From Phaeacidiphilus oryzae TH49 (lineage in GTDB: Bacteria > Actinomycetota > Actinomycetes > Streptomycetales > Streptomycetaceae), in NCBI RefSeq assembly GCF_000744815.1, contig NZ_JQMQ01000005.1:5785801-5849800 (forward strand): DNA of 64,000 nucleotides. The letters are read 5' to 3'. The position numbers and the translations under genes are program-made. Positions within the stretch are counted from its first letter, which is position 1. Every line of letters starts with the position of its first letter. Under the pieces are notes generated by a model. It did no database searches and had not been told where the DNA came from. It was given only the letters and a program-made list of their open reading frames with translations. This document shows positions 1 through 64,000 of this stretch, piece by piece.

Positions 1-98
1 GGGACTCGGCCGGGCGTCTGGTCGAGCACGTCACCAGCTGGCTGGCGCCGGACCACTTCCGCCTTGAGCTGGAGTTCGGCGATGTCCCGCAGACGTGA
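1..98 (+). CDS. C-terminal fragment of an upstream protein (possibly GntR/UTRA regulator)
   Basis: An open frame with codons starting at base 3 runs to TGA at 96-98 and encodes about 31 residues ending ELEFGDVPQT. Codon bias fits real coding sequence. The gene starts outside the window. An ending of alternating charged and hydrophobic residues would suit a GntR-type UTRA domain, and such regulators often precede ADP-ribosylglycohydrolase/permease/PfkB cassettes. That identification is a guess; only the coding nature is supported. Confidence 0.4.
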   Translation, partial: DSAGRLVEHVTSWLAPDHFRLELEFGDVPQT

Positions 99-156
99 GG
101 ACCATGTGCCGCGAGACCTTCGAGAACCATGAGAACCGCGAGAACTGCGAGTTGAG

Positions 157-1218
157 ATGACGGAACGTCAGACCGCCGGGCGGGAGCGCGCTCTGGGCGC
201 CTTCTACGGGCTCGCCCTGGGCGACGCCCTGGGGATGCCCACCCAGATCATGTCCCGGGCGTCGATCACCGCCCGCTTCGGCCGGGTCGCCGGCTTCGAG
301 CCGGGCCCCGCCGACAACCCGGTCGCCGCCGGGCTCCCGGCCGGCAGCGTCACCGACGACACCGAGCAGGCGGTACTCCTCGGGAGGCTGCTGGCGGACG
401 GCGGGGGCCGCATCGACCCGCACCTGCTGGCCGACGCGCTCCTCGCCTGGGAGGCGGAGATGAAGGCGCGCGGGTCCTTCGACCTCCTCGGCCCCTCCAC
501 CAAGGCGGCGCTGAGCGCGGTGGCCGCAGGAGTGCCGATCGAGGAGGCGGCCAAGAGCGGCACCACCAACGGCGCCGCGATGCGGGTCACCCCGGTCGGC
601 ATCGCCTTCTCGTACCGGGAGCTCGGGGTGGCCGGCTTCGTCGACAGGGTCGCCGAGTCCTGCCAGGTCACCCACGCCACCGGGCTCGGCATCGCGGGGG
701 CCTCCGCGGTGGCGTCCGCGGTCAGTGCGGGCGTCTCCGGCGCCGGAGTCGAGGGGGCCTTCGAGGCCGCGGTGGCCGCCGCTCGGGAGGGTGCCGGTCG
801 CGGGCACTGGGTGGCCGGCGCCGACATCGCCGCCCGCATCGGATGGGCCCGCCGCCTCGTGGACGGTGTCCCCGAGGACCGGGCGGTGGACCTGATCAGC
901 GAACTGATCGGGACCAGTGTGGCCGGGCAGGAGTCGGTGCCCGCCGCCTTCGCGGTGCTGGCGCTGGCCGGCCCGGACCCGTGGCGGTGCGGCCTGGTCG
1001 CGGCCAATCTGGGCGGGGACTGCGACACCATCGGCGCGATGGCCTGCGCGATCGCGGGCGCCATCGCCGGACTGCCGGCCGTGCCGCAGGCGGCGGTCGA
1101 CACCCTGGACCGAGCCAATCCCGGCCTCGGCCTCGTCCCCCTCACCGACCGGCTGCTCGCGCTGCGCGCGCGGGACGGCCGCGCGGTCGGTGTCGCCGAC
1201 GCTGTCGGCAGAGACTGA
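157..1218 (+). CDS. ADP-ribosylglycohydrolase family protein
   Basis: A 353-residue protein of the ADP-ribosylglycohydrolase (DraG-like) fold, which cleaves ADP-ribose or related N-glycosidic bonds with two Mg2+ ions. Visible motifs are GDALGMPT (22-29), the metal-binding TDDTEQ (66-71) and GGDCDTIGAMA near residues 286-296, so both halves of the dinuclear metal site are present. Length is normal for single-domain family members. The start is the ATG at 157; the ribosome binding site is weak. It heads a three-gene operon with an NCS1 permease and a PfkB kinase. That context suggests action on an imported nucleoside-like compound rather than on ADP-ribosylated protein, but the substrate is unknown. 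Confidence 0.9.
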   Translation: MTERQTAGRERALGAFYGLALGDALGMPTQIMSRASITARFGRVAGFEPGPADNPVAAGLPAGSVTDDTEQAVLLGRLLADGGGRIDPHLLADALLAWEAEMKARGSFDLLGPSTKAALSAVAAGVPIEEAAKSGTTNGAAMRVTPVGIAFSYRELGVAGFVDRVAESCQVTHATGLGIAGASAVASAVSAGVSGAGVEGAFEAAVAAAREGAGRGHWVAGADIAARIGWARRLVDGVPEDRAVDLISELIGTSVAGQESVPAAFAVLALAGPDPWRCGLVAANLGGDCDTIGAMACAIAGAIAGLPAVPQAAVDTLDRANPGLGLVPLTDRLLALRARDGRAVGVADAVGRD

Positions 1219-1238
1219 AACCCCCTCAGGAGGCAGAA

Positions 1239-2738
1239 GTGAGCGACTCAATGGTGAGTTCGGCACCGCAGCCGGAGCTGCCGCAGGAGGTCCCCGCCGA
1301 CCGCGTCGGCGCGGTGGAGACCCGCGGCATCGAGCCCGTACCGGACGGGGAGCGGCACGGCCGCGCCCGGCAGATGTTCTGGACCTGGTTCGCGGCCAAC
1401 ATCAGCATCCTCGGGCTGCCGCTGGGGGCGACCCTGGTGGCCTTCCACGCCCTGAACTTCTGGCAGGCGGCGGTGGTCGCGGCGATCGGATCGGCCGGTT
1501 CCTTCGCCCTGGTCGGCGGGTTGAGCATCGCCGGCAAGCGCGGTGGCGCCCCGGCGATGACCCTCTCCCGCGCGGTCTTCGGCACCCGCGGCAACCTCGG
1601 CCCGACGCTGATCACCTGGTTCAGCCGGGTGGGCTGGGAGACCATCAACACCACCACCGCGGCGTACGCGCTGCTCGCGCTGCTCGCGGCGGCCTTCGGC
1701 TGGCACCAGAACACCCCGCTCACCGTCGTCTGCCTGCTGGTCTTCATCGGCTGCACCCTGCTGATCAGCGGCCTCGGGCACGCCACCATCATGTGGATCA
1801 ACCGCTGGGCGACCTATGTCTTCGGCGTCCTCAACCTGGTGGTGATGGGCTTCCTGGTGGCCACCGTGGACTGGCACAAGGTGCTCCACTCGGGCACCGG
1901 CTCGGTCGCCGGGATGATCGGCGGGGTCGGCGTGATCGCCGCCGGCACCGGCATCGGCTGGGCCAACGCCGGTGCGGACTACGCCCGTTACCTGCCCCGG
2001 CGGATCCCCGGCGGGCGTCTGGTGGTCGCCTCGGCGGCCGGCGCCGGGATCCCGCTGGTGCTGCTGATCTCGCTGGGCGCGCTGCTCACCGCGGGCGATC
2101 CGACGCTGGCGACCGCGGCCGACCCGGTGGCGGCGATCCACGCCATGCTGCCGGGCTGGATGGCGGTGCCGTACCTGATCGCGGCCTTCGGCGGGCTGCT
2201 GCTCTCCAACCATCTCTCGGTCTACTCGGCCGGGTTGACGCTGGTGACCCTCGGCATCCGGGCCAGGCGGACGGTCGCGGTCGGCATCGACGTGGTGATC
2301 ACGCTGGCCGGCGGGATCTACTTCATGCTGATCGCGGGCAGCTTCTACGGCCCGTTCACCACCTTCCTCACCGTGCTGGCGGTGCCGATCACCGCCTGGG
2401 TCGCCGTCTTCGGCGCCGACCTGGTGATCGGCCGGCGGTACGACCCGAAGGCGCTGATGGACACCCGGCCCGGCGGCCGCTACTGGTATCAGGGCGGCGT
2501 CAACTGGCGGGCGGTGGGCGCCTGGGCGGTCGGGATCGTGGTCGGACTGCTGCTCACCGAGGTGAAGACCAGCGACACCGACGTGTGGTTCTCCGGGCCG
2601 TTCTCGCACTCCTGGCTGGGGAGCAGCGGGCTGGGCTGGGCGGTCACCTTCGTCGTCTCGGCCGCGCTCTACCTGCTGCTGCGGAGGCTGTTCCCGGAGA
2701 GGGCGGAGAGCGAAGCCGTCGAGGAGGTGGCGGCATGA
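1239..2738 (+). CDS. NCS1 family cytosine/purine permease
   Basis: A 499-residue membrane protein of the nucleobase:cation symporter-1 family (cytosine/purine/uracil/thiamine/allantoin permeases). The first ~45 residues are hydrophilic, then about twelve hydrophobic segments follow, starting at FWTWFAANISILGLPLGAT. The start is a GTG at 1239, chosen because AGGAGG lies at 1228-1233 with five bases spacing; an in-frame ATG at 1251 is less well placed. It lies 20 bp after the ADP-ribosylglycohydrolase gene and overlaps the next gene by four bases, so the three are one transcription unit. Substrate is probably a nucleobase or nucleoside; the sequence alone does not say which. Confidence 0.9.
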   Translation: MSDSMVSSAPQPELPQEVPADRVGAVETRGIEPVPDGERHGRARQMFWTWFAANISILGLPLGATLVAFHALNFWQAAVVAAIGSAGSFALVGGLSIAGKRGGAPAMTLSRAVFGTRGNLGPTLITWFSRVGWETINTTTAAYALLALLAAAFGWHQNTPLTVVCLLVFIGCTLLISGLGHATIMWINRWATYVFGVLNLVVMGFLVATVDWHKVLHSGTGSVAGMIGGVGVIAAGTGIGWANAGADYARYLPRRIPGGRLVVASAAGAGIPLVLLISLGALLTAGDPTLATAADPVAAIHAMLPGWMAVPYLIAAFGGLLLSNHLSVYSAGLTLVTLGIRARRTVAVGIDVVITLAGGIYFMLIAGSFYGPFTTFLTVLAVPITAWVAVFGADLVIGRRYDPKALMDTRPGGRYWYQGGVNWRAVGAWAVGIVVGLLLTEVKTSDTDVWFSGPFSHSWLGSSGLGWAVTFVVSAALYLLLRRLFPERAESEAVEEVAA

Positions 2739-3661
2739 CCGGCGGACCCGTGCTGTACCTGGCCGGCGGGGTGCTGGTGGACCTGGTGATGCGGGTGCCC
2801 CGGCTGCCCGAGCGCGGCGGCGACCTCTTCGCCGAGGACGCCGAGTTCACCCCCGGCGGCGGCTTCAACGTGCTGACCGCCGCCCGGCGGCAGGGACTTC
2901 GGGCCGTGTACGCCGGGGCGCACGGCACCGGTCCGTTCGGCGACCGGGTCCGGGCGGGGCTGGCGGCGGAGGGGATCGGCACACTGCTGCCGGCGGTCGA
3001 GGGGCGGGACACCGGGTTCTGCGTCGCCCTGGTCGAGCGCGGGGAGCGCACCTTCGTCACCGCGAGCGGCGCGGAGGGCCGGTTGTCGGTGGCGGACGCC
3101 GGAGCGCTGCGGGAGCGGCTGCGGCCGGGCGACCTCGTCCAGCTCTCGGGCTACCAGCTCGCCGGGGAGGGGACCGCGGAGGCGCTGGAGTGGCTGGTCA
3201 GGCGGCTGCCGGAGGAGGTGGTGCTGAGTTTCGACCCCGGGCCGATGGCGGGCGGCGTGCGGGGAGAGCTGCTCGACCTGGTGCTGGGCCGCTGCGACTG
3301 GCTGAGCCTCAACCGGAGGGAGGCGGAACTGCTGGGCGTCGACGGCGGCGAGCACGGCCGGCGTCTCAAGGGCGGGACGGTGCTGCGCGCGGACGCGGAC
3401 GGCTGCTGGGTGCGCGCCCCCGGGGAGGAACGGGCCCTCCATGTGCCGGCGGTGCCGGTGGAGGCGGTGGACCCGAACGGAGCCGGGGACGCCCACGTCG
3501 GCACCTTCCTGGCCGGCCTCGCCGCCGGCCAGCCCCCGGCGGTCGCCGCCGCGCGAGCCAACGCGGCCGCCGCCTACGCCGTCACCCGCCCCGGCCCGGC
3601 GACCGCCCCGACGCCCGCCGAACTGGACGCCTTCATGGCGGCACGCTGGGCGACGGGCTGA
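2735..3661 (+). CDS. PfkB family carbohydrate kinase
   Basis: A 308-residue ribokinase-type sugar kinase. An N-terminal glycine-rich sugar-binding stretch (FTPGGGFNVLTAA) and the C-terminal catalytic signature DPNGAGDAHVG near residues 246-256, with the catalytic Asp in GAGD, are both visible. ATG overlaps the permease stop (ATGA), implying translational coupling. Members of this family phosphorylate ribose, nucleosides, pseudouridine or related sugars. With a permease and an ADP-ribosylglycohydrolase upstream, a role in phosphorylating the imported nucleoside or the sugar released from it is likely. The exact substrate is inferred, not shown. Confidence 0.9.
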   Translation: MTGGPVLYLAGGVLVDLVMRVPRLPERGGDLFAEDAEFTPGGGFNVLTAARRQGLRAVYAGAHGTGPFGDRVRAGLAAEGIGTLLPAVEGRDTGFCVALVERGERTFVTASGAEGRLSVADAGALRERLRPGDLVQLSGYQLAGEGTAEALEWLVRRLPEEVVLSFDPGPMAGGVRGELLDLVLGRCDWLSLNRREAELLGVDGGEHGRRLKGGTVLRADADGCWVRAPGEERALHVPAVPVEAVDPNGAGDAHVGTFLAGLAAGQPPAVAAARANAAAAYAVTRPGPATAPTPAELDAFMAARWATG

Positions 3662-4095
3662 GCGGGGCGCTGTGCGGCTGCGCGGGGCGGGGGCGGGGAC
3701 GACCGCGTAGGTCGGTCGGGCGGTCCGGCGGCCCGGCGGGGCGGCGGGCGGTTGGTCCGTCCGGTGGAGTGGTCGGGGCGTGGAAGCTGGTGCTGCGCCT
3801 CGGATGGGCGGGGCCAGCCGCGGGGACCGGCCAGGGTGCCTGCCGCTCAAACGGCCGGCCGCCCAGGCCGCCCGCTCGCCAGGGTCGGCTGTGGCGGGGG
3901 ACGCCGCGGGCGGCGGACGGAGGTGAACGAGGGCGGTGGCCGGTGGGGGCAGGCCGTCCCCGGGGCCCCGCTCGGGGTACGGCCGCGCCCCCGGATCGTG
4001 GCCGGTGGGGCGGGGATCCGGGGGCGCGGGGGCGGGCATGGCCTGCAGTGACGATTCGTCAGGGCTGCGGTGGGGCCGCCCGGCCGGGGGCGGGG
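3662..4095. other. Intergenic region, no gene seen
   Basis: 434 bp between two convergent genes, extremely G-rich on the plus strand. Apart from the hairpin at 3985-4027 I see no convincing gene. The open frames through it have a base composition typical of shadow frames. Confidence 0.6.
3985..4027. terminator. Strong inverted repeat, probable bidirectional terminator
   Basis: A perfect 13-bp inverted repeat (3985-3997 with 4015-4027) around a 17-base G-rich loop, lying between the convergent PfkB kinase and DUF2637 genes. No T-run follows, as is usual in Streptomyces terminators. Confidence 0.6.
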
Positions 4096-5208
4096 TCAGC
4101 CGTAGAGCTGCTCCAGGCCCTTGAGCTTGCGCTCCAGTTCGTCCAGGCGGGGCAGCGCCTGGGTGTCGTCCTCGGCGGTGAGGTCGAAGAGGCCGTCACG
4201 GCTGGGCCCCGAGGCCTTCAGCGGGGGCACCAGCGCGGGGCGCCGCCGCGCCGCCCGGCGCTTGTCCCGCGAGTCGCCCTCGGCCGACAGCGCCTCGGAG
4301 GCTATGGCGGACTCCGCGGTCGCGGGCTCGCGCTCCGCGCCGAACGCGTTCGGCGTGTGCCCGCTGACGACCGTTCCGTCCGCCTCGGAGCCACTGGTCA
4401 GTGCCGCCGCGCCGGACTGCCCCCGGCCGAACCGGCCGCCGCCCTGACGGCTGATCGCCTTGATCTCCGCGCGCTCCCTGCGCACCTCCGCGCGCTGGCG
4501 CTCGCGGTTGAGCACCCGCTCGCGCTTGTCCTCGCGCACCTCGTCGACCGCCTCGTCCAGCGAGCGCACGCCCTCCAGCAGCATCAGGGACCAGGCGGCG
4601 TAGGTCTCCCTGGGCGCCCGGACCCAGCGCACGATCCGGATCTGCGGCAGCGGCCGCGGTACCAGGCCCTGCTCGCGCAGTGCCGCCCGGCGGGTCTGCT
4701 TCAGCGCGCGGTCGAAGAGGACCGCCGCGGAGAGGGACATCCCGGCGAAGAACTGCGGGGCCCCGTTGTGGTCGATCCCACGGGGCGCGTGCACCCAGTT
4801 GAACCACGCGGAGGCGGCGGCGAAGAGCCACACCAGGCAGCGCGACCCCATCGCCGCGTCGCCGTGGCTGGCCTCGCGCACGGCGAGCACCGAGCAGAAC
4901 ATCGCGGCGCCGTCCAGGCCGAACGGCACCAGATACTCCCAGCCGCCGCTCAGCCCCAGGTTCTGGATCCCGAAACCGACCAGTCCGTGAAAGGAGAGCG
5001 CCGCCGCGACCGCCGCGCAGCAGAACAGCAGTACGTAGGACGCCGTCCCATAGACGACCTCCTTCTTTCTGCGCCGCTCCTCGCTGCGTTCCCAGGAGTC
5101 CTCCCCGGACTCCCGGCGCGGCCGCAGCAGCGCGATCAGTACGGAGAGGACCACCAGTGCCGCGGCACCGGCGACGCCCCACCCCAGCGTTGAATCGGTC
5201 AAACTCAT
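4096..5208 (-). CDS. DUF2637 (SpdB-like) membrane protein
   Basis: A 370-residue protein of the DUF2637 family, found almost only in actinomycetes on chromosomes and conjugative plasmids. Four hydrophobic segments lie in the first ~170 residues: one at residues 8-27, a pair around VLLFCCAAVAAALSF and the LDGAAMFCSVLAV helix, and one ending in WFNWVHAP. These are followed by a charged cytoplasmic tail rich in Arg/Glu (RERQRAEVRRERAEIK), probably coiled coil. The start is the ATG at 5208; a longer frame to 5274 lacks a better start. No transfer genes are nearby, so this is a chromosomal copy of unknown function. Confidence 0.8.
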   Translation of the reverse strand: MSLTDSTLGWGVAGAAALVVLSVLIALLRPRRESGEDSWERSEERRRKKEVVYGTASYVLLFCCAAVAAALSFHGLVGFGIQNLGLSGGWEYLVPFGLDGAAMFCSVLAVREASHGDAAMGSRCLVWLFAAASAWFNWVHAPRGIDHNGAPQFFAGMSLSAAVLFDRALKQTRRAALREQGLVPRPLPQIRIVRWVRAPRETYAAWSLMLLEGVRSLDEAVDEVREDKRERVLNRERQRAEVRRERAEIKAISRQGGGRFGRGQSGAAALTSGSEADGTVVSGHTPNAFGAEREPATAESAIASEALSAEGDSRDKRRAARRRPALVPPLKASGPSRDGLFDLTAEDDTQALPRLDELERKLKGLEQLYG

Positions 5209-5400
5209 CGACGTGCCACCAGCCTCGCTCTCGGTGCGAGCGTCCGCCTGGACGCGGCACCCATACTGGCCCAAGCGACGGGAAAAGAATGGCGTTTTAG
5301 CGGGGACGGACCGGGACGCGTGAGAAGTGGCAAGAGACTAATTGGAAAGTCATATAAGCGTCTGCGTAAGGCCGTTCGGATTGTCGCTTCACCGTACGAT

Positions 5401-6264
5401 TCAATGCCCTCGGCGCGGGCAGGTCGCGCAGAGTTCGGCGCCGGAGACCGTGTAATAGAGGCAGCAACTCACCCGGGTGCGGGCGCGCGCGTCCACCCCG
5501 CCCGACCCGGGATCCACTCCCGCGCCCGCGTCCGCGCCGGCGCCCCCGCTTGCGTCCGCGCCCGCGCTTGCGTCCGCGCCCGCGCAAGCGCCCGGGCGGG
5601 CGGAAGCCGCGAAGCCGGCCGCGCCGGTGAACGGCGGGGTGCCGCCCGGGAAGAGGGCGTCGAGCGCCCGCCGGGCCTCGGCCTCCCGGCCCAGCCGGCT
5701 GCCGATGTACCAGAGTCCTTCCACGATGTCGTCGGTGGCCAGCCCCCACAGCATCCGCGGCCCGCGCCGGACGAACGGCCGGAAGGCGCGCAGTAGCGGC
5801 CAGAGATGCGCGGCCAGCGCGTGCCGCACCGCGGCGGGCCCGGCGCCGGGCAGCACCCGGAGGCCGGCCGGGTCGACGGTGATCGCGTACTCCCGGGCGT
5901 CGAAGTGCACCTGGCGGGGCGTCAGCAGCGGCAGTGGCGCCCCCTCGGCCAGCAGCCAGGGGACGGTGAAGAGGAGGGCGGTCGGCCACAGCCGGCGGTG
6001 GAGCGCGAAACCGGCGGCGACGTCCGGGCGGAGCTCCTCGCCGTACGCGGCCCGGCCGCGGGCCTCCTCGGCGGCGATCTCGGCACGGGGGTCGACGGGG
6101 GCCGCCGGGCCGCCGCCGGGCGCGAGGGTCACCCGCAGGTCCGGGTAGGCGCTGCCGAGCTGGGCGTACGCGGAGGCCAGGAGAGGGTGCCCGGTGGGCG
6201 CCGGGGTGCCGCCGGTGAGGGCGCCGCCGGTGAGGGTGCCGGTCAGGGTGGTGCTGGGGAGCAT
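5401..6264 (-). CDS. FhuF-like (2Fe-2S) ferric reductase/siderophore protein
   Basis: A 287-residue protein ending in the FhuF-type iron-sulfur motif C267-C268-x10-C279-x2-C282. FhuF proteins reduce ferric siderophores in the cytoplasm. The core domain spans about residues 25-220. Between it and the cysteine motif is an odd Ala/Gly/Asp low-complexity linker of roughly 30 residues (about 5505-5600), built from repeated GADAS-like units. The gene is monocistronic and a DmdR-type iron box lies about 100 bp upstream, which fits iron-repressed expression. The start ATG has a weak ribosome binding site. Siderophore identity cannot be judged. Confidence 0.75.
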   Translation of the reverse strand: MLPSTTLTGTLTGGALTGGTPAPTGHPLLASAYAQLGSAYPDLRVTLAPGGGPAAPVDPRAEIAAEEARGRAAYGEELRPDVAAGFALHRRLWPTALLFTVPWLLAEGAPLPLLTPRQVHFDAREYAITVDPAGLRVLPGAGPAAVRHALAAHLWPLLRAFRPFVRRGPRMLWGLATDDIVEGLWYIGSRLGREAEARRALDALFPGGTPPFTGAAGFAASARPGACAGADASAGADASGGAGADAGAGVDPGSGGVDARARTRVSCCLYYTVSGAELCATCPRRGH

Positions 6265-6360
6265 GGAGCGGAGCCTGTTCGGACCGTGGGGCGGGCGCGG
6301 TACGCGGCGCGCGGGCGCGCGCCCCGGGGCGATGTCATGTCAGGAAAGGCAGGAGGAAAG

Positions 6361-6379
6361 GCAGGGAAGCCTTACCTTA
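6361..6379 (-). promoter_or_regulatory. Iron box (DmdR/IdeR-type operator)
   Basis: Read on the minus strand, these 19 bases match 13 positions of the Streptomyces iron box TTAGGTTAGGCTCACCTAA, including an unbroken AGGCT core. It lies about 100 bp upstream of the FhuF-like gene, which it would repress when iron is plentiful. Confidence 0.6.
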
Positions 6380-6418
6380 GCTGACACCGCCCCGCTCCGC
6401 CCCTGGACGACGCGCCGC

Positions 6419-7382
6419 TCAGCCCTCCAGCGCCCGCTCTAGCCAGACCGGCACCCCGCCGAACGCCCGTACCAGGCGCTGCGCCTGGGCGCGGAGAATG
6501 GCCGCCTCCGCCGCAGGGGAGACCTCGGCCAGTGAGACCAGCGCGGGGGCGATGCCGATCGAGTAGCCGATCTCCTCGCGCAGCCGCAGGGACTCGGCGA
6601 AGCCGTGCCGCGCCCCGGCCAGGTTGCCGTCCGACTGGGCGAGGCCGGCCAGATGCCGCCAGGTGTAGGAGCGCAGCAGCGGGTCGTCCTGCTGCTCGGC
6701 GCCCGCGTGGGCGCGGAGGTACGCCGAGCGGGCCGCGGCGCGGTCCTTCACCAGGTTCTCCGCGACGAGGCCGCGCCGGAAGTGCACCCACACCCGCAGC
6801 CCGTCGTCCGGCGGGAGGAGGGCGGACGCCCGGCCGAGCGCAGCCTGCGCCTCGTCCAGCCGGTCGTGCTCGCCGAGGAGGGTGGAGCAGTAGGCGAGGT
6901 AGCCGCGCTCGCAGGCGGCGGCCGCCCGCTCGTGGTCGGACCGGGCCAACGCCTCGGCCTGCCGCAGGGCGGCCTCGGCGGCGGACCAGCCCTCCGCGGT
7001 GAAGAGGCACTCCTCGATCAGCAGGGCGGCCCGGACCAGTGCGGAGTCCGGGTCGGTCTCGGCGGCGGGCTCCAGCAGCCAGGCGGCCTCGCTCCAGCAG
7101 CCGCGGGAGCGGAGGCGCCAGAGGAGCTGCTCGCCGGGGGCTTCGGCGCCGAGCGCGCCGGCCGCGCCGGCCGCTCCGGCCGCACCGGCCGCGCCGTTGG
7201 CGGCGCCGGTCGTCGCCGGTCGGCCGCGGGGTGCCCGGCCCGCGCCGCCGAGGGGGCGGGGGCGGCGGCGGAGCCCCGTGCGGTACCGACCGCCTCCTCG
7301 CGGCCCACTGCGACTCGGCCGGGCCGGTCGCCCCGGTCGCGCCGGACGAGACTGCCTGCTGGTCCGACAACGCCACCTCCAT
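6419..7382 (-). CDS. TPR-like protein, interrupted by an apparent frameshift
   Basis: The C-terminal ~265 residues (6419 to about 7220) are a coherent helical-repeat protein with TPR-like spacing, for example LFTAEGWSAAEAALRQAEAL and HLAGLAQSDGNLAGARHGF. That frame has no ATG, GTG or TTG upstream of 6949 before its stop at about 7397. A plausible N-terminus exists in another frame from ATG 7382 (MEVALSDQQAVSSGATG...). The two frames join if two bases are restored in the C-runs of the minus strand near 7251-7268. I therefore read it as one gene of about 320 codons with lost bases. It lies 158 bp downstream of the zinc-ribbon gene, on the same strand. Function unknown. Confidence 0.6.
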
Positions 7383-7540
7383 GTGCGCGGTGTCAGTCAG
7401 GGCTCCGGTCGGCTCGCTGCTGCGGTCCTGGGATGCGCCACCGGATGGATGGCATTCCAACACGTGTGGCGTACGCCACGCCAGACGTCGGCCGGAGTTG
7501 GTCGATCTCCGGCCCGGCGGCCGGGGGGTCCCGGCGGCGG

Positions 7541-8536
7541 TCAGGACGTGCTGCCGCCGGCGATCAGGCGCCGGGCCGGACCGTTGACCGGCTGCGGCAT
7601 CCCCGCGAGGTCCAACTCGAAAAGGGCGACGAGGAGTTGGTCCGCCCGGTTGAGGGCCTCGCGGGAGTAGCCGGCCAGCGTGAACATCGCCGGGGCCAGT
7701 TCGTCCGAGTGGAGGGTGTTCAGCCAGACGCACTCCACCGCCCGCAGGTCGGCCGGTTCGGTCCAGGTGTCGACCTGGGCGACGATCCGGCTGCCGAGGA
7801 GGCAGACCCCGTCCCGGTCCTGGGAGTCCGAGACCTCGAGGTCGCCGAAGCCGAGCCACTCCAGATAGCGGGCGGCGGCGAGGACGGCGTCCTCGGAGGT
7901 GCGCACCGGGTGCGGGAGGAAGGGGCTGCGGGAGCCGGGCGACTGCTCGGCGTGCTCCCGCTCGCGCTCGCGGCCGCGGTCCGGACCGTGCTCGCGGGCC
8001 GGGTCGGCTCCGGGGCGGTCCGAGGAGCCCGGGCGGTCCGAGGAGCCGGGGCGGTCCGAGGCGCCCGCGCGGCGCTGGGCGGGCGTCGGCCCGGCGGGGT
8101 TGCGCAGGTCGCGGGTGGGCAGCGGAGCCGGGGGGAGCGAGCCGGTCTGCGGCGCGCCGGGCGGGCCGGCCGGCTCCGTGGGCGGCTCGAACGGCCGGGC
8201 GGTGTCCACCGGGAGGCGGACCACCGAGCCGCAGCCGCAGGTGAACTCCGGCTGCGGCCACTGCTCGGAGCGTCCGCAGCGCGGGCAGCGCATGTTCAGC
8301 CAGGAGTCCTCCCAGGAGCGGAAGCGGACCAGCACCGGCACCCCGCCACGGAGCAGCGGCACCCGCAACGCGGCGCCGCAGGGGCACGGCAGGGCGGGCG
8401 GTTCGTAGGCGTGCTCACGGCGGCAGCTGGGGCAGCGCACCACTCTGGGCGCCGCGCTGTCCGGCTGCGAGGGCTGCGGGGTCGGCGTACCGGGCATGTT
8501 GACGTACCGTCCGTTCGCTGAGTCTGCTGGGTCCAT
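7541..8536 (-). CDS. Zinc-ribbon protein of unknown function
   Basis: A 331-residue protein. Residues ~30-105 carry two zinc-ribbon-like groups: CPSCRREH...CPCG and CPRCGRSEQW...CGCG. The middle (about 115-210) is disordered, rich in Pro, Arg and Asp, and contains three tandem SDRPGS-like units (DNA about 8015-8070). The C-terminal ~110 residues (SEDAVLAAARYLEWLGFGDLEV...) form a folded domain resembling restriction-endonuclease-like modules, but I cannot identify catalytic residues. The start may be 8536 or the ATG at 8497. It is divergent from the MobA-like gene and upstream of the TPR-like gene. Confidence 0.7.
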   Translation of the reverse strand: MDPADSANGRYVNMPGTPTPQPSQPDSAAPRVVRCPSCRREHAYEPPALPCPCGAALRVPLLRGGVPVLVRFRSWEDSWLNMRCPRCGRSEQWPQPEFTCGCGSVVRLPVDTARPFEPPTEPAGPPGAPQTGSLPPAPLPTRDLRNPAGPTPAQRRAGASDRPGSSDRPGSSDRPGADPAREHGPDRGREREREHAEQSPGSRSPFLPHPVRTSEDAVLAAARYLEWLGFGDLEVSDSQDRDGVCLLGSRIVAQVDTWTEPADLRAVECVWLNTLHSDELAPAMFTLAGYSREALNRADQLLVALFELDLAGMPQPVNGPARRLIAGGSTS

Positions 8537-8648
8537 CGTCCCCGATCCGGCGGCGCTTGGGGACGGCTTGGGAAGGCTTCTCTGCGCCCGTGCGGGCGAC
8601 TGCCCGGCCGCTGCCCGGCCAAAGGTGAGGGGCGGTCGCGGGTGTGGG

Positions 8649-9237
8649 ATGCTCGCGCACGTGAACGGAGTCGCGGGACTGGTACTGGCGGCCGGAGCCG
8701 GGCGGCGGATGGGGGGCCGGCCGAAGGCCCTGTTGCCCTACCGGGGCGGCCTGCTGGTCGAGCATGCGGCGGGGGTACTGGCGGACGGGGGGTGTGCGCC
8801 GGTGGTGGCCGTGCTGGGCGCGGGCGAGGCGGAGCTGCGCCCGGGGGTGGGCGTCGTCCGCAACCCTGACTGGGCGTCAGGAATGGGCTCCTCGCTGCGC
8901 ATCGGGCTGGCGGCGCTGCCCGGCGACGCGGACGCCGTGGTCGTCTCGCTGGTCGATATGCCGGGGGTGACCGCCGAGGCGGTACGGCGGCTGGTGGCGG
9001 CGTACCGCGAGGGGGCGCGGGGCTGGCGGCGGCGGCGTACGGGGGGAGGCGGGGGCACCCGGTCCTGTTCGCGCGCGAGCACTGGGACGGGATCGCGCGG
9101 GTCGCGCGGGGGACGCGGGGGCGCGCGGGTATCTGGCCGAGCGGGCGGCCGAGTTGGCGCTGGTGGAATGCGGCGATATCGCCTCCGGTGAGGACGTCGA
9201 CACTCCCGAGGCGTGGCGCGCGTGGCTCGGCGACTGA
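8649..9237 (+). CDS. MobA-like nucleotidyltransferase, two apparent frameshifts
   Basis: A nucleotidyltransferase of the MobA/MocA (molybdenum cofactor cytidylyl- or guanylyltransferase) type. The N-terminus carries LVLAAGAGRRMGGRPKALLP (nucleotide-binding loop), and VVVSLVDMPGV holds the metal-binding Asp. The frame breaks in the G5 run at 9011-9015 and again in the G5 run at 9108-9112. Restoring one G at each gives an intact ~197-residue protein ending ...EDVDTPEAWRAWLGD and stopping at 9237. Two independent losses in equal runs, with perfect conservation afterwards, point to sequence error. It may mature the Mo cofactor for the two molybdenum hydroxylase operons in this window (inference). 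Confidence 0.75.
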
Positions 9238-9388
9238 TCTCCCGGGGCTGCCGTCTCGTCTCCCGGGGCGCGCTCCGTCCCGGAGCCCGTTCCGGACCCC
9301 GCCCCGGATCCCGCTTCGGAGCGCGCCTGGGGCCCCGCCCCGGCCCCCGCCCCCGCTTCGCCGGCCCGCGAAGTCGCGGAGCGGCTCA

Positions 9389-9414
9389 AGGGGCGCGGAG
9401 AACCGCGCGCCCCT
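9389..9414. terminator. GGGGCGCGG-type hairpin between convergent genes
   Basis: An inverted repeat of the widespread Streptomyces intergenic type (GGGGCGCGG, four-base loop, CCGCGCGCCCC with a two-base bulge) between the ends of the MobA-like and IclR genes. Likely bidirectional terminator. Confidence 0.55.
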
Positions 9415-9464
9415 GATGTGCCGCCTCCCGCCCTTCGGGGCGGGCGGGCGGAGCGACCGGGCGG

Positions 9465-10247
9465 TTACTCGCTTGCCGTCAGGGCCTTGCCCAGTCGCGC
9501 CGCGATGTCCCGCATCGTGGGGATCAGCGCGTCCGGCGCGCTCTCCGCCCGCTCCTCGAGCGTGCGGATGCGCGCCTCGGGGCCGGAGATGGAGATCGCC
9601 GTCGGCGTCGGCGCATCCGGCACGTTCACCGCGATGCAGCGCACGCCGATCTCCTGCTCCTGGTCGTCCACGGCGTAGCCGGCCAGCCGGGCGGTGTCCA
9701 ACTGCCCCAGCAGCTCGGTGGGTTGGGTGACCGTGTACGCCGTGTGCGCGGGCAGCTCGGCGCTCCCGACCACCGCCGCCGCGGCGGCCGGCGGCAGCTG
9801 CGCGAGGAGCACCTTGCCCACCGCGGTGCAGTGCGGCGAGACCCGGCGGCCGACCTCGGTGAACATCCGCATGGAGTGCCGGGAGGGCACCTGGCCGACG
9901 TAGACCACCTCGCCCGCCTCCAGCACCGCGAGGTTCGCCGTCTCGCCGGTGGCCTCCATCAGTTCGGCCAGGTAGGGCCGGGCCCAGCTGCCGAGCAGCC
10001 GGCCCGCGCTCTCGCCGAGGCGGATCAGCCGGGGGCCGAGGGAGTACCGCCGGTGCTCGTCCTGGCGGACGTAGCCGTTCTGCGCGAGAGTGCGGATGAG
10101 CCGGTGGATGGTGGGCATGGGCAGACCGGAGGCGTCCGCCAGGTCGGTGAGGGTGCCGGTGCCGTCGGCGTCGGCGAGTACCTCGAGGAGCTGGAGCGCG
10201 CGCTCGACGGACTGCACCCCGCCGCCGCTGGGGCTCTCGCTTGCCAC
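9465..10247 (-). CDS. allR: IclR family regulator, AllR-like
   Basis: A 260-residue IclR-type repressor. It has a winged helix at residues ~10-75 (ADASGLPMPTIHRLIRTL is the recognition region) and the IclR effector-binding domain over the rest, including HCTAVGKVLLAQL. In S. coelicolor an IclR protein called AllR sits near malate synthase and allantoin genes and controls ureide degradation; this gene is divergent from malate synthase in the same way. The shared promoter region holds a TCAAC-N5-GTTGA repeat that recurs upstream of uraD and allantoinase. The AllR assignment is inferred from family and context. Confidence 0.75.
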   Translation of the reverse strand: MASESPSGGGVQSVERALQLLEVLADADGTGTLTDLADASGLPMPTIHRLIRTLAQNGYVRQDEHRRYSLGPRLIRLGESAGRLLGSWARPYLAELMEATGETANLAVLEAGEVVYVGQVPSRHSMRMFTEVGRRVSPHCTAVGKVLLAQLPPAAAAAVVGSAELPAHTAYTVTQPTELLGQLDTARLAGYAVDDQEQEIGVRCIAVNVPDAPTPTAISISGPEARIRTLEERAESAPDALIPTMRDIAARLGKALTASE

Positions 10248-10294
10248 GTCTCCTCCTCGGGGACGCTGAGAGACGGCCGCCGTCCGGCGCCGAC

Positions 10295-10311
10295 CTCAAC
10301 AAAACGTTGAA
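10295..10311. promoter_or_regulatory. TCAAC-N5-GTTGA operator candidate, site A
   Basis: Inverted repeat TCAAC (10296-10300), five-base spacer, GTTGA (10306-10310), in the divergent iclR/malate synthase promoter region. The same arrangement occurs at 28776-28792 and 34576-34592, each in front of an allantoin-pathway gene. Confidence 0.6.
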
Positions 10312-10329
10312 ATTCTGTATCGCGGAAAC
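10312..10329. promoter_or_regulatory. IclR-box-like element, copy 1
   Basis: ATTC-N7-CGGAAAC directly after site A. It shares 10 of 18 positions with an element at 29605-29622 upstream of hyi. The TTC...GAA layout resembles IclR-family boxes. Tentative. Confidence 0.35.
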
Positions 10330-10395
10330 TAGCCTCCACCCTACAGAAGTACCCTGCAGATTGCCCGCCCGTTCGAAGATCCAGGAGCGTTGACC

Positions 10396-12030
<1,635 letters not shown>

Positions 12031-12159
12031 CCGCTCGCGCGTCACTCCACCCACCGGGACCCCCCGGCCCGCCCCCGGCGCAGAAACGCGCACGGGCGCG
12101 GGCCGTCTCGGATATGGCACGATCGCACGATCGCGCACTGGCCGAGAGGGGGGCTCGTG

Positions 12160-12327
12160 ATGGCGTCGGGGTCGGAGCCGGGATCGGGGTCGGACAAGGG
12201 CGAGCGGGGCGCGATCCTCTGGTGCGCGGCCGCTGCGCTGCTCGGCTGCGGCATCAAGCCGACGCTGTACGGCGCCGGCGGCAGCGGCCTGGTGGCGGTC
12301 CTGGCCCGCCTGCGGTCACGCGGATGA
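12160..12327 (+). CDS. Small hydrophobic protein, coupled to the next gene
   Basis: A 55-residue frame starting ATG 12160 (or GTG 12157) after a G-rich ribosome binding site (GAGAGGGGGG). It encodes a Ser/Gly-rich head, then the hydrophobic ILWCAAAALLGCG, and a small basic tail. Its TGA overlaps the ATG of the mycothiol-type enzyme (ATGA), which supports real translation. No family recognised. Confidence 0.45.
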   Translation: MASGSEPGSGSDKGERGAILWCAAAALLGCGIKPTLYGAGGSGLVAVLARLRSRG

Positions 12328-13193
12328 CCGGCGAGCCGGGCGAACCTGACGCCCCCTCTGCTGCTGCCTGGCTGGGCGACCCGATCGACGCGCGGCCGCT
12401 CTTCGGCACGGAACTCGGCTCGCTGCTCAGCATCCTGCGGGGATTGGAGCCCGCCGACTGGCACAGGCCGGCGACCGGCATCTGGACGGTGCACGACGTC
12501 GTCGCCCACCTCCTCGGCGACTTCCGCGGCCGCCTCGGCTGCGACCATCGGGGCGGACCCGCCGACGGCGAGACGATCGCGGCGTTCATCCACCGCACGA
12601 ACCAGGAATGGGTCGAACTGCACGCTGGGGACAGCCCCGCCTCGCTCGTCGAAGCCCTGGCGGACGCGGGCACCCGGCTCAGCCGCCGGTTCGCCGCGGC
12701 AGACCTGTACGCCGACGCCCTGGGAGTGTCATGGGCCGGGGCCGACCCGGCACCGGCGTGGCTCGACATCGCCAGGGAGTTCACCGAGCACTGGACCCAC
12801 CGGCAGCAGATCCGCCACGCCGTCGGCCACCCCACCGACCCGGAGCCGCGCGCCCTGGCGACGGTCCTCGACACCTTCCTCCGGGCCCTGCCGCATACCC
12901 TGCGCGGTACCGAGGCGCCCCCCGGCACCCAGGTCCGCGTGATCGTCGAGGGCCCCGCCGGCGGCACCTGGACGGCGACCGCGACCGAGTCCGCCGGCGT
13001 ACAGAGATGGACACTCGCCCAGCCGTCCACCCGCAGCGGCCCCCCGACGGCCGTCCTCCGCCTGGACGCCGAGACCGCCTGGCGGGCGGCCACCCGACTC
13101 CTCCACCCCACCGAGACCCTGGCCCGCGCCCACGTATGCGGAGACCACCACCTGGCCGAAGCCGTCTGCCGGCTCGTGTCCATCGTCTACTGA
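12324..13193 (+). CDS. Maleylpyruvate isomerase family mycothiol-dependent enzyme
   Basis: A 289-residue protein with an N-terminal DinB/mycothiol-dependent maleylpyruvate isomerase four-helix domain. Candidate metal-binding His residues lie in WTVHDVVAHLLGD and in FTEHWTHRQQIRHAVG, the usual three-His pattern of the family. The C-terminal ~80 residues form an SCP2-like module. Such enzymes transfer or isomerise substrates using mycothiol, the actinobacterial thiol. The start ATG overlaps the upstream small gene. The specific substrate is unknown. Confidence 0.8.
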   Translation: MTGEPGEPDAPSAAAWLGDPIDARPLFGTELGSLLSILRGLEPADWHRPATGIWTVHDVVAHLLGDFRGRLGCDHRGGPADGETIAAFIHRTNQEWVELHAGDSPASLVEALADAGTRLSRRFAAADLYADALGVSWAGADPAPAWLDIAREFTEHWTHRQQIRHAVGHPTDPEPRALATVLDTFLRALPHTLRGTEAPPGTQVRVIVEGPAGGTWTATATESAGVQRWTLAQPSTRSGPPTAVLRLDAETAWRAATRLLHPTETLARAHVCGDHHLAEAVCRLVSIVY

Positions 13194-13252
13194 CGAGGGC
13201 CGCGAGTGGCCAACTTGACTGTCATACCCGGAAGTTGCATCTGCGCAGAACC

Positions 13253-13281
13253 TTGACGCACCGTCATCGGATCTTTACTGT
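13253..13281 (+). promoter_or_regulatory. Sigma70-like promoter for the GH59 gene
   Basis: TTGACG (13253-13258), 17 bases, TACTGT (13276-13281), about 60 bp upstream of the GH59 start. Reasonable match to a housekeeping actinobacterial promoter; not tested. Confidence 0.35.
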
Positions 13282-13341
13282 CGCGTTCTGGTTGTTTGAG
13301 TTCGGGTTTGTCGCTCCGCCGAGACGAAGGGTGGCACCCTC

Positions 13342-15813
13342 ATGCGGGACGCCGTTCGCAACACCAGAACCCTGGCGGCGCTGGCCGCCGTTCTCGCGCT
13401 GGTCCTCGGGGCCTTCTGGGCGCAGCAGTCGCCCGCGCGGGCCGTTTCCGCGACCACGAGTGGGACTACCAGTACGGCGGTGAATGTCGACGGCGGCTCC
13501 GCGGCCCGGATCTTCGACGGGATCGGGGCGATCAGCGGTGGCGGCGGCAACTCCCGCCTGCTGATCGACTATCCGGAGCCGCAGCGCAGCCAGATCCTCG
13601 ACTACCTCTTCAAGCCCGGCTACGGCGCCGCGCTGCAGATCCTGAAGGTCGAGATCGGCGGCGACACCAACTCCACGGACGGCTCCGAGTCCAGCTATCA
13701 GCACACCCAGGGCAGCGTGAACTGCGACACCGGCTACGAGTGGTGGCTGATGGAGCAGGCGAAGCTGCGCAACCCGCACATCAAGCTGTACGGCCTGGCC
13801 TGGGGCGCCCCCGGCTGGACCAGTGAGGGCAAGGGCGACGACTTCTTCACCACCACCGGGGTGAACTACCTGATGGGCTGGCTGGGTTGCGCCCGCCACC
13901 ACGGCCTGAACATCGACTACCTCGGCGGCTGGAACGAGCGCGGCTACGACAAGTCCTTCTACGAGCAGCTGCACTCCGCGCTGCCGGCACACGGCTTCAC
14001 CCACACCCAGGTGGTCGGCGCCGACTCCGGCTGGGACGTGGCCACGGCCATGCAGGCCGACCCGGCGTTCAAGAACTCCATCGACATCGTCGGCACCCAC
14101 TACCCGTGCAACTACATGTCCGCGATGACCAGCTGCTCCACCACCCCGGACGCGCTGGCCACCGGCAAGCAGCTGTGGGCGAGCGAGAACGGCTCGGAGG
14201 ACCTGAACACCGGCGGGGCGCCGATGGCCCGGGCGATCAACCGCGGCTACCTGGACGCCAAGATGTCGGCGTACATCAACTGGCCGCTGATCGCCGCGAT
14301 CTACCCCAACCTCCCGTACAACACCATGGGGCTGATGACCGCGACCCAGCCCTGGTCCGGCAACTACACGGTGGGCAAGTCGCTCTGGTCCGCCGCGCAG
14401 ACCACCCAGTTCACCGAGCCGGGCTGGCAGTACCTGGACAGCGGCAGCGGCTACCTCGGCGGCGACCGCGCCAACGGCAGCTACGTCAGCTACCGCTCGC
14501 CGGACAGGCGGAACTGGTCCACGGTGCTGGAGACGCTGGACGCGACGGCCGCGCAGACCGCCACGTTCAAGGTCTCTGGCGGGCTGCCCGGCGGCCGGCT
14601 GCACGTGTGGGCGAGCGACTTCGGCTCCAACAGCCAGAGCGACTACATGGTGCGGCAGCCGGACCTGACGGCCGGCTCGGACGGGACGTACACCCTCACC
14701 CTTCAGCCCGACCACGTCTACACGGTCACGACCGAGACCGGCGGCGGCGCCGGGACGGCCGCCTCGCCCGCACGCGGCACGATGAAGCTCCCGTACGCGG
14801 ACAGCTTCGCCGAGGTGCCGGTGGGCCGGCAGGCCCGGCTGCTCAGCGACCAGCAGGGCGCCTTCGAGTCGGTGAAGTGCGACGGCGGCCGCAGCGGCGA
14901 CTGCCTGCGGCAGATGGACACTCAGCTGCCGGTCACCTGGGACGGCGCCTCGGACCCGTACTCCACGCTGGGCGACCTCGGGTGGACCGACTACACCGTG
15001 TCGGTGGACACCCGGCTGACGCAGACGAGCGGGGCCGTGCAGTTGCTCGGGCGGGTCGGCGAGCAGCAGGGCTTCAGCCCGGCCGGGATCGACGCCTACT
15101 ACCTTCAGCTGGCGCACGACGGCTCGTGGTCGGTGCTGAAGAACACCACCTCGCACACCGTCACCACGCTGGCCTCCGGCACGGATGCCGCGGCGGCGGG
15201 CGACGGCTGGCACCGGCTCTCGCTGGCCTTCGCCGGGGACGCGATCACCGCCTCGATCGACGGGGCGAAGGTGGCCTCGGTCACCGACTCCTCGTACGAG
15301 TCGGGGCAGGTCGGGATCGGGACCTCCGGCTACGTCCAGGGCGAGTTCAGCCGGCTGAGCATCACGCCCGGGGCCGGACAGCCGGCCTGGTCCGGCACCT
15401 ACAAGCTGGTGAACCGGAACAGCGGCAAGGTGCTCGACGTGGCGAACCAGAACACCGCCGACGGCTCACCGGTCGACCAGTGGACGGACAACTCAGGGGC
15501 GAACCAGCAGTGGCAGGTCACCGCGGTCGGCGACGGCTACTACCGGCTGGTCGGCGTGCAGAGCGGCAAGCCGCTTGAGGTCCCGTCCGCCAATCCGAAC
15601 GAGGGCACCCAGCTGGACGTCTCCACCGGTTCGGGGCCGGCCGCCGAGTGGCGGATCGTGCCCTCGGGGTCCGGCTACGCCACCCTCGAGAACCGGGCCA
15701 CTGGGATGATGGTGGACGTCAACGGCCAGTCCACCTCGGACGGCGCCAAGGTGATCGAGTGGCCGCAGAACGGCGGCGCCAACCAGCAGTGGCAGCTGGT
15801 GAGCACGGGCTGA
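13342..15813 (+). CDS. Secreted GH59 galactocerebrosidase-like glycosidase with C-terminal ricin-type lectin domain
   Basis: An 823-residue secreted enzyme. Residues 1-36 are a signal peptide ending in SPARA. The GH59 hallmark FDGIGAISGGGGNSRLL follows at about residue 57. The likely acid/base Glu199 is in GGWNERG and the likely nucleophile Glu282 in ASENGS, matching the two catalytic glutamates of galactocerebrosidases. Residues ~490-685 look like a concanavalin-type laminin-G/GH59 C-terminal domain, and ~690-823 form a ricin-type beta-trefoil with QQWQ repeats. The expected activity is release of beta-galactose from galactolipids or galactans. It stands alone, behind its own promoter. Confidence 0.88.
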   Translation: MRDAVRNTRTLAALAAVLALVLGAFWAQQSPARAVSATTSGTTSTAVNVDGGSAARIFDGIGAISGGGGNSRLLIDYPEPQRSQILDYLFKPGYGAALQILKVEIGGDTNSTDGSESSYQHTQGSVNCDTGYEWWLMEQAKLRNPHIKLYGLAWGAPGWTSEGKGDDFFTTTGVNYLMGWLGCARHHGLNIDYLGGWNERGYDKSFYEQLHSALPAHGFTHTQVVGADSGWDVATAMQADPAFKNSIDIVGTHYPCNYMSAMTSCSTTPDALATGKQLWASENGSEDLNTGGAPMARAINRGYLDAKMSAYINWPLIAAIYPNLPYNTMGLMTATQPWSGNYTVGKSLWSAAQTTQFTEPGWQYLDSGSGYLGGDRANGSYVSYRSPDRRNWSTVLETLDATAAQTATFKVSGGLPGGRLHVWASDFGSNSQSDYMVRQPDLTAGSDGTYTLTLQPDHVYTVTTETGGGAGTAASPARGTMKLPYADSFAEVPVGRQARLLSDQQGAFESVKCDGGRSGDCLRQMDTQLPVTWDGASDPYSTLGDLGWTDYTVSVDTRLTQTSGAVQLLGRVGEQQGFSPAGIDAYYLQLAHDGSWSVLKNTTSHTVTTLASGTDAAAAGDGWHRLSLAFAGDAITASIDGAKVASVTDSSYESGQVGIGTSGYVQGEFSRLSITPGAGQPAWSGTYKLVNRNSGKVLDVANQNTADGSPVDQWTDNSGANQQWQVTAVGDGYYRLVGVQSGKPLEVPSANPNEGTQLDVSTGSGPAAEWRIVPSGSGYATLENRATGMMVDVNGQSTSDGAKVIEWPQNGGANQQWQLVSTG

Positions 15814-15869
15814 CGCCGCCTGTGTGATCCGCGCCGCTCCCCGAGCGCCCGGTCCGCCGTACTTCCCCC

Positions 15870-15944
15870 TCAGCGGCAGACCGGGCGCTTGCCGTGGTTC
15901 GCCTTCCGCCGGCGCCACTTGCGCTTGCGTGTCCGCTTCGACAT
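15870..15944 (-). CDS. Ribosomal protein bL37-like 24-residue protein
   Basis: A 24-residue, extremely basic peptide beginning MSKRTRKRKWRRRKANHGKR. The KANHGKRP ending is the signature of the tiny actinobacterial large-subunit protein bL37 first seen in mycobacterial ribosome structures. Start is the ATG at 15944; a longer in-frame version to 16088 looks non-coding. It is too short for routine gene calling. It stands between the GH59 gene and the NmrA-like gene. Confidence 0.65.
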   Translation of the reverse strand: MSKRTRKRKWRRRKANHGKRPVCR

Positions 15945-16059
15945 GGAGCCATCATGCGCCGCGGGGGCGGGCTTGCCCAGATGTGCTGCGGGCCGCCGCC
16001 CGGGGGTGTCTCCGCGCCACTGGTCTTGCCTCTCGCTATGCCTTTGGTCATGCCTCTGG

Positions 16060-16920
16060 CTATGCGGCCCAGGCGCGCTCCAGCTCACTGCGGAAGGAGG
16101 CCGGCTCCCGGCCGATCAGCCGGGCCAGGGTGGGGTCGACAGCGGTGAACTCGCCGTTCCGGGCCGCGACGAAGATGCTCAGCATCAGGTCGGCGATCGG
16201 GGCCGGGGCGCCGTGCGCCAGCGCCTGCTCGCGGAAGGCCTCGTCGGCGACGACGGTGCGGGTGAAGGGGCGCCCGGTGGCCTGGGACGCGAGCTCGGCG
16301 ACGGCCTCGAAGTCCAGCGCCGCCGGTGCGGTGAGCGGCGGGGTCGGTCCCTCGAAGCGGGCCTCTCCGGCCAGGATCGCCGCGGTGGCCTCGGCGAGGT
16401 CGTCGTGGCCGGTCCAGGCGACGGGGCCGTCGGCGGGGAGGGCTATGTCCCCGGTGTGCCGGGCGGCCTCCAGGAACTGCAGGGCGCTGGCGGCGTAGAA
16501 GCCGTTGCGCAGCGCGGTCCAGGGCAGGCCGGTGGCGCGCAGCAGATCCTCGGTCTCGGCGTGGTCGCGGCAGGCCTGGAAGTGGGCGTCGTGGGCGGCG
16601 CCCATCTGGCTGGTGTAGAGGATGCGGCCTGCCCCGGCCCGTACGGCGGCGTCGATGGCGGCGCGGTGGCCGTCGACGCACTCCGCGCCGGTGCGGTCCA
16701 GGGAGACGAGGAGCAGCTGCTCGGCGTCCGCGAAGGAGTGGGCGAGCGAGGCGGGGTCGTCGAAGCTGCCCTGCCGGACGCGGACGCCGCGGTCGGCGAG
16801 GGCCTGGGCCTTGCGGGGGTCGCGGACGCTGACGCCGACGCGGTCGGCGGGGACGCGCAGCAGAAGGCGTTCGACGATGCGGCGGCCGAGCTTTCCGGTG
16901 GCTCCGGTCACGATGATCAT
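16060..16920 (-). CDS. NmrA/QOR2-like NAD(P)-binding oxidoreductase
   Basis: A 286-residue atypical short-chain reductase. The nucleotide-binding GATGKLGRR is at residues 6-14 from the chosen start, with the NmrA-type YTSQMGA and LRNGFY segments later, as in quinone-responsive QOR2 proteins. The start is ATG 16920, preceded by GGGAG at ideal spacing; a GTG 39 bases upstream is poorer. It is divergent from a TetR regulator and two inverted repeats lie between them, so the pair is probably a self-contained stress or quinone response unit. Confidence 0.85.
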   Translation of the reverse strand: MIIVTGATGKLGRRIVERLLLRVPADRVGVSVRDPRKAQALADRGVRVRQGSFDDPASLAHSFADAEQLLLVSLDRTGAECVDGHRAAIDAAVRAGAGRILYTSQMGAAHDAHFQACRDHAETEDLLRATGLPWTALRNGFYAASALQFLEAARHTGDIALPADGPVAWTGHDDLAEATAAILAGEARFEGPTPPLTAPAALDFEAVAELASQATGRPFTRTVVADEAFREQALAHGAPAPIADLMLSIFVAARNGEFTAVDPTLARLIGREPASFRSELERAWAA

Positions 16921-16943
16921 GGGTTCTCCCGATGCTGTTTCCA

Positions 16944-17004
16944 GTGGAATCATCTCCACGATAACACCGGAAATATCGATGGAAGCAAATCTCCGATACC
17001 ATCG
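16944..17004. promoter_or_regulatory. Two inverted repeats between the NmrA-like and TetR genes
   Basis: GTGGA-N6-TCCAC at 16944-16959, and CGATGG (16977-16982) paired with CCATCG (16999-17004). They lie in the divergent promoter and are candidate TetR operators. Confidence 0.45.
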
Positions 17005-17009
17005 GTTCC

Positions 17010-17885
17010 ATGACTCCCCGCGAAACCGCCGACAGCCCCCGCCGCCGCATCGTCGAGGCCGCCGTGGAGCTGCTGGAGAAGGGCGGCCCCGAGGCGGTGA
17101 GCACCCGCGCCGTCGCCGCGGCCGCGGGGATGCAGCCGCCCGCGATCTACCGCCTCTTCGGGGACAAGGAAGGGCTTCTGGAGGCCGTCGCCGAGCACGG
17201 CTACGCGCAGTTCCTGGAGAGCAAGCGCGCGCAGCTGGATCCCGCGCCCGAGGATCCGGTGGAGGAGCTGCGCCGCGGCTGGGACCTGGTGGTCGGGTTC
17301 GGGGTCGCCCGCCCGGAGCTGTTCGCGGTGATGAACCGGGCCGCCGGCCGCGGATCGGACGCGGCGCACCGCGCCGGCCTGGAGATCCTCCACGGCCGGG
17401 TGCGCCGGCTGGCGGCCGGCGGGTGGCTGCGGGTGAGCGAGGAGCTGGCCGCCCAGATCATCCAGGCGACCGGCCAGGGCGCGGTCACCACCTGGCACGC
17501 GACCCCCGCGGACCTCCGCGATCCGGCGCTGCTGACCGTCCTGCGGGAGTCCATGGTCGCGGCCGTGACCCGGGCCGAGCCGGCGCTGCCGGCCGCGGAG
17601 TCGGGCGTGGCGGCGGCGGCTCGCGCGCTGCGCGCGGCGCTCTCCGGCGATGACTCGCTTTCCGGCGACGGCGCGCGCTCCGGCGACCGCGCGCCCTCCG
17701 GCGACGACGATGCGGCCTTCCCCGCCGGCCGCGCCCCCGCCGGCCGCGCCCCCGGCGGCGTCGCAGGCGGCGGCGTCACAGCCAGCCGCGCCCCCGGCGT
17801 CCTGAGCGACGCCGAGCTGCGGCTGCTGCGCGAGTGGCTGGCGCGCCTGGCCGGGGACGCGGGCGCGGGCGCGCCGTCGTCCTGA
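17010..17885 (+). CDS. TetR family regulator
   Basis: A 291-residue TetR-type repressor with the usual N-terminal helix-turn-helix (STRAVAAAAGMQPPAIYRLFGDK, about residues 30-54) and a ligand domain to ~residue 195. The C-terminus is unusually extended: about 60 residues of Ser/Gly/Asp- and Ala/Pro/Gly-rich repeats (SGDD, RAPAGRAPGG) and then a short helix. It likely controls the divergent NmrA-like oxidoreductase. Confidence 0.85.
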   Translation: MTPRETADSPRRRIVEAAVELLEKGGPEAVSTRAVAAAAGMQPPAIYRLFGDKEGLLEAVAEHGYAQFLESKRAQLDPAPEDPVEELRRGWDLVVGFGVARPELFAVMNRAAGRGSDAAHRAGLEILHGRVRRLAAGGWLRVSEELAAQIIQATGQGAVTTWHATPADLRDPALLTVLRESMVAAVTRAEPALPAAESGVAAAARALRAALSGDDSLSGDGARSGDRAPSGDDDAAFPAGRAPAGRAPGGVAGGGVTASRAPGVLSDAELRLLREWLARLAGDAGAGAPSS

Positions 17886-17998
17886 CCGCCCGTCAGGCGT
17901 CTTGACCTCGCAGGTGCTCGCCGCCGCTTCCCGGCCGGAGTAGCGTCGTTGGCCTGGTTCCGGAGGTGGCAGGAGCATCGCCGGGGGAGGGGGAGCTG

Positions 17999-18469
17999 AT
18001 GTCTTTCGAGACTCCGAAGGGCACCCGGGGCGGCCGGGGTTCGACCGGGCCGGGGGTCCGGGCGCTGAAGGGTTCGATGGTCCGCTGGCACCGGCGGACC
18101 GGATACAAGCTGATGGGGATGGATCTGGTGATCCTGACCACCATCGGCGCCAAGTCCGGTCGGCGCAGGGAGAATCCGGTCGCCTGGACGGCGGACGGGG
18201 AGGACGCCTGGCTGGTGGTCGCCTCCGCGGCCGGCTCCCGCCACAACCCCGCCTGGTTCCACAACATCGCCGCCCATCCGGACCAGGTGTGGGCCGAGTT
18301 CAAGCACCGCAGGCTGCGCGTCATACCGGAGCAGCTGCACGGCGAGCGGCGGGCGGAGGCCTGGGCGCGGCTGGTGGAGAGGTTCCCGAGGTACGCCGAG
18401 TACCAGCGGAAGACCGACCGCGAGGTGCCGGTCATCCGGCTGACCCCGGCACCGGAGAACCATACCTAA
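17999..18469 (+). CDS. F420-dependent nitroreductase-family (DDN-like) oxidoreductase
   Basis: A 156-residue deazaflavin-dependent oxidoreductase of the DDN type. The family features LTTIGAKSGRRRENPV, AWLVVASAAGSRHNPAWFHN and the following DQVW stretch are all present. These enzymes use F420H2 to reduce quinones or nitro compounds. ATG 17999 was chosen because GGGGGAGGGGGAG lies just upstream; an in-frame start at 17966 has none. Its TAA stop overlaps the first palindrome of the MarR system, so expression of the two may interfere. Confidence 0.85.
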   Translation: MSFETPKGTRGGRGSTGPGVRALKGSMVRWHRRTGYKLMGMDLVILTTIGAKSGRRRENPVAWTADGEDAWLVVASAAGSRHNPAWFHNIAAHPDQVWAEFKHRRLRVIPEQLHGERRAEAWARLVERFPRYAEYQRKTDREVPVIRLTPAPENHT

Positions 18470-18478
18470 GGAACCTTA
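18467..18478. promoter_or_regulatory. MarR operator candidate, copy 1
   Basis: Perfect 12-bp palindrome TAAGGAACCTTA, about 50 bp upstream of the MarR gene. It is embedded in a longer repeat, CCTAAG (18465-18470) with CTTAGG (18479-18484). A near-identical copy is at 19042-19053. Confidence 0.65.
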
Positions 18479-18527
18479 CTTAGGCCACCCTGGCAAGCGC
18501 GCCGGACCCGCTGGTTACCCTCATGTC

Positions 18528-18956
18528 ATGACTCGTACCAACGGACGCCGGGTCCGGGACGGCGACGCCTGGCGGGCCGGTGCGCTGCTGCGTCCCGTGC
18601 ACCAGCGGATGCACCGGACGATCGACCTCGCGCTCGCCCCGCTGGGCACGTCCATGTCCCAGTACGTGGTGCTGCTCGCGGTGGAGGAGGCCAAGGGCGC
18701 CTCGGCGCACGAACTCGCCGTGCGGACGTACCAGACCGACCAGTCGATCGGTGCGCTGCTGCGCAGGCTGGTCGAGTCCGGCCTGGTGGAGCGGGACGCC
18801 GGGCCCGGCCGCATCCACCGCCACCGGCTCAGCGAGGCGGGGCGGCGGCTGGTCGAGCGCTGCGAGGAGCCGGTCCGCACCGCCCTGGAGTCCGAGTTCG
18901 CCGCGCTCGAGGCGGCGGAGGTGCGCCAACTGCGGGCGCTGCTGGAGAAGTTGTAG
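18528..18956 (+). CDS. MarR family regulator
   Basis: A 142-residue MarR-type repressor with the winged helix over residues ~60-105 (AHELAVRTYQTDQSIGALLRRL, then the DAGPGRIHRHRL wing). It lies between two near-identical TAAGGNACCTTA palindromes, one before its own start and one at the start of the molybdenum hydroxylase operon. It is therefore very likely autoregulated and the local controller of that operon. The ligand is unknown, presumably the hydroxylase substrate. Confidence 0.85.
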   Translation: MTRTNGRRVRDGDAWRAGALLRPVHQRMHRTIDLALAPLGTSMSQYVVLLAVEEAKGASAHELAVRTYQTDQSIGALLRRLVESGLVERDAGPGRIHRHRLSEAGRRLVERCEEPVRTALESEFAALEAAEVRQLRALLEKL

Positions 18957-19011
18957 GCCGGCGGCGACCCGCGGTACGGGGCGGCGGCGGGGGCCGGTTT
19001 CGCGGCCGGGG

Positions 19012-19040
19012 TTGACAGCGGGGCGGGCTGGGGGTTTCTT
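19012..19040 (+). promoter_or_regulatory. Promoter of the molybdenum hydroxylase operon
   Basis: TTGACA (19012-19017), 17 bases, TTTCTT (19035-19040). The MarR palindrome starts two bases later, over the expected transcription start, the classical place for repression. Confidence 0.5.
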
Positions 19041-19041
19041 C

Positions 19042-19053
19042 TAAGGCACCTTA
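19042..19053. promoter_or_regulatory. MarR operator candidate, copy 2
   Basis: TAAGGCACCTTA, differing from copy 1 at a single central base, 38 bp upstream of the FAD-subunit start. Confidence 0.65.
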
Positions 19054-19090
19054 TATTTCAGCCCTTAGCTACCGGGTGGTGGTTCCTGCT

Positions 19091-19930
19091 GTGAAACCGG
19101 GCCCCTTCGACTACGCCGCGCCGGCCTCGCTCGACGAGATGCTGGCGCTGCTCTCCGATCCCGAGCGGGAGGCGAAGGTGCTGGCCGGCGGCCAGTCCCT
19201 GATCCCGATGCTGAACATGCGGCTGGCCCGACCGGACCTGCTGGTGGACATCACCGGGCTGCCCGGCCTCGACGTCCTCGCCGTCGACCCGGCCACCGGC
19301 GCGCTGCGGATCGGCGCCGCCGTACGGCAGTCCGCCGTCGCCGCCGACCCGGCGGTGGGCGCCGGCTGGCCGCTGCTCGCCGCGGCCGCCGGGCACATCG
19401 GCCACCCGCAGATCCGCAACCGCGGCACCGTCTGCGGCAGCCTGGTCCACCACGACCCGGCCGCCGAGCTGCCGGCCGCCGCGGTCGCGCTGGACGCCGA
19501 GCTGGTGGTGGCCGGACCGCGCGGGACGCGGACCGTGCCCGCCGCCGACTTCTTCCTCGGCACCTTCGCCACCGCCGTCGAGCCGGACGAACTGCTCATC
19601 GAGGCGGTGCTGCCGGCCGTCCCCGCCGGCGCCGGCTGGGGCTTCGCCGAACTCGCCCGGCGGCACGGGGACTTCGCCGCGGTGGGGGTCGCCGTGCTGG
19701 TCGCCGAGGGGCATGCCCGGGTGGTCTGCTTCGGGGCCGGCTTCACCCCCGTACGGCTGCCGGCGGCCGAGGCCGCCGCGCTGGCCGGCGACCCTGCCGC
19801 GGCGCGCCAGGCGCTCCGGGCCGGGCTGGAGCCGCCGGGCGACGTCCACGCCTCGGGCGAATGGCGGCGCGAGGCCGCCGAGGAACTCCTCGTACAGGCC
19901 CTCGAAGACGCCTGGGAGCGGCGCTCATGA
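19091..19930 (+). CDS. Molybdenum hydroxylase FAD-binding subunit (CoxM-like)
   Basis: A 279-residue flavoprotein subunit of the xanthine dehydrogenase/CO dehydrogenase family, which passes electrons from the iron-sulfur subunit. FAD-binding motifs are visible: AGGQSLIPMLNMR near residue 36 and the GHIGHPQIRNRGTVCGSLVHHDPAAELP segment near 100-125. GTG 19091 was chosen because the family typically starts with (M)KPxPFDY; GTGs at 19076 and 19079 are alternatives. First gene of a four-gene operon, overlapping the next by four bases. Confidence 0.9.
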   Translation: MKPGPFDYAAPASLDEMLALLSDPEREAKVLAGGQSLIPMLNMRLARPDLLVDITGLPGLDVLAVDPATGALRIGAAVRQSAVAADPAVGAGWPLLAAAAGHIGHPQIRNRGTVCGSLVHHDPAAELPAAAVALDAELVVAGPRGTRTVPAADFFLGTFATAVEPDELLIEAVLPAVPAGAGWGFAELARRHGDFAAVGVAVLVAEGHARVVCFGAGFTPVRLPAAEAAALAGDPAAARQALRAGLEPPGDVHASGEWRREAAEELLVQALEDAWERRS

Positions 19931-20520
19931 CGACACCTCGGAACACCGCGGCCGCAGCCGCCACCGGCGGGCGCAACCGGATCCGCCCGCAGAGTCCGCC
20001 GCTCGCCGAGCCCAGCGCCTGGCGCGAGCTGGCCCTCACCGTCAACGGCGAGAGCGTCGCCGTACGGGCGGAGTCCCGGCTGCTCCTCAGCGACCTGCTG
20101 CGGGACAGGCTGGGGCTCACCGGCACCCACACCGGCTGCGAGCACGGCGTCTGCGGCGCCTGCACAGTGCTCCTCGACGGCGAGCCGGTGCGGTCCTGCC
20201 TCACCCTGGCCGCGCAGTGCCAGGACGCCGAGGTCCGCACCGTGGAGGGCCTCGCGCCGGACGGCAAGGAGCTCGGCCCTGTGCAGCGCGCCTTCCACGA
20301 ACAGCACGGCCTGCAGTGCGGCTACTGCACCCCCGGGCTGCTGATGACCTGCACCGCCCTGGCCGAACGGGCCGAGCGGCCGGACGAGGCGGCGGTCGCC
20401 GACGCCCTCAGCGGCCACCTCTGCCGCTGCACCGGCTACCGGGGGATCCGGGCCGCGGCCCGGCAGGCGCTCGACGAGGTGCACGGCGCACCCGCCGGCC
20501 ACGAGGAGGCAGAGCGATGA
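19927..20520 (+). CDS. Molybdenum hydroxylase 2Fe-2S subunit (CoxS-like)
   Basis: A 197-residue small subunit carrying both [2Fe-2S] clusters. The plant-ferredoxin type motif CEHGVCGACTVLL...C lies in the first half, and the second cluster motif CGYCTPG...CRC in the second. The first ~35 residues are a Thr/Ala/Pro-rich extension absent from typical 160-residue members. ATGA overlaps with both neighbours indicate a tightly coupled operon. Confidence 0.92.
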   Translation: MTTPRNTAAAAATGGRNRIRPQSPPLAEPSAWRELALTVNGESVAVRAESRLLLSDLLRDRLGLTGTHTGCEHGVCGACTVLLDGEPVRSCLTLAAQCQDAEVRTVEGLAPDGKELGPVQRAFHEQHGLQCGYCTPGLLMTCTALAERAERPDEAAVADALSGHLCRCTGYRGIRAAARQALDEVHGAPAGHEEAER

Positions 20521-22841
20521 GCGGAGAGGTCCGCACCCACATCGGGCGGGCAATGCCCCGGATCGAGGACGATCGGCTGCTGCGCGGCCAGGGCCGCTAT
20601 GTGGACGACATCGCCCTGCCCGGCACCCTCCACGCCGCCTTCCTGCGCAGCACCCAGGCGCACGCCCGCATCCTGCGGATCGACACCGAGCGGGCGGCCG
20701 CGCTGCCCGGCGTCCACGCGGTGCTGACCGCGGCCGACGTCGCCGCGCTGCCGCCGGTGGTCAACGAGGCCGAGCTGCGGGTGCCACCGGCGCTCGCCGA
20801 GGCGCTCCGTCCGGTGGTGCGCCGGCTGCCGCTGCCGGCGCTGGCCGACGGCCGGGTCGGCTACGTCGGCCAGGCGGTGGCCATGGTCGTCGCGGACAGC
20901 CGCTATCTGGCGGAGGACGCCCTGGAGGAGATCGAGGTCGACTACCAGCCGCTGCCGGTCGTCGTCGACCCCGAGGAGGCGCTGGCCGAGGGGGCTCCCC
21001 GGCTCGCCGGCGAGGGCACCGAGGAGGAGTGGCCGGACAACCTGGCGCTGGCCGTCCACACCGTGGTCGGCGACCCGGAGGCGGCCTTCGCCGAGCCGGG
21101 CGCGGTGATCGTGGAGGAGGAGTTCGAGGCCCACCGCTATGTGGCCTCGCCGATGGAGACCCGGGCGCTGCTGGCCGCCCCCGGCGGCTACGACGGGCGG
21201 CTGACAGTGTGGTCCAACACCCAGACGCCGCACCGGCTGCGGGACCACATCGCCGAGTCGCTGGGGCGGCCGGCGGGCGAGGTGCGGGTGGTCGCGGCGG
21301 ACGTCGGCGGCGGCTTCGGGCAGAAGGGGATCATCTACCCGGAGGAGGTCCTCGTCCCGTTCGCGGCGCAGGCGCTCGGGCGGCCGGTGCTGTGGCGGGA
21401 GGACCGCAACGAGAACCTGGTGGCGGCCTCGCACGCGCGCGAGCAGCGGCACCGGATCGCGCTGGCGGCGGACGGGGAGGGGCGGCTGCTGGGGCTGCGC
21501 GACCGGTTCACGGTCAACTTCGGCGCGGGGACGCTGACCGGCCTCGTGGTCCCCTACAACAGCGTGGTGCACCTCCTCGGGCCGTACCGGGTGCCGAACG
21601 TGGAGATCGACGTCCGGGCGGCGCTCACCAACACCGCGCCGACCTCCCCGTACCGGGGCGCCGGGCGGCCGGAGGCGGTCTTCGCGATGGAGCGGGCGCT
21701 GGACCGGCTGGCCCGGAGGCTGGGGATGGAGCCGGCCGAGCTGCGCCGCCGCAATCTGCTGACGCCCGATCAGCTTCCTTACCGGACAGGGCTGCTGGAC
21801 CGGTCGGGCAGCGATCAGGAGTACGACTCCGGGGACTTTCCGGAGCTGCTGCGCAGGGCGGTGGCGGCGGTCGACCTGCCGGCGCTGCGGAAGCGGCAGG
21901 CGGAGGAGGCGGCGGCGGGCGCGCGGCGACGGGTAGGCGTCGGGTTCGCCGTCTACCTGGAGTCGACCGGGCTCGGCCCGTTCGAGTCGGCGCGGCTGTC
22001 GGTGCGGCCGGACGGGCGGTTGCTGCTGGCGCTGGGCGCCCCCTCGCAGGGGCAGGGCCACCGGACCAGCATGGCGCAGATCGCGGCGGACGCGGTCGGC
22101 GTGCCGGTCGAGCTGATCGACGTGGTGGGCGGGGACACCGACACCGTCCCGCACGGGGTCGGCACGATCGCTTCGCGGGCGCTGGTGACGGCCGGGAACG
22201 CGACGCATCTGGCGGGGCGGCGGCTGCGCGAGCGGATCGCGGCGGAGGTCCGGGCCGAGGCTCAGGATGCCTGGGGGCAGCGGGAGTTGGCGCGGCTGGT
22301 GGCCGACGGGGTCGAGCTGGGCGAGACCGCGTACTTCCGGCCGCCGGGGTTCACCATGTCCTCGGGCGCGCATGCGGCGGTGGTGGAGGTGGACACCCGG
22401 ACGGGGGCGGTGTCCGTCGAGCGGTATGTGGTGGTGCACGACGCCGGGCGGATCGTCAATCCGCTGATCGCGGAGGGGCAGATCACCGGCGGAGTCGCGC
22501 AGGGCATCGCGGGAGCGCTGTTCGAGGAGATGGTCTACGGGCCGGACGGGCAACCGGTGACCACCACGTACATGGACTACCTGGTGCCGACCTCCTCCGA
22601 GATCCCGGATCTGGAGCTGGACGAGATCCACACCTTCAGCACCCTCAACCCGCTGGGAGTGAAGGGGCTCGGCGAGGGCGGGGCGATCGCCCCGCAGGCG
22701 GTGCTGGCCAACGCGGTGGAGGACGCCCTGCGGGGAGTGGGCGGCGCGGACGAGGTGGTCGTGCGGCGGGGGCCGCTGACGCCCGAACGGGTTCGGGGGC
22801 TGATTCGCAGGACCGAGAACACCGGCAAGGAGACACACTGA
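20517..22841 (+). CDS. Molybdenum hydroxylase large (molybdopterin) subunit, form II CoxL-like
   Basis: A 774-residue catalytic subunit binding molybdopterin cytosine dinucleotide. Family motifs are IGRAMPRIEDDRLLRGQGRY at the N-terminus, VGGGFGQKG, and GLGEGGAIAP near the end, which holds the expected active-site Glu. The active-site loop reads SPYRGAGRPE, close to the form II signature AYRGAGR and lacking the Cys of the form I motif AYRCSFR. It is therefore probably not a true CO dehydrogenase but a hydroxylase of an unknown, perhaps aromatic or N-heterocyclic, substrate. No maturation genes (coxD/E/F) are adjacent. Confidence 0.9.
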   Translation: MSGEVRTHIGRAMPRIEDDRLLRGQGRYVDDIALPGTLHAAFLRSTQAHARILRIDTERAAALPGVHAVLTAADVAALPPVVNEAELRVPPALAEALRPVVRRLPLPALADGRVGYVGQAVAMVVADSRYLAEDALEEIEVDYQPLPVVVDPEEALAEGAPRLAGEGTEEEWPDNLALAVHTVVGDPEAAFAEPGAVIVEEEFEAHRYVASPMETRALLAAPGGYDGRLTVWSNTQTPHRLRDHIAESLGRPAGEVRVVAADVGGGFGQKGIIYPEEVLVPFAAQALGRPVLWREDRNENLVAASHAREQRHRIALAADGEGRLLGLRDRFTVNFGAGTLTGLVVPYNSVVHLLGPYRVPNVEIDVRAALTNTAPTSPYRGAGRPEAVFAMERALDRLARRLGMEPAELRRRNLLTPDQLPYRTGLLDRSGSDQEYDSGDFPELLRRAVAAVDLPALRKRQAEEAAAGARRRVGVGFAVYLESTGLGPFESARLSVRPDGRLLLALGAPSQGQGHRTSMAQIAADAVGVPVELIDVVGGDTDTVPHGVGTIASRALVTAGNATHLAGRRLRERIAAEVRAEAQDAWGQRELARLVADGVELGETAYFRPPGFTMSSGAHAAVVEVDTRTGAVSVERYVVVHDAGRIVNPLIAEGQITGGVAQGIAGALFEEMVYGPDGQPVTTTYMDYLVPTSSEIPDLELDEIHTFSTLNPLGVKGLGEGGAIAPQAVLANAVEDALRGVGGADEVVVRRGPLTPERVRGLIRRTENTGKETH

Positions 22842-23470
22842 TGGAGCTCGACCATTCATTCACCGTGCCCGTCGCGCGGGCGGAGGCCTGGAAGGTCTTC
22901 CAGGACCTGGAGGGAATCGCCCCGTGCATGCCGGGGGCGGTGCTCGACGGGGTCGACGGGGACGCGTTCCGGGGCCGGGTCCGGGTCAAGGCCGGTGCGG
23001 TGCAGATGAGTTACCGGGGGGAGGGGACCATCGCCTATGACGAGGGCCGCTGGGAGGTCGTGCTGGACCTGCGCGGGAGCGAGGCGCGGGGGGCGGGGAC
23101 GGCGGCGGCGCGGGTCGTGGCGACGCTGACGGAGGAGGGCGCCGGGGCGGCGGCGACGCGGGTACGGGTGCGGACCTCGCTGGAGCTGACGGGTCGGCCG
23201 GCGCAGTTCGGGAGGGGGATCCTCAGCGAGATCGGGGATCGGCTGGTGGGGCAGTTCGCGGGGAATCTGGAGCGACGGCTGGCGCCTGCGACGTCGGCTG
23301 CGGCGTCGTCGGCGGTGTCGGCTGCGGTGTCGGCTGCGGAGCCGGAGCGGTTGGATCTGGGGGCGGCGGTGTGGCCGGTGCTGCTGCGGCGGATTGCGGT
23401 GCCGGTGGGGTCCGCGGTGGTGGCGGCGGGCGTCACCTGGGCGGTGTGCCGGGTGCGTTGTCGGCGGTGA
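22841..23470 (+). CDS. CoxG-like SRPBCC protein with C-terminal membrane anchor
   Basis: A 209-residue member of the carbon monoxide dehydrogenase subunit G (SRPBCC) family. The START-like fold covers residues 1-~145 (MELDHSFTVPVARAEAWKVF, then IAPCMPGAVL). An Ala/Ser-rich linker and a hydrophobic segment (VPVGSAVVAAGVTWAVC) follow, ending in basic residues. In Oligotropha, CoxG recruits the dehydrogenase to the membrane; a similar anchoring role is likely here. The start overlaps the large-subunit stop by one base. Confidence 0.88.
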   Translation: MELDHSFTVPVARAEAWKVFQDLEGIAPCMPGAVLDGVDGDAFRGRVRVKAGAVQMSYRGEGTIAYDEGRWEVVLDLRGSEARGAGTAAARVVATLTEEGAGAAATRVRVRTSLELTGRPAQFGRGILSEIGDRLVGQFAGNLERRLAPATSAAASSAVSAAVSAAEPERLDLGAAVWPVLLRRIAVPVGSAVVAAGVTWAVCRVRCRR

Positions 23471-23479
23471 GGGGTGGAT

Positions 23480-23530
23480 GCGCGCCTGGCGGCTTCGTTC
23501 GCCGGAGAGTGGCGAAGCCGCCAGGCGCGC
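23480..23530. terminator. 18-bp perfect hairpin after the hydroxylase operon
   Basis: Perfect 18-bp inverted repeat, 23480-23497 with 23513-23530, loop of 15 bases, starting ten bases after the coxG-like stop. One of the strongest terminators in the window. Confidence 0.8.
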
Positions 23531-23704
23531 GGCCGGGGAGCCGGCGCCGTCCCGCGCCGGGCCCCGGGTCTTTGGGGGCGATTTTTCTTGCCCCAGCCCC
23601 GCCCCTTCCCTCCCCCACGCCTGAACGGCGCGGGGACCCCCATCCGGGGCTGCCGCCCCGCGCCCCGCCTTGGCTGCCCCGGGATGAAGCCCGAAGGGCG
23701 AATC

Positions 23705-23726
23705 CAGGGGCGCGGGGAACTGCGCG
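23705..23726 (+). repeat. Streptomyces-type GGGGCGCGGGGAACTGCGCG repeat, copy 1
   Basis: 22-base element that forms a perfect inverted pair with 23815-23836. Related to the hairpin at 9389-9414. Such elements are scattered between genes in Streptomyces chromosomes. Confidence 0.7.
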
Positions 23727-23814
23727 CCCAGCCACTTATGGTCTGTCAGTCGGCAGCGGAGTCCGGGTTGCATCCCGTTGTCCGTTGCCGGGTGCGGCGC
23801 CGTAGACAGCTGGC

Positions 23815-23836
23815 CGCGCAGTTCCCCGCGCCCCTG
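23815..23836 (-). repeat. Streptomyces-type GGGGCGCGGGGAACTGCGCG repeat, copy 2
   Basis: Exact reverse complement of 23705-23726, separated by 88 bases. It lies 24 bp beyond the stop of the deaminase gene. The pair could fold into a long stem that stops transcription from both sides. Confidence 0.7.
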
Positions 23837-23859
23837 AAGTTGCTGCGCAACTTACGGGA

Positions 23860-25239
23860 CTAGCCCCGCGATGCCAGCTCGCGTGCCGCGTTCGCGCACG
23901 CCTGCGCGATGCGGGACTCGTCGACCGTTGTCAGGTTGCCGTTTTCGACTACCGGGCGGCCGTTGACCAGGAGCAGCGTCAGCGGTGGGAGGGCGCCCAG
24001 GACCAGCGCGGCCACCGGGTCGGGGATGGAGGAGTGGAGGACCCCGTCCAGCTTCCAGAGGGCCAGGTCGGCCAGCTTGCCCGGTTCGAGGGAGCCGATC
24101 TCGGCCTCGCGGCCGAGGACCCGGGCTCCGCCCATCGTGCCCAGGCGCAGGGCCTGGCGGACCGTCAGCGCGTCGGGGCGCCCGTGAAGGCGGTTGATCA
24201 GGGTGGCGTTGCGCAGCTCCGTGCCCAGCTCGCCGGACTCGTTGGAGGCGGTGCCGTCCACGCCGAGGCCGACCGGGACGCCCGCCGCCAGCATGTCGGG
24301 GACCCGGGCGATGCCGGCCGCGAGGCGCGCGTTGGAGGAGGGGCAGTGGGCGACCCCCGTCCCGGTGGACGCGAACTTGTCGATGTCCGAGTCGTTCATG
24401 TGGACGCAGTGCGCCATCCAGACGTCCTCGCCGAGCCAGCCGGTGCTCTCGAAGTAGTCGGTCGGGCCCATGCCGAAGCGCTCCTTGCAGAAGGCCTCCT
24501 CCTCGGCCGTCTCGGAGCCGTGGGTGTGCAGCCGGACGCCCTTCGCGCGGGCGAGTTCCGCGCTCTCCGTGAGGAGCCGCGTGGTGACGGAGAAGGGGGA
24601 GCAGGGGGCGACGGCGATCCGCAGCATCGAGTCGAAGGAGGCGTCGTGGTGGCGTTCGATGGCCGACTCCGTCGCGGCCAGGATGTCGTCGGTGGTCTCG
24701 ACGGCGTCGTCCGGCGGCAGGCCGCCGTCCTTCTCGCCGAGGTCCATCGAGCCCCGGGTGGCGGTGAAGCGCATCCCCAGCTCGGCGAGGGCCTCGATCT
24801 CGGCGCCCAGCAGGTCGCCGCCGCCGCGCGGGAAGACGTAGTGGTGGTCCATCGCCGTGGAGCAGCCGGACTTGAGGAGGGCGGCGGCCGAGCCCTGGGC
24901 GGCGGCGTGGACGAGGCCGGCGTCGATCCTCGCCCAGGTCGGGTAGAGGGCGGTCAGCCAGTCGAAGAGGATGCTGTTCTGCGCCTGGCCGCGGGTGATC
25001 CACTGGTAGAAGTGGTGGTGGGAGTTGACCAGTCCGGGCGTCACCAGGTGCCCGGTCGCGTCGATCCGCCTGACCACCCCGTCCAGCCCGGCGGGCGCGG
25101 GTCCGTCGCCCACCGACTCGAGGCGGTTGCCGGCGATCACCACATGGCCCGAGGCGTACTCGGTGTCCTGGGCGTCGACGGTGGCGATGGCCGCGTTCTC
25201 GATGACGGTGCGCTGCTGTCCGGGGTGGGTCTGGCTCAT
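23860..25239 (-). CDS. 8-oxoguanine/guanine deaminase (amidohydrolase)
   Basis: A 459-residue cytosolic amidohydrolase. Metal ligands are visible: NSHHHFYQ near residue 75, HTHGSETAEEE near 240, and MAHCVHMND, followed by GVDGTASNES with the catalytic Asp. This set, especially the HHHF and GVDGxASN motifs, matches the 8-oxoguanine deaminase/AtzB-like branch, which also converts guanine to xanthine. Start ATG 25239 follows AGGAG. It is the last gene of the uraD-uraH-uox-permease-deaminase operon, 23 bp after the permease, so guanine to xanthine is a likely role. Confidence 0.85.
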   Translation of the reverse strand: MSQTHPGQQRTVIENAAIATVDAQDTEYASGHVVIAGNRLESVGDGPAPAGLDGVVRRIDATGHLVTPGLVNSHHHFYQWITRGQAQNSILFDWLTALYPTWARIDAGLVHAAAQGSAAALLKSGCSTAMDHHYVFPRGGGDLLGAEIEALAELGMRFTATRGSMDLGEKDGGLPPDDAVETTDDILAATESAIERHHDASFDSMLRIAVAPCSPFSVTTRLLTESAELARAKGVRLHTHGSETAEEEAFCKERFGMGPTDYFESTGWLGEDVWMAHCVHMNDSDIDKFASTGTGVAHCPSSNARLAAGIARVPDMLAAGVPVGLGVDGTASNESGELGTELRNATLINRLHGRPDALTVRQALRLGTMGGARVLGREAEIGSLEPGKLADLALWKLDGVLHSSIPDPVAALVLGALPPLTLLLVNGRPVVENGNLTTVDESRIAQACANAARELASRG

Positions 25240-25262
25240 GGAGGCGGTCTCCTGTCGGTCGG

Positions 25263-26789
25263 TCAGTGCGGTTGCGGCTCCCCCAGCGGCTCCCCCAGCG
25301 GAAGTGTCTCGGCCGCGGGGTCGCCGGCGGGGGAGGGCCCGCCGGTCCTGCCCAGATGGTGGAAGAGGAGGTTGAGGAGGACCGCGGTGATGCATCCGGC
25401 GGAGATGCCGGAGCCCATCACGGTCTGTACCCAGGTGGGGAAGGCGTCGTAGAAGGTCGGGTCGGCGATCGGGACGACGCCGACGCCGATCGAGACGCCG
25501 ATCACGATGACGTTGCGGCTGTCCGTGAGGTCGGCCTTGAGGAGGGTGCGGACGCCGCTGGCCGCCACCGAGCCGAAGAGGACGATCCCGGCCCCGCCCA
25601 GCACGGGTTCCGGCACCAGCGACACCAGGCCGCCGATCACCGGGAAGAGCCCGGCCAGGAAGAGGATCGCCCCGCCGGCCGCGACCACGAACCGGCTGCG
25701 GATCCCGGTGATCGCCACCAGCCCGATGTTCTGCGCGAAGGCGCTGTTGGCGAAGCCGTTGAAGAACGGGGAGAGGGCCGTGGAGAGCCCGTCGGCGCGC
25801 AGCCCGCGGGCGATCACGTCCTGGGTCGCGGGCCGGTCGACGATCTCGCCGAGGGCGAGGATGTCCGCGGTCGACTCCGTCATGGACACCAGCATCACGA
25901 TGCACAGGGAGACGATGGCGGCGATGTCGAACCTCGGCGCGCCGAAGTGCAGCGGGGAGGGCAGGGCGAAGACCGCGTCGTGCTGGACGCCGCCGGCGTC
26001 CACCATGCCGAACGGGATCGCCACCAGGGTGCCGACGACGAGGCCGATCAGCAGGGCGACCTGCCGGGCGAACCCCCTGAGGAGGCGGTTGCCGAGGAGG
26101 ACGACGGCGAGGGTGAAGAGGGCGACCCCGACGTTGCGCGGGGCGGCGCCGCGGGTGCTGTTCTCGGCGATCCAGCCCATCGGGACGGGCAGCAGGGTGA
26201 GCCCGATCAGGGTGATCACGGTGCCGCTGACCACCGGCGGGAAGAAGCGCAGCAGCCGGCAGAACCAGGGCGCGGCGAGGAAGCAGAAGGCCCCGCCGAC
26301 GATCACGGCCCCGTAGATGACCGGCAGCGCGGCCCGGCCGTTCGCGCCGTGCTGGCTGACGATCGCCGTCATGGTGGCGACGCCGGCGAAGGAGACGCCG
26401 TTGACGAACGGCAGTCTGGTGCCGATCTTCCAGAAGCCGAGGGTCTGCAGGAGGGTGGCGATCCCGGCGGTGAAGAGCGACGCGGTGATGAGGAGGGCGA
26501 GCTCTCCGGGGGAGAGCCGCGCGGACTGGCCGACGATCAGCGGCGGGGCGATGACTCCGGCGTACATCGCGGCGACGTGCTGGAGGCCGGTGGTGAAGAG
26601 CTTGGCGGGGGGCAGCCGCTCGTCCACGGGGTGGACGGCGGCGGCAGCGCCCTCGTCCTCCGTTCCGGCGGGGGATATGCCGGGTGGTACGGGGGCAGTG
26701 GTGGTCGTGGTCGTCTCGGCCGGCTTCGCTGGCGGCGCCGTAGAGCTGGTGGTACCGCCGTCAGTGGTCCTGGTGGAGCGGAGTGCCAT
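25263..26789 (-). CDS. NCS2 family xanthine/urate permease
   Basis: A 508-residue nucleobase:cation symporter-2 protein. After a ~60-residue Thr/Pro/Ala-rich hydrophilic head come ~12-14 membrane segments, beginning GLQHVAAMYAGVIAPPLIVG, the typical QH motif. The MTESTADILALGEIV and NGFANSAFAQNIGLVAITGIRS motifs are characteristic of xanthine and urate permeases. GGAAGG precedes the ATG. It sits between urate oxidase and the deaminase, so it probably imports urate or xanthine. Confidence 0.9.
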   Translation of the reverse strand: MALRSTRTTDGGTTSSTAPPAKPAETTTTTTAPVPPGISPAGTEDEGAAAAVHPVDERLPPAKLFTTGLQHVAAMYAGVIAPPLIVGQSARLSPGELALLITASLFTAGIATLLQTLGFWKIGTRLPFVNGVSFAGVATMTAIVSQHGANGRAALPVIYGAVIVGGAFCFLAAPWFCRLLRFFPPVVSGTVITLIGLTLLPVPMGWIAENSTRGAAPRNVGVALFTLAVVLLGNRLLRGFARQVALLIGLVVGTLVAIPFGMVDAGGVQHDAVFALPSPLHFGAPRFDIAAIVSLCIVMLVSMTESTADILALGEIVDRPATQDVIARGLRADGLSTALSPFFNGFANSAFAQNIGLVAITGIRSRFVVAAGGAILFLAGLFPVIGGLVSLVPEPVLGGAGIVLFGSVAASGVRTLLKADLTDSRNVIVIGVSIGVGVVPIADPTFYDAFPTWVQTVMGSGISAGCITAVLLNLLFHHLGRTGGPSPAGDPAAETLPLGEPLGEPQPH

Positions 26790-26885
26790 GGTGAGCCTTC
26801 CGTTCGCGGATGGTTGGGGGGTGCGGCCCGGCCCCCGGGGCGGGACGGCGGATCGAGAGTCCCCGGGGGCTGTGGGTGGGTGCGG

Positions 26886-27809
26886 TCAGTCGACCGGGAT
26901 CACCGCGGTGGCGCCCTCGCGCAGCACGGTGCCCTCGATCAGGCCGTAGGGGCGGTCGGCGGCGTGGTAGACCTCGCGGTCGTTCTTCAGCCCTTCGACG
27001 GCGAAACCGTCGAAGTCGACCAGGAAGTGGTGCTTGTTGGGCAGCGAGAGGCGGACCTCGTCCACCTCGGGGCGGTTGTCCAGGACCCGGTTGCCCATCG
27101 CGAACAGGGTCTGCTGCAGAGAGTAGGAGTAGGTCTCGGCGAAGGCCTCCAGCAGGTGCTTGCGGACCTTGGCGTAGGAGCGGTTCCAGTCCGGCTCGCG
27201 CTCGTCCTCCCGGCCCTCGAAGCCGAACGCCCAGCGGGCGGTGACCTGGGTGGCCAGGATCCGGTCGTAGTCCTCCTTGAGGGTGGTGTACTCGTCCTTG
27301 ATGTACCCCCAGAACTCGGAGTTGGTGCTGTTGAGCACCACCAGGTCCTTGAGGCCCGAGATGACCTGGACGCGTTCGCCGTCGTAGGTGATCTCGGTGG
27401 TGCGCACCTCTCCGCCGCGGCGGACGAAGGAGTGGCCGATCTCGTCGGAGCCGATGAAGCGGGCGCGGGAGTCCGGGGTCTTGATCCGGTCCCAGAAGTA
27501 CTCCTCGATCCGGATCCGGGACCGGTGGATCGGCTCGGTGTCGTCCACGAAGTGCCGCGCCAGCTTGATGCCGTAGGCCTCGGCGGACTCGATGCCGTAC
27601 TGCTTGGCGAAGGCGAAGCAGGTGTTCTTGGTGGTGTCGGTGGGCAGGCAGTGGGCGTTGGAGCCGGTGAGGTGCACATCACTGAGGTCACCGGAGAGCG
27701 CCACCGAGACGTTGAGGTCCTTGATCTCGTGGCGGTCCGTGTCCTTGTAGATGCGGACGACGCGGGTCTCCGCCTTGCCGTACTGGTTCTGGCCGAGCAC
27801 ATGCGGCAT
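26886..27809 (-). CDS. uox: Urate oxidase (uricase)
   Basis: A 307-residue cofactor-free urate oxidase, converting urate, O2 and water to 5-hydroxyisourate and H2O2. The first tunnel-fold repeat carries the conserved LTGSNAHCLPTDTTKNTCFAFA, with the catalytic Thr and Lys region. Later motifs include VVLNSTNSEFWGYIKDEYTTL and the substrate-binding LPNKHHFLVDF. Length is typical. It starts six bases after the uraH stop, with GAGGGAG inside the end of uraH as the ribosome binding site. The catalase at 36.1 kb may handle the peroxide. Confidence 0.97.
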   Translation of the reverse strand: MPHVLGQNQYGKAETRVVRIYKDTDRHEIKDLNVSVALSGDLSDVHLTGSNAHCLPTDTTKNTCFAFAKQYGIESAEAYGIKLARHFVDDTEPIHRSRIRIEEYFWDRIKTPDSRARFIGSDEIGHSFVRRGGEVRTTEITYDGERVQVISGLKDLVVLNSTNSEFWGYIKDEYTTLKEDYDRILATQVTARWAFGFEGREDEREPDWNRSYAKVRKHLLEAFAETYSYSLQQTLFAMGNRVLDNRPEVDEVRLSLPNKHHFLVDFDGFAVEGLKNDREVYHAADRPYGLIEGTVLREGATAVIPVD

Positions 27810-27815
27810 GGGTGG

Positions 27816-28136
27816 CTAGCTCCCTCGGTAGACCGAATATCCGTACGGGTTGAGCAGCAGCGGTACGTGGTAGTGCGGCTGGGCGGGATCGACGGTGAAG
27901 ACGATCGAGACCTCGGGGAAGAACGGCGTCGAGGTCTCGAACCGCAGCCGGAGGACGACCCCTGACGTGGTGTCAGGAGCGGGCAGGTCCTTGCAGCGGC
28001 CGTCCGCGTCGGTGGCGGAGGAGCCGAGCTCGCGCCATTCGCCGGTGCCGGCGTCGCGCTGGTCCAGGGCGACCGGGATCCCCTGGGCGGGGCGGCCGGC
28101 GCTGGTGTCCAGCACATGGGTGGAGACGGTGGTCAT
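27816..28136 (-). CDS. uraH: 5-hydroxyisourate hydrolase
   Basis: A 106-residue transthyretin-like enzyme hydrolysing 5-hydroxyisourate to OHCU. Hallmarks are STHVLDTSAGRPA at the N-terminus, the HYHVPLLLNPYGYSVYRGS end with the C-terminal YRGS tetrapeptide, and the catalytic His residues at both ends. ATG 28136 gives the standard length. It lies 74 bp after uraD and 6 bp before uox. Confidence 0.95.
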   Translation of the reverse strand: MTTVSTHVLDTSAGRPAQGIPVALDQRDAGTGEWRELGSSATDADGRCKDLPAPDTTSGVVLRLRFETSTPFFPEVSIVFTVDPAQPHYHVPLLLNPYGYSVYRGS

Positions 28137-28210
28137 GGCGGTGGGTCCCGTCGTGAGTGGGGCGGGGCCGGCCGGGCCGGCCGGGTGGATCCGGCGGCCC
28201 GGACGGCCCG

Positions 28211-28714
28211 TCAGGCTTTCTCGCCCAGCAGGCGGTTGAGCCGGATCGCATTGATCTTGCCCAGTTCGCCGCGGACGATCTCGCGTTCGCGGTCCATGTC
28301 GTTCGGATACCGGTCGCGCAGCGCGGCGAGCATGGTCTCCGCGGTTCGACCGGTGGCGCAGATCAGGAAGACATGGCCGAACTTCGCCTCGTAGGCGGCG
28401 TTGGCCGCGGAGAGCTCGGCGAGGAGGGCGGCGTCGGCTCCGCGGACCCCCGACTGCTCGCGCTGCGAGGTGGCGTCGCCGGCCTTCGGGGTGCCGATCC
28501 GGGCGTGCCCGGACATGGCGTCGGCGAGGTCGCCCGGGGTGAGGGCGGCCATCGCCTCCTGGTTGGCGGCCAGCAGCGCACGGGGGTCCGGCCACGGGCG
28601 GGACGCCTCGACGGTCTTCGCCCACGCGGGGCTGGAGCAGACTTCGGTGAGGACGGAGTGCAGCTCTGCCGCCGGGAGGGCGTTGAGCGCATCGAGTGTC
28701 ATGGGCACGGGCAC
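28211..28714 (-). CDS. uraD: OHCU decarboxylase
   Basis: A 167-residue 2-oxo-4-hydroxy-4-carboxy-5-ureidoimidazoline decarboxylase, making S-allantoin. The SGHARIG motif and the helix AANAAYEAKFGHVFLICATG...RYPND, with catalytic His and Glu positions, are conserved. GTG 28714 is chosen because GGAGG lies six bases upstream; ATG 28702 has no good site. First gene of the minus-strand purine operon, about 60 bp downstream of operator site B. Confidence 0.93.
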   Translation of the reverse strand: MPVPMTLDALNALPAAELHSVLTEVCSSPAWAKTVEASRPWPDPRALLAANQEAMAALTPGDLADAMSGHARIGTPKAGDATSQREQSGVRGADAALLAELSAANAAYEAKFGHVFLICATGRTAETMLAALRDRYPNDMDREREIVRGELGKINAIRLNRLLGEKA

Positions 28715-28775
28715 GGACGACCTCCGGGTGCGGTGCTGGCCGTTGCCGGAGACCGTAGAGCGGCCCGACCCCCAC

Positions 28776-28792
28776 GTCAACAGTTTGTTGAA
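28776..28792. promoter_or_regulatory. TCAAC-N5-GTTGA operator candidate, site B
   Basis: TCAAC (28777-28781), five bases, GTTGAA (28787-28792), about 60 bp upstream of the uraD start. Same repeat and spacer length as sites A and C. Likely operator of the uraD-uraH-uox-permease-deaminase operon. Confidence 0.65.
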
Positions 28793-28826
28793 AGCACGTG
28801 TCCCGGTGGCGTGCCGTTCACCCGGT

Positions 28827-29246
28827 TCAGGAGCCGGGGTTTCGCTGCGACTTCGCCTGCATCCGGTTGAGGTAGTTGTAGACCGTGAACCGGCTGACCC
28901 CGAGGGCGCCGGCCACCGTCTCCACGCCGTGCCGGACGGTGAACGCGCCGCGCTCCTCCAGGGCAGCGACGACCTGCTGCTTCTCCGCCCGGCCGAGCTC
29001 GTTCAGCGGGGCGCCGAACTGCCGTTCCATCTCGGCGAGCAGCCGGTCCAGGGCGCTCTCCAGACCGGCCAGCCGGACGGCCACCGCGGGCTCGCCCTCC
29101 CAGCGCAGTACGACGTCGTCCGGGCGGGCCCGGTCCAGCGCGACTATCCGGCCGCCGACGGCGTCGAGCAGCGGTTCGATCGCGTCGGCGAGCGGGTGCT
29201 GCTCCCGGGCGGGCCGGGCCGGCCGGGGCGGGTTCCCGTTGCTCAC
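28827..29246 (-). CDS. Small HTH regulator (HTH_22/DauR-like, no PAS domain)
   Basis: A 139-residue protein. The C-terminal ~55 residues (KQQVVAALEERGAFTVRHG...ALGVSRFTVYNYLN) form the helix-turn-helix of YheO/DauR-type regulators. The N-terminal half is not the usual PAS-like domain but a short alpha/beta stretch and a helix (LAGLESALDRLLAEMERQFG). The GTG start overlaps the stop of the upstream small gene (GTGA), so the two are co-translated. Placed between the two halves of the purine region, it is a candidate regulator of one or both. Confidence 0.7.
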   Translation of the reverse strand: MSNGNPPRPARPAREQHPLADAIEPLLDAVGGRIVALDRARPDDVVLRWEGEPAVAVRLAGLESALDRLLAEMERQFGAPLNELGRAEKQQVVAALEERGAFTVRHGVETVAGALGVSRFTVYNYLNRMQAKSQRNPGS

Positions 29247-29512
29247 TCGGTGTCCTCCGCGATCTCGTTCCCGTCCTCGTCGACGACGCTGACCTGGACC
29301 GAGATCCGCGTCGCGCCGGCCGCGAGGGAGTCCCGGACCAGCCGGTCGACGGCGGTGAGCGCCGCCTCGGCCGGGCCCTCGGCGCTGGTGCCGAACGGGC
29401 CGACGTCCACCGTCAGCCCGGCCTCGTCGACCACGCGGCGGGCCGCCACGGCATGCGGGGGGAAGCCGTCCAGCTGGAACGGCTCGGTCGTGAACTCCAC
29501 CTTCAAACGCAC
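29243..29512 (-). CDS. MTH1187/DUF77-like small protein (thiamine-binding superfamily)
   Basis: An 89-residue protein with a ferredoxin-like layout resembling the MTH1187/YkoF thiamine-binding superfamily: an N-terminal strand (VEFTTEPF), a helix, EAGLTVDVGPFGTSAEG matching the family's ESGL...GT..EG core, a helix, and AGATRISVQVSVVDE. Related proteins bind thiamine or similar small molecules. It is coupled to the HTH gene and faces hyi/gcl, whose Gcl needs thiamine diphosphate. Family assignment is from remembered motif similarity and is moderate. Confidence 0.5.
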   Translation of the reverse strand: MRLKVEFTTEPFQLDGFPPHAVAARRVVDEAGLTVDVGPFGTSAEGPAEAALTAVDRLVRDSLAAGATRISVQVSVVDEDGNEIAEDTE

Positions 29513-29554
29513 GGCCCGAGGGTATCCAACGGCCCGCTCCGGGGTCGGCGGGCC

Positions 29555-29582
29555 TTGACAGTCGAAGCGAGTGCGCTACGGT
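29555..29582 (+). promoter_or_regulatory. Promoter of the hyi-glxR-gcl operon
   Basis: TTGACA (29555-29560), 16 bases, TACGGT (29577-29582). Good housekeeping-type match about 65 bp upstream of the hyi start. Confidence 0.55.
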
Positions 29583-29604
29583 GATTCCGCGAGCCAGAAA
29601 AGCA

Positions 29605-29622
29605 ATTCCACTATACGAAAAC
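29605..29622. promoter_or_regulatory. IclR-box-like element, copy 2
   Basis: ATTC-N7-CGAAAAC just downstream of the expected transcription start of hyi, similar to 10312-10329. Read in reverse it has the TTCG...GTGGAA layout seen in IclR-family boxes. Confidence 0.4.
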
Positions 29623-29647
29623 AGATCGACGACGGAAGTGAGTCGCC

Positions 29648-30493
29648 GTGGAGCCCTCCAAGGACCAGCTCGACCGCAGGTGGACCGTCAACCTCTCCAT
29701 CCTGCTGACCGACCTCCCGCTGCTGGAGCGGCCCGCGGCCGCGGCCGCCGCCGGCTTCACCGCGGCCGAGCTGTGGTGGCCGTTCGGCGCGGACCACGTG
29801 CCGGACGAGAAGGAGGTCGACGCGCTGCGCCGGGCGTTCACCGACGCCGGCGTGCGGCTCACCGGGCTGAACTTCCTGGACGGGCTCACCGAGGGCGAGA
29901 AGGGCGTGCTGTCGCTGCCCGAGCAGTCCCGGCGGTTCCGGGAGAACATCCCGGTGGCGGCCGAGCTGGCCGGTTCGCTGGGCTGCGGCGCGCTCAACGC
30001 GCTGTACGGCAACCGGCTCGCCGGAGCGGCGCCGGAGGCGCAGGACGAGCTCGCCCTGGAGAACCTCTCGCTGGCCGCCCAGGCGGCGGCGGGGATCGGC
30101 GCCGTGCTGCTGGTGGAGGCCCTGAACAAGGTCGAGGCGCCGGACTACGCGCTGCTGAGCGCCGACGCCGCGGTCTCGGTCGTGGACCGGGTCAACGCCG
30201 CCACCGGCCTCGGCAACGCCCGCTTCCTCTGCGACCTCTACCACCTCGCCCGCAACGGCGAGCGGCTGTCCGGCGAGGACGGCGTGATCCGGCGGTTCGG
30301 CGACCGCATCGGGCATGTGCAGATCGCCGACACGCCGGGGCGCGGCGCGCCGGGATCCGGCGAGCTGGACCTGCCGGCGCTCCTCGCCGAGCTGGACGCC
30401 GTGGGGTACGGGGGGAACGTGGGCCTGGAGTACAAGTCGCCCGCGGCGAGCGCGTTCGACTGGCTGCCGCGAGCCTCGCGGGCGAACGGCTGA
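29648..30493 (+). CDS. hyi: Hydroxypyruvate isomerase
   Basis: A 281-residue TIM-barrel xylose-isomerase-like protein of the Hyi family, interconverting hydroxypyruvate and tartronate semialdehyde. Family features are WTVNLSILLTDLPLLERPAAAAAAGF, LLVEALNK with a metal-binding Glu, RFLCDLYHLARNGE, IGHVQIADTPGR and the closing NVGLEYK. The start is GTG 29648. First gene of the glyoxylate-to-glycerate operon hyi-glxR-gcl, spaced 60 bp from glxR. Confidence 0.92.
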   Translation: MEPSKDQLDRRWTVNLSILLTDLPLLERPAAAAAAGFTAAELWWPFGADHVPDEKEVDALRRAFTDAGVRLTGLNFLDGLTEGEKGVLSLPEQSRRFRENIPVAAELAGSLGCGALNALYGNRLAGAAPEAQDELALENLSLAAQAAAGIGAVLLVEALNKVEAPDYALLSADAAVSVVDRVNAATGLGNARFLCDLYHLARNGERLSGEDGVIRRFGDRIGHVQIADTPGRGAPGSGELDLPALLAELDAVGYGGNVGLEYKSPAASAFDWLPRASRANG

Positions 30494-30553
30494 CTCCCGC
30501 CCCTGGGACCCTCCACGCCGCACCGCACAACATCGCACAGCAGAGGAGCGCAC

Positions 30554-31444
30554 ATGCCCAGCAAGAAGATCGCCTTCATCGGGCTCGGGATCATGGGGCG
30601 GCCGATGGCCGCCAACCTCGTGAAGGCCGGGCACCAGGTCACCGGCTACAACCGCAGCCGCCCGGCGGTGGACGCGCTGGTGGAGGCCGGCGGCCGGGCC
30701 GCCGACTCGGTCGCGGACGCGGTCCGCGGCGCCGAGGTGGTGATCACCATGCTTCCCGCCGACCCCGAGGTCACCGAGGTGGTGACCGGTGAGGACGGCG
30801 TCCTGGCCCATGCCGCCGAGGGGACCCTCCTCATCGACATGTCGACCATCACCCCGCAGACCAGCCTCGCCGTCCAGGAGACCGCCGCCCCGCGCGGGGT
30901 CCGCACCCTCGACGCGCCGGTCTCCGGCGGCGAGGCGGGGGCGGTCGAGGGCGTCCTCTCCATCATGGTCGGCGGCGACGCCGAGGACGTGGCCGAGGCC
31001 CGCCCGGTGCTGGAGGCGCTCGGCACCACCATCGTCCACGTCGGCCCGCACGGCGCCGGGCAGACGGTCAAGGCCGCCAACCAGCTGATCGTGGCCAGCA
31101 ACATCCAGGCGCTCGCCGAGGCCGTGGTCTTCCTGGAGAGGTCCGGCGTCGACCTGGCCTCCGCCCTGGACGTCCTCGGCGGCGGACTGGCCGGCTCCAC
31201 CGTGCTCAACCGCAAGAGGGCGAACATCCTCAACCGGGACTTCAAGCCCGGCTTCCGGATCGACCTCCACCACAAGGACATGGGGATCGTCACCGACGCC
31301 GCCCGCGCGGTCGGCGCCCCGCTGCCGGTCGGCGCGCTGGTCGCCCAGCTGGTCGCCTCGGCGCGGTCCAACGGCGACGGCGGCCTGGACCACTCCGCGC
31401 TGCTGCGCGGCGTTCAGCGGCTGGCCGGCACGGACGAGAAGTAG
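30554..31444 (+). CDS. glxR: Tartronate semialdehyde reductase (2-hydroxy-3-oxopropionate reductase)
   Basis: A 296-residue beta-hydroxyacid dehydrogenase reducing tartronate semialdehyde to D-glycerate. It has the dinucleotide-binding [17 protein letters not shown] at residues 10-26, the substrate-binding [11 protein letters not shown] near 119-129 and the catalytic Lys in GQTVKAANQ near 175. Length is typical. It lies between hyi and gcl, the standard glyoxylate carboligase arrangement. Confidence 0.95.
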
Positions 31445-31476
31445 TCCCGGAACACCTTTCGAGAGGCGAGAGTCAC

Positions 31477-33252
31477 ATGGCGCGAATGACCGCGGCCCAG
31501 GCGGCCGTCGAGATCCTCAAGCGCGAGGGCGTGGACACCGTCTTCGGTCTCCCCGGCGCGGCCATCAACCCCTTCTACGCGGCGATGCGCACCAACGGCG
31601 GCCTCCGGCACGTGCTGGCCCGGCACGTCGAGGGCGCCTCGCACATGGCCGAGGGCTACACCCGGGCCCGCGCCGGCAACATCGGCGTCTGCGTCGGCAC
31701 CAGCGGGCCGGCCGGCACCGACATGATCACCGGGCTCTACTCGGCGAGCGCCGACTCCATCCCGATCCTCTGCATCACCGGCCAGGCCCCGGTGGCCAAG
31801 CTGCACAAGGAGGATTTCCAGGCGGTGGACATCCCCTCCATCGCCAGGCCGCTGACCAAGATGGCGGTCACCGTGCTGGAGCCGGCCCAGGTGCCGGGTG
31901 CCTTCCAGCAGGCCTTCCATCTGATGCGGTCCGGCCGGCCCGGGCCGGTGCTGATCGACCTGCCGATCGACGTCCAGATGGCCGAGATCGACTTCGACCC
32001 GGACACCTACCAGCCGCTGCCGGCCTTCAAGCCGGCGGCGACCCGGGCCCAGATCGACCGGGCGCTGGACCTCCTCTGCGCCGCCGAGCGCCCGCTGATC
32101 ATCAGCGGCGGCGGGGTGGTCAACGCCGACGCGGCCGCACTGCTGGTCGAGTTCGCCGAGCTGACCGGCGTCCCGGTGGTGCCCACACTGATGGGCTGGG
32201 GCACCATCCCGGACGACCACCCGCTCACCGCCGGCATGGTCGGCCTGCAGACCCACCAGCGGTTCGCCAACCAGACCTTCCTCGCCTCCGACTTCGTGCT
32301 GGGCATCGGCAACCGCTGGGCCAACCGCCACACCGGCGGCCTGGACACCTACACCCGCGGCCGCACCTTCGTCCACGTCGACATCGAACCCACCCAGATC
32401 GGGCGGGTGTTCGCGCCGGACTACGGCATCGCCTCCGACGCCCGCGCCGCGCTGGAGCTGTTCGTGGCGGCGGCGAAGGAGCGCGCGGCGGCCGGGACAC
32501 TGCCGGACCGCTCGCAGTGGGCCGCCGAGTGCCGGGAGCGCAAGACCGATCCGGCGAACGTCCGCAAGACCCACTTCGACGAGGTGCCGGTGAAGCCGCA
32601 GCGGGTCTACGAGGAGATGAACCGGGTCTTCGGACCGGAGACCCGGTACGTCACCACCATCGGCCTCTCCCAGATCCAGGCCGCGCAGATGCTCCACGTC
32701 TACCGTCCCCGGCACTGGATCAACGCCGGGCAGGCCGGGCCGCTGGGCTGGACGCTGCCGGCCGCGCTCGGTGTGGCCACCGCGGAACCCGAGGCCCAGG
32801 TGGTCGCGCTGTCGGGGGACTACGACTTCCAGTTCATGCTGGAAGAGCTGGCGGTGGGGGCGCAGTTCAACATCCCCTACGTCCACGTGCTGGTGAACAA
32901 CGCCTACCTGGGGCTGATCCGGCAGGCGCAGCGCGGCTTCGACATGGACTACTGCGTCCAGCTCTCCTTCGACAACATCAACGCCCCGGAGGTCGGCGGC
33001 TACGGTGTCGACCACGTCAAGGTCGTCGAGGGACTGGGCGGGAAGGCGCTGCGGGTCTTCGAGCCGGAGGGGATCGCCCCGGCGCTGGAGGAGGCCAGGA
33101 AGCTGGCCGCCGAGCACCGGGTCCCGGTCGTCGTCGAGGTGATCCTGGAGCGGGTCACCAACGTCTCGATGGGCACCGAACTCGACAACGTCAACGAGTT
33201 CGAGCCCCTCGCGGCGGATCTGGTGGCCGACGCCCCGACGGCGCTGGCCTAG
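31477..33252 (+). CDS. gcl: Glyoxylate carboligase
   Basis: A 591-residue thiamine diphosphate enzyme joining two glyoxylates to tartronate semialdehyde and CO2. The ThDP-binding motif [29 protein letters not shown] is near residues 447-475. At residue 51, in [14 protein letters not shown], a Val replaces the Glu conserved in nearly all other ThDP enzymes. That replacement is the defining oddity of E. coli Gcl and confirms the assignment over acetolactate synthase. It lies 32 bp after glxR. Confidence 0.96.
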
Positions 33253-33372
33253 GCTCCTCCCGGTGACGCGCCGCCTTACACAGACAATGACGTCAGGTGG
33301 GGACCGGTCGTGCCGACTAGGCGCGTCGCCGGGAGGGATCGACTCGATGCGGACAGAACGGAACGACGACGC

Positions 33373-34517
33373 ATGCCGGTGACGGTCGTGGTGGCACCCG
33401 ACAAGTTCAAGGGGACGCTGGACGCGGCGGAGGCCGCCGAGCGGATCGCCGAGGGCGTCCGCCGGGCCGCCCCCGAGGGCACGGTCGTCCGCACCTTCCC
33501 GGTCGCCGACGGGGGAGAGGGGACGGTACGCGCCGCCCTCGCCTCCACGGCGGCCGGGTACCGGGCGGAGACGGTGACCGTCTCCGGCCCGACCGGGGAG
33601 CCGGTGCCGGCGGCGCTGGCGTTCGACGCGGAGTCCGGGACGGCGGTCGTGGAGATCGCCCAGGCGTCCGGCCTGGCCCGGCTCCCCGGTGGGCGGCCGG
33701 CCCCGCTGACCGCCTCCAGCTACGGCACCGGCGAGCTGATCCGGCACGCGGTCCGGGAGCTGGGCTGCCGGCGGATCGTGCTGGGGGTCGGCGGCAGCGC
33801 CTCCACGGACGGCGGCGCCGGCCTCGCACAGGCGCTCGGCGCCCGGCTGCTGGACTCGACCGGCCGCGAACTCCCGCCGGGGGGACGGGAGTTGGCCCGG
33901 CTGGCAACGGTAAGGCTGCCGGTGGGCGGACTGCTGCCGGAGGGCGTCGAGCTCGCCCTCGCCTCGGACGTGGACAACCCCCTCCTGGGGGAGTACGGGG
34001 CCGCGGCGGTGTACGGACCGCAGAAGGGCGCCTCGAAGGAGGACGTCAGCACCCTGGACGCGGCCCTCGGCGTCTGGGCCGACGCGGTCGCCCGGGTGAC
34101 CGGCGAGGATCTGCGGGACGCGGCGGGGGCGGGCGCGGCCGGCGGGATCGGCTTCGCGGCGCTCGCGCTGCTGGGGGCGGAGATGCGGCCGGGGATCGCG
34201 CTGCTGCTGGACCTCCTCGGCTTCGAGGAGGTCGTGGCGGGGGCGGACCTGGTGCTGACCGGGGAGGGCTGCCTGGACGAGCAGTCGCTGCGGGGGAAGG
34301 CCCCGATGGGGGTCGCGGCGGCGGCGGGGCGCGCGGGGCGCGGGTGGCGGCGGTGGCGGGCCTGGTCGCGCTGCCGGAGGCCCGGTGGCGGGGGGCGGGG
34401 TTCGCGGCCGCGTACGCGCTGTCGGCCCTCGCGCGCGAGGGCGAGGACTCCTTCGCCGACGCGGCGCTGCTGGCGACGCGGGCGGGCGAACTGGCGGCGC
34501 GCGAGCTGCTGGGCTGA
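33373..34517 (+). CDS. Glycerate 2-kinase, apparent frameshift
   Basis: A GckA/GlxK-type glycerate kinase that phosphorylates D-glycerate. It has [24 protein letters not shown] at the N-terminus, [30 protein letters not shown] and [21 protein letters not shown]. The frame breaks in the G4 run at 34335-34338. Adding one base restores [19 protein letters not shown]... through to TGA at 34515-34517, giving a normal length of ~381 residues. Without correction the frame runs into the allantoinase gene. It completes the pathway from glyoxylate to phosphoglycerate. Spacing of 120 bp from gcl suggests its own promoter or read-through. Confidence 0.85.
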
Positions 34518-34575
34518 CATTCCCTCCGGCCCCGGCTCCGCGCCCCTGAGGTCGCCGCGCGACTTCGCTCCGAAC

Positions 34576-34592
34576 GTTGACGTTTTGTTGAA
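34576..34592. promoter_or_regulatory. TTGAC-N5-GTTGA operator candidate, site C
   Basis: TTGAC (34577-34581), GTTTT, GTTGAA (34587-34592), about 45 bp before the allantoinase start. The spacer matches site A read in reverse. The left half also resembles a -35 box, so a repressor here would cover the promoter. Confidence 0.65.
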
Positions 34593-34638
34593 GGCGGGCC
34601 TAGGCTCATGGGCAGGCCGCCGCGGACAGGAGGTAGTG

Positions 34639-35985
34639 ATGACCCGTCAGGACACGGTGTTCCGCTCCCGCAGGGCGGAGCTTCCGGACGGGCCCCGCGC
34701 CGCCGACGTACGCGTCCGGGACGGCCGAATCGCCGAGATCGGCGGGTACGGGGCCCTCCGGGGCGCGGAGGTCCAGGACCTCGGCGAGCTGGCCCTCCTC
34801 CCCGGCCTGGTGGACACCCACGTCCACGTCAACGAGCCGGGCCGGACGGAGTGGGAGGGCTTCGCCACCGCCACCCGCGCCGCCGCGGCCGGCGGCGTCA
34901 CCACCCTCGTCGACATGCCGCTCAACTCGCTCCCGCCCACCACCACCGTCGACAACCTGGCCGTCAAGCGCTCCGCCGCCCGCGGCCAGACCTTCGTCGA
35001 CGTCGGCTTCTGGGGCGGGGCGATCCCCGGCAACGTCAAGGACATCGAGCCCCTCCACGAGGCCGGCGTCTTCGGCTTCAAGGGCTTCCTCGCCCCCTCC
35101 GGGGTGGACGAGTTCCCCCACCTCCCGCAGCCCGACCTGGAGGCCGCGCTCGCCGAGACGGCCAGGGTCGGCGCCCTCGCCATCATCCACGCCGAGGACC
35201 CCGCGGTCCTGGACGCCGCCCCGCAGCGGCCGGGTCCGCACTACCGCGACTTCCTGGCCTCCCGTCCGGACGACGCCGAGGCCGCCGCCGTCGCGCGGCT
35301 GCTGGACACCGCCCGGCGGACCGGCGCCCGCGTCCACATCCTCCACGTCTCCTCGGCGGCCGTGCTGCCGCTGCTGCGGCAGGCCAGGGAGGACGGGGTC
35401 GAGGTCACCGCCGAGACCTGCCCCCACTACCTCACCCTGGCCGCCGAGCGGGTCCCGGACGGCGACACCGCGTACAAGTGCTGCCCGCCGATCCGCGGCG
35501 AGGCCAACCGGGACGCCCTCTGGGCGGCGCTGGCGGCGGGCGAGTTCGCGGCGATCGTCTCCGACCACTCGCCCTCCACCCCCGAGCTGAAGCTGCTGCC
35601 GCGACTGGGCGGCAGCGGGGACTTCGCGCAGGCCTGGGGCGGGATCGCGTCCCTCCAGGTCGGGCTGCCGGCGATCTGGACCGAGGCCCGCAGGCGCGGC
35701 CACACGCTGTCCGACGTGGTGCGGTGGATGTCGAGCGGCCCGGCCGCCCTGGTCGGCCTCGCGGACCGCAAGGGCGCCCTCGCGGTGGGCCGGGACGCGG
35801 ACCTGGTCGCCTTCGACCCGGACGGCGAACTCCTGGTCCAGGCCGAGGAGTTGCACCACCGCAACCCGGTCACCCCGTACGCCGGGGCGACGCTGACCGG
35901 CGTCGTCCGCGGCAGCTGGCTGCGCGGGGCGCCGATCGACACCGCCGACGGCGCCGAGCCGGCGGGCCGGCAGCTGCTGCGCTGA
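34639..35985 (+). CDS. allB: Allantoinase
   Basis: A 448-residue cyclic amidohydrolase hydrolysing allantoin to allantoate. Metal ligands are seen in [22 protein letters not shown], the carboxylated Lys in [20 protein letters not shown] and [13 protein letters not shown]. The [11 protein letters not shown] segment is typical of allantoinases as against dihydropyrimidinases. ATG 34639 follows AGGAGG (34628-34633) with five bases spacing. It has its own operator-like repeat and lies downstream of the glycerate kinase. No allantoicase follows. Confidence 0.96.
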
Positions 35986-36080
35986 CGCGCCGGCCGGGCC
36001 CCCAGGACCACACTGTCACCGACGCACTGCCTTCCCCACTCCATGCCACGCCATCACAGAGACCGAGCAGAGGTAGCACC

Positions 36081-37553
36081 ATGGCGCAAGCCCGCAAGAC
36101 GCTGACGACCGAGTCCGGCGCACCCGTCGCCGACAACCAGAACTCCGCCGCCGCCGGCATCGGCGGCCCGCTGCTCCTCCAGGACCAGCACCTGCTGGAG
36201 AAGCTGGCCCGGTTCAACCGGGAGCGGATCCCGGAGCGGGTGGTGCACGCCCGCGGCTCCGGGGCGTACGGCTTCTTCGAGGTGACCGAGGACGTCACCG
36301 ACTACACCAGCGCCGCCTTCCTGGGCACTGTGGGGAAGCGGACCGAGGTCTTCGCCCGGTTCTCCACAGTGGCGGGCAGCCTCGGCGCCGGCGACGCGGT
36401 GCGCGACCCGCGCGGCTTCGCGCTGAAGTTCTACACCGAGGAGGGCAACTACGACCTCGTCGGCAACAACACCCCGGTCTTCTTCATCAAGGACCCGCTG
36501 AAGTTCCCGGACTTCATCCACTCCCAGAAGCGCGACCCCCACACCGGGATGACCGAGGCGGACAACGTCTTCGACTTCTGGGCCCACTCCCCGGAGGCCA
36601 CCCACCAGGTCACCTGGCTCTTCGGCGACCGCGGCATCCCCGCCTCGTACCGGCACATGAACGGCTACGGCTCGCACACCTACCAGTGGACCGCCGAGGA
36701 CGGCCGCGCCTACTGGGTGAAGTACCACTTCAAGACCAACCAAGGGATCCGCTGCCTGGACGAGGCCCAGGCCGCCGAGCTGGCCGGCCGGGACCCGGAC
36801 AGCCACCAGCGAGACCTCCACCAGGCCATCGAGCGCGGGGTGTTCCCGTCCTGGACGCTGTACGTCCAGCTGATGCCGGTGGAGGAGGCGGCGGACTACC
36901 GCTTCAACCCGTTCGATCTGACCAAGGTGTGGCCGCACGGCGACTACCCGCTGGTCAAGGTCGGTCGCCTGGTGCTGGACCGGAACCCGGAGAACGTCTT
37001 CGCCGAGGTCGAGCAGGCCGCCTTCTCCCCGAACAACTTCGTGCCGGGCATCGGGCCGTCCCCGGACAAGATGCTCCAGGGCCGGCTGTTCGCCTACGCG
37101 GACGCCCACCGCTACCGGCTCGGGGTCAACCACACCCAGCTGCGGGTCAACGCCCCGCGGGCGACCGAGGCGCACAACTACGGCCGGGACGGGCTGATGG
37201 CCGTCAACGCCGGGGGCCGGGCGAAGAACTACGAACCCAATTCCTACGGCGGCCCGGTGGAGACCGGCCGGCCGCTGTCCGCGCCGACGGCGGTCGAGGG
37301 GCACACCGGCACCCACGAGGCGCCCGCGCACAGCAAGGACGACGACTTCTACCAGGCCGGCGAGCTCTACCGGTTGATGTCCGCGGCCGAGCGGCAGCGG
37401 CTGGTGGACAACCTGGCCGGGGCGCTGGCCGGGGTGGAGCGCGAGGACGTGGTGGAGAAGGTGATCGGCCACTTCCGGGCCGCCGACGCCGAGTACGGCC
37501 GCCGGGTCGCGAAGGCGGTCGCCGAGCGCCGGGAGGAGGCCGACTCCGACTGA
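36081..37553 (+). CDS. Monofunctional heme catalase
   Basis: A 490-residue small-subunit heme catalase. The catalytic His is in [16 protein letters not shown], the catalytic Asn in [20 protein letters not shown], and the proximal heme Tyr lies in the [14 protein letters not shown] motif. It is 95 bp after allantoinase. Uricase in the same region produces H2O2, so a dedicated detoxifying role is likely. The next gene on the same strand is an IclR regulator. Confidence 0.95.
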
Positions 37554-37598
37554 GCGGCGGCGGAGACGTGGTCTTCGGCCGGGTCGTCCCCGGGGGGT

Positions 37599-37613
37599 GG
37601 AATACGGTATTCC
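37599..37613. promoter_or_regulatory. GGAATACGGTATTCC palindrome upstream of the second IclR gene
   Basis: Seven-base perfect arms around one central G, about 100 bp before the IclR start. A looser repeat, TGGCAT (37617-37622) with ATGCCA (37636-37641), follows. Likely autoregulatory operator region. Confidence 0.5.
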
Positions 37614-37710
37614 CATTGGCATATGACGGATTATCATGCCAGGTCAATTGGGGTGGGGAACCGGGCGCAGTAGGCCACACGGGGAGCTTCCGCCCGATAC
37701 CCTGAGAGAC

Positions 37711-38664
37711 ATGGCGGTGCGGAGTGAGCGGGGGGGAGTCCCCGAACGGCCCGATCGACCCGATCGTTCGCAACGCCCCGGTGTGCCCGACCAGTTCGGG
37801 ATCGCCGGGGCCGGCCGCGATGCGGCCGCGGGCCGCCGCGGCGGAGACGAGGGGCGCTGGGCGCGCGGCGCCGAGGCGCCCCACGACCCGTATGACCCGC
37901 ACGTTCACGCGGGTGCGGGTGACGGCCGGGCCGCGCCCAGGAGCTCCGTGCAGCGCGCGCTGCGCCTGCTGGAGATCGTCGACCGGCACCACGAGGGGGC
38001 GCCCCTACCGGTGCTCGCGGCCGATGTGGACCTCCCGCGCGAAACGGTTCGGCGGCTGCTGAACACCCTTGAGGCGGAGGGCTACGTCCACCGCCTCGAC
38101 GACGGCTGCTACATCCTCGGCGGCGCGCTGGCCCTGCTCGGGCAGAGCAACCGGGAGCAGCTGGTGCGGGCCCGGCTGGTGGCCAAACTCAGTTCGCTCC
38201 GCGACGAGTTGGGGGCGGCCGTGTACTTCAGCCGCTACCACGACGGCGAGGTGACGGTCGACGCGGTGGTCGACGCGCCGGAGACGCCCCGGGTGCAGGA
38301 GTGGGTGGACTTCCGGGCCAGCGGGCACGCGTCCGCGATCGGCAAGTGCCTGCTGAGCCAGCTGGACGTGGACGGCAGGCAGGACCACTTCTCCCGGCAC
38401 CCGCCCGCGCGGTTCACGTCCAGGACGCTGATCGACCGGGGCGCCCTGCTGCACAGCCTGGACCGGCAGCCGGCCACGGTGCCGACGCTGGATCTCCAGG
38501 AGTACGCGCTGGGGACGGTCTGCGCTGCGGTGCCGATCACGGCCGGCGACACGGTCGGCTGCCTGGCGCTCTCGCTTCCGCTGGACGACGCCTACCGGCT
38601 GCGGGACAGCGCGGAGGTCCTCTCCGCGCGGGCGGCGCCGGTCCTGCTGGCGCTGGCGCTGTAA
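37711..38664 (+). CDS. IclR family regulator with extended N-terminus
   Basis: A 317-residue IclR-type regulator. The first ~75 residues are a Pro/Arg/Gly/Asp-rich disordered extension. The winged helix follows (VLAADVDLPRETVRRLLNTLEAEGYVHR, about residues 105-132), then the effector domain with HASAIGKCLLSQL. ATG 37711 is chosen; an upstream start at 37636 would add 25 weak residues. A palindrome lies upstream. It closes the purine region, so it may respond to a pathway intermediate distinct from that of the AllR-like protein. Confidence 0.82.
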   Translation: MAVRSERGGVPERPDRPDRSQRPGVPDQFGIAGAGRDAAAGRRGGDEGRWARGAEAPHDPYDPHVHAGAGDGRAAPRSSVQRALRLLEIVDRHHEGAPLPVLAADVDLPRETVRRLLNTLEAEGYVHRLDDGCYILGGALALLGQSNREQLVRARLVAKLSSLRDELGAAVYFSRYHDGEVTVDAVVDAPETPRVQEWVDFRASGHASAIGKCLLSQLDVDGRQDHFSRHPPARFTSRTLIDRGALLHSLDRQPATVPTLDLQEYALGTVCAAVPITAGDTVGCLALSLPLDDAYRLRDSAEVLSARAAPVLLALAL

Positions 38665-38719
38665 CGGTTCGCTCCGACCCTCCGGCCCTCCGGTCCCTCG
38701 GCCTGCCCTTGCGCGGGGG

Positions 38720-38751
38720 TATACACACCCCTGAATACACTCACGTGTATA
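38720..38751. promoter_or_regulatory. PadR operator and promoter region
   Basis: Nested inverted repeats just before the PadR start: TATACAC (38720-38726) with GTGTATA (38745-38751), and ATACAC-TCAC-GTGTAT (38735-38750). The AT-rich palindromic layout is typical of PadR operators. Confidence 0.6.
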
Positions 38752-38760
38752 GTCCCGCTC

Positions 38761-39288
38761 ATGTCCTTGAGCCACGTCTTCCTCGGGCTGCTGGAGAACG
38801 CGCCCCGGCACGGGTACGACCTGAAGCGGAGCTATGACTCGCGCTTCGCCCACACCCGGCCGCTGCACTACGGGCAGGTGTACGCCACCCTGTCCCGTCT
38901 GCTGAAGAACGGGCTGGTGACCGTCGACACCGTGGAGCCCGGCGGGGGCCCGGAGCGCAAGCGGTACGCGATCACCGACGCCGGCGTCACCGACATCGAG
39001 GGCTGGCTCGGCAAGCCGGAGAGCCCCGAGCCGTACCTCCAGTCCACGCTGTACACCAAGGTCGTGCTGGCGCTGATGACCGGACGCCCCGCTGTGGAGT
39101 TGCTGGACGTCCAGCGCGCCGAGCATCTGCGCCAGATGCGCGAGCTGACCCGCCGCAAGGCCGACGGCGACCTCGCCGAGCAGTTGGTCTGCGACCACGC
39201 CCTCTTCCACCTGGAGGCCGACCTGCGCTGGCTGGAGCTGACCGCCGCCCGCCTGGACGAGCTGGGCAGGGAGGTGGCGGCCGCGTGA
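38761..39288 (+). CDS. PadR family regulator
   Basis: A 175-residue PadR-type repressor. The winged helix comes first (HVFLGLLENAPRHGYDLKRSYD...YGQVYATLSRLLKNGLV...KRYAITDAG). A C-terminal helical Vir-like dimer domain follows (ALFHLEADLRWLELTAARLDEL). Its stop overlaps the GTG of the ABC ATPase gene, so regulator and transporter are co-expressed; PadR proteins commonly repress adjacent ABC exporters. The palindromes ten bases upstream are the expected operator. Confidence 0.9.
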   Translation: MSLSHVFLGLLENAPRHGYDLKRSYDSRFAHTRPLHYGQVYATLSRLLKNGLVTVDTVEPGGGPERKRYAITDAGVTDIEGWLGKPESPEPYLQSTLYTKVVLALMTGRPAVELLDVQRAEHLRQMRELTRRKADGDLAEQLVCDHALFHLEADLRWLELTAARLDELGREVAAA

Positions 39289-39968
39289 CCGCCCTCCTCG
39301 AAGGCCTGGGCCTGGCCAAGGACTTCGGCGGCACCCCCGCCCTGCGCGACGCCTCGCTCCGGCTCGCGGCCGGGGAGATCGTGGCCCTGCTGGGCCCGTC
39401 CGGCTCCGGGAAGTCCACCCTGCTGCACTGCCTGGCGGGGATCATCGCCCCGGACGCGGGCACCGTCCGCTACAAGGGCCGCGACCTCGCCGAGTACAGC
39501 GACTCCGGCCGCAGCGCGCTGCGCCGCGGGGAGTTCGGCTTCCTCTACCAGTTCGGCCAGCTGGTGCCCGAGCTGTCCTGCCTGGAGAACGTCGCGCTGC
39601 CGCTGCGGCTCTCCGGGATCCGCCGGCGCGAGGCGGAGCGGGCGGCCACGGACTGGCTGGAGCGGTTCGGCGTCGGCGAGTTGGCGCGGAAGCGGCCGGG
39701 GGAGATATCCGGTGGCCAGGGCCAGCGGGTCGGCCTGGCCCGGGCGCTGGTCACCGGACCCCGGGTGGTCTTCGCGGACGAGCCGACCGGCGCGTTGGAC
39801 TCGCTCGCCGGGGAGCAGGTGATGCGCCTGCTCACCGAGACCGCGCGGGCCGGCGGCGCGGCGGTCCTCCTGGTCACCCATGAGCCCCGGGTGGCGGCCT
39901 ACGGCGACCGCGAGGTGGTCGTCCGGGACGGGCGCACCACCTCCCGGGCCGGGGCGGTGACCCTTTGA
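39285..39968 (+). CDS. ABC transporter ATP-binding protein (MacB/LolD-like)
   Basis: A 227-residue ATPase. Walker A is GPSGSGKST (about 38-46), the Q-loop lies in FGFLYQFGQLVPELS, the signature motif is SGGQGQRVGLARAL, Walker B is VVFADEP, and the H-loop is LLVTHEP. The LVPELSCLENVALPLRL stretch is typical of ATPases that pair with FtsX/MacB-type permeases. Start GTG 39285 overlaps the PadR stop, and the stop overlaps the TTG start of the permease. Confidence 0.93.
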   Translation: MTALLEGLGLAKDFGGTPALRDASLRLAAGEIVALLGPSGSGKSTLLHCLAGIIAPDAGTVRYKGRDLAEYSDSGRSALRRGEFGFLYQFGQLVPELSCLENVALPLRLSGIRRREAERAATDWLERFGVGELARKRPGEISGGQGQRVGLARALVTGPRVVFADEPTGALDSLAGEQVMRLLTETARAGGAAVLLVTHEPRVAAYGDREVVVRDGRTTSRAGAVTL

Positions 39969-42412
39969 GGCGGCAGCCCGGGCCGAAGGCGCGCGCCGCC
40001 CTGGCCGAACTCGCCCTGGGCGCCCGGCTCGCCGCCACCGGCGGCCGGGACTGCCTGCTGCGCACGGTCCTCACCGCGGTGGGGGTCGCGGTCGGGGTGG
40101 CGGTGCTGCTGCTCGCCGCCTCGGTGCCGACGATGCAGGAACGGCGCACCGACCGGATCCACGCCATCACGGACGCGCTCTTCGCGGAGCCGGCCGCGCG
40201 GCCCACCGAGCGCACGGTGCTGGCGCTGTCGGTCGAGACCTCCTTCCGGGGTGCGGACATCCGCGGTGCGGTGGTCCGTCCGGAGGGCGCCCACCCGGTC
40301 GCCTACCCCGGGGTGGTGCGCTACCCGGCGTCCGGACGGATGCTGGTCTCCCCGGCGCTGGAGCGGCTGCTGAGGCAGCCCGGCAGCGCGCTGCTGCGCG
40401 GGCGGCTGGGCCTGAGCGGCGGCCGGGCCGACCGGGTGATCGCCGGTACCCTCACCGAGGCCGGGCTGACCGGCCCCCAGGACTATGCCTACGTGCTGAC
40501 CTCGACCACCCTCCAGGCGACGACCGACGGCGCCGGCCGCTACGACCACTTCGGCTCCTCGCCCAGCCGACGGCCGCTGAGCGCCCCACTGCTGCTGTTG
40601 CTGCTGGTCGGCATGGTGGTGCTGTTCGCGCCTGTACTGGTCTTCATCGCGGTGTCGGCGCGCTTCGGCGGGGAGCGCAGGGACCGGCGGCTGGCCGCGC
40701 TCCGGCTGGCCGGCGCCGACCGGGCCGGGGTGCAGCGCATCGCGGCCGGGGAGTCCCTGGTCGGCTCCACGCTCGGACTGCTGCTGGGGGCGGCGGTGTT
40801 CCTGGTCGGACGCCGGTTCGCCGGTCTCGTCGTCGTGCAAGGGCTCAGCGTCTACCCGTCCGATCTGGTGCCGCGGCCCGGCCTGGCCGCGTTGGTCGCC
40901 GTCGGCGTCCCGGGGCTGGCGCTGGCCGTCACCCGGTTCTCGCTGCGGCGGGTGACCGCCGATCCGCTGGCCGAGGTCCGGCGCGGCGGCCGGCCGCACG
41001 GGGCCGCGGGGGAGCGGCCGCGGGGGCTCCGGGCCTGGGCGGTGGTCTGGCGGCTCGCCCTGCCGGTGCTGGGACTGGCCCTGCTCGCCGTCGCCGTGCC
41101 CCAGGCCGACGCGCTGTATGCCAGCCGGGCCAGGCTGGTGCTGGCGGTGGCGGCGATCCTGCTGGTGGTCCTGGGTGTGGCGGCGCTGCTGCCCTGGGTG
41201 CTGGCGGCGGTGCTGAGGGTGCTGCCGAGGGGGACGGTCTCCTGGCAGCTGGCCGTGCGCAGACTGCAGTTCGGGGGCGGCGCCGGACATCGGTCGGTGG
41301 TCGGGGTGGTGGTGCTGGTCACCGGGGCGCTGGCGGCGTCCATGCTGTTCAGCGGCATCAGCCAGGGTCTGGTGGTGCCGGCCGGTGCGCTCGCGGGCGT
41401 CGGCCCGGAGTCGGTTCCGCTGTCCAGGATGGCCGGGGCGGACGCCGTGGCGCAGCTCCACGTCCCGGCCATCGCCGCTGCGCGGGAGGTCCGGGACCTC
41501 GCTGCCCGTCCGGGCGTCTCCTGGGCCGAGGCCTACGGAGAGCTGGACCTGCGCGGTCCGGGCGACTGGTACGGCACGCTGGTGGTCGCCGACTGCCCGA
41601 TGCTGCGCGGGCTGCTGGAGATCGCGCGCTGCGCCGACGGGGACGCCTTCGTCACCGAGGACCCGGCCGCCGCCCCGCCCTCCGGCAGCCGGGTCGTGGT
41701 GGCCGCCCCCGAGGGCAGCGCCGTGCAGGCGCGCTGGACGCTGCCGGCGGCGGGCGACCGGGTGCCCGGCGGCACCGCCCGGTACACCGCCGCACCGGCC
41801 GCTCCCGGCGCCGGCCGGTTCCTGATCGGCGGGACGCGGCTGCTCACCCCGCGTGCGGCGGCCGCCTACCCGGCGCTGGCGCGGTCGGTCGGCGTCCGCC
41901 TCTTCCTGGGCGTGGACCGACGGCGCGCGGACGCCGACGACCTGGTGCGGAACGCCGTCGCGGCCCAGGACCCGCTGGCCGAGACCCGGTTCGCCGGCGA
42001 CCTCGGCACCGACAAGCAGTTCGCCGCGGTCACCCGCGACCTGCTGGCCGCCGCCGACACCACGATGCTGCTGGTCGCGCTCAGCATGCTGGTCGGACTG
42101 CTGGAGCAACTGCGCGAACGCAGAAGGCCGTTGGCGGTGCTGGACGCCTTCGGCACCCGGCGCGGCACCCTCGCCCTCTCCCTCCTCTGGCAGAGCGCCC
42201 TGCCCGTCGCGGTGGGCCTGGCGCTGGCGGCGGTCTTCGGGCTGGCCTGCGGCGCCCTCCTCCAGCACAGCGCGGGCCTGTCGTCGAGTCTGCCCTGGGC
42301 GCGGCTGGCGGTGCTGCTCGGCTCGGGCGGCGGGGTGGTGCTGCTGGTCACCGTACTGACGCTGCCGGCGCTGGGCCGGCTCACCCGCCCGGAAGGGCTG
42401 CGCTACGAATGA
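39965..42412 (+). CDS. FtsX-family ABC permease
   Basis: An 815-residue membrane protein with two FtsX-like halves. A first helix (VLTAVGVAVGVAVLLLAAS) precedes a periplasmic domain, then helices around residues 205-225 and 280-330. A second unit follows with helices near 360-415, a large external domain and three C-terminal helices. The start is probably TTG 39965, which overlaps the ATPase stop (TTGA); no closer ATG or GTG exists. Such mechanotransmission transporters export peptides or lipoproteins or sense antibiotics. Confidence 0.87.
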   Translation: MRRQPGPKARAALAELALGARLAATGGRDCLLRTVLTAVGVAVGVAVLLLAASVPTMQERRTDRIHAITDALFAEPAARPTERTVLALSVETSFRGADIRGAVVRPEGAHPVAYPGVVRYPASGRMLVSPALERLLRQPGSALLRGRLGLSGGRADRVIAGTLTEAGLTGPQDYAYVLTSTTLQATTDGAGRYDHFGSSPSRRPLSAPLLLLLLVGMVVLFAPVLVFIAVSARFGGERRDRRLAALRLAGADRAGVQRIAAGESLVGSTLGLLLGAAVFLVGRRFAGLVVVQGLSVYPSDLVPRPGLAALVAVGVPGLALAVTRFSLRRVTADPLAEVRRGGRPHGAAGERPRGLRAWAVVWRLALPVLGLALLAVAVPQADALYASRARLVLAVAAILLVVLGVAALLPWVLAAVLRVLPRGTVSWQLAVRRLQFGGGAGHRSVVGVVVLVTGALAASMLFSGISQGLVVPAGALAGVGPESVPLSRMAGADAVAQLHVPAIAAAREVRDLAARPGVSWAEAYGELDLRGPGDWYGTLVVADCPMLRGLLEIARCADGDAFVTEDPAAAPPSGSRVVVAAPEGSAVQARWTLPAAGDRVPGGTARYTAAPAAPGAGRFLIGGTRLLTPRAAAAYPALARSVGVRLFLGVDRRRADADDLVRNAVAAQDPLAETRFAGDLGTDKQFAAVTRDLLAAADTTMLLVALSMLVGLLEQLRERRRPLAVLDAFGTRRGTLALSLLWQSALPVAVGLALAAVFGLACGALLQHSAGLSSSLPWARLAVLLGSGGGVVLLVTVLTLPALGRLTRPEGLRYE

Positions 42413-43905
42413 CCCTCGTCGAAGACGGCCGCCGGCCGGCGCCGGTCCGGCTCTCCCGGCCGGCGCCGGGCCGCCGCCTGCTCGTGCTGCCCTCGTGGCT
42501 CTGCTGGGCGCTGCCCGGGCTGCTGACACTGGCCGCCTGCCTGGTGGAGATCGGCTCGCGGCCGGTCTGGCGGGACGAGGAGGCGAGTTGGGCGGCCGCC
42601 CGACTGCCGCTGCCGGAGCTCTGGCGGCTCGTCCAGCACGTCGACTTCGTCCTCGCGCCCTACTATCTGCTGCTGCATGGCTGGATCGCGGTCTTCGGCG
42701 ACGGTCCCACCGCCCTCCGCCTGCCGTCCGCGCTGGCGATGGCGGGCGCCGGGGCGCTCCTCGGCGCACTGGGGCGCCGGCTGCTCGGCAGCCCGGGGGC
42801 CGGGCTCCGCGCCGGACTGCTCTTCGCGGTCACCCCCACGGTCGCCCGCTACGGGCAGGAGGCCAGGCCGTACGCCTTCGCCATGCTCTTCGCGCTGCTT
42901 GCCACCCTGCTGCTGACGCGCCGTCAGTGGCTCGGCTACAGCGCGGCTCTGGTGTGCTGCGGTGGGGCCCACGCGGTCACCCTCACCATCCTGGCCGCGC
43001 ACGCGGCGTATGTCTGGCAGAGCGGCCGTGGTGAGCGGCGGCGCTGGGCCGCCGCGGTGGCGGCCGCTGTGGCGCTGCTCTCCCCGCTGCTCTGGTACGG
43101 GCACCGGCAGGGCGGCCAGATCGCCTGGAACCACACCACCTGGCCGGACGCGGCGGCGATGCCCTATATGCTCTTCCGCTCCCCGGCGGTCTGCGCGGCG
43201 GTACTGGCCGGAGTCGTGGCCCTGCTGCGGTCGGCCCTCCGGCGCGCGGTGCCCGCGGACCGGAGGCCGAGCCGCCCGGAGACCGCACTGCTGGCGCTCT
43301 GGGCCCTGCTGCCGCCCGCGGTGACCCTGCTGACCACGGACGCACTCCACCTCTTCCTCCCGCGCTACCTCCTCTTCACCGTTCCGGCCTGGGCGCTCGC
43401 GGCTGCGTACGGGTGGGGCGGGTGGGGCGGGTGGCCCGGCGGACGGCTCTGCGGGCGGCTGCGCGGCCGGGCTCTGCTGGGCGCGGGGCTGGTCCTCCTC
43501 GGCCTGGCGCTGCTCTCCCGGCCCGGAGTGGTGCTGCGCAACGACCCCTCGGAGCCCGCCTACCGGCCGGTCGCCCGGGCGGTGCTGGCGGGATACCGGC
43601 CCGGCGACGGCGTCGCCTACGCGGGGCACCGCCAGGAGCGCCGGGCGATGGCCTACTGGTGGCGGAACACCCCGCCGAAGGCCCGTCCCGCGGAACTGCC
43701 CGCCGGTGCGGGCTGTGCCGCGCAACCGACCGGCCCTCCGCGGGTATGGCTGGTCAGCACCGCCGCCGGCGGCGGCCCGTACCGGGCGATGCCGGCCTGC
43801 GAGGCCCGTGCGCTGCGCTCCCGCTATCGGGTGGAGCGGATCGAGCGGTTCCCGAACGTACGGCTTCTCCTGCTGGTGGCGCGGGGGGAGAGCGGTCAGC
43901 CGTAG
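42409..43905 (+). CDS. GT-C (family 39-like) membrane glycosyltransferase
   Basis: A 498-residue polytopic protein resembling dolichyl/polyprenyl-phosphate-mannose transferases. After the first helix comes WRDEEASW, the acidic first-loop motif needed by GT-C enzymes, then RYGQEARPYAFAM and LPRYLLFTVPAW. About ten membrane segments are followed by a short soluble C-terminal domain. It overlaps the permease stop (ATGA) and overlaps the convergent CAP gene at its 3' end by ten bases. Target is unknown; linkage to an FtsX-type exporter suggests modification of an exported product or cell-wall glycan. Confidence 0.8.
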   Translation: MTLVEDGRRPAPVRLSRPAPGRRLLVLPSWLCWALPGLLTLAACLVEIGSRPVWRDEEASWAAARLPLPELWRLVQHVDFVLAPYYLLLHGWIAVFGDGPTALRLPSALAMAGAGALLGALGRRLLGSPGAGLRAGLLFAVTPTVARYGQEARPYAFAMLFALLATLLLTRRQWLGYSAALVCCGGAHAVTLTILAAHAAYVWQSGRGERRRWAAAVAAAVALLSPLLWYGHRQGGQIAWNHTTWPDAAAMPYMLFRSPAVCAAVLAGVVALLRSALRRAVPADRRPSRPETALLALWALLPPAVTLLTTDALHLFLPRYLLFTVPAWALAAAYGWGGWGGWPGGRLCGRLRGRALLGAGLVLLGLALLSRPGVVLRNDPSEPAYRPVARAVLAGYRPGDGVAYAGHRQERRAMAYWWRNTPPKARPAELPAGAGCAAQPTGPPRVWLVSTAAGGGPYRAMPACEARALRSRYRVERIERFPNVRLLLLVARGESGQP

Positions 43906-44921
43906 AAGTCCTGGGTCATCCAGACCACGCCGGACGCGGTCCGGTGGACGGTTATCCCGACGTACTGGAAGGTGCCGCTGAGGATGTTCCGCCGGTGGCC
44001 GTCGTTCGGGGCCCGCTCGGCCAGCATGTCGCGGGTGAGGCCGACGGCCGCCTGGCTGATCGCCGAGGAGCCGTCCGCCGTGCCGGAGGCCTCGCCGATG
44101 TTCTCGCCGACCATCGACCAGCCGGTGACGCCCGCCGCGGATATCCGGTCGCCCAGCCCGGCCTCGCCGGGGCACTGGTGGGAGAGTCCGCAGCCGCTCG
44201 CCATCAACTCGGTGTGCGCGGCGGAACTGGCCGCCAGCCCGCTGCTGAGCCGCAGCGGCGGCAGCCCGGCCTGGGCGCGGGCCTGGTTCATGGCGTTCAG
44301 CACGGCCTGGGTGGCCGCGCTCGCGCCGGCGGCGGCGCCGAAGGTGCCCGAACCCCCGGTCGCGGAGGGCGAGCCGCTCGGGGAGCCGGTGCTCTGCCCG
44401 CCGTGCCCGGCCGCGGTCGGGGCCGGCTGCCGCGGGCTCCCGGAGGCGGAGCCGGAAGGCGAGCGGTGGCGCCCGGCGCCGGTCGGGGACGGTGTGGCGG
44501 AGGCCGAGCCGGTGCCGTGCCCGCCGCCGGACGCCGATCCGGACCGTCCGCCCGCGACCGCCCCGCCGCGGTGCCGTCCGGCGTCGGCCGGGCGCGAAGC
44601 GCCGGCGGTCGGGTGGGTGGCGGCGGAGGCGTCCTTCGCGCTCGGCGAGCCCCCATCGGTGACCGGCGTGGTCGCCGCGTCCCGCCATACCGCGCGCTTC
44701 CCGCCGCCGAGCGAGGAGGCAGCGTAGGCCGCGCCGCCGCCGAGGACCACCACCGCGGCTCCGGCCGCGATGGTGCCGCGCAGCCGGCGCAGCTCGCCTG
44801 CCCGGCGCTGCCGGGCGTGCCGGCCGTGGTGGGGGCGCGGCGGAGGGCCGAGCGGATCCGCGGCGGGGCCGTCGACGAGGTCGTAGGGCTCGTCGTACGG
44901 CCGCTCGCTCCCGATCGTCAC
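43896..44921 (-). CDS. CAP (SCP/PR-1) domain extracytoplasmic protein
   Basis: A 341-residue protein. A ~48-residue cytoplasmic head is followed by one membrane or signal-anchor segment (GTIAAGAAVVVLGGGAAYAASSL). A ~130-residue Ser/Gly/Pro/Ala linker follows, then the CAP domain (about 205-341) with AVLNAMNQARAQAGLPPL, SAAHTELMA, GENIGE and NDGHRRNIL. The CAP His and Glu positions are present. GTG 44921 has GGAGG nearby. Tail-to-tail with the glycosyltransferase, with a ten-base overlap of the coding ends. Confidence 0.87.
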   Translation of the reverse strand: MTIGSERPYDEPYDLVDGPAADPLGPPPRPHHGRHARQRRAGELRRLRGTIAAGAAVVVLGGGAAYAASSLGGGKRAVWRDAATTPVTDGGSPSAKDASAATHPTAGASRPADAGRHRGGAVAGGRSGSASGGGHGTGSASATPSPTGAGRHRSPSGSASGSPRQPAPTAAGHGGQSTGSPSGSPSATGGSGTFGAAAGASAATQAVLNAMNQARAQAGLPPLRLSSGLAASSAAHTELMASGCGLSHQCPGEAGLGDRISAAGVTGWSMVGENIGEASGTADGSSAISQAAVGLTRDMLAERAPNDGHRRNILSGTFQYVGITVHRTASGVVWMTQDFYG

Positions 44922-45009
44922 CCTGCCTCCACGCCGTCGCTTCGATTCACTCGAATTCCGCGACAGACCCTAGGGCTGCAGTTCGAAGATCATGCGCCGG
45001 GGGCCCCTT

Positions 45010-45026
45010 CTTAGGGTTCCCCTAAG
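45010..45026. repeat. CTTAGGG-TTC-CCCTAAG hairpin/palindrome
   Basis: Perfect seven-base arms (45010-45016 and 45020-45026), three-base loop. It lies between the start of the CAP gene and the stop of XdhC. Could be an operator for the CAP gene or a weak terminator for the xanthine dehydrogenase operon. Confidence 0.4.
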
Positions 45027-45091
45027 CCGGATTTAGGGTGGGCAGGCGAAGGCCTCACGGGCCCGGGGACCCGAAGGCCCCGGGGGTTCGC

Positions 45092-46285
45092 TCAGGCTAT
45101 CCGCTGCTCGCCGCCCGGCAGCGGGGTGTGGTCGTGGTGGATCGGGGTCCGCACCGCGCTGAGCGGCAGATGGCCGCCGCCCCGGCGGTGGGCGACGATC
45201 TCGGCGGCGACCGCGACCGCGGTCTCCTCCGGGGTGCGGGCGCCCAGGTCCAGGCCGATCGGCGAGCGGAGGAGGGCCAGCTCGTCCTCGGTCAGCCCGG
45301 CCTCGCGGAGCAGCGCCAGACGGTCACCGTGGGTGCGGCGGGAGCCCATCGCACCCACGTAGCCGAGCGGCAGCCGCAGCGCGCGCTCCAGCAGCGGCAC
45401 GTCGAACTTGTGGTCGTGGGTGAGGACGCAGACCACCGTGCGGCCGTCGATCCGGCCCGCCTCGACCTCGCCGTCCAGATAGCGGTGCGGCCAGTCCACG
45501 ACGACCTCGTCCGCCTCCGGGAAACGCCGCTCGGTGGCGAACACCGGGCGGGCGTCGCAGACCGTCACCCGGTAGCCGAGGAAGGTGCCGATCCTGGCCA
45601 CCGCCGCGGCGAAGTCGATCGCCCCGAAGACCAGCATCCGCGGCCGCGGGGTGTAGGACTCGACGAAGAGGGTGATCGCCTCCTCGCCCTCGGGCGAGCA
45701 GGGGCGGCCGTCCCCGGCCAGCGCCACCACCCCGGTGCGGCCGACCTCCAGCATGGCCCGGGCCTCGGTCGCCGCGGCGGCCCGCAGGCCCGGGTGGACC
45801 CCGGCCGGCTCCCCGTCCCAGGAGAGGGTGCCGGACTCGGCGTCTGCGGTCACCGCGACCGTCCCGCCGAGGAGGGCCGGGGGACCGTCGATCACCCTGG
45901 CCAGCGCCACCGGGGTGCCGGCGGCCAGGCCGGCCACCGCCGCCCGGACCCCGGGGGTGTCCCCGGCGGCTCCGGGAAGGACCGGCTGGACGAAGATGTC
46001 GATGATCCCGCCGCAGGTCAGGCCGACCGCGAAGGCGTCCTCGTCGGAGTAGCCGAAGCGCTGGAGCACCGGCCGGCCGTCCTCCAGGGCCTGTTGGCAC
46101 AGCTCGTAGACGGCGCCCTCGACGCAGCCGCCGGAGACGCTGCCGACGACCTCGCCGTCCGCGTTCACCGCGAGCGCCGCACCGGGGTCGCGGGGGGCGC
46201 TCCCGGAGACCGCGACCACGCTGGCGATCGCGAAGGCCCGGCCGGCCGCGTGCCACGCGTTCAACTGCTCGGCGATCTCCCGCAT
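45092..46285 (-). CDS. XdhC family molybdenum cofactor insertion protein
   Basis: A 397-residue XdhC/CoxI-type chaperone that sulfurates or inserts the molybdopterin cofactor into xanthine dehydrogenase. The N-terminal XdhC domain has SVSGGCVEGAVYEL and GLTCGGIIDIFVQP, the conserved Cys residues. The C-terminal Rossmann domain has RMLVFGAIDFAAAVARIG and GYVGAMGSRRTH. Start is the ATG preceded by GGGAAGG; upstream in-frame codons are a Gly/Pro repeat and unlikely to be translated. Last gene of the xanthine dehydrogenase operon, about 200 bp after the permease. Confidence 0.93.
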   Translation of the reverse strand: MREIAEQLNAWHAAGRAFAIASVVAVSGSAPRDPGAALAVNADGEVVGSVSGGCVEGAVYELCQQALEDGRPVLQRFGYSDEDAFAVGLTCGGIIDIFVQPVLPGAAGDTPGVRAAVAGLAAGTPVALARVIDGPPALLGGTVAVTADAESGTLSWDGEPAGVHPGLRAAAATEARAMLEVGRTGVVALAGDGRPCSPEGEEAITLFVESYTPRPRMLVFGAIDFAAAVARIGTFLGYRVTVCDARPVFATERRFPEADEVVVDWPHRYLDGEVEAGRIDGRTVVCVLTHDHKFDVPLLERALRLPLGYVGAMGSRRTHGDRLALLREAGLTEDELALLRSPIGLDLGARTPEETAVAVAAEIVAHRRGGGHLPLSAVRTPIHHDHTPLPGGEQRIA

Positions 46286-46484
46286 GGGGGTTCCTTCCCT
46301 GTCGTTCGAGCCACTGGGGCCACCCGGGCCGTTCGGGCCGCCCGGGCCACCCGGCGACGGGCGCCCCTCCGCCTCTGGCAACGCGCGCGCCCGCCGGATC
46401 CTTCCTAGCCGCTGACCGGGCCCGGCTCAAGGGGTGCGCGGTCCCGGTCCTCCGCGGCTCGGCCCGCGGCCTCCTCACGAGACG

Positions 46485-47975
46485 TCAACTCAGGCCCAGC
46501 CACTCCTTGATGGGATGGAGGGCGAAGAAGACCACGAAGACCACGGCCAGCCCCCACATCAGCGCCCCCGGCTCGCGCCAGCGCCCGCGCCCCGCCTTGA
46601 TGACACAGTACGAGAGGACGCCGGCGCCGACCCCCGCCGTGATCGAGTAGGTGAACGGCATCAGCGCGCAGGTGAGGAACGCCGGGACGGCCACCTCGCG
46701 GTCCGACCAGTCGATGTGCCGGGCCTGGGCCAGCATCATGGACCCGATCACCACCAGCGCCGCCGCCGCGACCTGGTCCGGGACCATGCCGGCGAGCGGG
46801 GTGAAGAAGAGCATCAGGGTGAAGACCGCCCCGGTCACCACGCTGCTCAGCCCGGTCCTCGCGCCCTCGCCGACACCGGTGGCCGACTCGACGAAGACGG
46901 TCTGCCCGGAGGCGCCGACCAGTCCGCCGATGGCCCCGCCGGCGCCGTCCACGAAGAGCGCCTTGGACAGCCCCGGCATCCGGCCCCGGGCGTCCGCGAG
47001 TCCGGCCTCGGTGCCGATCCCGATGATGGTCGCCATCGCGTCGAAGAACCCGGCCAGCACCAGGGTGAAGACGGCGAAGGCGGCGCTCAGCGCGCCCATC
47101 CCGTGCGAGCCGAAGGCGCCGAACAGGTCGACGTGCCCGAAGAGCCCGAAGTCCGGTGAGGCGACGGGGTTTCCGGGCCAGCGCGGCACCGAGAGCCCCC
47201 AGGCGCTGGCCGGCACCGCGCCGGTGGCGTTGACCGCCACCGCGACCACCGTGCCGAAGACGATGCCGATCAGGATGGCTCCCGGCACTCTTCGGGTCTG
47301 CAGCACGAAGATGGTCAGCAGGGTGACGCCGAAGATCAGTACCGGCCAGCCGGTGAGGTTGCCGGTGGCGCCCAGCTGGACGGGGGTGGTGGAGTGGCCG
47401 GCATCCGGGACGCGGCTCACGAAGCCGGCGTTGACCAGGCCGATCAGCGCGATGAACAGTCCGATGCCGATGGTGATGGCGTGCTTCAGGGCCAGCGGTA
47501 TGCCGTTCATGATCTTCTCGCGCAGCCCGGAGACCACCATCAGGACGATGCAGGCGCCGTAGATCACGCACAGCCCCATCGCCTGCGGCCAGGTGACGTG
47601 CGGCACCATCACCACGGCGAGGGTGTTCGACACCGACAGCCCGGCCGCGGCGGCGAGCGGGGCATTGCCGACCACACCGAGGAGGACGGTGGTGACCGCC
47701 GCGCCCAGCGCGGTGGCGGTGGTGAGTTGGGCGTGGCTGAGATGGCGGCCGTGCACGTCGGCGACGGAGAGGATCACCGGGTTGAGGAGGAGGATGTAGG
47801 CCATCGCCATGAAGGTGGTCAGGCCGCCTCTGATCTCCCGCCCGAGGCTGGAGCCGCGGGCGCTGATCCGGAAGTACGCGTCCAGCGGGCCGCGCGGCTC
47901 GCCGGGCAGGGGCGGAGGGGTTCCGGTGTCCCCCTGCGCGGCCCTGGTGGGGGTGACGGGTGGTGTCTGGGTCAT
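46485..47975 (-). CDS. AzgA-like NCS2 purine permease (guanine/hypoxanthine)
   Basis: A 496-residue permease of the AzgA branch of NCS2 transporters. Characteristic motifs are GLTTFMAMAYILLLNPVILS, NAPLAAAAGLSVSNTLA, IGIGTEAGLAD and VFVESATGVGEGARTGLSSV. About twelve membrane segments follow a ~45-residue hydrophilic head. ATG 47975 has GGGAG upstream. It lies within the xanthine dehydrogenase operon, 188 bp after the Mo subunit, so it probably supplies hypoxanthine or guanine. It belongs to a different branch from the permease at 25.3 kb. Confidence 0.92.
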   Translation of the reverse strand: MTQTPPVTPTRAAQGDTGTPPPLPGEPRGPLDAYFRISARGSSLGREIRGGLTTFMAMAYILLLNPVILSVADVHGRHLSHAQLTTATALGAAVTTVLLGVVGNAPLAAAAGLSVSNTLAVVMVPHVTWPQAMGLCVIYGACIVLMVVSGLREKIMNGIPLALKHAITIGIGLFIALIGLVNAGFVSRVPDAGHSTTPVQLGATGNLTGWPVLIFGVTLLTIFVLQTRRVPGAILIGIVFGTVVAVAVNATGAVPASAWGLSVPRWPGNPVASPDFGLFGHVDLFGAFGSHGMGALSAAFAVFTLVLAGFFDAMATIIGIGTEAGLADARGRMPGLSKALFVDGAGGAIGGLVGASGQTVFVESATGVGEGARTGLSSVVTGAVFTLMLFFTPLAGMVPDQVAAAALVVIGSMMLAQARHIDWSDREVAVPAFLTCALMPFTYSITAGVGAGVLSYCVIKAGRGRWREPGALMWGLAVVFVVFFALHPIKEWLGLS

Positions 47976-48163
47976 CGTGCGCTCCCAAGTTTCGTAGGGG
48001 GTTGGGCAAGCGCAGAGCAGTGGGGGACGGGCCACGACTCGCGTGTGCGGGCGGTTCTCCGGCGAAGTCTCATGGAATGCGGGCGAGTTGGGCGGCGGCC
48101 CCGGCGGCGGCGGACTCGGACGCCCATCGCCGTCCATCGCCGCCCTCCGCCGCCCAGGGCGGC

Positions 48164-50524
48164 TCAGGTGCCGGTCAGATGCTCCGGCCGGACCGGCACC
48201 CGGTCCAGCGGAAGCCCGGTGGCGGCGCGGATCGCCGCCACCACGGCCGGGGTCGAGGACAGCGTCGGCGCCTCTCCCGCCCCGCGCAGTCCGTACGGCG
48301 CATGCGGATCCGCCAGCTCCAGCACGTCCACCGGCTGCGGCGGCGTGTCCAGGATGGTCGGGATCAGATAGTCGGTGAAGGACGGGTTCCGCACCTTCCC
48401 GGCCTCGACCAGGACCTCCTCCATCAGCGCGAGCCCCAGGCCCTGGGTGGAGCCGCCCTGGATCTGGCCGACCACCGACTGCGGGTGGATCGCCCTGCCG
48501 ACGTCCTGCGCCGCCGCCAGCTCCACCACCCGCACCAGGCCCAGTTCGACGTCCACGTCGACCACCGCGCGATGGGCGCAGAAGGAGTACTGGACGTGGC
48601 CGAAGCCCTGGCCGGTCTCGGGGTCGAACGGCTCGGTCGGCCGGTGCCGGAACACCCGGGTCTCCTCGACCACCTCGTCGCCGAGGAGGTCCGCGACCCC
48701 GGCCAGCACCCCGGCGCCGGCCGCCACCACCTTGCCGCCGGCCAGCGCCAGGTCCCCGTCCGGCTGGGCCCATCCGTACCGGGCCCGGCCCCGGGCCAGC
48801 ACGGCGGCGCGCACCGCCGCGCAGGCGGCCCGCACCGCGCCACCGGTCATATAGGTCTGCCGGGAGGCGGAGGTGGACCCGGCCGAGCCGACCGCCGTGT
48901 CGGCCGGCCGGATCGCCACCCGCTCGACGCCCAGCTCGGTACGGGCGATCTGCCCGTGGACGGTCACCCCGCCCTGGCCGACCTCGGCCATCGCGGTGTG
49001 GACGGTGGCCACCGGCTCGCCGCCGATGACCTCAAGGCGCACCCGGGCCGTCGAGTAGTCGTCGAAGCCCTCGGAGAAGCCGACGTTCTTGATGCCGACC
49101 GCGTAGCCCACCCCGCGGACGACGCCCTCCCCGTGCGAGGTGTTGGAGAGCGCCCCCGGCAGCGCGCGGACGTCCGGCGCGGAGGTGTCCAGCGCGGGCG
49201 GCAGCGGCAGCGCCTTCACCCGGCGGAGGATCTCGGCGACCGGCGCGGCCGAGTCCACGACCTGCCCGGTGGGCATCACCGAGCCCTCGTGCATCGCGTT
49301 GCGCCGCCTGAACTCCACCGGGTCCAGGCCGAGTTCGGCGGCCAGCCGGTCCATCTGCGCCTCGTAGGCGAAGCAGGCCTGGACGGCTCCGAAGCCGCGC
49401 ATCGCCCCGCAGGGCGGGTTGTTGGAGTAGAGGGCGACCGCCTCCATCCGGGTGTTCGGGATCTCGTACGGGCCCATGCCGAGCGAGGCCGCGTTGCCGA
49501 CCACGGCCGGCGAGGAGGACGCGTACGCGCCGCCGTCCAGCACGATCCGGGCGTCGCAGTAGAGCAGCCTGCCGTCGGCGGTGGCGCCGTGCTCGTAGCG
49601 GAGCACGGCCGGGTGGCGGTGGACGTGCCCGAAGAAGGACTCCTCCCGGGAGTACACGATCTTGACCGGCCGGCCGGTGCGGAGGGCCAGCAGGGAGGCG
49701 TGGATCTGCATCGACAGGTCCTCCCGGCCGCCGAAGGCGCCGCCGACGCCGGCCAGGGTCAGCCGCACCTTCTCGGCCGGCAGGCCCAGCACGGGGGCGA
49801 TCTGCCGCTGGTCGGCGTGCAGCCACTGGGTGGCGACGAACAGGTCCACCCCGCCGTCCTCGGCGGGCACCGCAAGCCCCGACTCGGGGCCGAGGAAGGC
49901 CTGGTCCTGCATGCCGACCCGGTACTCGCCGCGGACCACGGCGTGCGCGCGGGCCCGCAGCTCGTCGGTCACGCCCTGGCCGGAGACGATCCGCTGACGG
50001 TGCACCACGTTTCCGGAGGCGTGCGCCCGGTACTCGTCCGGGGCGTGGACATGGCCGTGGGTCTCGGGGTCGAGGCACTGCTCCTCGGTCCAGATCGGCT
50101 CCAGCGGCTCGTAGTCCACCACGATCCGGTCCAGTGCCCGCCGGGCGGTCTCCGGGTGGTCGGCGGCGACGATCGCCACCGCCTCGCCGTGGTAGCGGAT
50201 CTGGTCGATGGCCAGCGCCGGCTGGTCGGCGATCTCCAGGCCGTAGAACTTGTCGCCGGGGACGTCCTCGTGGGTGAGCACCGCGTACACCCCGGGCAGG
50301 GCGAGGGCGCCGGTGATGTCCACCGAGCGGATCCGGGCCCTGGCGTGCGGGGCGCGCAGCGCCATCCCCCACAGCATGTCCTCGGCCCACAGGTCGGAGC
50401 CGTATGCGAACTCGCCGCGGACCTTGAGGTTCCCGTCCGGGCGGATCGGGGAGCCGCCGACGCCGCCGGGGTGGCTGGAGTCGATCCGCTCCAGGTTCTT
50501 CTCGCTCCGCATGGTTCCGGCCAT
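48164..50524 (-). CDS. Xanthine dehydrogenase molybdopterin-binding subunit
   Basis: A 786-residue Mo subunit. It shows KVRGEFAYGSDL, GVGGAFGGREDLSMQ (Mo-cofactor site), the active-site loop NNPPCGAMRGFGAVQ, MAEVGQGG, and GLRGAGEAPTLSSTPAV near the end with the catalytic Glu. The GAMRGFG loop and the split three-subunit layout match bacterial xanthine dehydrogenases such as PucD or XdhD. The ATG overlaps the 2Fe-2S stop (TGATG). Together with its partners it oxidises hypoxanthine and xanthine to urate, feeding uox at 27 kb. Confidence 0.9.
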   Translation of the reverse strand: MAGTMRSEKNLERIDSSHPGGVGGSPIRPDGNLKVRGEFAYGSDLWAEDMLWGMALRAPHARARIRSVDITGALALPGVYAVLTHEDVPGDKFYGLEIADQPALAIDQIRYHGEAVAIVAADHPETARRALDRIVVDYEPLEPIWTEEQCLDPETHGHVHAPDEYRAHASGNVVHRQRIVSGQGVTDELRARAHAVVRGEYRVGMQDQAFLGPESGLAVPAEDGGVDLFVATQWLHADQRQIAPVLGLPAEKVRLTLAGVGGAFGGREDLSMQIHASLLALRTGRPVKIVYSREESFFGHVHRHPAVLRYEHGATADGRLLYCDARIVLDGGAYASSSPAVVGNAASLGMGPYEIPNTRMEAVALYSNNPPCGAMRGFGAVQACFAYEAQMDRLAAELGLDPVEFRRRNAMHEGSVMPTGQVVDSAAPVAEILRRVKALPLPPALDTSAPDVRALPGALSNTSHGEGVVRGVGYAVGIKNVGFSEGFDDYSTARVRLEVIGGEPVATVHTAMAEVGQGGVTVHGQIARTELGVERVAIRPADTAVGSAGSTSASRQTYMTGGAVRAACAAVRAAVLARGRARYGWAQPDGDLALAGGKVVAAGAGVLAGVADLLGDEVVEETRVFRHRPTEPFDPETGQGFGHVQYSFCAHRAVVDVDVELGLVRVVELAAAQDVGRAIHPQSVVGQIQGGSTQGLGLALMEEVLVEAGKVRNPSFTDYLIPTILDTPPQPVDVLELADPHAPYGLRGAGEAPTLSSTPAVVAAIRAATGLPLDRVPVRPEHLTGT

Positions 50525-51066
50525 CAGTCGACCACCGCCTCCTGCCTGCGCGTCGCGGCGAGGCGGACCGCCTCCATGATCTTCTCGTAGCCCGTGCAGC
50601 GGCACAGGTTCCCGGACAGCGCCTCCCGGATGTCCAGGTCGGACGGGGCCGGATCGCGCTCCAGCAGATCGTGGGCCTGCACCATGAGCCCGGGCGTGCA
50701 GAAGCCGCACTGCACGGCGCCGGCGTCCAGGAAGGCCCGCTGGACGACGGCCAGCGCCTCCGGCCGCCCGGCGCCGGCGGCCTGGCCGGGTGCCTCGCCG
50801 GTGGCCTGCCCCGCCGGCGCGTCCGCCTCCGCCAGGCCCTCCACCGTGCGCACCTCGCGCCCCTCCACCTGGCCGGCCGCGACCAGGCAGGAGCAGACCG
50901 TCCGGCCGTCCAGATACACCGTGCAGGAACCGCATTCGCCCTGCTCGCAGGCGTTCTTGGAGCCGGGGAGGCCGAGCCGCTCGCGGAGGACGTAGAGGAG
51001 GCTCTCGCCCTCCCACACGTCGTCCGCCTCGACCGTGCGGCCGTTGGCCGTGAAGGTGACCCTCAT
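50524..51066 (-). CDS. Xanthine dehydrogenase 2Fe-2S subunit
   Basis: A 180-residue small subunit with both clusters: CEQGECGSCTVYLDGRTVCSC near residues 40-60 and CGFCTPG...CRCTGY near 120-160. Between them is a ~20-residue Ala/Gly-rich insertion (residues ~83-103) not usual in the family. Four-base overlap with the FAD subunit and one-base overlap with the Mo subunit. Confidence 0.93.
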   Translation of the reverse strand: MRVTFTANGRTVEADDVWEGESLLYVLRERLGLPGSKNACEQGECGSCTVYLDGRTVCSCLVAAGQVEGREVRTVEGLAEADAPAGQATGEAPGQAAGAGRPEALAVVQRAFLDAGAVQCGFCTPGLMVQAHDLLERDPAPSDLDIREALSGNLCRCTGYEKIMEAVRLAATRRQEAVVD

Positions 51067-51971
51067 GCCGCCCTCCTCAGGTTGGTGGCGTACTCGTCCC
51101 AGGTCCAGGCGAGGGTGCGGCGGGCCATCACCGCCAGGGCGTGCCGGCGGTAGGCGGCGCTGCCCCGGACGTCGTCGATCGGGCGGGCGGCCGCCGCCAC
51201 CAGCTCACCGAAGCGGCGGACCAGCCCGTCGTCCAGCCGCGCGCCGGTCCGCCACAGCCCGCGCGCGGCGAGCTCGCCGGTGAGGAACTCCTCCGCCTCG
51301 GCCGGGCGGATCGGGGTCGGTCCGGCCGAGCCGATCCCGGCGCCGACCGCGCCCCCGCCGGTCGCCGGGTCCGGGTGGAGCGCCACCGCGAACGCGCAGA
51401 CCGCGATCACCATCGCGTTCCTGGTCCCGACCTTGGAGAACTGCTGGGGCCCCGCCGCGACCGGGATCCGGACGGCCCGGATCAGCTCGTCCTCGGCGAG
51501 GGCGTTCCGTTTCACCCCGGTGTAGAAGTCGTCGATCGGGATCAGCCGGGTCCCGCGGGCGGCGGACTCCGCCTCCACCCGGGTGCCGGGCCCGGCGGCC
51601 AGCAGCGCCGGATGGGAGTCCCCGGCGGGGGAGGCCGCGCCCAGGTTGCCGCCGACGCAGCCGCGGTTGCGGATCTGCGGCGAGCCGACGGTGTGGGCCG
51701 CGAGGGCGAGCGCGGGCGCCGCCGCCCGCAGCTCCCGCACGATCCGCGCGTACGGCACGGAGGCGCCGAGGCGGAGGACGCGGCCGCCCTCCGCGGTCTC
51801 CCAGTCCTCCAGCTCCCGGACGCGGTTGAGGTCGAGCAGCGCCTCCGGGCGGCGTCTGTCGAAGTTGAGCTCGACCATCAGGTCGGTGCCCCCGGCGATC
51901 GGGACGGCGGCCGGCCGCTCGGCCTTCGCCGCCAGTGCCTCCCCCCAGGTGGCCGGCCGCAGGAACTCCAT
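51063..51971 (-). CDS. Xanthine dehydrogenase FAD-binding subunit
   Basis: A 302-residue flavoprotein subunit with the FAD motifs PIAGGTDLMVELNF (about 26-39) and AHTVGSPQIRNRGCVGGNLGAASPAGDSHP (about 94-123). ATG 51971 is preceded by GAGGAG. First gene of the operon; a promoter-like TTGACC-N18-TACAAG lies about 110 bp upstream. Sequence divergence from the CoxM-like subunit at 19 kb shows the two hydroxylase systems are separate. Confidence 0.93.
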   Translation of the reverse strand: MEFLRPATWGEALAAKAERPAAVPIAGGTDLMVELNFDRRRPEALLDLNRVRELEDWETAEGGRVLRLGASVPYARIVRELRAAAPALALAAHTVGSPQIRNRGCVGGNLGAASPAGDSHPALLAAGPGTRVEAESAARGTRLIPIDDFYTGVKRNALAEDELIRAVRIPVAAGPQQFSKVGTRNAMVIAVCAFAVALHPDPATGGGAVGAGIGSAGPTPIRPAEAEEFLTGELAARGLWRTGARLDDGLVRRFGELVAAAARPIDDVRGSAAYRRHALAVMARRTLAWTWDEYATNLRRAA

Positions 51972-52080
51972 CCGGTGACTCCTCGTCGGTCTCGGGCAGT
52001 TAGTGAGGTAGTACACAATCCCCGACCGGTGGGGCCCAGTCACCGAACCCCCGAACCCGTGTCGCCTCCCTGGCGCGAGA

Positions 52081-52110
52081 CTTGTAGCTTCCGCCAGATC
52101 AGCAGGTCAA
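52081..52110 (-). promoter_or_regulatory. Promoter of the xanthine dehydrogenase operon
   Basis: Minus strand: TTGACC (52110-52105), 18 bases, TACAAG (52086-52081), giving a leader of about 100 bases before the FAD-subunit start. Confidence 0.45.
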
Positions 52111-52115
52111 CCGGG

Positions 52116-53258
52116 TCAGTTGAGGGCACCGCGGGCGGCCACCGGCCACCGGTCCACCACCTTGCCCTGCTGGACGACCACCAACCGGTCCACCAGGTTG
52201 ACCGCGTTGCAGACGTGGTTGGGCAGCACCGCCACCCGCGTGCCGATCCCCGGCGCGGCCTGCCCCTCGGCGAGCGTCACCGTCGCATGGTGCTCGGAGA
52301 GCGCCGAGACCACCGCCCCCGGGAAGGCGGGCAGGCAGCCGTGCCCCGGGGCCCACGGCGAGAGGTCGGCGCCGAGCACCTTGCTCCCCGCGTCCAGCAC
52401 GAACCGGCCGCCGCCCGGCGCGCTCACCACCGTGGCCAGCGCGTACAGGGCGACGTCGGCCGGGCCGCAGCTGCCGAGCCCGAGCTGGCCGGCGTCGTTG
52501 AAGACGTAGACGCCCGGACGCAGCTCGTCCACCACGCCCGGCCGCCACAGCCCGGCGGTCGGGGTCGAGCCGCCGCTGCGGACCGGGTCCGCGAAGCCCG
52601 CCTCGCGCAGCGCCTCGGCGGCCTCGCCGAGCGCCCGCTCCTCGTCCCGGGCGGCCCGCCCGCGGGCGCGGGGGTCGTGGCCGTAGCCGTGGCCGGGGAA
52701 GGTGAAGACGCCCGCCACCTCCAGACCGGCCTCGGCGGCGGCCTCGGCGACCGCGCGGGCCGCGGCGGGGTCCGCGACGCCGGTGCGGTGGTGCCCGGAG
52801 TCGACCTCCACCATCACCCGGACGTTCCCGCCGGGGCCGCCGGCCCCTCGCAGCGCCGCGCCGAGCCGCCGCGCCCCCTCCACCGACTCGGCCCCGACCC
52901 GCAGCTCGGCCACCTCTCCGGCGAGCGCGCGCAGCCGGGCCGCCTTGGACTCGTCCAGCCACAGCGGATAGGCGATGAAGAGGTCCTCCGCCACCCCCGA
53001 GCGCGCGAAGACCTCCGCCTCGCCGATCGTCGCCACCGTCAGCCCGACCGCCCCGGCGTCGAGTTGGCGCCGGGCGATCTCCGGGCACTTGTGGGTCTTG
53101 GCGTGCGGCCGGAGCGCGCATCCGCCCTCGGCGGCGGCCCGCGCCATCCGGGCGATGTTGCGGTCCAGCACGTCGGCGTCGACGACCAGCGCGGGGGTGG
53201 CCACGCCCTGGGGCAGATGATCCAGATGATTCGCGTGATGCGTAGTCATACCGGTCAC
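52116..53258 (-). CDS. PLP-dependent D-serine dehydratase/D-threonine aldolase-like enzyme
   Basis: A 380-residue fold-type III PLP enzyme (alanine racemase N-terminal barrel plus D-serine dehydratase-like C-terminal domain). The PLP-binding Lys is in RPHAKTHKCPEIARRQL near residue 55, and the metal-binding end has GHGCLPAFPG and LPNHVCNAVNLVD, with the His-x-Cys pair typical of DSD1-like enzymes. Start may be GTG 53258 or ATG 53249. Family members act on D-serine, D-threonine or 3-hydroxyaspartate. Hydroxy-amino-acid cleavage could feed glycine/glyoxylate, but this link is inference. Confidence 0.88.
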   Translation of the reverse strand: MTGMTTHHANHLDHLPQGVATPALVVDADVLDRNIARMARAAAEGGCALRPHAKTHKCPEIARRQLDAGAVGLTVATIGEAEVFARSGVAEDLFIAYPLWLDESKAARLRALAGEVAELRVGAESVEGARRLGAALRGAGGPGGNVRVMVEVDSGHHRTGVADPAAARAVAEAAAEAGLEVAGVFTFPGHGYGHDPRARGRAARDEERALGEAAEALREAGFADPVRSGGSTPTAGLWRPGVVDELRPGVYVFNDAGQLGLGSCGPADVALYALATVVSAPGGGRFVLDAGSKVLGADLSPWAPGHGCLPAFPGAVVSALSEHHATVTLAEGQAAPGIGTRVAVLPNHVCNAVNLVDRLVVVQQGKVVDRWPVAARGALN

Positions 53259-53296
53259 ACGTCCACCCCCGCCCCCGGGTTCCCGCGGGATCGACG

Positions 53297-54133
53297 TCAG
53301 GAGGACTTCTGGCCGGTCGGGAGCGGGCGGCCGAGGAGCCAGCCCACCGTCTGGAGGCCCTCGGGGACGGTCCAGGAGCTGGAGTCCGGGTGCTCGAGGT
53401 TGTTCACGCCCTCGGAGTCCAGGTAGTTCCGGACCGTCGGCGGGAGCACCGTGCCGGGCTGTACGTGCCCGGCGCCGTCGATGACGAAGCGCTCGTGGCC
53501 GCGTCCGTCGATGAAGAAGATCTCGTCGGAGTGGTTGAGGTCGTAGGTGAGGGTCTGCCCGGTGCGCCAGTTCTTCGCCGGCGGCTTGCCCTGCGGCACC
53601 TTCTGGTACCAGACGCCGAAGTACTTCCAGAGCTTCTGGACCACCGCCGGACTGCCGGTGAGCGTCTGCCAGTCGGCCGGCGGCGGCGAGTAGAGCCGGC
53701 GGTAGGCGGCGAGCTGGGCCGGGGTGTCCCGGGCCGGGTCGATGGTGATGGAGAGGAACTCGACGTCGGAGCCGGCGTGGTCGGCCTCCACCCGCTGGGC
53801 GGTCTGCACCACGTTCGCGGTGTCCAGCGGACAGGTCTCGGCGCAGAGCGTCATGATGTCCGAGACCACCAGCACCTTGTTCTTGAAGGCGGCCAGCGAG
53901 GTCGGCCTGCCGTCCTGGTCGGTGAGCGGGAGGTGGAGGATGTCGGCCGGCAGGGCGTGGTCGATCCGGGTGCCGACGTCCATCCCGGGCGCGGAGACCG
54001 CGTCACCCCTGCCGCTGCCGCTGTCGCTGCCGCCTCCGCTGCCGCCGGCCGCCGTCGAGCAGCCCGCCGCCAGCAGCGCGAGCACCGCCGCGACCGCCGC
54101 CCCCGTCGCCGTCCTCCGCTGGACGTCCGCCAT
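53297..54133 (-). CDS. SCO1/SenC-family lipoprotein
   Basis: A 278-residue secreted copper chaperone/thioredoxin-like protein. The lipobox LLAAGC is at about residues 20-25. The SCO motif CAETCP near residue 95 supplies the copper-binding CxxxC pair, and the conserved downstream His is in YDLNHSDEIFFID. ATG 54133 follows GGAGGCGGAG. SCO proteins help assemble the CuA centre of cytochrome oxidase or act as redox sensors. No cytochrome oxidase genes lie nearby. Confidence 0.85.
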   Translation of the reverse strand: MADVQRRTATGAAVAAVLALLAAGCSTAAGGSGGGSDSGSGRGDAVSAPGMDVGTRIDHALPADILHLPLTDQDGRPTSLAAFKNKVLVVSDIMTLCAETCPLDTANVVQTAQRVEADHAGSDVEFLSITIDPARDTPAQLAAYRRLYSPPPADWQTLTGSPAVVQKLWKYFGVWYQKVPQGKPPAKNWRTGQTLTYDLNHSDEIFFIDGRGHERFVIDGAGHVQPGTVLPPTVRNYLDSEGVNNLEHPDSSSWTVPEGLQTVGWLLGRPLPTGQKSS

Positions 54134-54236
54134 CTCCGCCTCCGCGCTCCCGCCGTCACCGCTCCAGGACACCGCCGCCGACCCGGGCATACCGGTCGAA
54201 CCCACCCGGCGAGGTTACCCGTCGCGCTCGGGCGGG

Positions 54237-55145
54237 CTACGCGGGCCCCCGCCCCCGGGCGGCGGAGCCCAGGGCGTCGGCCAGCCGCCCGTACGGCAGC
54301 CGGTCGGCCGGCCGTAGCGGGTCCGGGGTGCCGGTGCCGAGGAGGGCGGCCATCGAGTCCCGGGCGGCGGCCATCGCCAGCCGGTAGAGCGCCGAGCCGA
54401 CCGTCACCCGGGCCACCCCCAGCTCGCCGAGGACCGGCAGCGGCGGCAGATCCGGGCGGTAGAGGAGGTTGACCGGCACCCCCTCCGCCAGGGCGACCAA
54501 CTCCCTTATGGCGGACCGCTGCTGAGCGGGGGTCAGGCCCGGCTCGGGGAAGCCGGGGACGAAGAGGCAGTCCGCGCCGGCCGCCCGGTACTCGTCCAGC
54601 CGGCGGATGGTGGCCGCGAAGCGGTCCGGTCCCTGGTAGGGCCGCCAGTAGGTGTCGGTGCGGGCGTTGACCACGATCGGGACGCCCAGCTGGTCGGCGG
54701 CCGAGCGGGCGGCGGCGACCCGGGTCGCGTGCTCGCCCGCGGGCAGCAGCCGGCCGGGGGCGCCGGGATCGCCGTCCTCCAGGTTGACCCCGCAGGCCCC
54801 GCACTCCACCACCGAGGCCACCGAGTCGGCGACCTCCTGCGCGGAGCCGCCGTAGCCCGCCTCCAGGTCCACGCTGTACGGCAGTGCGGTCGAGCGCCCG
54901 ATCAGCATCAGCGAGGCGAGGAGCCGGTCCAGGCCCAGCCGCTCGCCGTCCGGCAGGCCGTGCGCCGCGGCCATCCCGGCGCTGGTGGTGGCCAGCGCGC
55001 GGACCCCGGGGAGCTGTCCGAGCAGCGCCGCGGATCCGGCGTCCCAGACGTTGGCCGGCAGCAGCGGTCCGTCCCCCGGCGACCGGTGGAGCTCCCGGAA
55101 GAGCCGGGCCCGGGCCTGGAGGGCGTCCATGTCGATCCCACGCAT
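54237..55145 (-). CDS. Isocitrate lyase/PEP mutase superfamily protein
   Basis: A 302-residue barrel protein of the PEP mutase/isocitrate lyase superfamily. It has NVWDAGSAALL, LPYSVDLEAGYGG (metal-binding Asp/Glu), CGVNLEDGDP and VVNARTDTYW. The KKCGH catalytic loop of isocitrate lyases is missing, so this is a PEP mutase-like or oxaloacetate-decarboxylase-like member. ATG 55145 is preceded by GGGGAG in a 9-bp tandem repeat. Substrate unknown. Confidence 0.8.
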   Translation of the reverse strand: MRGIDMDALQARARLFRELHRSPGDGPLLPANVWDAGSAALLGQLPGVRALATTSAGMAAAHGLPDGERLGLDRLLASLMLIGRSTALPYSVDLEAGYGGSAQEVADSVASVVECGACGVNLEDGDPGAPGRLLPAGEHATRVAAARSAADQLGVPIVVNARTDTYWRPYQGPDRFAATIRRLDEYRAAGADCLFVPGFPEPGLTPAQQRSAIRELVALAEGVPVNLLYRPDLPPLPVLGELGVARVTVGSALYRLAMAAARDSMAALLGTGTPDPLRPADRLPYGRLADALGSAARGRGPA

Positions 55146-55150
55146 ACCGC

Positions 55151-55185
55151 TCACTCCCCTCACTCCCCTCACTCCCCTCACTCCC
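55151..55185. repeat. 9-bp tandem repeat (TCACTCCCC x 3.9)
   Basis: Nearly four perfect copies of a 9-bp unit. On the minus strand each copy reads GGGGAGTGA, supplying both a Shine-Dalgarno-like GGGGAG for the PEP mutase-like gene and a TGA. The stop codon of the upstream regulator lies inside the array. Confidence 0.8.
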
Positions 55186-55984
55186 AGTCGATGCCGAATC
55201 GCGACCGCAGGACGTCTCGCCCCGTATCCGTCACCCGGACGGCTCGGCCGCGCTCCGGGCGGACGATCCACTCCGCGTCCAGGAAGCGGTCCAGCAGCGC
55301 CCGGCCGAGGCCGCCCGCGAGGTGGTGGCGCTGCTCGCTCCAGTCCACGCAGTAGCGGACCAGCGGGCGGCGGCGTCCGGCCGCCTCGCCCAGCGGCACG
55401 CCGAGGCCGGTCAGGAAGTCCGCGGCGGCGGGGCCGAGGGCGTAGTCGACCTCGCGGCCGCGGCCGCTGAGCCGGTCCGCGCCGGCCTCGTCCAGGTGGT
55501 GGAGGCCGTCCCCGCCGGTCAGGTGCCCGTCCCGGATCAGGGCGGCCATCAGCTCCACGCCGAGCCGGCCGGCCAGGTGGTCGTAGCAGGTGCGGGCGGA
55601 GCGCAGCCGGGCCGCGCGGTTGCCGTCGCGCAGCGAGCGGACCGGCCGCGCGGGCGCCAGCCGGCTGATCCGCTCCAGCAGTTCGCCGACCTCGGGGCCG
55701 GAGAGCCGGTAGTAGCGGTGCCGCCCCTGCGCCTTCACCGCCAGCAGCCCCGCCTCGGTGAGCCTGGCCAGATGCCCGCTCGCGGTGGAGCGGCTGACCC
55801 CCGCCTCCTCGGCCAGGACACCGGCCGGCAGCGCGCGGCCGTCGTTCAGCGCCATCAGCACCCGGCAGCGGGCGGGGTCCGCGAGCAGCGCGCCCACCTG
55901 CGAGATGTCGGCGTCCCCCGGGGCGGCCTCCGCGGCCGCCGCCGGGGGCGCCGGGGCGAGGGCGCGGGCCTGGTTCGGTTCCAT
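55178..55984 (-). CDS. ArsR-like winged-helix regulator
   Basis: A 268-residue regulator. The ArsR-type winged helix (residues ~28-95) contains LADPARCRVLMALNDGRALP, EEAGVSRSTASGHLARLTEAGLL and GRHRYYRLSG. The C-terminal ~165 residues are a second helical domain found in larger actinobacterial ArsR proteins (CYDHLAGRLGVELMAALI...). No metal-binding cysteine cluster is evident, so it probably senses an organic ligand. It lies between the SDR gene and the PEP mutase-like gene on the same strand. Confidence 0.8.
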   Translation of the reverse strand: MEPNQARALAPAPPAAAAEAAPGDADISQVGALLADPARCRVLMALNDGRALPAGVLAEEAGVSRSTASGHLARLTEAGLLAVKAQGRHRYYRLSGPEVGELLERISRLAPARPVRSLRDGNRAARLRSARTCYDHLAGRLGVELMAALIRDGHLTGGDGLHHLDEAGADRLSGRGREVDYALGPAAADFLTGLGVPLGEAAGRRRPLVRYCVDWSEQRHHLAGGLGRALLDRFLDAEWIVRPERGRAVRVTDTGRDVLRSRFGIDWE

Positions 55985-56024
55985 GTGCCGAAGCTACCGC
56001 CGGGACGATTCGCCGCCGGCCGAA

Positions 56025-56726
56025 TCATCCGGCCAGCTGCGGGTAGAGCGCCCCCACCTCTCCGGAGAGCCCCGCCTTGACCTGCCGGGAGACCTCGTCG
56101 GCCAGCACCTCGTACGCACCGCTCGCGATGCCCTCCACCGCCTGTGCGGCGACGTCCCGGGCGTCCGCCTTCGGGCCCTCGACGCCGGCCGCCATGTCGG
56201 TGTCCACGTATCCCACGTGGAGGCCGGTCACCGAGATGCCGCGGGGGCGGAGCTCCAGGCGGAGGGCGTTGCTCTGGGCCCACAGTGCGGCCTTGGAGGC
56301 GCTGTACGAACCGCCGAGGCCGATCCAGGAGAGGACGGAGTGGACGTTGAGGATGTGGCCGCCGCCGTTGCGCTCGATGGCTGGCACCAGGGCGCGGGTG
56401 ACCAGCAGCGGACCGTAGAAGTTGGTCTCGAACTCCCGGCGGATGTCGTCCAGCGGGGAGTCCAGGAAGGGCGCGCGGACCAGCGCGCCGGCGTTGTTGA
56501 CCAGGATGGTGGTGTCCGCCGCCTGCTCGGCGGCGGCCGCCACCGAGGCGGGGTCGGTCACCTCCAGGGCCAGCGGGACCGCGTCGGGGTGGGTGACGGA
56601 GCGCGGGTCGCGGGCGGTCGCGTAGACCTTGCGGGCGCCCCGGGCGTACAGCTCCTCGACGAACGCTCTGCCGATCCCGCGGCTGCCGCCGGTGACGAGC
56701 GCGACGGCGCCTTCGATGCCGGTCAT
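56025..56726 (-). CDS. SDR family oxidoreductase
   Basis: A 233-residue classical short-chain dehydrogenase. The cofactor motif TGGSRGIGRA is near residue 12, followed by NNAG, the catalytic Ser region HSVLSWIG and YSASK. ATG 56726 gives the standard length. It is divergent from a TetR regulator, and two copies of AAACCGATCGGTTT lie between them, so it is very likely repressed by that TetR protein. Substrate unknown. Confidence 0.92.
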   Translation of the reverse strand: MTGIEGAVALVTGGSRGIGRAFVEELYARGARKVYATARDPRSVTHPDAVPLALEVTDPASVAAAAEQAADTTILVNNAGALVRAPFLDSPLDDIRREFETNFYGPLLVTRALVPAIERNGGGHILNVHSVLSWIGLGGSYSASKAALWAQSNALRLELRPRGISVTGLHVGYVDTDMAAGVEGPKADARDVAAQAVEGIASGAYEVLADEVSRQVKAGLSGEVGALYPQLAG

Positions 56727-56753
56727 GTGAGGGGTCCCTTCCTGGAGCCGGAG

Positions 56754-56775
56754 CCGGAAACCGATCGGTTTCCGG
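56754..56775. promoter_or_regulatory. TetR operator, copy 1 (22-bp perfect palindrome)
   Basis: Perfect 22-bp palindrome with core AAACCGATCGGTTT (56758-56771), about 28 bp upstream of the SDR start. Confidence 0.8.
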
Positions 56776-56788
56776 TGCGGCCGACTGT

Positions 56789-56802
56789 AAACCGATCGGT
56801 TT
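56789..56802. promoter_or_regulatory. TetR operator, copy 2 (AAACCGATCGGTTT)
   Basis: Perfect 14-bp palindrome identical to the core of copy 1; centres are 31 bp apart, about three helical turns. It lies 35 bp before the TetR start. Confidence 0.8.
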
Positions 56803-56836
56803 CCGATCGGCAAGCGGCCGCGCTAGCCTGAGGCCC

Positions 56837-57436
56837 ATGACCGACCGCACGACCGCCGCCCCGGCCGACCGCACGCCCGCCCCCACGAGCCGGGAACGTC
56901 TGCTGGACGCCGCCGCCGAGCTGTTCTACCGGCGGGGCGTGCACATCGGCGTCGAGGAGCTGTGCCGTACCGCCGGCGTCTCCAAGCGGTCCATGTACCA
57001 GCTCTTCGCGAGCAAGGACGAGGTGGTCGCGGCCGGGCTGGCGCACCGGGCGCCCGGATACCGCGCGGGGCTCCTGCCGCCGGCCGACGACGGGCGCTCG
57101 CCGCGCGAGCGGATCCTGTACGTCTTCGAGCGGGTGGAGGAGGCCGCCGCCGATCCCGGCTACCGCGGCTGCCCGTTCCTCGCCGCCGCGGTGGAGGTCA
57201 AGTCCCCCGAGCATCCGGCGAGCCTGGTGGCCAGACGGGTCAAGTCCGGTCTGACCGCCTTCTTCCAGCGCGAGGCCGAACGCGGTGGCGCGCGCGAACC
57301 GGCCCTGCTGGCACGTCAGTTGACCGTCGCCTTCGACGGGTCGGGCGCCTGGTCGGTGGTCCGCGCCGAGCCGCTGGACGGCCTCGCCCTGGCCACCGCC
57401 GGGGCGCTGCTGGACGCGGCGGGGCTGACCGGCTGA
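56837..57436 (+). CDS. TetR family regulator
   Basis: A 199-residue TetR-type repressor with helix-turn-helix HIGVEELCRTAGVSKRSMYQLFASKDEVV (about residues 37-65) and a compact ligand domain including GCPFLAAAVE, typical of TetR proteins paired with short-chain dehydrogenases. The duplicated palindrome upstream should serve both autoregulation and repression of the SDR gene. Confidence 0.92.
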   Translation: MTDRTTAAPADRTPAPTSRERLLDAAAELFYRRGVHIGVEELCRTAGVSKRSMYQLFASKDEVVAAGLAHRAPGYRAGLLPPADDGRSPRERILYVFERVEEAAADPGYRGCPFLAAAVEVKSPEHPASLVARRVKSGLTAFFQREAERGGAREPALLARQLTVAFDGSGAWSVVRAEPLDGLALATAGALLDAAGLTG

Positions 57437-57632
57437 CCGAGGGGGCGAGCCGTCGCTCTCCAGCGTCCGTCGCTCCCCAGCGTCCGCCGTCGCCGCCGCC
57501 CGGACGAGGCGCGAGGGTCCACGACGCGGGCCTGGGGCCGCCGCGCCCGGCCGTCCGGTACCGTGCGGAAGACCCGGCCGACCTTGCCGACCAGGCCACC
57601 CGTGTCCACCCGTCCCCCCGGAGGTGCCCGCG

Positions 57633-59269
57633 TTGCGGATCGAGGCGCTGCTCGACCCCGCCGCCCCGCGACTGCAGCTCCTCACCGGAGAGGACCTGCT
57701 GGACCGGACGGTGACCGGGGTGATGACCACCGACCTCCGGGACCCCGGCCGCTACCTCCACGGCGGCGAGCTGGTGCTCACCGGCATGCTCTGGCGGACC
57801 GGCCCGGAGGACTCCGAGCGCTTCGTCCGCACCATCGCCGAGGGCGGCGCGGTCGCGCTGGCGGCCGGGGTCGCCGAGGTCGGGCCGGTGCCGGACGACC
57901 TGGTGGCGGCCGCGCTGCGGCACCGCGTCCCGCTCTTCTCCGTCCCCGAGGACACCGCGTTCGGGACGATCACCGAGTACGTGGTCAAGCAGATCTCCGC
58001 GGACCGCGCCTCCGACCTGGCCGCGCTGGTCGAGCGGCACCGGATGCTGGTGTCCGCCGCGGGCGGGGCCGGCGGGCTGGACGCGGTGCTCCAGCTGCTG
58101 GGCGGGGACCTCGACCTGGACTGCTGGGTGATCGCCCCGACCGGGCGGATCGTCGCCGGTCCCGCCGAGGCGCTGCCGGAGGCGCGGCGGCAGGCGCTGG
58201 CGCGCGCCGCGCTGGCCGCCCTCCGGCGCGGGCGGGCCGCGCCGTACCCGGTGCCCGGGGGTGGCGGCGAGGACGGCGGCCCGACCTTCTCCGTCCTCCC
58301 CGTCCCGGCGGAGGACGCGGAGCCGCAGCCGCTCGCCGACTGGCTGCTCGTGGTCGCGGGGGACGTCACGGAATGGACCCCGAAACGGCGTCATCTCGCC
58401 GAGAACCTGGCCCGGTTGGCCGGCGCGGAGCGCTCCAGGCGGGACCGCGGACAGGCGCTGCGGGCCCGGCTGGCCGACGAGGTCGCGGAGCTGCTCCGGC
58501 ACGACGGCGACCCGGGCGAGCTGGCCCGCGCGCTGGACGCGGCCGCCGCGATGGCCGCCGGGGGCGGCGCCGGCGGCACGGAGGCCCGGCCGAGCTGGCT
58601 GGTGGTCTCCGCCGAGGGGCCGGGGCTGCCGCCGTACGCGGTCAAGGCGGCGCTGGCCGAGGCGCTGGCCCAGCCCGCTCCCCGGGCGCTGGTCGCGGCG
58701 GCGGGGGAGAGCGGGGCGATCGCGCTGGTCCCGGCCCCCGGGGGCCGGCGGCCGGGCCGGAGTCCGCGGCGGACGGGGGTTCCGCTGCCGAGCGGCTCGC
58801 CGCCCTGCTCGCCCCGCTGGAGGCCGCGCTCGGCGCCGACGCCCGGCTGGTGCTGGGGGTGAGTGCCCCGGCGGCCGAGGTCGGCGGGCTGCGCGGGGCG
58901 CTGGAGGAGGCCCGGCACGCGCGGCGGATCGCCGAGACGCGGGTCGGCCGGGTCACCGCGGCCGGCCCGGAGCAGCTGGCCTCGCATGTCCTGCTGCTGG
59001 CGGCGGTGCCGGACGAGATCCGCCGGGCCTTCCGGGAGCGCCTCCTCTCCCGGGTGATCGCCTACGACCTGGAGCACCAGGCCGACCTGGTCGACACCCT
59101 GGAGGCGTTCCTCCGCTACGACGGCTCCTGGACGCGCTGCGCCTCGGCGCTCCACGTCCACGTCAACACCCTGCGCTACCGCATCCGCCGGATCGAGGAG
59201 CTGACCGGCCGCGACCTCGCCCGCCTGGACGACCGGGTGGACTTCTACCTCGCGCTCGAACTCGCCTGA
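57633..59269 (+). CDS. PucR family regulator of purine catabolism, apparent frameshift
   Basis: A PucR-type regulator. The N-terminal purine-catabolism domain starts LRIEALLDPAAPRLQLLTGEDLLDR and contains VTGVMTTDLRDPGRYL. The C-terminal CdaR/PucR helix-turn-helix is VDTLEAFLRYDGSWTRCASALHVHVNTLRYRIRRIEELTGRDL. The frame breaks near the C5G5 run at 58735-58744; adding one base joins both halves into ~546 residues. TTG 57633 is the start best placed behind GGAGG. It probably activates purine genes. It lies 5.7 kb from the xanthine dehydrogenase operon. Confidence 0.85.
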
Positions 59270-60537
59270 CGAGCCGACGCGGCGGCTTGGCCGCATGCGG
59301 GGGGCGGGTACCGGTGAGTGGTCGGGGACCGGCCGGGTGCGCGAACCGGGGGCGGAACCGCGCGCCGAGCCCGCGCTTCCACGTCGGTCCGCGCTGCCCG
59401 CCGGGCGGCGAGCGCCGGCGGGGCCCCGGCGGGCACGGGCTCGGCACGGTGGCGGGTTCGGGCTCGGGTTCCGGCCCGGTTCGGGGCCGGTCTCGGGTTC
59501 GGGGCCCGGCCCCCGGGGCCGCGCCGGGGGATCGCAGCCGGGCCGGGGGTCGGGTGTCTCGGGGCGCGGCGGTGGGGGTCAGCGCGCGGGGGACGGCAGG
59601 GCGGGGCGGCCGGCGGGCCGGGGCCGCAGGTGGGGAGGGCGCCGCCGTACTGGTCTCCGCGTTCGCCGCCCCGCTCGTCCACGATGACCAGACCGGGCGT
59701 CAGGTCCCAGCCGACCACCCGCATCACCCGGCGGAGATGCGGGGCGAGGCCCACCAGCACCAGCCGCCGGCCGCCCTCGGCGTGCAGCCGGGAGGCGGTC
59801 TGCACCAGCAGCCGCATCCCGGTGACGTCGATGAAGTCCAGCCGGCCGGCCTCCAGCCGGAGCGCTTCCGGCTGCCCGCCGGGCCCTGTCGCCGGGCGCC
59901 GGCGGAGCCGGACGCACTCGGCGCCCAGCACCCGCGCGAGGTGGACGACGTTGGAGGCGTCGATGTCGCCCTCGGCGCGGAGGGCCGGCGGGGTGAACCG
60001 CCGCACCACCCGCAGCAGCCCGTCCTCGTACAGCGGGTCCAGCTCGACCAGGCCGCCGCCGTGGTCCCGGATCGCCTCCTGGATCTCCGACTGGGTGAAG
60101 GCCACCGCGTTGTAGGCGCAGAGCGCGAGCACCGGCTGCGAGGCCACTGCCGCCGCCAACCGCTCCTCCGTCGCCCGTAGTTCGTCGGCGGCCAGGCTGC
60201 GCGGGGCGTCCCGGCAGAGGCGTACCGCGGGGGCGCCGGAGAGGAGGGCCGCCTCCACGGCCCGGGCCGCGTCGGCGGCCGGGCGTACCGCGAGCACCCC
60301 GCTGTCGAGGTACGCGCCGGGATCCAGGCCGCGCGCGCCGACCGCGGTCAGCAGTCCGGAGAGATCGCCGAGCGTGCCCTCCGCGGAGAGGAGGAGCACC
60401 TTCTGGCGGTCCATCAGGCCGTCCGCGATGAAGTCCGCGAGCACCGACTCGCGCTCTTCAGGGGTCTCGTGGACCAGGCACAGATGATCCCCGGGTCGCA
60501 TGCGGCCCACGCCGGAAACGGCCACGGGCATGCTCAT
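59245..60537 (-). CDS. MEDS-STAS domain protein (anti-sigma antagonist-like)
   Basis: A 430-residue frame. Residues ~10-185 are a MEDS domain (MRPGDHLCLVHETPEERESVLADFIADGL...LCAYNAVAF), and ~200-300 a STAS domain (LEAGRLDFIDVTGMRLLVQTA with the phosphorylatable Ser/Thr position occupied by Thr). This architecture is common in actinobacterial partner-switching control of sigma factors. The last ~120 residues are Pro/Arg-rich and overlap the PucR 3' end. A one-base loss near the CCCC run at 59632-59635 would give a stop at 59579 and a normal ~320-residue protein. ATG 60537 follows GGAGGT. Confidence 0.75.
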   Translation of the reverse strand: MSMPVAVSGVGRMRPGDHLCLVHETPEERESVLADFIADGLMDRQKVLLLSAEGTLGDLSGLLTAVGARGLDPGAYLDSGVLAVRPAADAARAVEAALLSGAPAVRLCRDAPRSLAADELRATEERLAAAVASQPVLALCAYNAVAFTQSEIQEAIRDHGGGLVELDPLYEDGLLRVVRRFTPPALRAEGDIDASNVVHLARVLGAECVRLRRRPATGPGGQPEALRLEAGRLDFIDVTGMRLLVQTASRLHAEGGRRLVLVGLAPHLRRVMRVVGWDLTPGLVIVDERGGERGDQYGGALPTCGPGPPAAPPCRPPRADPHRRAPRHPTPGPAAIPRRGPGGRAPNPRPAPNRAGTRARTRHRAEPVPAGAPPALAARRAARTDVEARARRAVPPPVRAPGRSPTTHRYPPPACGQAAASARQASSSAR

Positions 60538-60769
60538 CGCGGGCACCTCCCCCCGAGGGCCACTCCCCACCGCTGGAGAGCTGGGGTGTGCTCAGCCTAT
60601 TTCCGGCCAGCCGGATTGTCACCCGTCGTGCGCGAAAGCCGGGCGATCGTATGCGCACGGTCACCGCACCGGCCGGACGCGATGGGCGTTCCCGGCCCGC
60701 TCCCGGATACGGTGGACACCGACCGAACAGCCGGCCGCGCGCCGGGCAAGACCGAGGGGCGGACCGTAG

Positions 60770-61900
60770 GTGAGCGGCCAGAACAGATATTCGATGCTGG
60801 GATCGGGGCGGTCGAACCGGGCGGAGCGCACCCGGCGCCTCGCCGCCCGCCGCGAGCGGGCGGTCGGCAACGGCGGGACCACCGCCGCCCAGCTCCTCCG
60901 GCTGCCGACGGTCGGCATCGACATCGGCGGCACCAAGGTCGCGGCCGGCGTGGTGGACGGCAACGGCAAGGTCGTCGAGCGGCTGCGCACCGAGACCCCG
61001 GACAAGAGCAAGAGCCCCAAGGTGGTCGAGGACACCCTGGTGGAGCTGGTGCTCGACCTCGCCGACCGGCACGACGTCCACGCCGTCGGCATCGGCGCGG
61101 CCGGCTTCGTGGACGCGGACCGGGCCAACGTCCTCTTCGCCCCGCACCTCTCCTGGCGGAACGAGCCCCTCCAGGAGGCGCTGACCGACCGGCTCAAGCT
61201 GCCCGTGGTGGTGGAGAACGACGCCAACGCCGCGGCCTGGGCCGAATGGCGGTTCGGCGCGGGCCGGGGCGAGGACCAGTTGGTGATGGTCAACCTCGGC
61301 ACCGGGATCGGTGGGGCCATCGTGCGCGACGGCCGCCTGGAGCGCGGCCGGTACGGGATGGCGGGCGAGTTCGGGCACATGCAGGTGGTGCCGGGCGGGC
61401 ACCGCTGCCCCTGCGGGAACCGCGGGTGCTGGGAGCAGTACTCCTCGGGCAATGCGCTGGTGCGCGAGGCGCGGGAGCTGGCCGCCGCCGAGTCGCCGGT
61501 CGCCCAGCCGCTGCTGGAGCGGGTGGGCGGCGACGTCTCGGCGATCACCGGCCCGCTGGTCACCCAGGCCGCCCAGGAGGGCGACGCGGTCGCCGTCGAG
61601 CTGCTTCAGGAGATCGGCCACTGGCTGGGCGTCGGCATCGCCAACCTGGCCGCCGCGCTGGACCCCGGGCGGTTCGTCATCGGCGGCGGGGTCTCGGCGG
61701 CGAACGAACTCCTGATAGGGCCGGCGCGGGAGGCCTACCGGCGGCAGCTGACCGGGCGCGGCTTCCGCCCGGAGGCCGAGATCGTGCTGGCCGAACTGGG
61801 CAACGAGGCCGGACTGGTCGGGGCCGCGGACCAGGCGCGGATGGTGGCCCGGCGCTTCCGGACGGTCAAGCGCCGGCGGGTGGAGCGCTCGGGGCGGTAG
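60770..61900 (+). CDS. ROK family glucokinase
   Basis: A 376-residue ROK kinase. The ATP-binding GIDIGGTKVAAGVV is at about residues 49-62, the catalytic Asp in VENDANAAAWAEWRFG, VNLGTGIGGAIV follows, and the zinc site is GHRCPCGNRGCWEQYSSG. An N-terminal ~45-residue basic extension precedes the core and is absent from the 317-residue GlkA of S. coelicolor. It contains no obvious helix-turn-helix, so this is an enzyme rather than a ROK repressor. GTG 60770 is the start; an internal ATG may also be used. Confidence 0.88.
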   Translation: MSGQNRYSMLGSGRSNRAERTRRLAARRERAVGNGGTTAAQLLRLPTVGIDIGGTKVAAGVVDGNGKVVERLRTETPDKSKSPKVVEDTLVELVLDLADRHDVHAVGIGAAGFVDADRANVLFAPHLSWRNEPLQEALTDRLKLPVVVENDANAAAWAEWRFGAGRGEDQLVMVNLGTGIGGAIVRDGRLERGRYGMAGEFGHMQVVPGGHRCPCGNRGCWEQYSSGNALVREARELAAAESPVAQPLLERVGGDVSAITGPLVTQAAQEGDAVAVELLQEIGHWLGVGIANLAAALDPGRFVIGGGVSAANELLIGPAREAYRRQLTGRGFRPEAEIVLAELGNEAGLVGAADQARMVARRFRTVKRRRVERSGR

Positions 61901-62372
61901 CGGACCCGCAGGGCCGCCGGGGCCGGGATCCGGCCGGGGGAGCGGCCCCGGGGAGCGGCCCCGGGCCCTGGTAATTGCTCCCTGCCAGCACGGTTGGCAC
62001 ATGTCAGATGACCGGAAACCGCCCCCCGGCCGGGCGCGAAGCGAAATTTCGTGCTTGGCCGGGGGATAGCGCTTAACCCCAAGTCGGCCACGGCCCGCGT
62101 TCGCTGACGGTGGGTCAGCGCCGGGCCCGGGGATCGGGCGGTTTGGTGATCTCTCGTCGATCACCCGGTGAAACCGCAGGTGGGAAGCGTCCGGTAGGGC
62201 GGCTGTGAAGGCACTTTCTGAGCACATGTCAACTCAGGGGGCCGGTTATCCGCCTTTTCCACTTTGGGTGATCGCCAGGCTACTCCCCGCAAGGTAGGTT
62301 CGTGGCAGACGGGCCGTCGCGGCACCGTCCCCACCACCGATGCCCCGATCCCCCGAAAGCGCAGGCAGACCG
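61901..62372. other. Long intergenic region with strong secondary structure
   Basis: 472 bp without a convincing gene. It holds a nine-base perfect stem (62023-62031 with 62057-62065) whose loop includes the palindrome CGAAATTTCG. A second stem-loop at 62140-62177 pairs CGGTTT...AAACCG outside and GGTGATC...GATCACC inside. A minus-strand TTGACA (62233-62228) with a -10-like TTCACA 17 bases on points into the region. It could be a structured leader for the winged-helix gene or an sRNA locus. Confidence 0.4.
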
Positions 62373-62912
62373 GTGACGAATCCGCAGATCCCGCCGATAA
62401 TGCTGACCCGTGTCCCGGACCCCAGGGCCGCCGGAGAGGGAGACCTCCTGGTGGCCCATGTCGTCCTGGGGGTGGTCCGGGGGACCGGAGGGGTACCGCA
62501 GGATCCGCCTCAACCACCGCCTCCGCAGCAGCGGTTGGCGACGCAGACACCGCCGCATGCGCAGTCCCAGTCGCAGCCGCAGTCACCGCCGCACCCGTCG
62601 GAGGAGCAGGACGGGGCCCCCGCCCGGCGCGGCGTCGTCGTCGACCGGGACCGCCGGCTTGCCTGGGCCGATGGTGAGCAACTCGACCTGACCTACCTGC
62701 AGTTCGAGCTTCTCGACCACCTGGTGTCTCAGCCCGGCCGGGTCTTCCGCCGGGAGCAGCTGATCTCCGCGGTGTGGGGGTACGGCGGCGCCGGCTACGC
62801 CTCGGACCGGACCGTGGACGTCCACATCGCCCGGCTCCGCCGCCGTCTCGGACCGGCCGGCCGGCACCGGATCGTCACCGTCCGCGGGGCCGGCTACAAG
62901 TACGTGCCCTGA
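62373..62912 (+). CDS. OmpR/PhoB-type winged-helix DNA-binding protein without receiver domain
   Basis: A 179-residue protein. Residues ~1-30 are short and folded (LLVAHVVLGVV), and ~40-80 are Pro/Gln/Ser-rich and disordered. The C-terminal ~95 residues are a complete OmpR-type winged helix (LTYLQFELLDHLVSQPGRVFRREQL...DRTVDVHIARLRRRLG...VTVRGAGYKYVP). No phospho-acceptor receiver domain is present, so control is probably by protein level or ligand. Start GTG 62373 is chosen; ATG 62340 is an alternative. Confidence 0.82.
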   Translation: MTNPQIPPIMLTRVPDPRAAGEGDLLVAHVVLGVVRGTGGVPQDPPQPPPPQQRLATQTPPHAQSQSQPQSPPHPSEEQDGAPARRGVVVDRDRRLAWADGEQLDLTYLQFELLDHLVSQPGRVFRREQLISAVWGYGGAGYASDRTVDVHIARLRRRLGPAGRHRIVTVRGAGYKYVP

Positions 62913-62976
62913 GGGGCGCATACGGTGGGGTGGCACGATCCGACGTCCGCAGATCCCACCGCCGAGGAGCCGCCCC

Positions 62977-63300
62977 ATGGAGCGCCACGCCCAGATAGTC
63001 CGCCTGCGTCCGGAGCACGAGGCCGAGTACCGCCGGATCCACCAGCAGGTGTGGCCGGCCGTGCTGCGCACCATCCATGCCTGCAACATCCGGAACTACA
63101 GCATCTTCCTGAACGACGGAGTGCTCTTCGCGTACTACGAGTACGTCGGGGAGGACCACGCCGCGGACATGGCGAAGATGGCCGAGGACCCGGAGACGCA
63201 GCGCTGGTGGAAGATCACCGACCCGATGCAGTCCCCGCTCGACGGCACTCCCGAGGGCCAGTGGTGGGCGCCGGCGGAGGAGGTCTTCCATACCGACTGA
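62977..63300 (+). CDS. rhaM: L-rhamnose mutarotase
   Basis: A 107-residue dimeric alpha/beta-barrel mutarotase that interconverts anomers of L-rhamnose. RLRPEHEAEYRRIHQQVWP at the start, the NYSIFL and FAYYEYVG strands, and QRWWKITDPMQ with the conserved Trp pair match RhaM. GAGGAG precedes the ATG. It stands without other rhamnose genes in the window, 64 bp after the winged-helix gene. Confidence 0.9.
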   Translation: MERHAQIVRLRPEHEAEYRRIHQQVWPAVLRTIHACNIRNYSIFLNDGVLFAYYEYVGEDHAADMAKMAEDPETQRWWKITDPMQSPLDGTPEGQWWAPAEEVFHTD

Positions 63301-63402
63301 GGCCGGGGAGAGGAGCCCATTGGAGCACACCTCCGCCCCCCGGACACTCCGTTCGCACAACTCCGCGTGGGGAGTGAAGGACGCGCGGTAACCTCCGGCG
63401 CC

Positions 63403-64000
63403 ATGGGGAACATGGGCGCGATGACGGAGCTGGGTTACGGCTGGCTCACCCCCCTGCTGTCGTACCTGATGGCGGTGGTGGGCTCGGCGTTGGCGCTGCG
63501 CTGCATGGTGCGCGCGCGGGCGGCGGAGCCGGGCAGCCGCGGCCGGTGGAACTGGCTGGCGGTCGCCGCGGTCTCGCTGGGCATCGGCATCTGGACGATG
63601 CACTTCATCGCGATGCTGGGCTTCGGGGTGACGGGCAGTGAGATCCACTACGACGTTCCGCTGACCGTCGCCAGCCTGGTGATCGCGGTGGCCTTCACCG
63701 GGGCCGGAGCGCTGCTGGTCGGCCGCGGCGGCGGGGCGGTCCGGCTGCGCCGGCTGCTGCCGGCCGGGCTCCTCACCGGGGTGGGCGTCGCGGCCATGCA
63801 CTACCTGGGCATGGCCGCGATGCGGCTGCACGGAGCGGTCTCCTGGGATCCGGTGCTGGTGGTCCTCTCCGTGCTGATCGCCGTCGTGGCGGCCACCGCG
63901 GCGCTGTGGGCCGGGCTGCGGGTGCGCGGGCGGGCCGCCGGGATCGGCGCCGCACTGGTCATGGGCGTGGCGGTGTCCGCCATGCACTACACCGGGATGG
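63403..64000 (+). CDS. MHYT-domain integral membrane sensor (partial, 3' end outside window)
   Basis: An open frame from ATG 63403 to the window edge encodes about 199 residues of a membrane sensor. Hydrophobic helices carry the repeated MHYT motifs WTMHFIAMLG, AMHYLGMAAM and AMHYTGM. Their Met/His residues are thought to bind copper facing the outside and to sense O2, CO or NO. The first helices include LTPLLSYLMAVVGSALALR. Whether the missing C-terminus holds a GGDEF/EAL or other output domain cannot be seen. Confidence 0.88.
   Translation, partial: MGNMGAMTELGYGWLTPLLSYLMAVVGSALALRCMVRARAAEPGSRGRWNWLAVAAVSLGIGIWTMHFIAMLGFGVTGSEIHYDVPLTVASLVIAVAFTGAGALLVGRGGGAVRLRRLLPAGLLTGVGVAAMHYLGMAAMRLHGAVSWDPVLVVLSVLIAVVAATAALWAGLRVRGRAAGIGAALVMGVAVSAMHYTGM

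Follow-up and report, generated by a model that had tools for sequence, protein, structure and literature searches.

A predicted CoxG-tethered molybdenum hydroxylase of Phaeacidiphilus oryzae TH49, probably serving a conserved ring-cleavage pathway

Among the described systems closest to the operon treated here is the molybdenum-containing CO dehydrogenase (Mo-CO dehydrogenase) of M. smegmatis (8uem), which we take to be an M-S-L-type enzyme. Form I Mo-CO dehydrogenases carry the active-site loop (A/S)YRCS(F/L)R with its cysteine. Form II CoxL-like enzymes do not have this cysteine, and what they catalyse is called unresolved in PMC13240472. Quinone binding has been reported for the CoxG protein of CO dehydrogenase (PMC13240472, citing Kropp et al. 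2025), and a CoxG homologue has been proposed as the anchor of one further system (PMC11962113).

The window analysed here, the whole stretch of 64,000 nucleotides from contig NZ_JQMQ01000005.1 (positions 5,785,801 to 5,849,800), contains a MarR-family regulator gene and the genes M, S, L and G (19091-23470), which form a tight operon with every part where the initial annotation had placed it (Table 1). ATGA overlaps join M to S and S to L, and L and G share a single base (22841); with the coordinates and Pfam domains, this bears out the CoxMSLG-like operon, coupled by overlaps, that had been proposed. The make-up is that of an M-S-L heterotrimer of the xanthine oxidase family, with an FAD subunit, two [2Fe-2S] domains, MoCoBD_1/2 domains and the motifs GGxFG and KGxGE, and we presume the glutamate of KGLGEGG in L to be the catalytic one of that family. 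For comparison we counted 27 named related loci, leaving out the duplicates L048, L050 and L051 (of L023, L040 and L035, respectively) and L049 (genome G214); genes were called by homology at 74% G+C, and neighbourhoods were covered up to a flank of 10 kb, several of the 27 flanks being shorter. All four genes are found in 26 of these loci, L047 comprising a truncated L and G only, and L is broken in frame in L038. Matches in phage records (13) and plasmid records (297) were without exception below 60% identity.

Table 1. Features of the M-S-L-G region and candidate cofactor maturation genes in the window
Feature	Position	Strand	Remarks
MobA/MocA-like NTP transferase, candidate Mo-cofactor cytidylyltransferase	8496..9191	+	below MocA and NboR cut-offs
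Putative MarR operator 1, TAAGGAACCTTA, upstream of marR	18467..18478	+	one of two genomic TAAGGNNCCTTA sites
MarR-family regulator	18528..18956	+	MarR_2 41.6 bits, cut-off 27 (Pfam)
Putative -35 box TTGACA upstream of M	19012..19017	+	same in L021, L022, L023, L024, L043
Putative MarR operator 2, TAAGGCACCTTA, upstream of M	19042..19053	+	second genomic TAAGGNNCCTTA site
M, FAD subunit	19091..19930	+	start GTG 19091, 19076 possible; FAD_binding_5/CO_deh_flav_C (Pfam)
S, two [2Fe-2S] domains	19927..20520	+	Fer2, Fer2_2 (Pfam); two cysteine clusters
L, molybdenum subunit, 774 aa	20517..22841	+	Ald_Xan_dh_C, MoCoBD_1, MoCoBD_2 (Pfam); 27 related loci
GGGFGQKG motif of L	21306..21329	+	Gly where the genome's XDH-type L (L072) has Glu (GGGFGGKE)
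PYRGAGR active-site loop of L, residues 378-384	21648..21668	+	Gly381 at CO-dehydrogenase Cys position
KGLGEGG motif of L	22662..22682	+	invariant in 18 aligned sequences
G, CoxG (SRPBCC fold)	22841..23470	+	COXG 43.4 bits, cut-off 22.2 (Pfam); C-terminal anchor
XdhC-family Moco sulfuration/insertion factor	45092..46285	-	XdhC_CoxI 100 bits, XdhC_C 143 bits

The combination of a COXG SRPBCC domain and a C-terminal membrane anchor identifies G as a CoxG protein. The anchor, already noted at first reading, is a hydrophobic helix at residues 174-208 (about nt 23360-23464) with a basic tail, and a hydrophobic C-terminal stretch is found in 29 of 30 CoxG rows (L048, the duplicate of L023, being counted here), the sole miss being L038 with its truncated frame. 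G is 42% identical to the CoxG of M. smegmatis (8uds; E 5.8e-42) and has the same fold (TM 0.91 on target). This likeness supports the earlier idea that electrons may enter the respiratory chain at the membrane, and entry through CoxG is plausible by analogy. The present case also suggests that CoxG, familiar from CO dehydrogenase, serves other Mo hydroxylases too.

The position of the PYRGAGR loop in L puts Gly381 where CO dehydrogenase has its cysteine. The motif is invariant in all 18 aligned L sequences (that of the window plus those of 17 among the 27 named loci, L025 and L027 included) and present in 27 of 30 rows of a wider loop survey, the remaining rows being L025 and L027, for which an earlier PYRG was read, and the broken frame of L038; the replacement of the form I loop and the missing cysteine position, as first described, were thus confirmed. 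The label "form II active-site loop" did not hold up as an informative one. PYRGAGR equals the form II loop AYRGAGR at six of seven residues and also occurs in relatives at 48-49% identity, and because AYRGAGR is found in other molybdenum hydroxylases as well (PMC13240472), the label says little about L.

A form II CO dehydrogenase, or an oxidiser of another small gas, might be suspected from the CoxL-like character of L, whose best NCBIfam match is CODH_aero_grp5 (673 bits, cut-off 950), and from the likeness of G to the M. smegmatis protein. However, L has no CO-dehydrogenase cysteine, reaches only half the cut-off of TIGR02416 (494.8 vs 991.15 bits), lies outside the supported CoxL branch of the tree and has a ring-cleavage pathway as its constant company (see below); nor did a CoxD or CoxE homologue happen to be noticed beside it. 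We therefore reject the CO dehydrogenase reading on motif, model score and tree, and regard oxidation of any such gas as highly improbable. In the large-subunit phylogeny, which the initial annotation had proposed as a check, L falls in none of the characterised clades placed (form I CoxL, Qor/Ndh, Kdh and PucD/XDH), which, for these clades, speaks for the specific hydroxylase beyond characterised groups that had been envisaged. The predicted structure model of L was poor (pLDDT 67).

The convergent neighbours of the operon encode 8-oxoguanine deaminase, xanthine permease, uricase, OHCU decarboxylase and, judged by place and sequence, HIU hydrolase; together with the membership of L in the xanthine oxidase family they would fit a hydroxylase of purines or oxidised purines belonging to this adjoining urate/allantoin catabolic region. 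Yet the five urate-region neighbours are found in none of the 27 related loci within the flanks of up to 10 kb, and the genome holds other genes for the task: PucD, encoded at 48164-50428, passes its curated cut-off (816.4 vs 783.65), and a further XDH-type L (L072; AFRGFGGPQ, GGGFGGKE) is encoded elsewhere. L itself fails the curated XDH models (PucD 326 vs 783.65; XdhA 388 vs 780; xanthine_xdhB 249 vs 849.5). The glutamate that follows GGGFGGK in XDH is substrate-binding; L072 and PucD have it, whereas L has a glycine after GGGFGQK. Since these neighbours recur in none of the 27 loci within flanks of up to 10 kb, and XDH is encoded separately in this genome, purine catabolism is rejected as the main reading of M-S-L-G, a purine-hydroxylating role being very unlikely, and the adjoining purine genes are best seen as a misleading neighbour. 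Judged by sequence, the enzyme is distinct both from form I CO dehydrogenases and from the genome's own xanthine dehydrogenase.

The pathway that accompanies L comprises genes for an aldehyde dehydrogenase (ALDH), a VOC extradiol-type dioxygenase, an AspDH-like protein (searched with the L080 protein as probe), an alpha/beta hydrolase, a cupin, two SDRs, a ThDP enzyme, a reductase and a Rieske oxygenase; an MFS transporter and a regulator of the MarR family accompany them. The Rieske protein is CarAa/VanA-like; the transporter (aromatic acid/H+ symport-like), the VOC protein (C23O/HpaD-like) and the ALDH (HpaE-like) have NCBIfam matches below cut-off. Searched with the protein of L033 (hence 100% identity for L033), the VOC gene was present in 27/27 named L genomes, two Amycolatopsis included (E 1e-143 or better, 69-100% identity), against a background of 25/297 sampled family genomes and 3/336 phylum genomes (both E 1e-90). 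Within the family sample, each of the five genomes that carry L also carries VOC (p 2.9e-6 uncorrected, and 3.4e-5 without the window's genome, phylogeny being ignored in both), three of the five being apparently the same strains as named loci. Physical linkage, with VOC within up to 10 kb of M-S-L-G, occurs in 10 of the 27 loci, and in G079 apparently broken M-S-L-G remnants adjoin the pathway. The window's genome has the set about 0.95 Mb from the operon; both Amycolatopsis have it in another gene order, one contig ending before an ALDH is visible. At a looser cut (E 1e-160, query L of L033), L-like proteins were found in 38/336 phylum genomes, all at 41-53% identity except that of the window's genome, which is also the only one of the 38 with VOC: the L-VOC association holds and is restricted to the close clade of L.

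Of the 25 VOC genomes in the family sample, 20 have no L at E 1e-170. Since the pathway mostly occurs without M-S-L-G and includes a Rieske oxygenase already, the enzyme is accessory. The ALDH points to a probable aldehyde step, and the glyceraldehyde dehydrogenase alpha model is the second-best NCBIfam match of L (586 bits, cut-off 790), so that M-S-L-G might be conceived as a Mo enzyme oxidising an aromatic or other aldehyde, in parallel to the ALDH or replacing it. We consider this unlikely, given that the pathway keeps its ALDH in the 20 family genomes examined and in the window's genome, and that M-S-L-G is accessory to it. The open-licence titles and abstract openings listed contained no account of this gene set or of kynurenate-degradation genes; the P. 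aeruginosa locus PA3504-PA3509, considered as a candidate, was dropped as support for it was not found.

In the 7.8 Mb genome TAAGGNNCCTTA occurs in two places, upstream of marR and of M, and it did not arise in 100 shuffles of the window; as the pattern read backwards also occurs once in the genome, the two sites are notable by their place and not by their number. At the pathway locus of this genome the pattern is absent. MarR orthologues (66-68%) adjoin M-S-L-G in 4 of the 27 loci (L021, L022, L043 and L045), with perfect sites upstream of the regulator gene in L022 and L045, and upstream of M perfect ones in L022 and L043 and an imperfect one in L021. The regulator thus looks dedicated to the operon, as had been supposed. 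A TetR-MarR fusion takes the place of the adjoining regulator in 21 of the 27 loci, and its MarR half shares 43% identity with the MarR encoded in the pathway. A promoter scan revealed no full-consensus sigma-70 promoter.

The initial annotation had also stated that maturation genes are lacking, which is true of the operon itself but not of the system, an XdhC gene being present in the same window. It is the genome's sole homologue of the XdhC proteins of relatives, shares 55% identity with the one encoded beside M in L033 and scores below both NCBIfam XdhC cut-offs; it probably also serves the xanthine dehydrogenase encoded nearby. Among the related loci, xdhC lies near M in 18 of 27, in each case on the opposite strand.

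We consider it probable that M-S-L-G encodes a CoxG-tethered Mo hydroxylase of the xanthine oxidase family that supplies, or acts within, the conserved ring-cleavage pathway. MarR bound to TAAGGNNCCTTA would repress itself and the operon until an inducer arrives, and XdhC, encoded 22 kb off, would sulfurate and insert the cofactor. L would take oxygen from water to hydroxylate a carbon of an aromatic or N-heteroaromatic compound, the electrons passing via the two [2Fe-2S] clusters of S and the FAD of M to a CoxG-held quinone and on to the respiratory chain, and the hydroxylated product would go to the Rieske and ring-cleavage enzymes. For the substrate, at first given simply as unknown, the choice can now be limited to what fits the chemistry of this single co-occurring pathway.

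Bacteria degrade kynurenate by a pathway whose chemistry was already known in the early 1960s, and M-S-L-G could conceivably be its entry enzyme (e.g. for C4 hydroxylation of quinaldate to kynurenate), with electrons leaving via CoxG. The Rieske oxygenase and reductase would then account for 7,8-dihydroxylation, an SDR for the dihydrodiol dehydrogenase, VOC for ring cleavage and the ThDP enzyme for decarboxylation of a 2-oxo acid, the second SDR, ALDH, hydrolase, cupin and AspDH completing the set. No characterised quinaldate 4-oxidoreductase or kynurenate-pathway gene was among the literature matches listed, and we offer this assignment tentatively, as a rather doubtful one. For the broader reading of a hydroxylase tied to the ring-cleavage pathway, the tie between clade and pathway rests on co-occurrence, linkage and related regulators, and provides a first concrete lead to the oxidised substrate: as one form II-like clade is linked to one definable pathway, its substrate should be findable by testing that pathway.

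With respect to known systems, the proteobacterial Rieske-SDR-hydrolase-VOC-SDR-ThDP-AspDH-ALDH cluster (Nitratireductor, L080; Paracoccus, L081) contains homologous pathway genes, L080 probes matching the actinobacterial loci at 42-46% (VOC) and 57-62% (ALDH), but it has another gene order, NMT1-type ABC transport and an FAD oxidoreductase with flavodoxin, and no Mo hydroxylase is among the genes annotated there. PucCDE of the same window (48164-52043) is likewise a three-subunit Mo hydroxylase and may share the XdhC, whereas its L sequence is distant and has Glu (GGAFGGRE) where the L of M-S-L-G has Gly. QorL of quinoline 2-oxidoreductase (1t3q) and a protein annotated as NdhC on an Arthrobacter plasmid (L121) are Mo hydroxylases that share GGGFGQK, and Qor uses an N-heteroaromatic substrate; their loops, however, read AYRGVGF and AFRGVGY, and they belong to another supported branch of the tree. 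The M. smegmatis Mo-CO dehydrogenase (8uem, 8uds) has a CoxG of the same fold with a lipid-anchoring C-terminus, but its loop is AYACSFR in 8uem in place of PYRGAGR, it belongs to a separate clade, and the company kept by the operon described here is that of ring cleavage.

The operon under study comprises M, S, L and G (FAD, [2Fe-2S], molybdenum and CoxG genes), joined by ATGA or one-base overlaps and all encoded on the plus strand of a window of ~74% G+C; the genome measures 7.8 Mb in 6 contigs. The initial annotation had described an operon with a MarR regulator, a CoxG protein and a PYRGAGR loop lacking the CO-dehydrogenase cysteine, and this is borne out by the coordinates, overlaps and Pfam domains (see table) and by L residues 378-384, which form the loop and place Gly381 at the cysteine position. 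MarR and M-S-L-G constitute a real, complete and separately regulated operon. A nearby gene (13342-15813, plus strand) encodes a galactocerebrosidase-like enzyme of glycosyl hydrolase family 59 that also has a ricin-type lectin domain; it bears no apparent relation to the operon.

Features of the operon and of associated regulatory and maturation genes (window positions unless a locus is given)
Feature	Position	Strand	Assignment
marR	18528-18956	+	Pfam MarR
M	19091-19930	+	Pfam FAD_binding_5, CO_deh_flav_C
S	19927-20520	+	Pfam Fer2, Fer2_2
L	20517-22841	+	Pfam Ald_Xan_dh_C, MoCoBD_1/2
G	22841-23470	+	Pfam COXG
TAAGGNNCCTTA, copy 1	49 bp upstream of marR		
TAAGGNNCCTTA, copy 2	37 bp upstream of GTG 19091 (M)		
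MobA/MocA-like NTP transferase	8496-9191	+	below MocA cut-off
XdhC homologue	45092-46285	-	sole one in the genome; near PucD
TetR-MarR fusion	L033 (source of the VOC query): 5978-7231	-	TetR_N, TetR_C_16 N-terminal; MarR C-terminal

The best NCBIfam match of L was CODH_aero_grp5 (673 bits, cut-off 950), followed by the glyceraldehyde dehydrogenase alpha model (586 bits, cut-off 790), and the CO dehydrogenase model was not reached either (495 bits, cut-off 991). Since L stays below every cut-off among the 13 families listed, xanthine dehydrogenases included, it has no curated name in NCBIfam. A genome-collection scan yielded 27 loci with a close orthologue (63-74% identity in the best segment; 25 Streptomyces and 2 Amycolatopsis), 26 of them with all four genes and one (L047) with only G and a truncated L; in L038, L is broken in frame. 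Close relatives are rare, occurring in 5 of 297 genomes of the family (E 1e-170). The large-subunit phylogeny suggested in the initial annotation (38 L proteins) places the 16 orthologues included in a single clade (support 100/100), distinct from form I CoxL (8uem, 1n5w), Qor/NdhC, Kdh and PucD/XDH, and within it the window's L groups with L021, L022, L023, L024 and L043 (93/96, slightly below the mark for firm support). L belongs to an unnamed clade of molybdenum hydroxylases. PYRGAGR is invariant across 18 aligned L sequences, and relatives with 48-49% identity (L114, L115) have APYRGAGR too, so the loop is not peculiar to this enzyme. In Amycolatopsis orientalis, a second M-S-L-G with the loop AFRGYGM follows immediately 3' of the first (L027:11954-16268). 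The window's genome also holds a second CoxL-like gene (L071, G000:C5:4636000-4650000; DAYRGAGR) with M, S and G homologues, whose protein clusters with form I CoxL.

Genes for 8-oxoguanine deaminase, xanthine permease, uricase, HIU hydrolase (assigned from gene position and sequence) and OHCU decarboxylase are convergent with G. A purine role read from these neighbours would be misleading: none of the 27 loci has any of the five genes in flanks of up to 10 kb, and the genome encodes separately a PucD, in the same window and above its curated cut-off, and a further XDH-type L (L072) with GGGFGGKE, where the operon's L reads GGGFGQKG, and AFRGFGGPQ. Genes named PucE-like and PucC-like from sequence adjoin PucD; together with a Xan_ur_permease-family gene and XdhC they occupy 45092-52043 (minus strand), ~20 kb from uricase. 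Glyoxylate/glycerate genes and malate synthase also lie within the window.

In many Streptomyces, clustering of conserved frames, Pfam and NCBIfam identified other neighbours of M-S-L-G, namely an aromatic-acid-type MFS transporter, ALDH, a two-domain VOC protein of the catechol 2,3-dioxygenase group, an AspDH-like protein, an alpha/beta hydrolase, a cupin and an SDR; VOC, ALDH, AspDH and hydrolase occur together in 10 of the 27 loci (flanks up to 10 kb). The VOC gene of the window's genome (4.843 Mb, 75% identity) lies in the set MFS / ALDH-VOC-AspDH-hydrolase-cupin-SDR-SDR-ThDP-reductase-Rieske (L070, G000:C5:4833500-4853400), adjoined by a MarR homologue. The ALDH-to-Rieske order is kept in the 20 other family genomes examined, three with M-S-L-G and one (G079) with remnants. 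The window's genome is the only one in which the reductase was recognised; no second SDR was found in L095, and in L097 and L102 the MFS gene is not next to ALDH. The pathway surrounds the VOC gene in 8 further genomes (L134 interrupted by a contig end). Both Amycolatopsis hold the set in different order, one contig stopping before ALDH, and plasmids of Nitratireductor (L080) and Paracoccus (L081) carry homologues of most of the set, also reordered. The nearest solved relatives are 3b59 for VOC and carbazole dioxygenase for the Rieske protein, and the SDR and ThDP members pass NCBIfam models with generic names only. This unnamed conserved catabolic cluster (L070, L080, L081, L083-L102, L129-L138) is common to actinobacteria and proteobacterial plasmids.

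Searched with the L033 VOC protein (limit E 1e-40), all 27 named L-bearing genomes, L033's own included, encode VOC (E 1e-143 or better, 69-100% identity), against a background at E 1e-90 of 25/297 family and 3/336 phylum genomes. All five L genomes of the family sample, three of which appear to be strains also among the named loci, are among those 25 (hypergeometric 2.9e-6, or 3.4e-5 without the window's genome, kinship ignored in both). L and VOC lie megabases apart in G214, 0.95 Mb apart in the window's genome, and 41 and 44 kb apart in G219 and G296, so their co-occurrence is more than physical hitch-hiking. In G079, an apparently broken M-S-L-G, with L in two frames and M without its first two thirds, adjoins the pathway. 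As 20 of the 25 VOC genomes have no L at the limit used, the enzyme would be accessory to the pathway. When the cut was relaxed to E 1e-160 (query: L of L033), L-like proteins turned up in 38 of 336 phylum genomes, at 41-53% identity once the window's genome is set aside; VOC was absent from all of these except the window's, so the link is confined to the close clade and does not extend to CoxL-like proteins generally.

The only two copies of TAAGGNNCCTTA in the genome are those in the window, and 100 shuffles of the window yielded none. The control, the reversed pattern, was itself present at a single genomic position, so it is the placement of the sites that is remarkable and not their number. 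L022 has a perfect site before both marR and M, L043 one before M and L045 one before marR; the site before M in L021 is imperfect. An orthologue of the window's MarR is found in 4 of the 27 loci, whereas 21 have a TetR and MarR domain protein instead (both domains confirmed in the 6 tested); L045 carries both kinds. This TetR-MarR protein, a single continuous chain adjoining xdhC or M, is an unusual-looking fusion. Its MarR half shares 43% identity with the MarR of the pathway, and the window's MarR only 32%, so the inducer of the latter may differ.

Close to M, 18 of the 27 loci carry an xdhC-like gene on the opposite strand; XdhC proteins act in cofactor sulfuration and insertion in this enzyme family, according to a passage of PMC2997495. 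The window's NTP transferase has nicotine blue oxidoreductase as its top NCBIfam match, below cut-off.

M-S-L-G most likely acts as a hydroxylase accessory to a single ring-cleavage pathway, itself undescribed, and unusually good leads toward its substrate are available. Degradation of the quinoline type combines a molybdenum hydroxylase, a Rieske oxygenase, an SDR and an extradiol enzyme in one route, and quinaldate 4-oxidoreductase is a molybdenum enzyme. The bacterial kynurenate route proceeds through dihydroxylation, dihydrodiol oxidation, extradiol cleavage and side-chain reduction, and then 2-oxo-acid decarboxylation, aldehyde oxidation and release of the ring nitrogen. The gene set can be matched to this route at each step, but other bicyclic or monocyclic substrates would also be compatible with the match, and the kynurenate reading is rather improbable. 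According to passages of PMC11354673, pseudomonads are able to turn kynurenic acid into glutamate, alanine and organic acids, and quinaldic acid is dehydroxylated kynurenic acid; formation of 7,8-dihydroxykynurenic acid figures as a title among the references of PMC5610271.

CoxG may deliver electrons here as a quinone shuttle, or may serve as an anchor only. The two readings arise because CoxG of CO dehydrogenase is presented as quinone-binding in a part of PMC13240472, whereas for Sulfolobus, where a CoxG-like protein brings a soluble dehydrogenase to the membrane, a passage of PMC11962113 favours anchoring over electron transfer and cites a proposed anchor role of a CoxG homologue for 3-hydroxypyridine dehydrogenase. 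In the model of the window's CoxG, an SRPBCC domain is joined through a linker of low confidence to a helix at the C-terminus (174-208), and this helix is kept across relatives. A profile search matched the protein to M. smegmatis CoxG (8uds; E 5.8e-42), and its predicted fold resembles that of 8uds, with 42% identity and a TM of 0.91.
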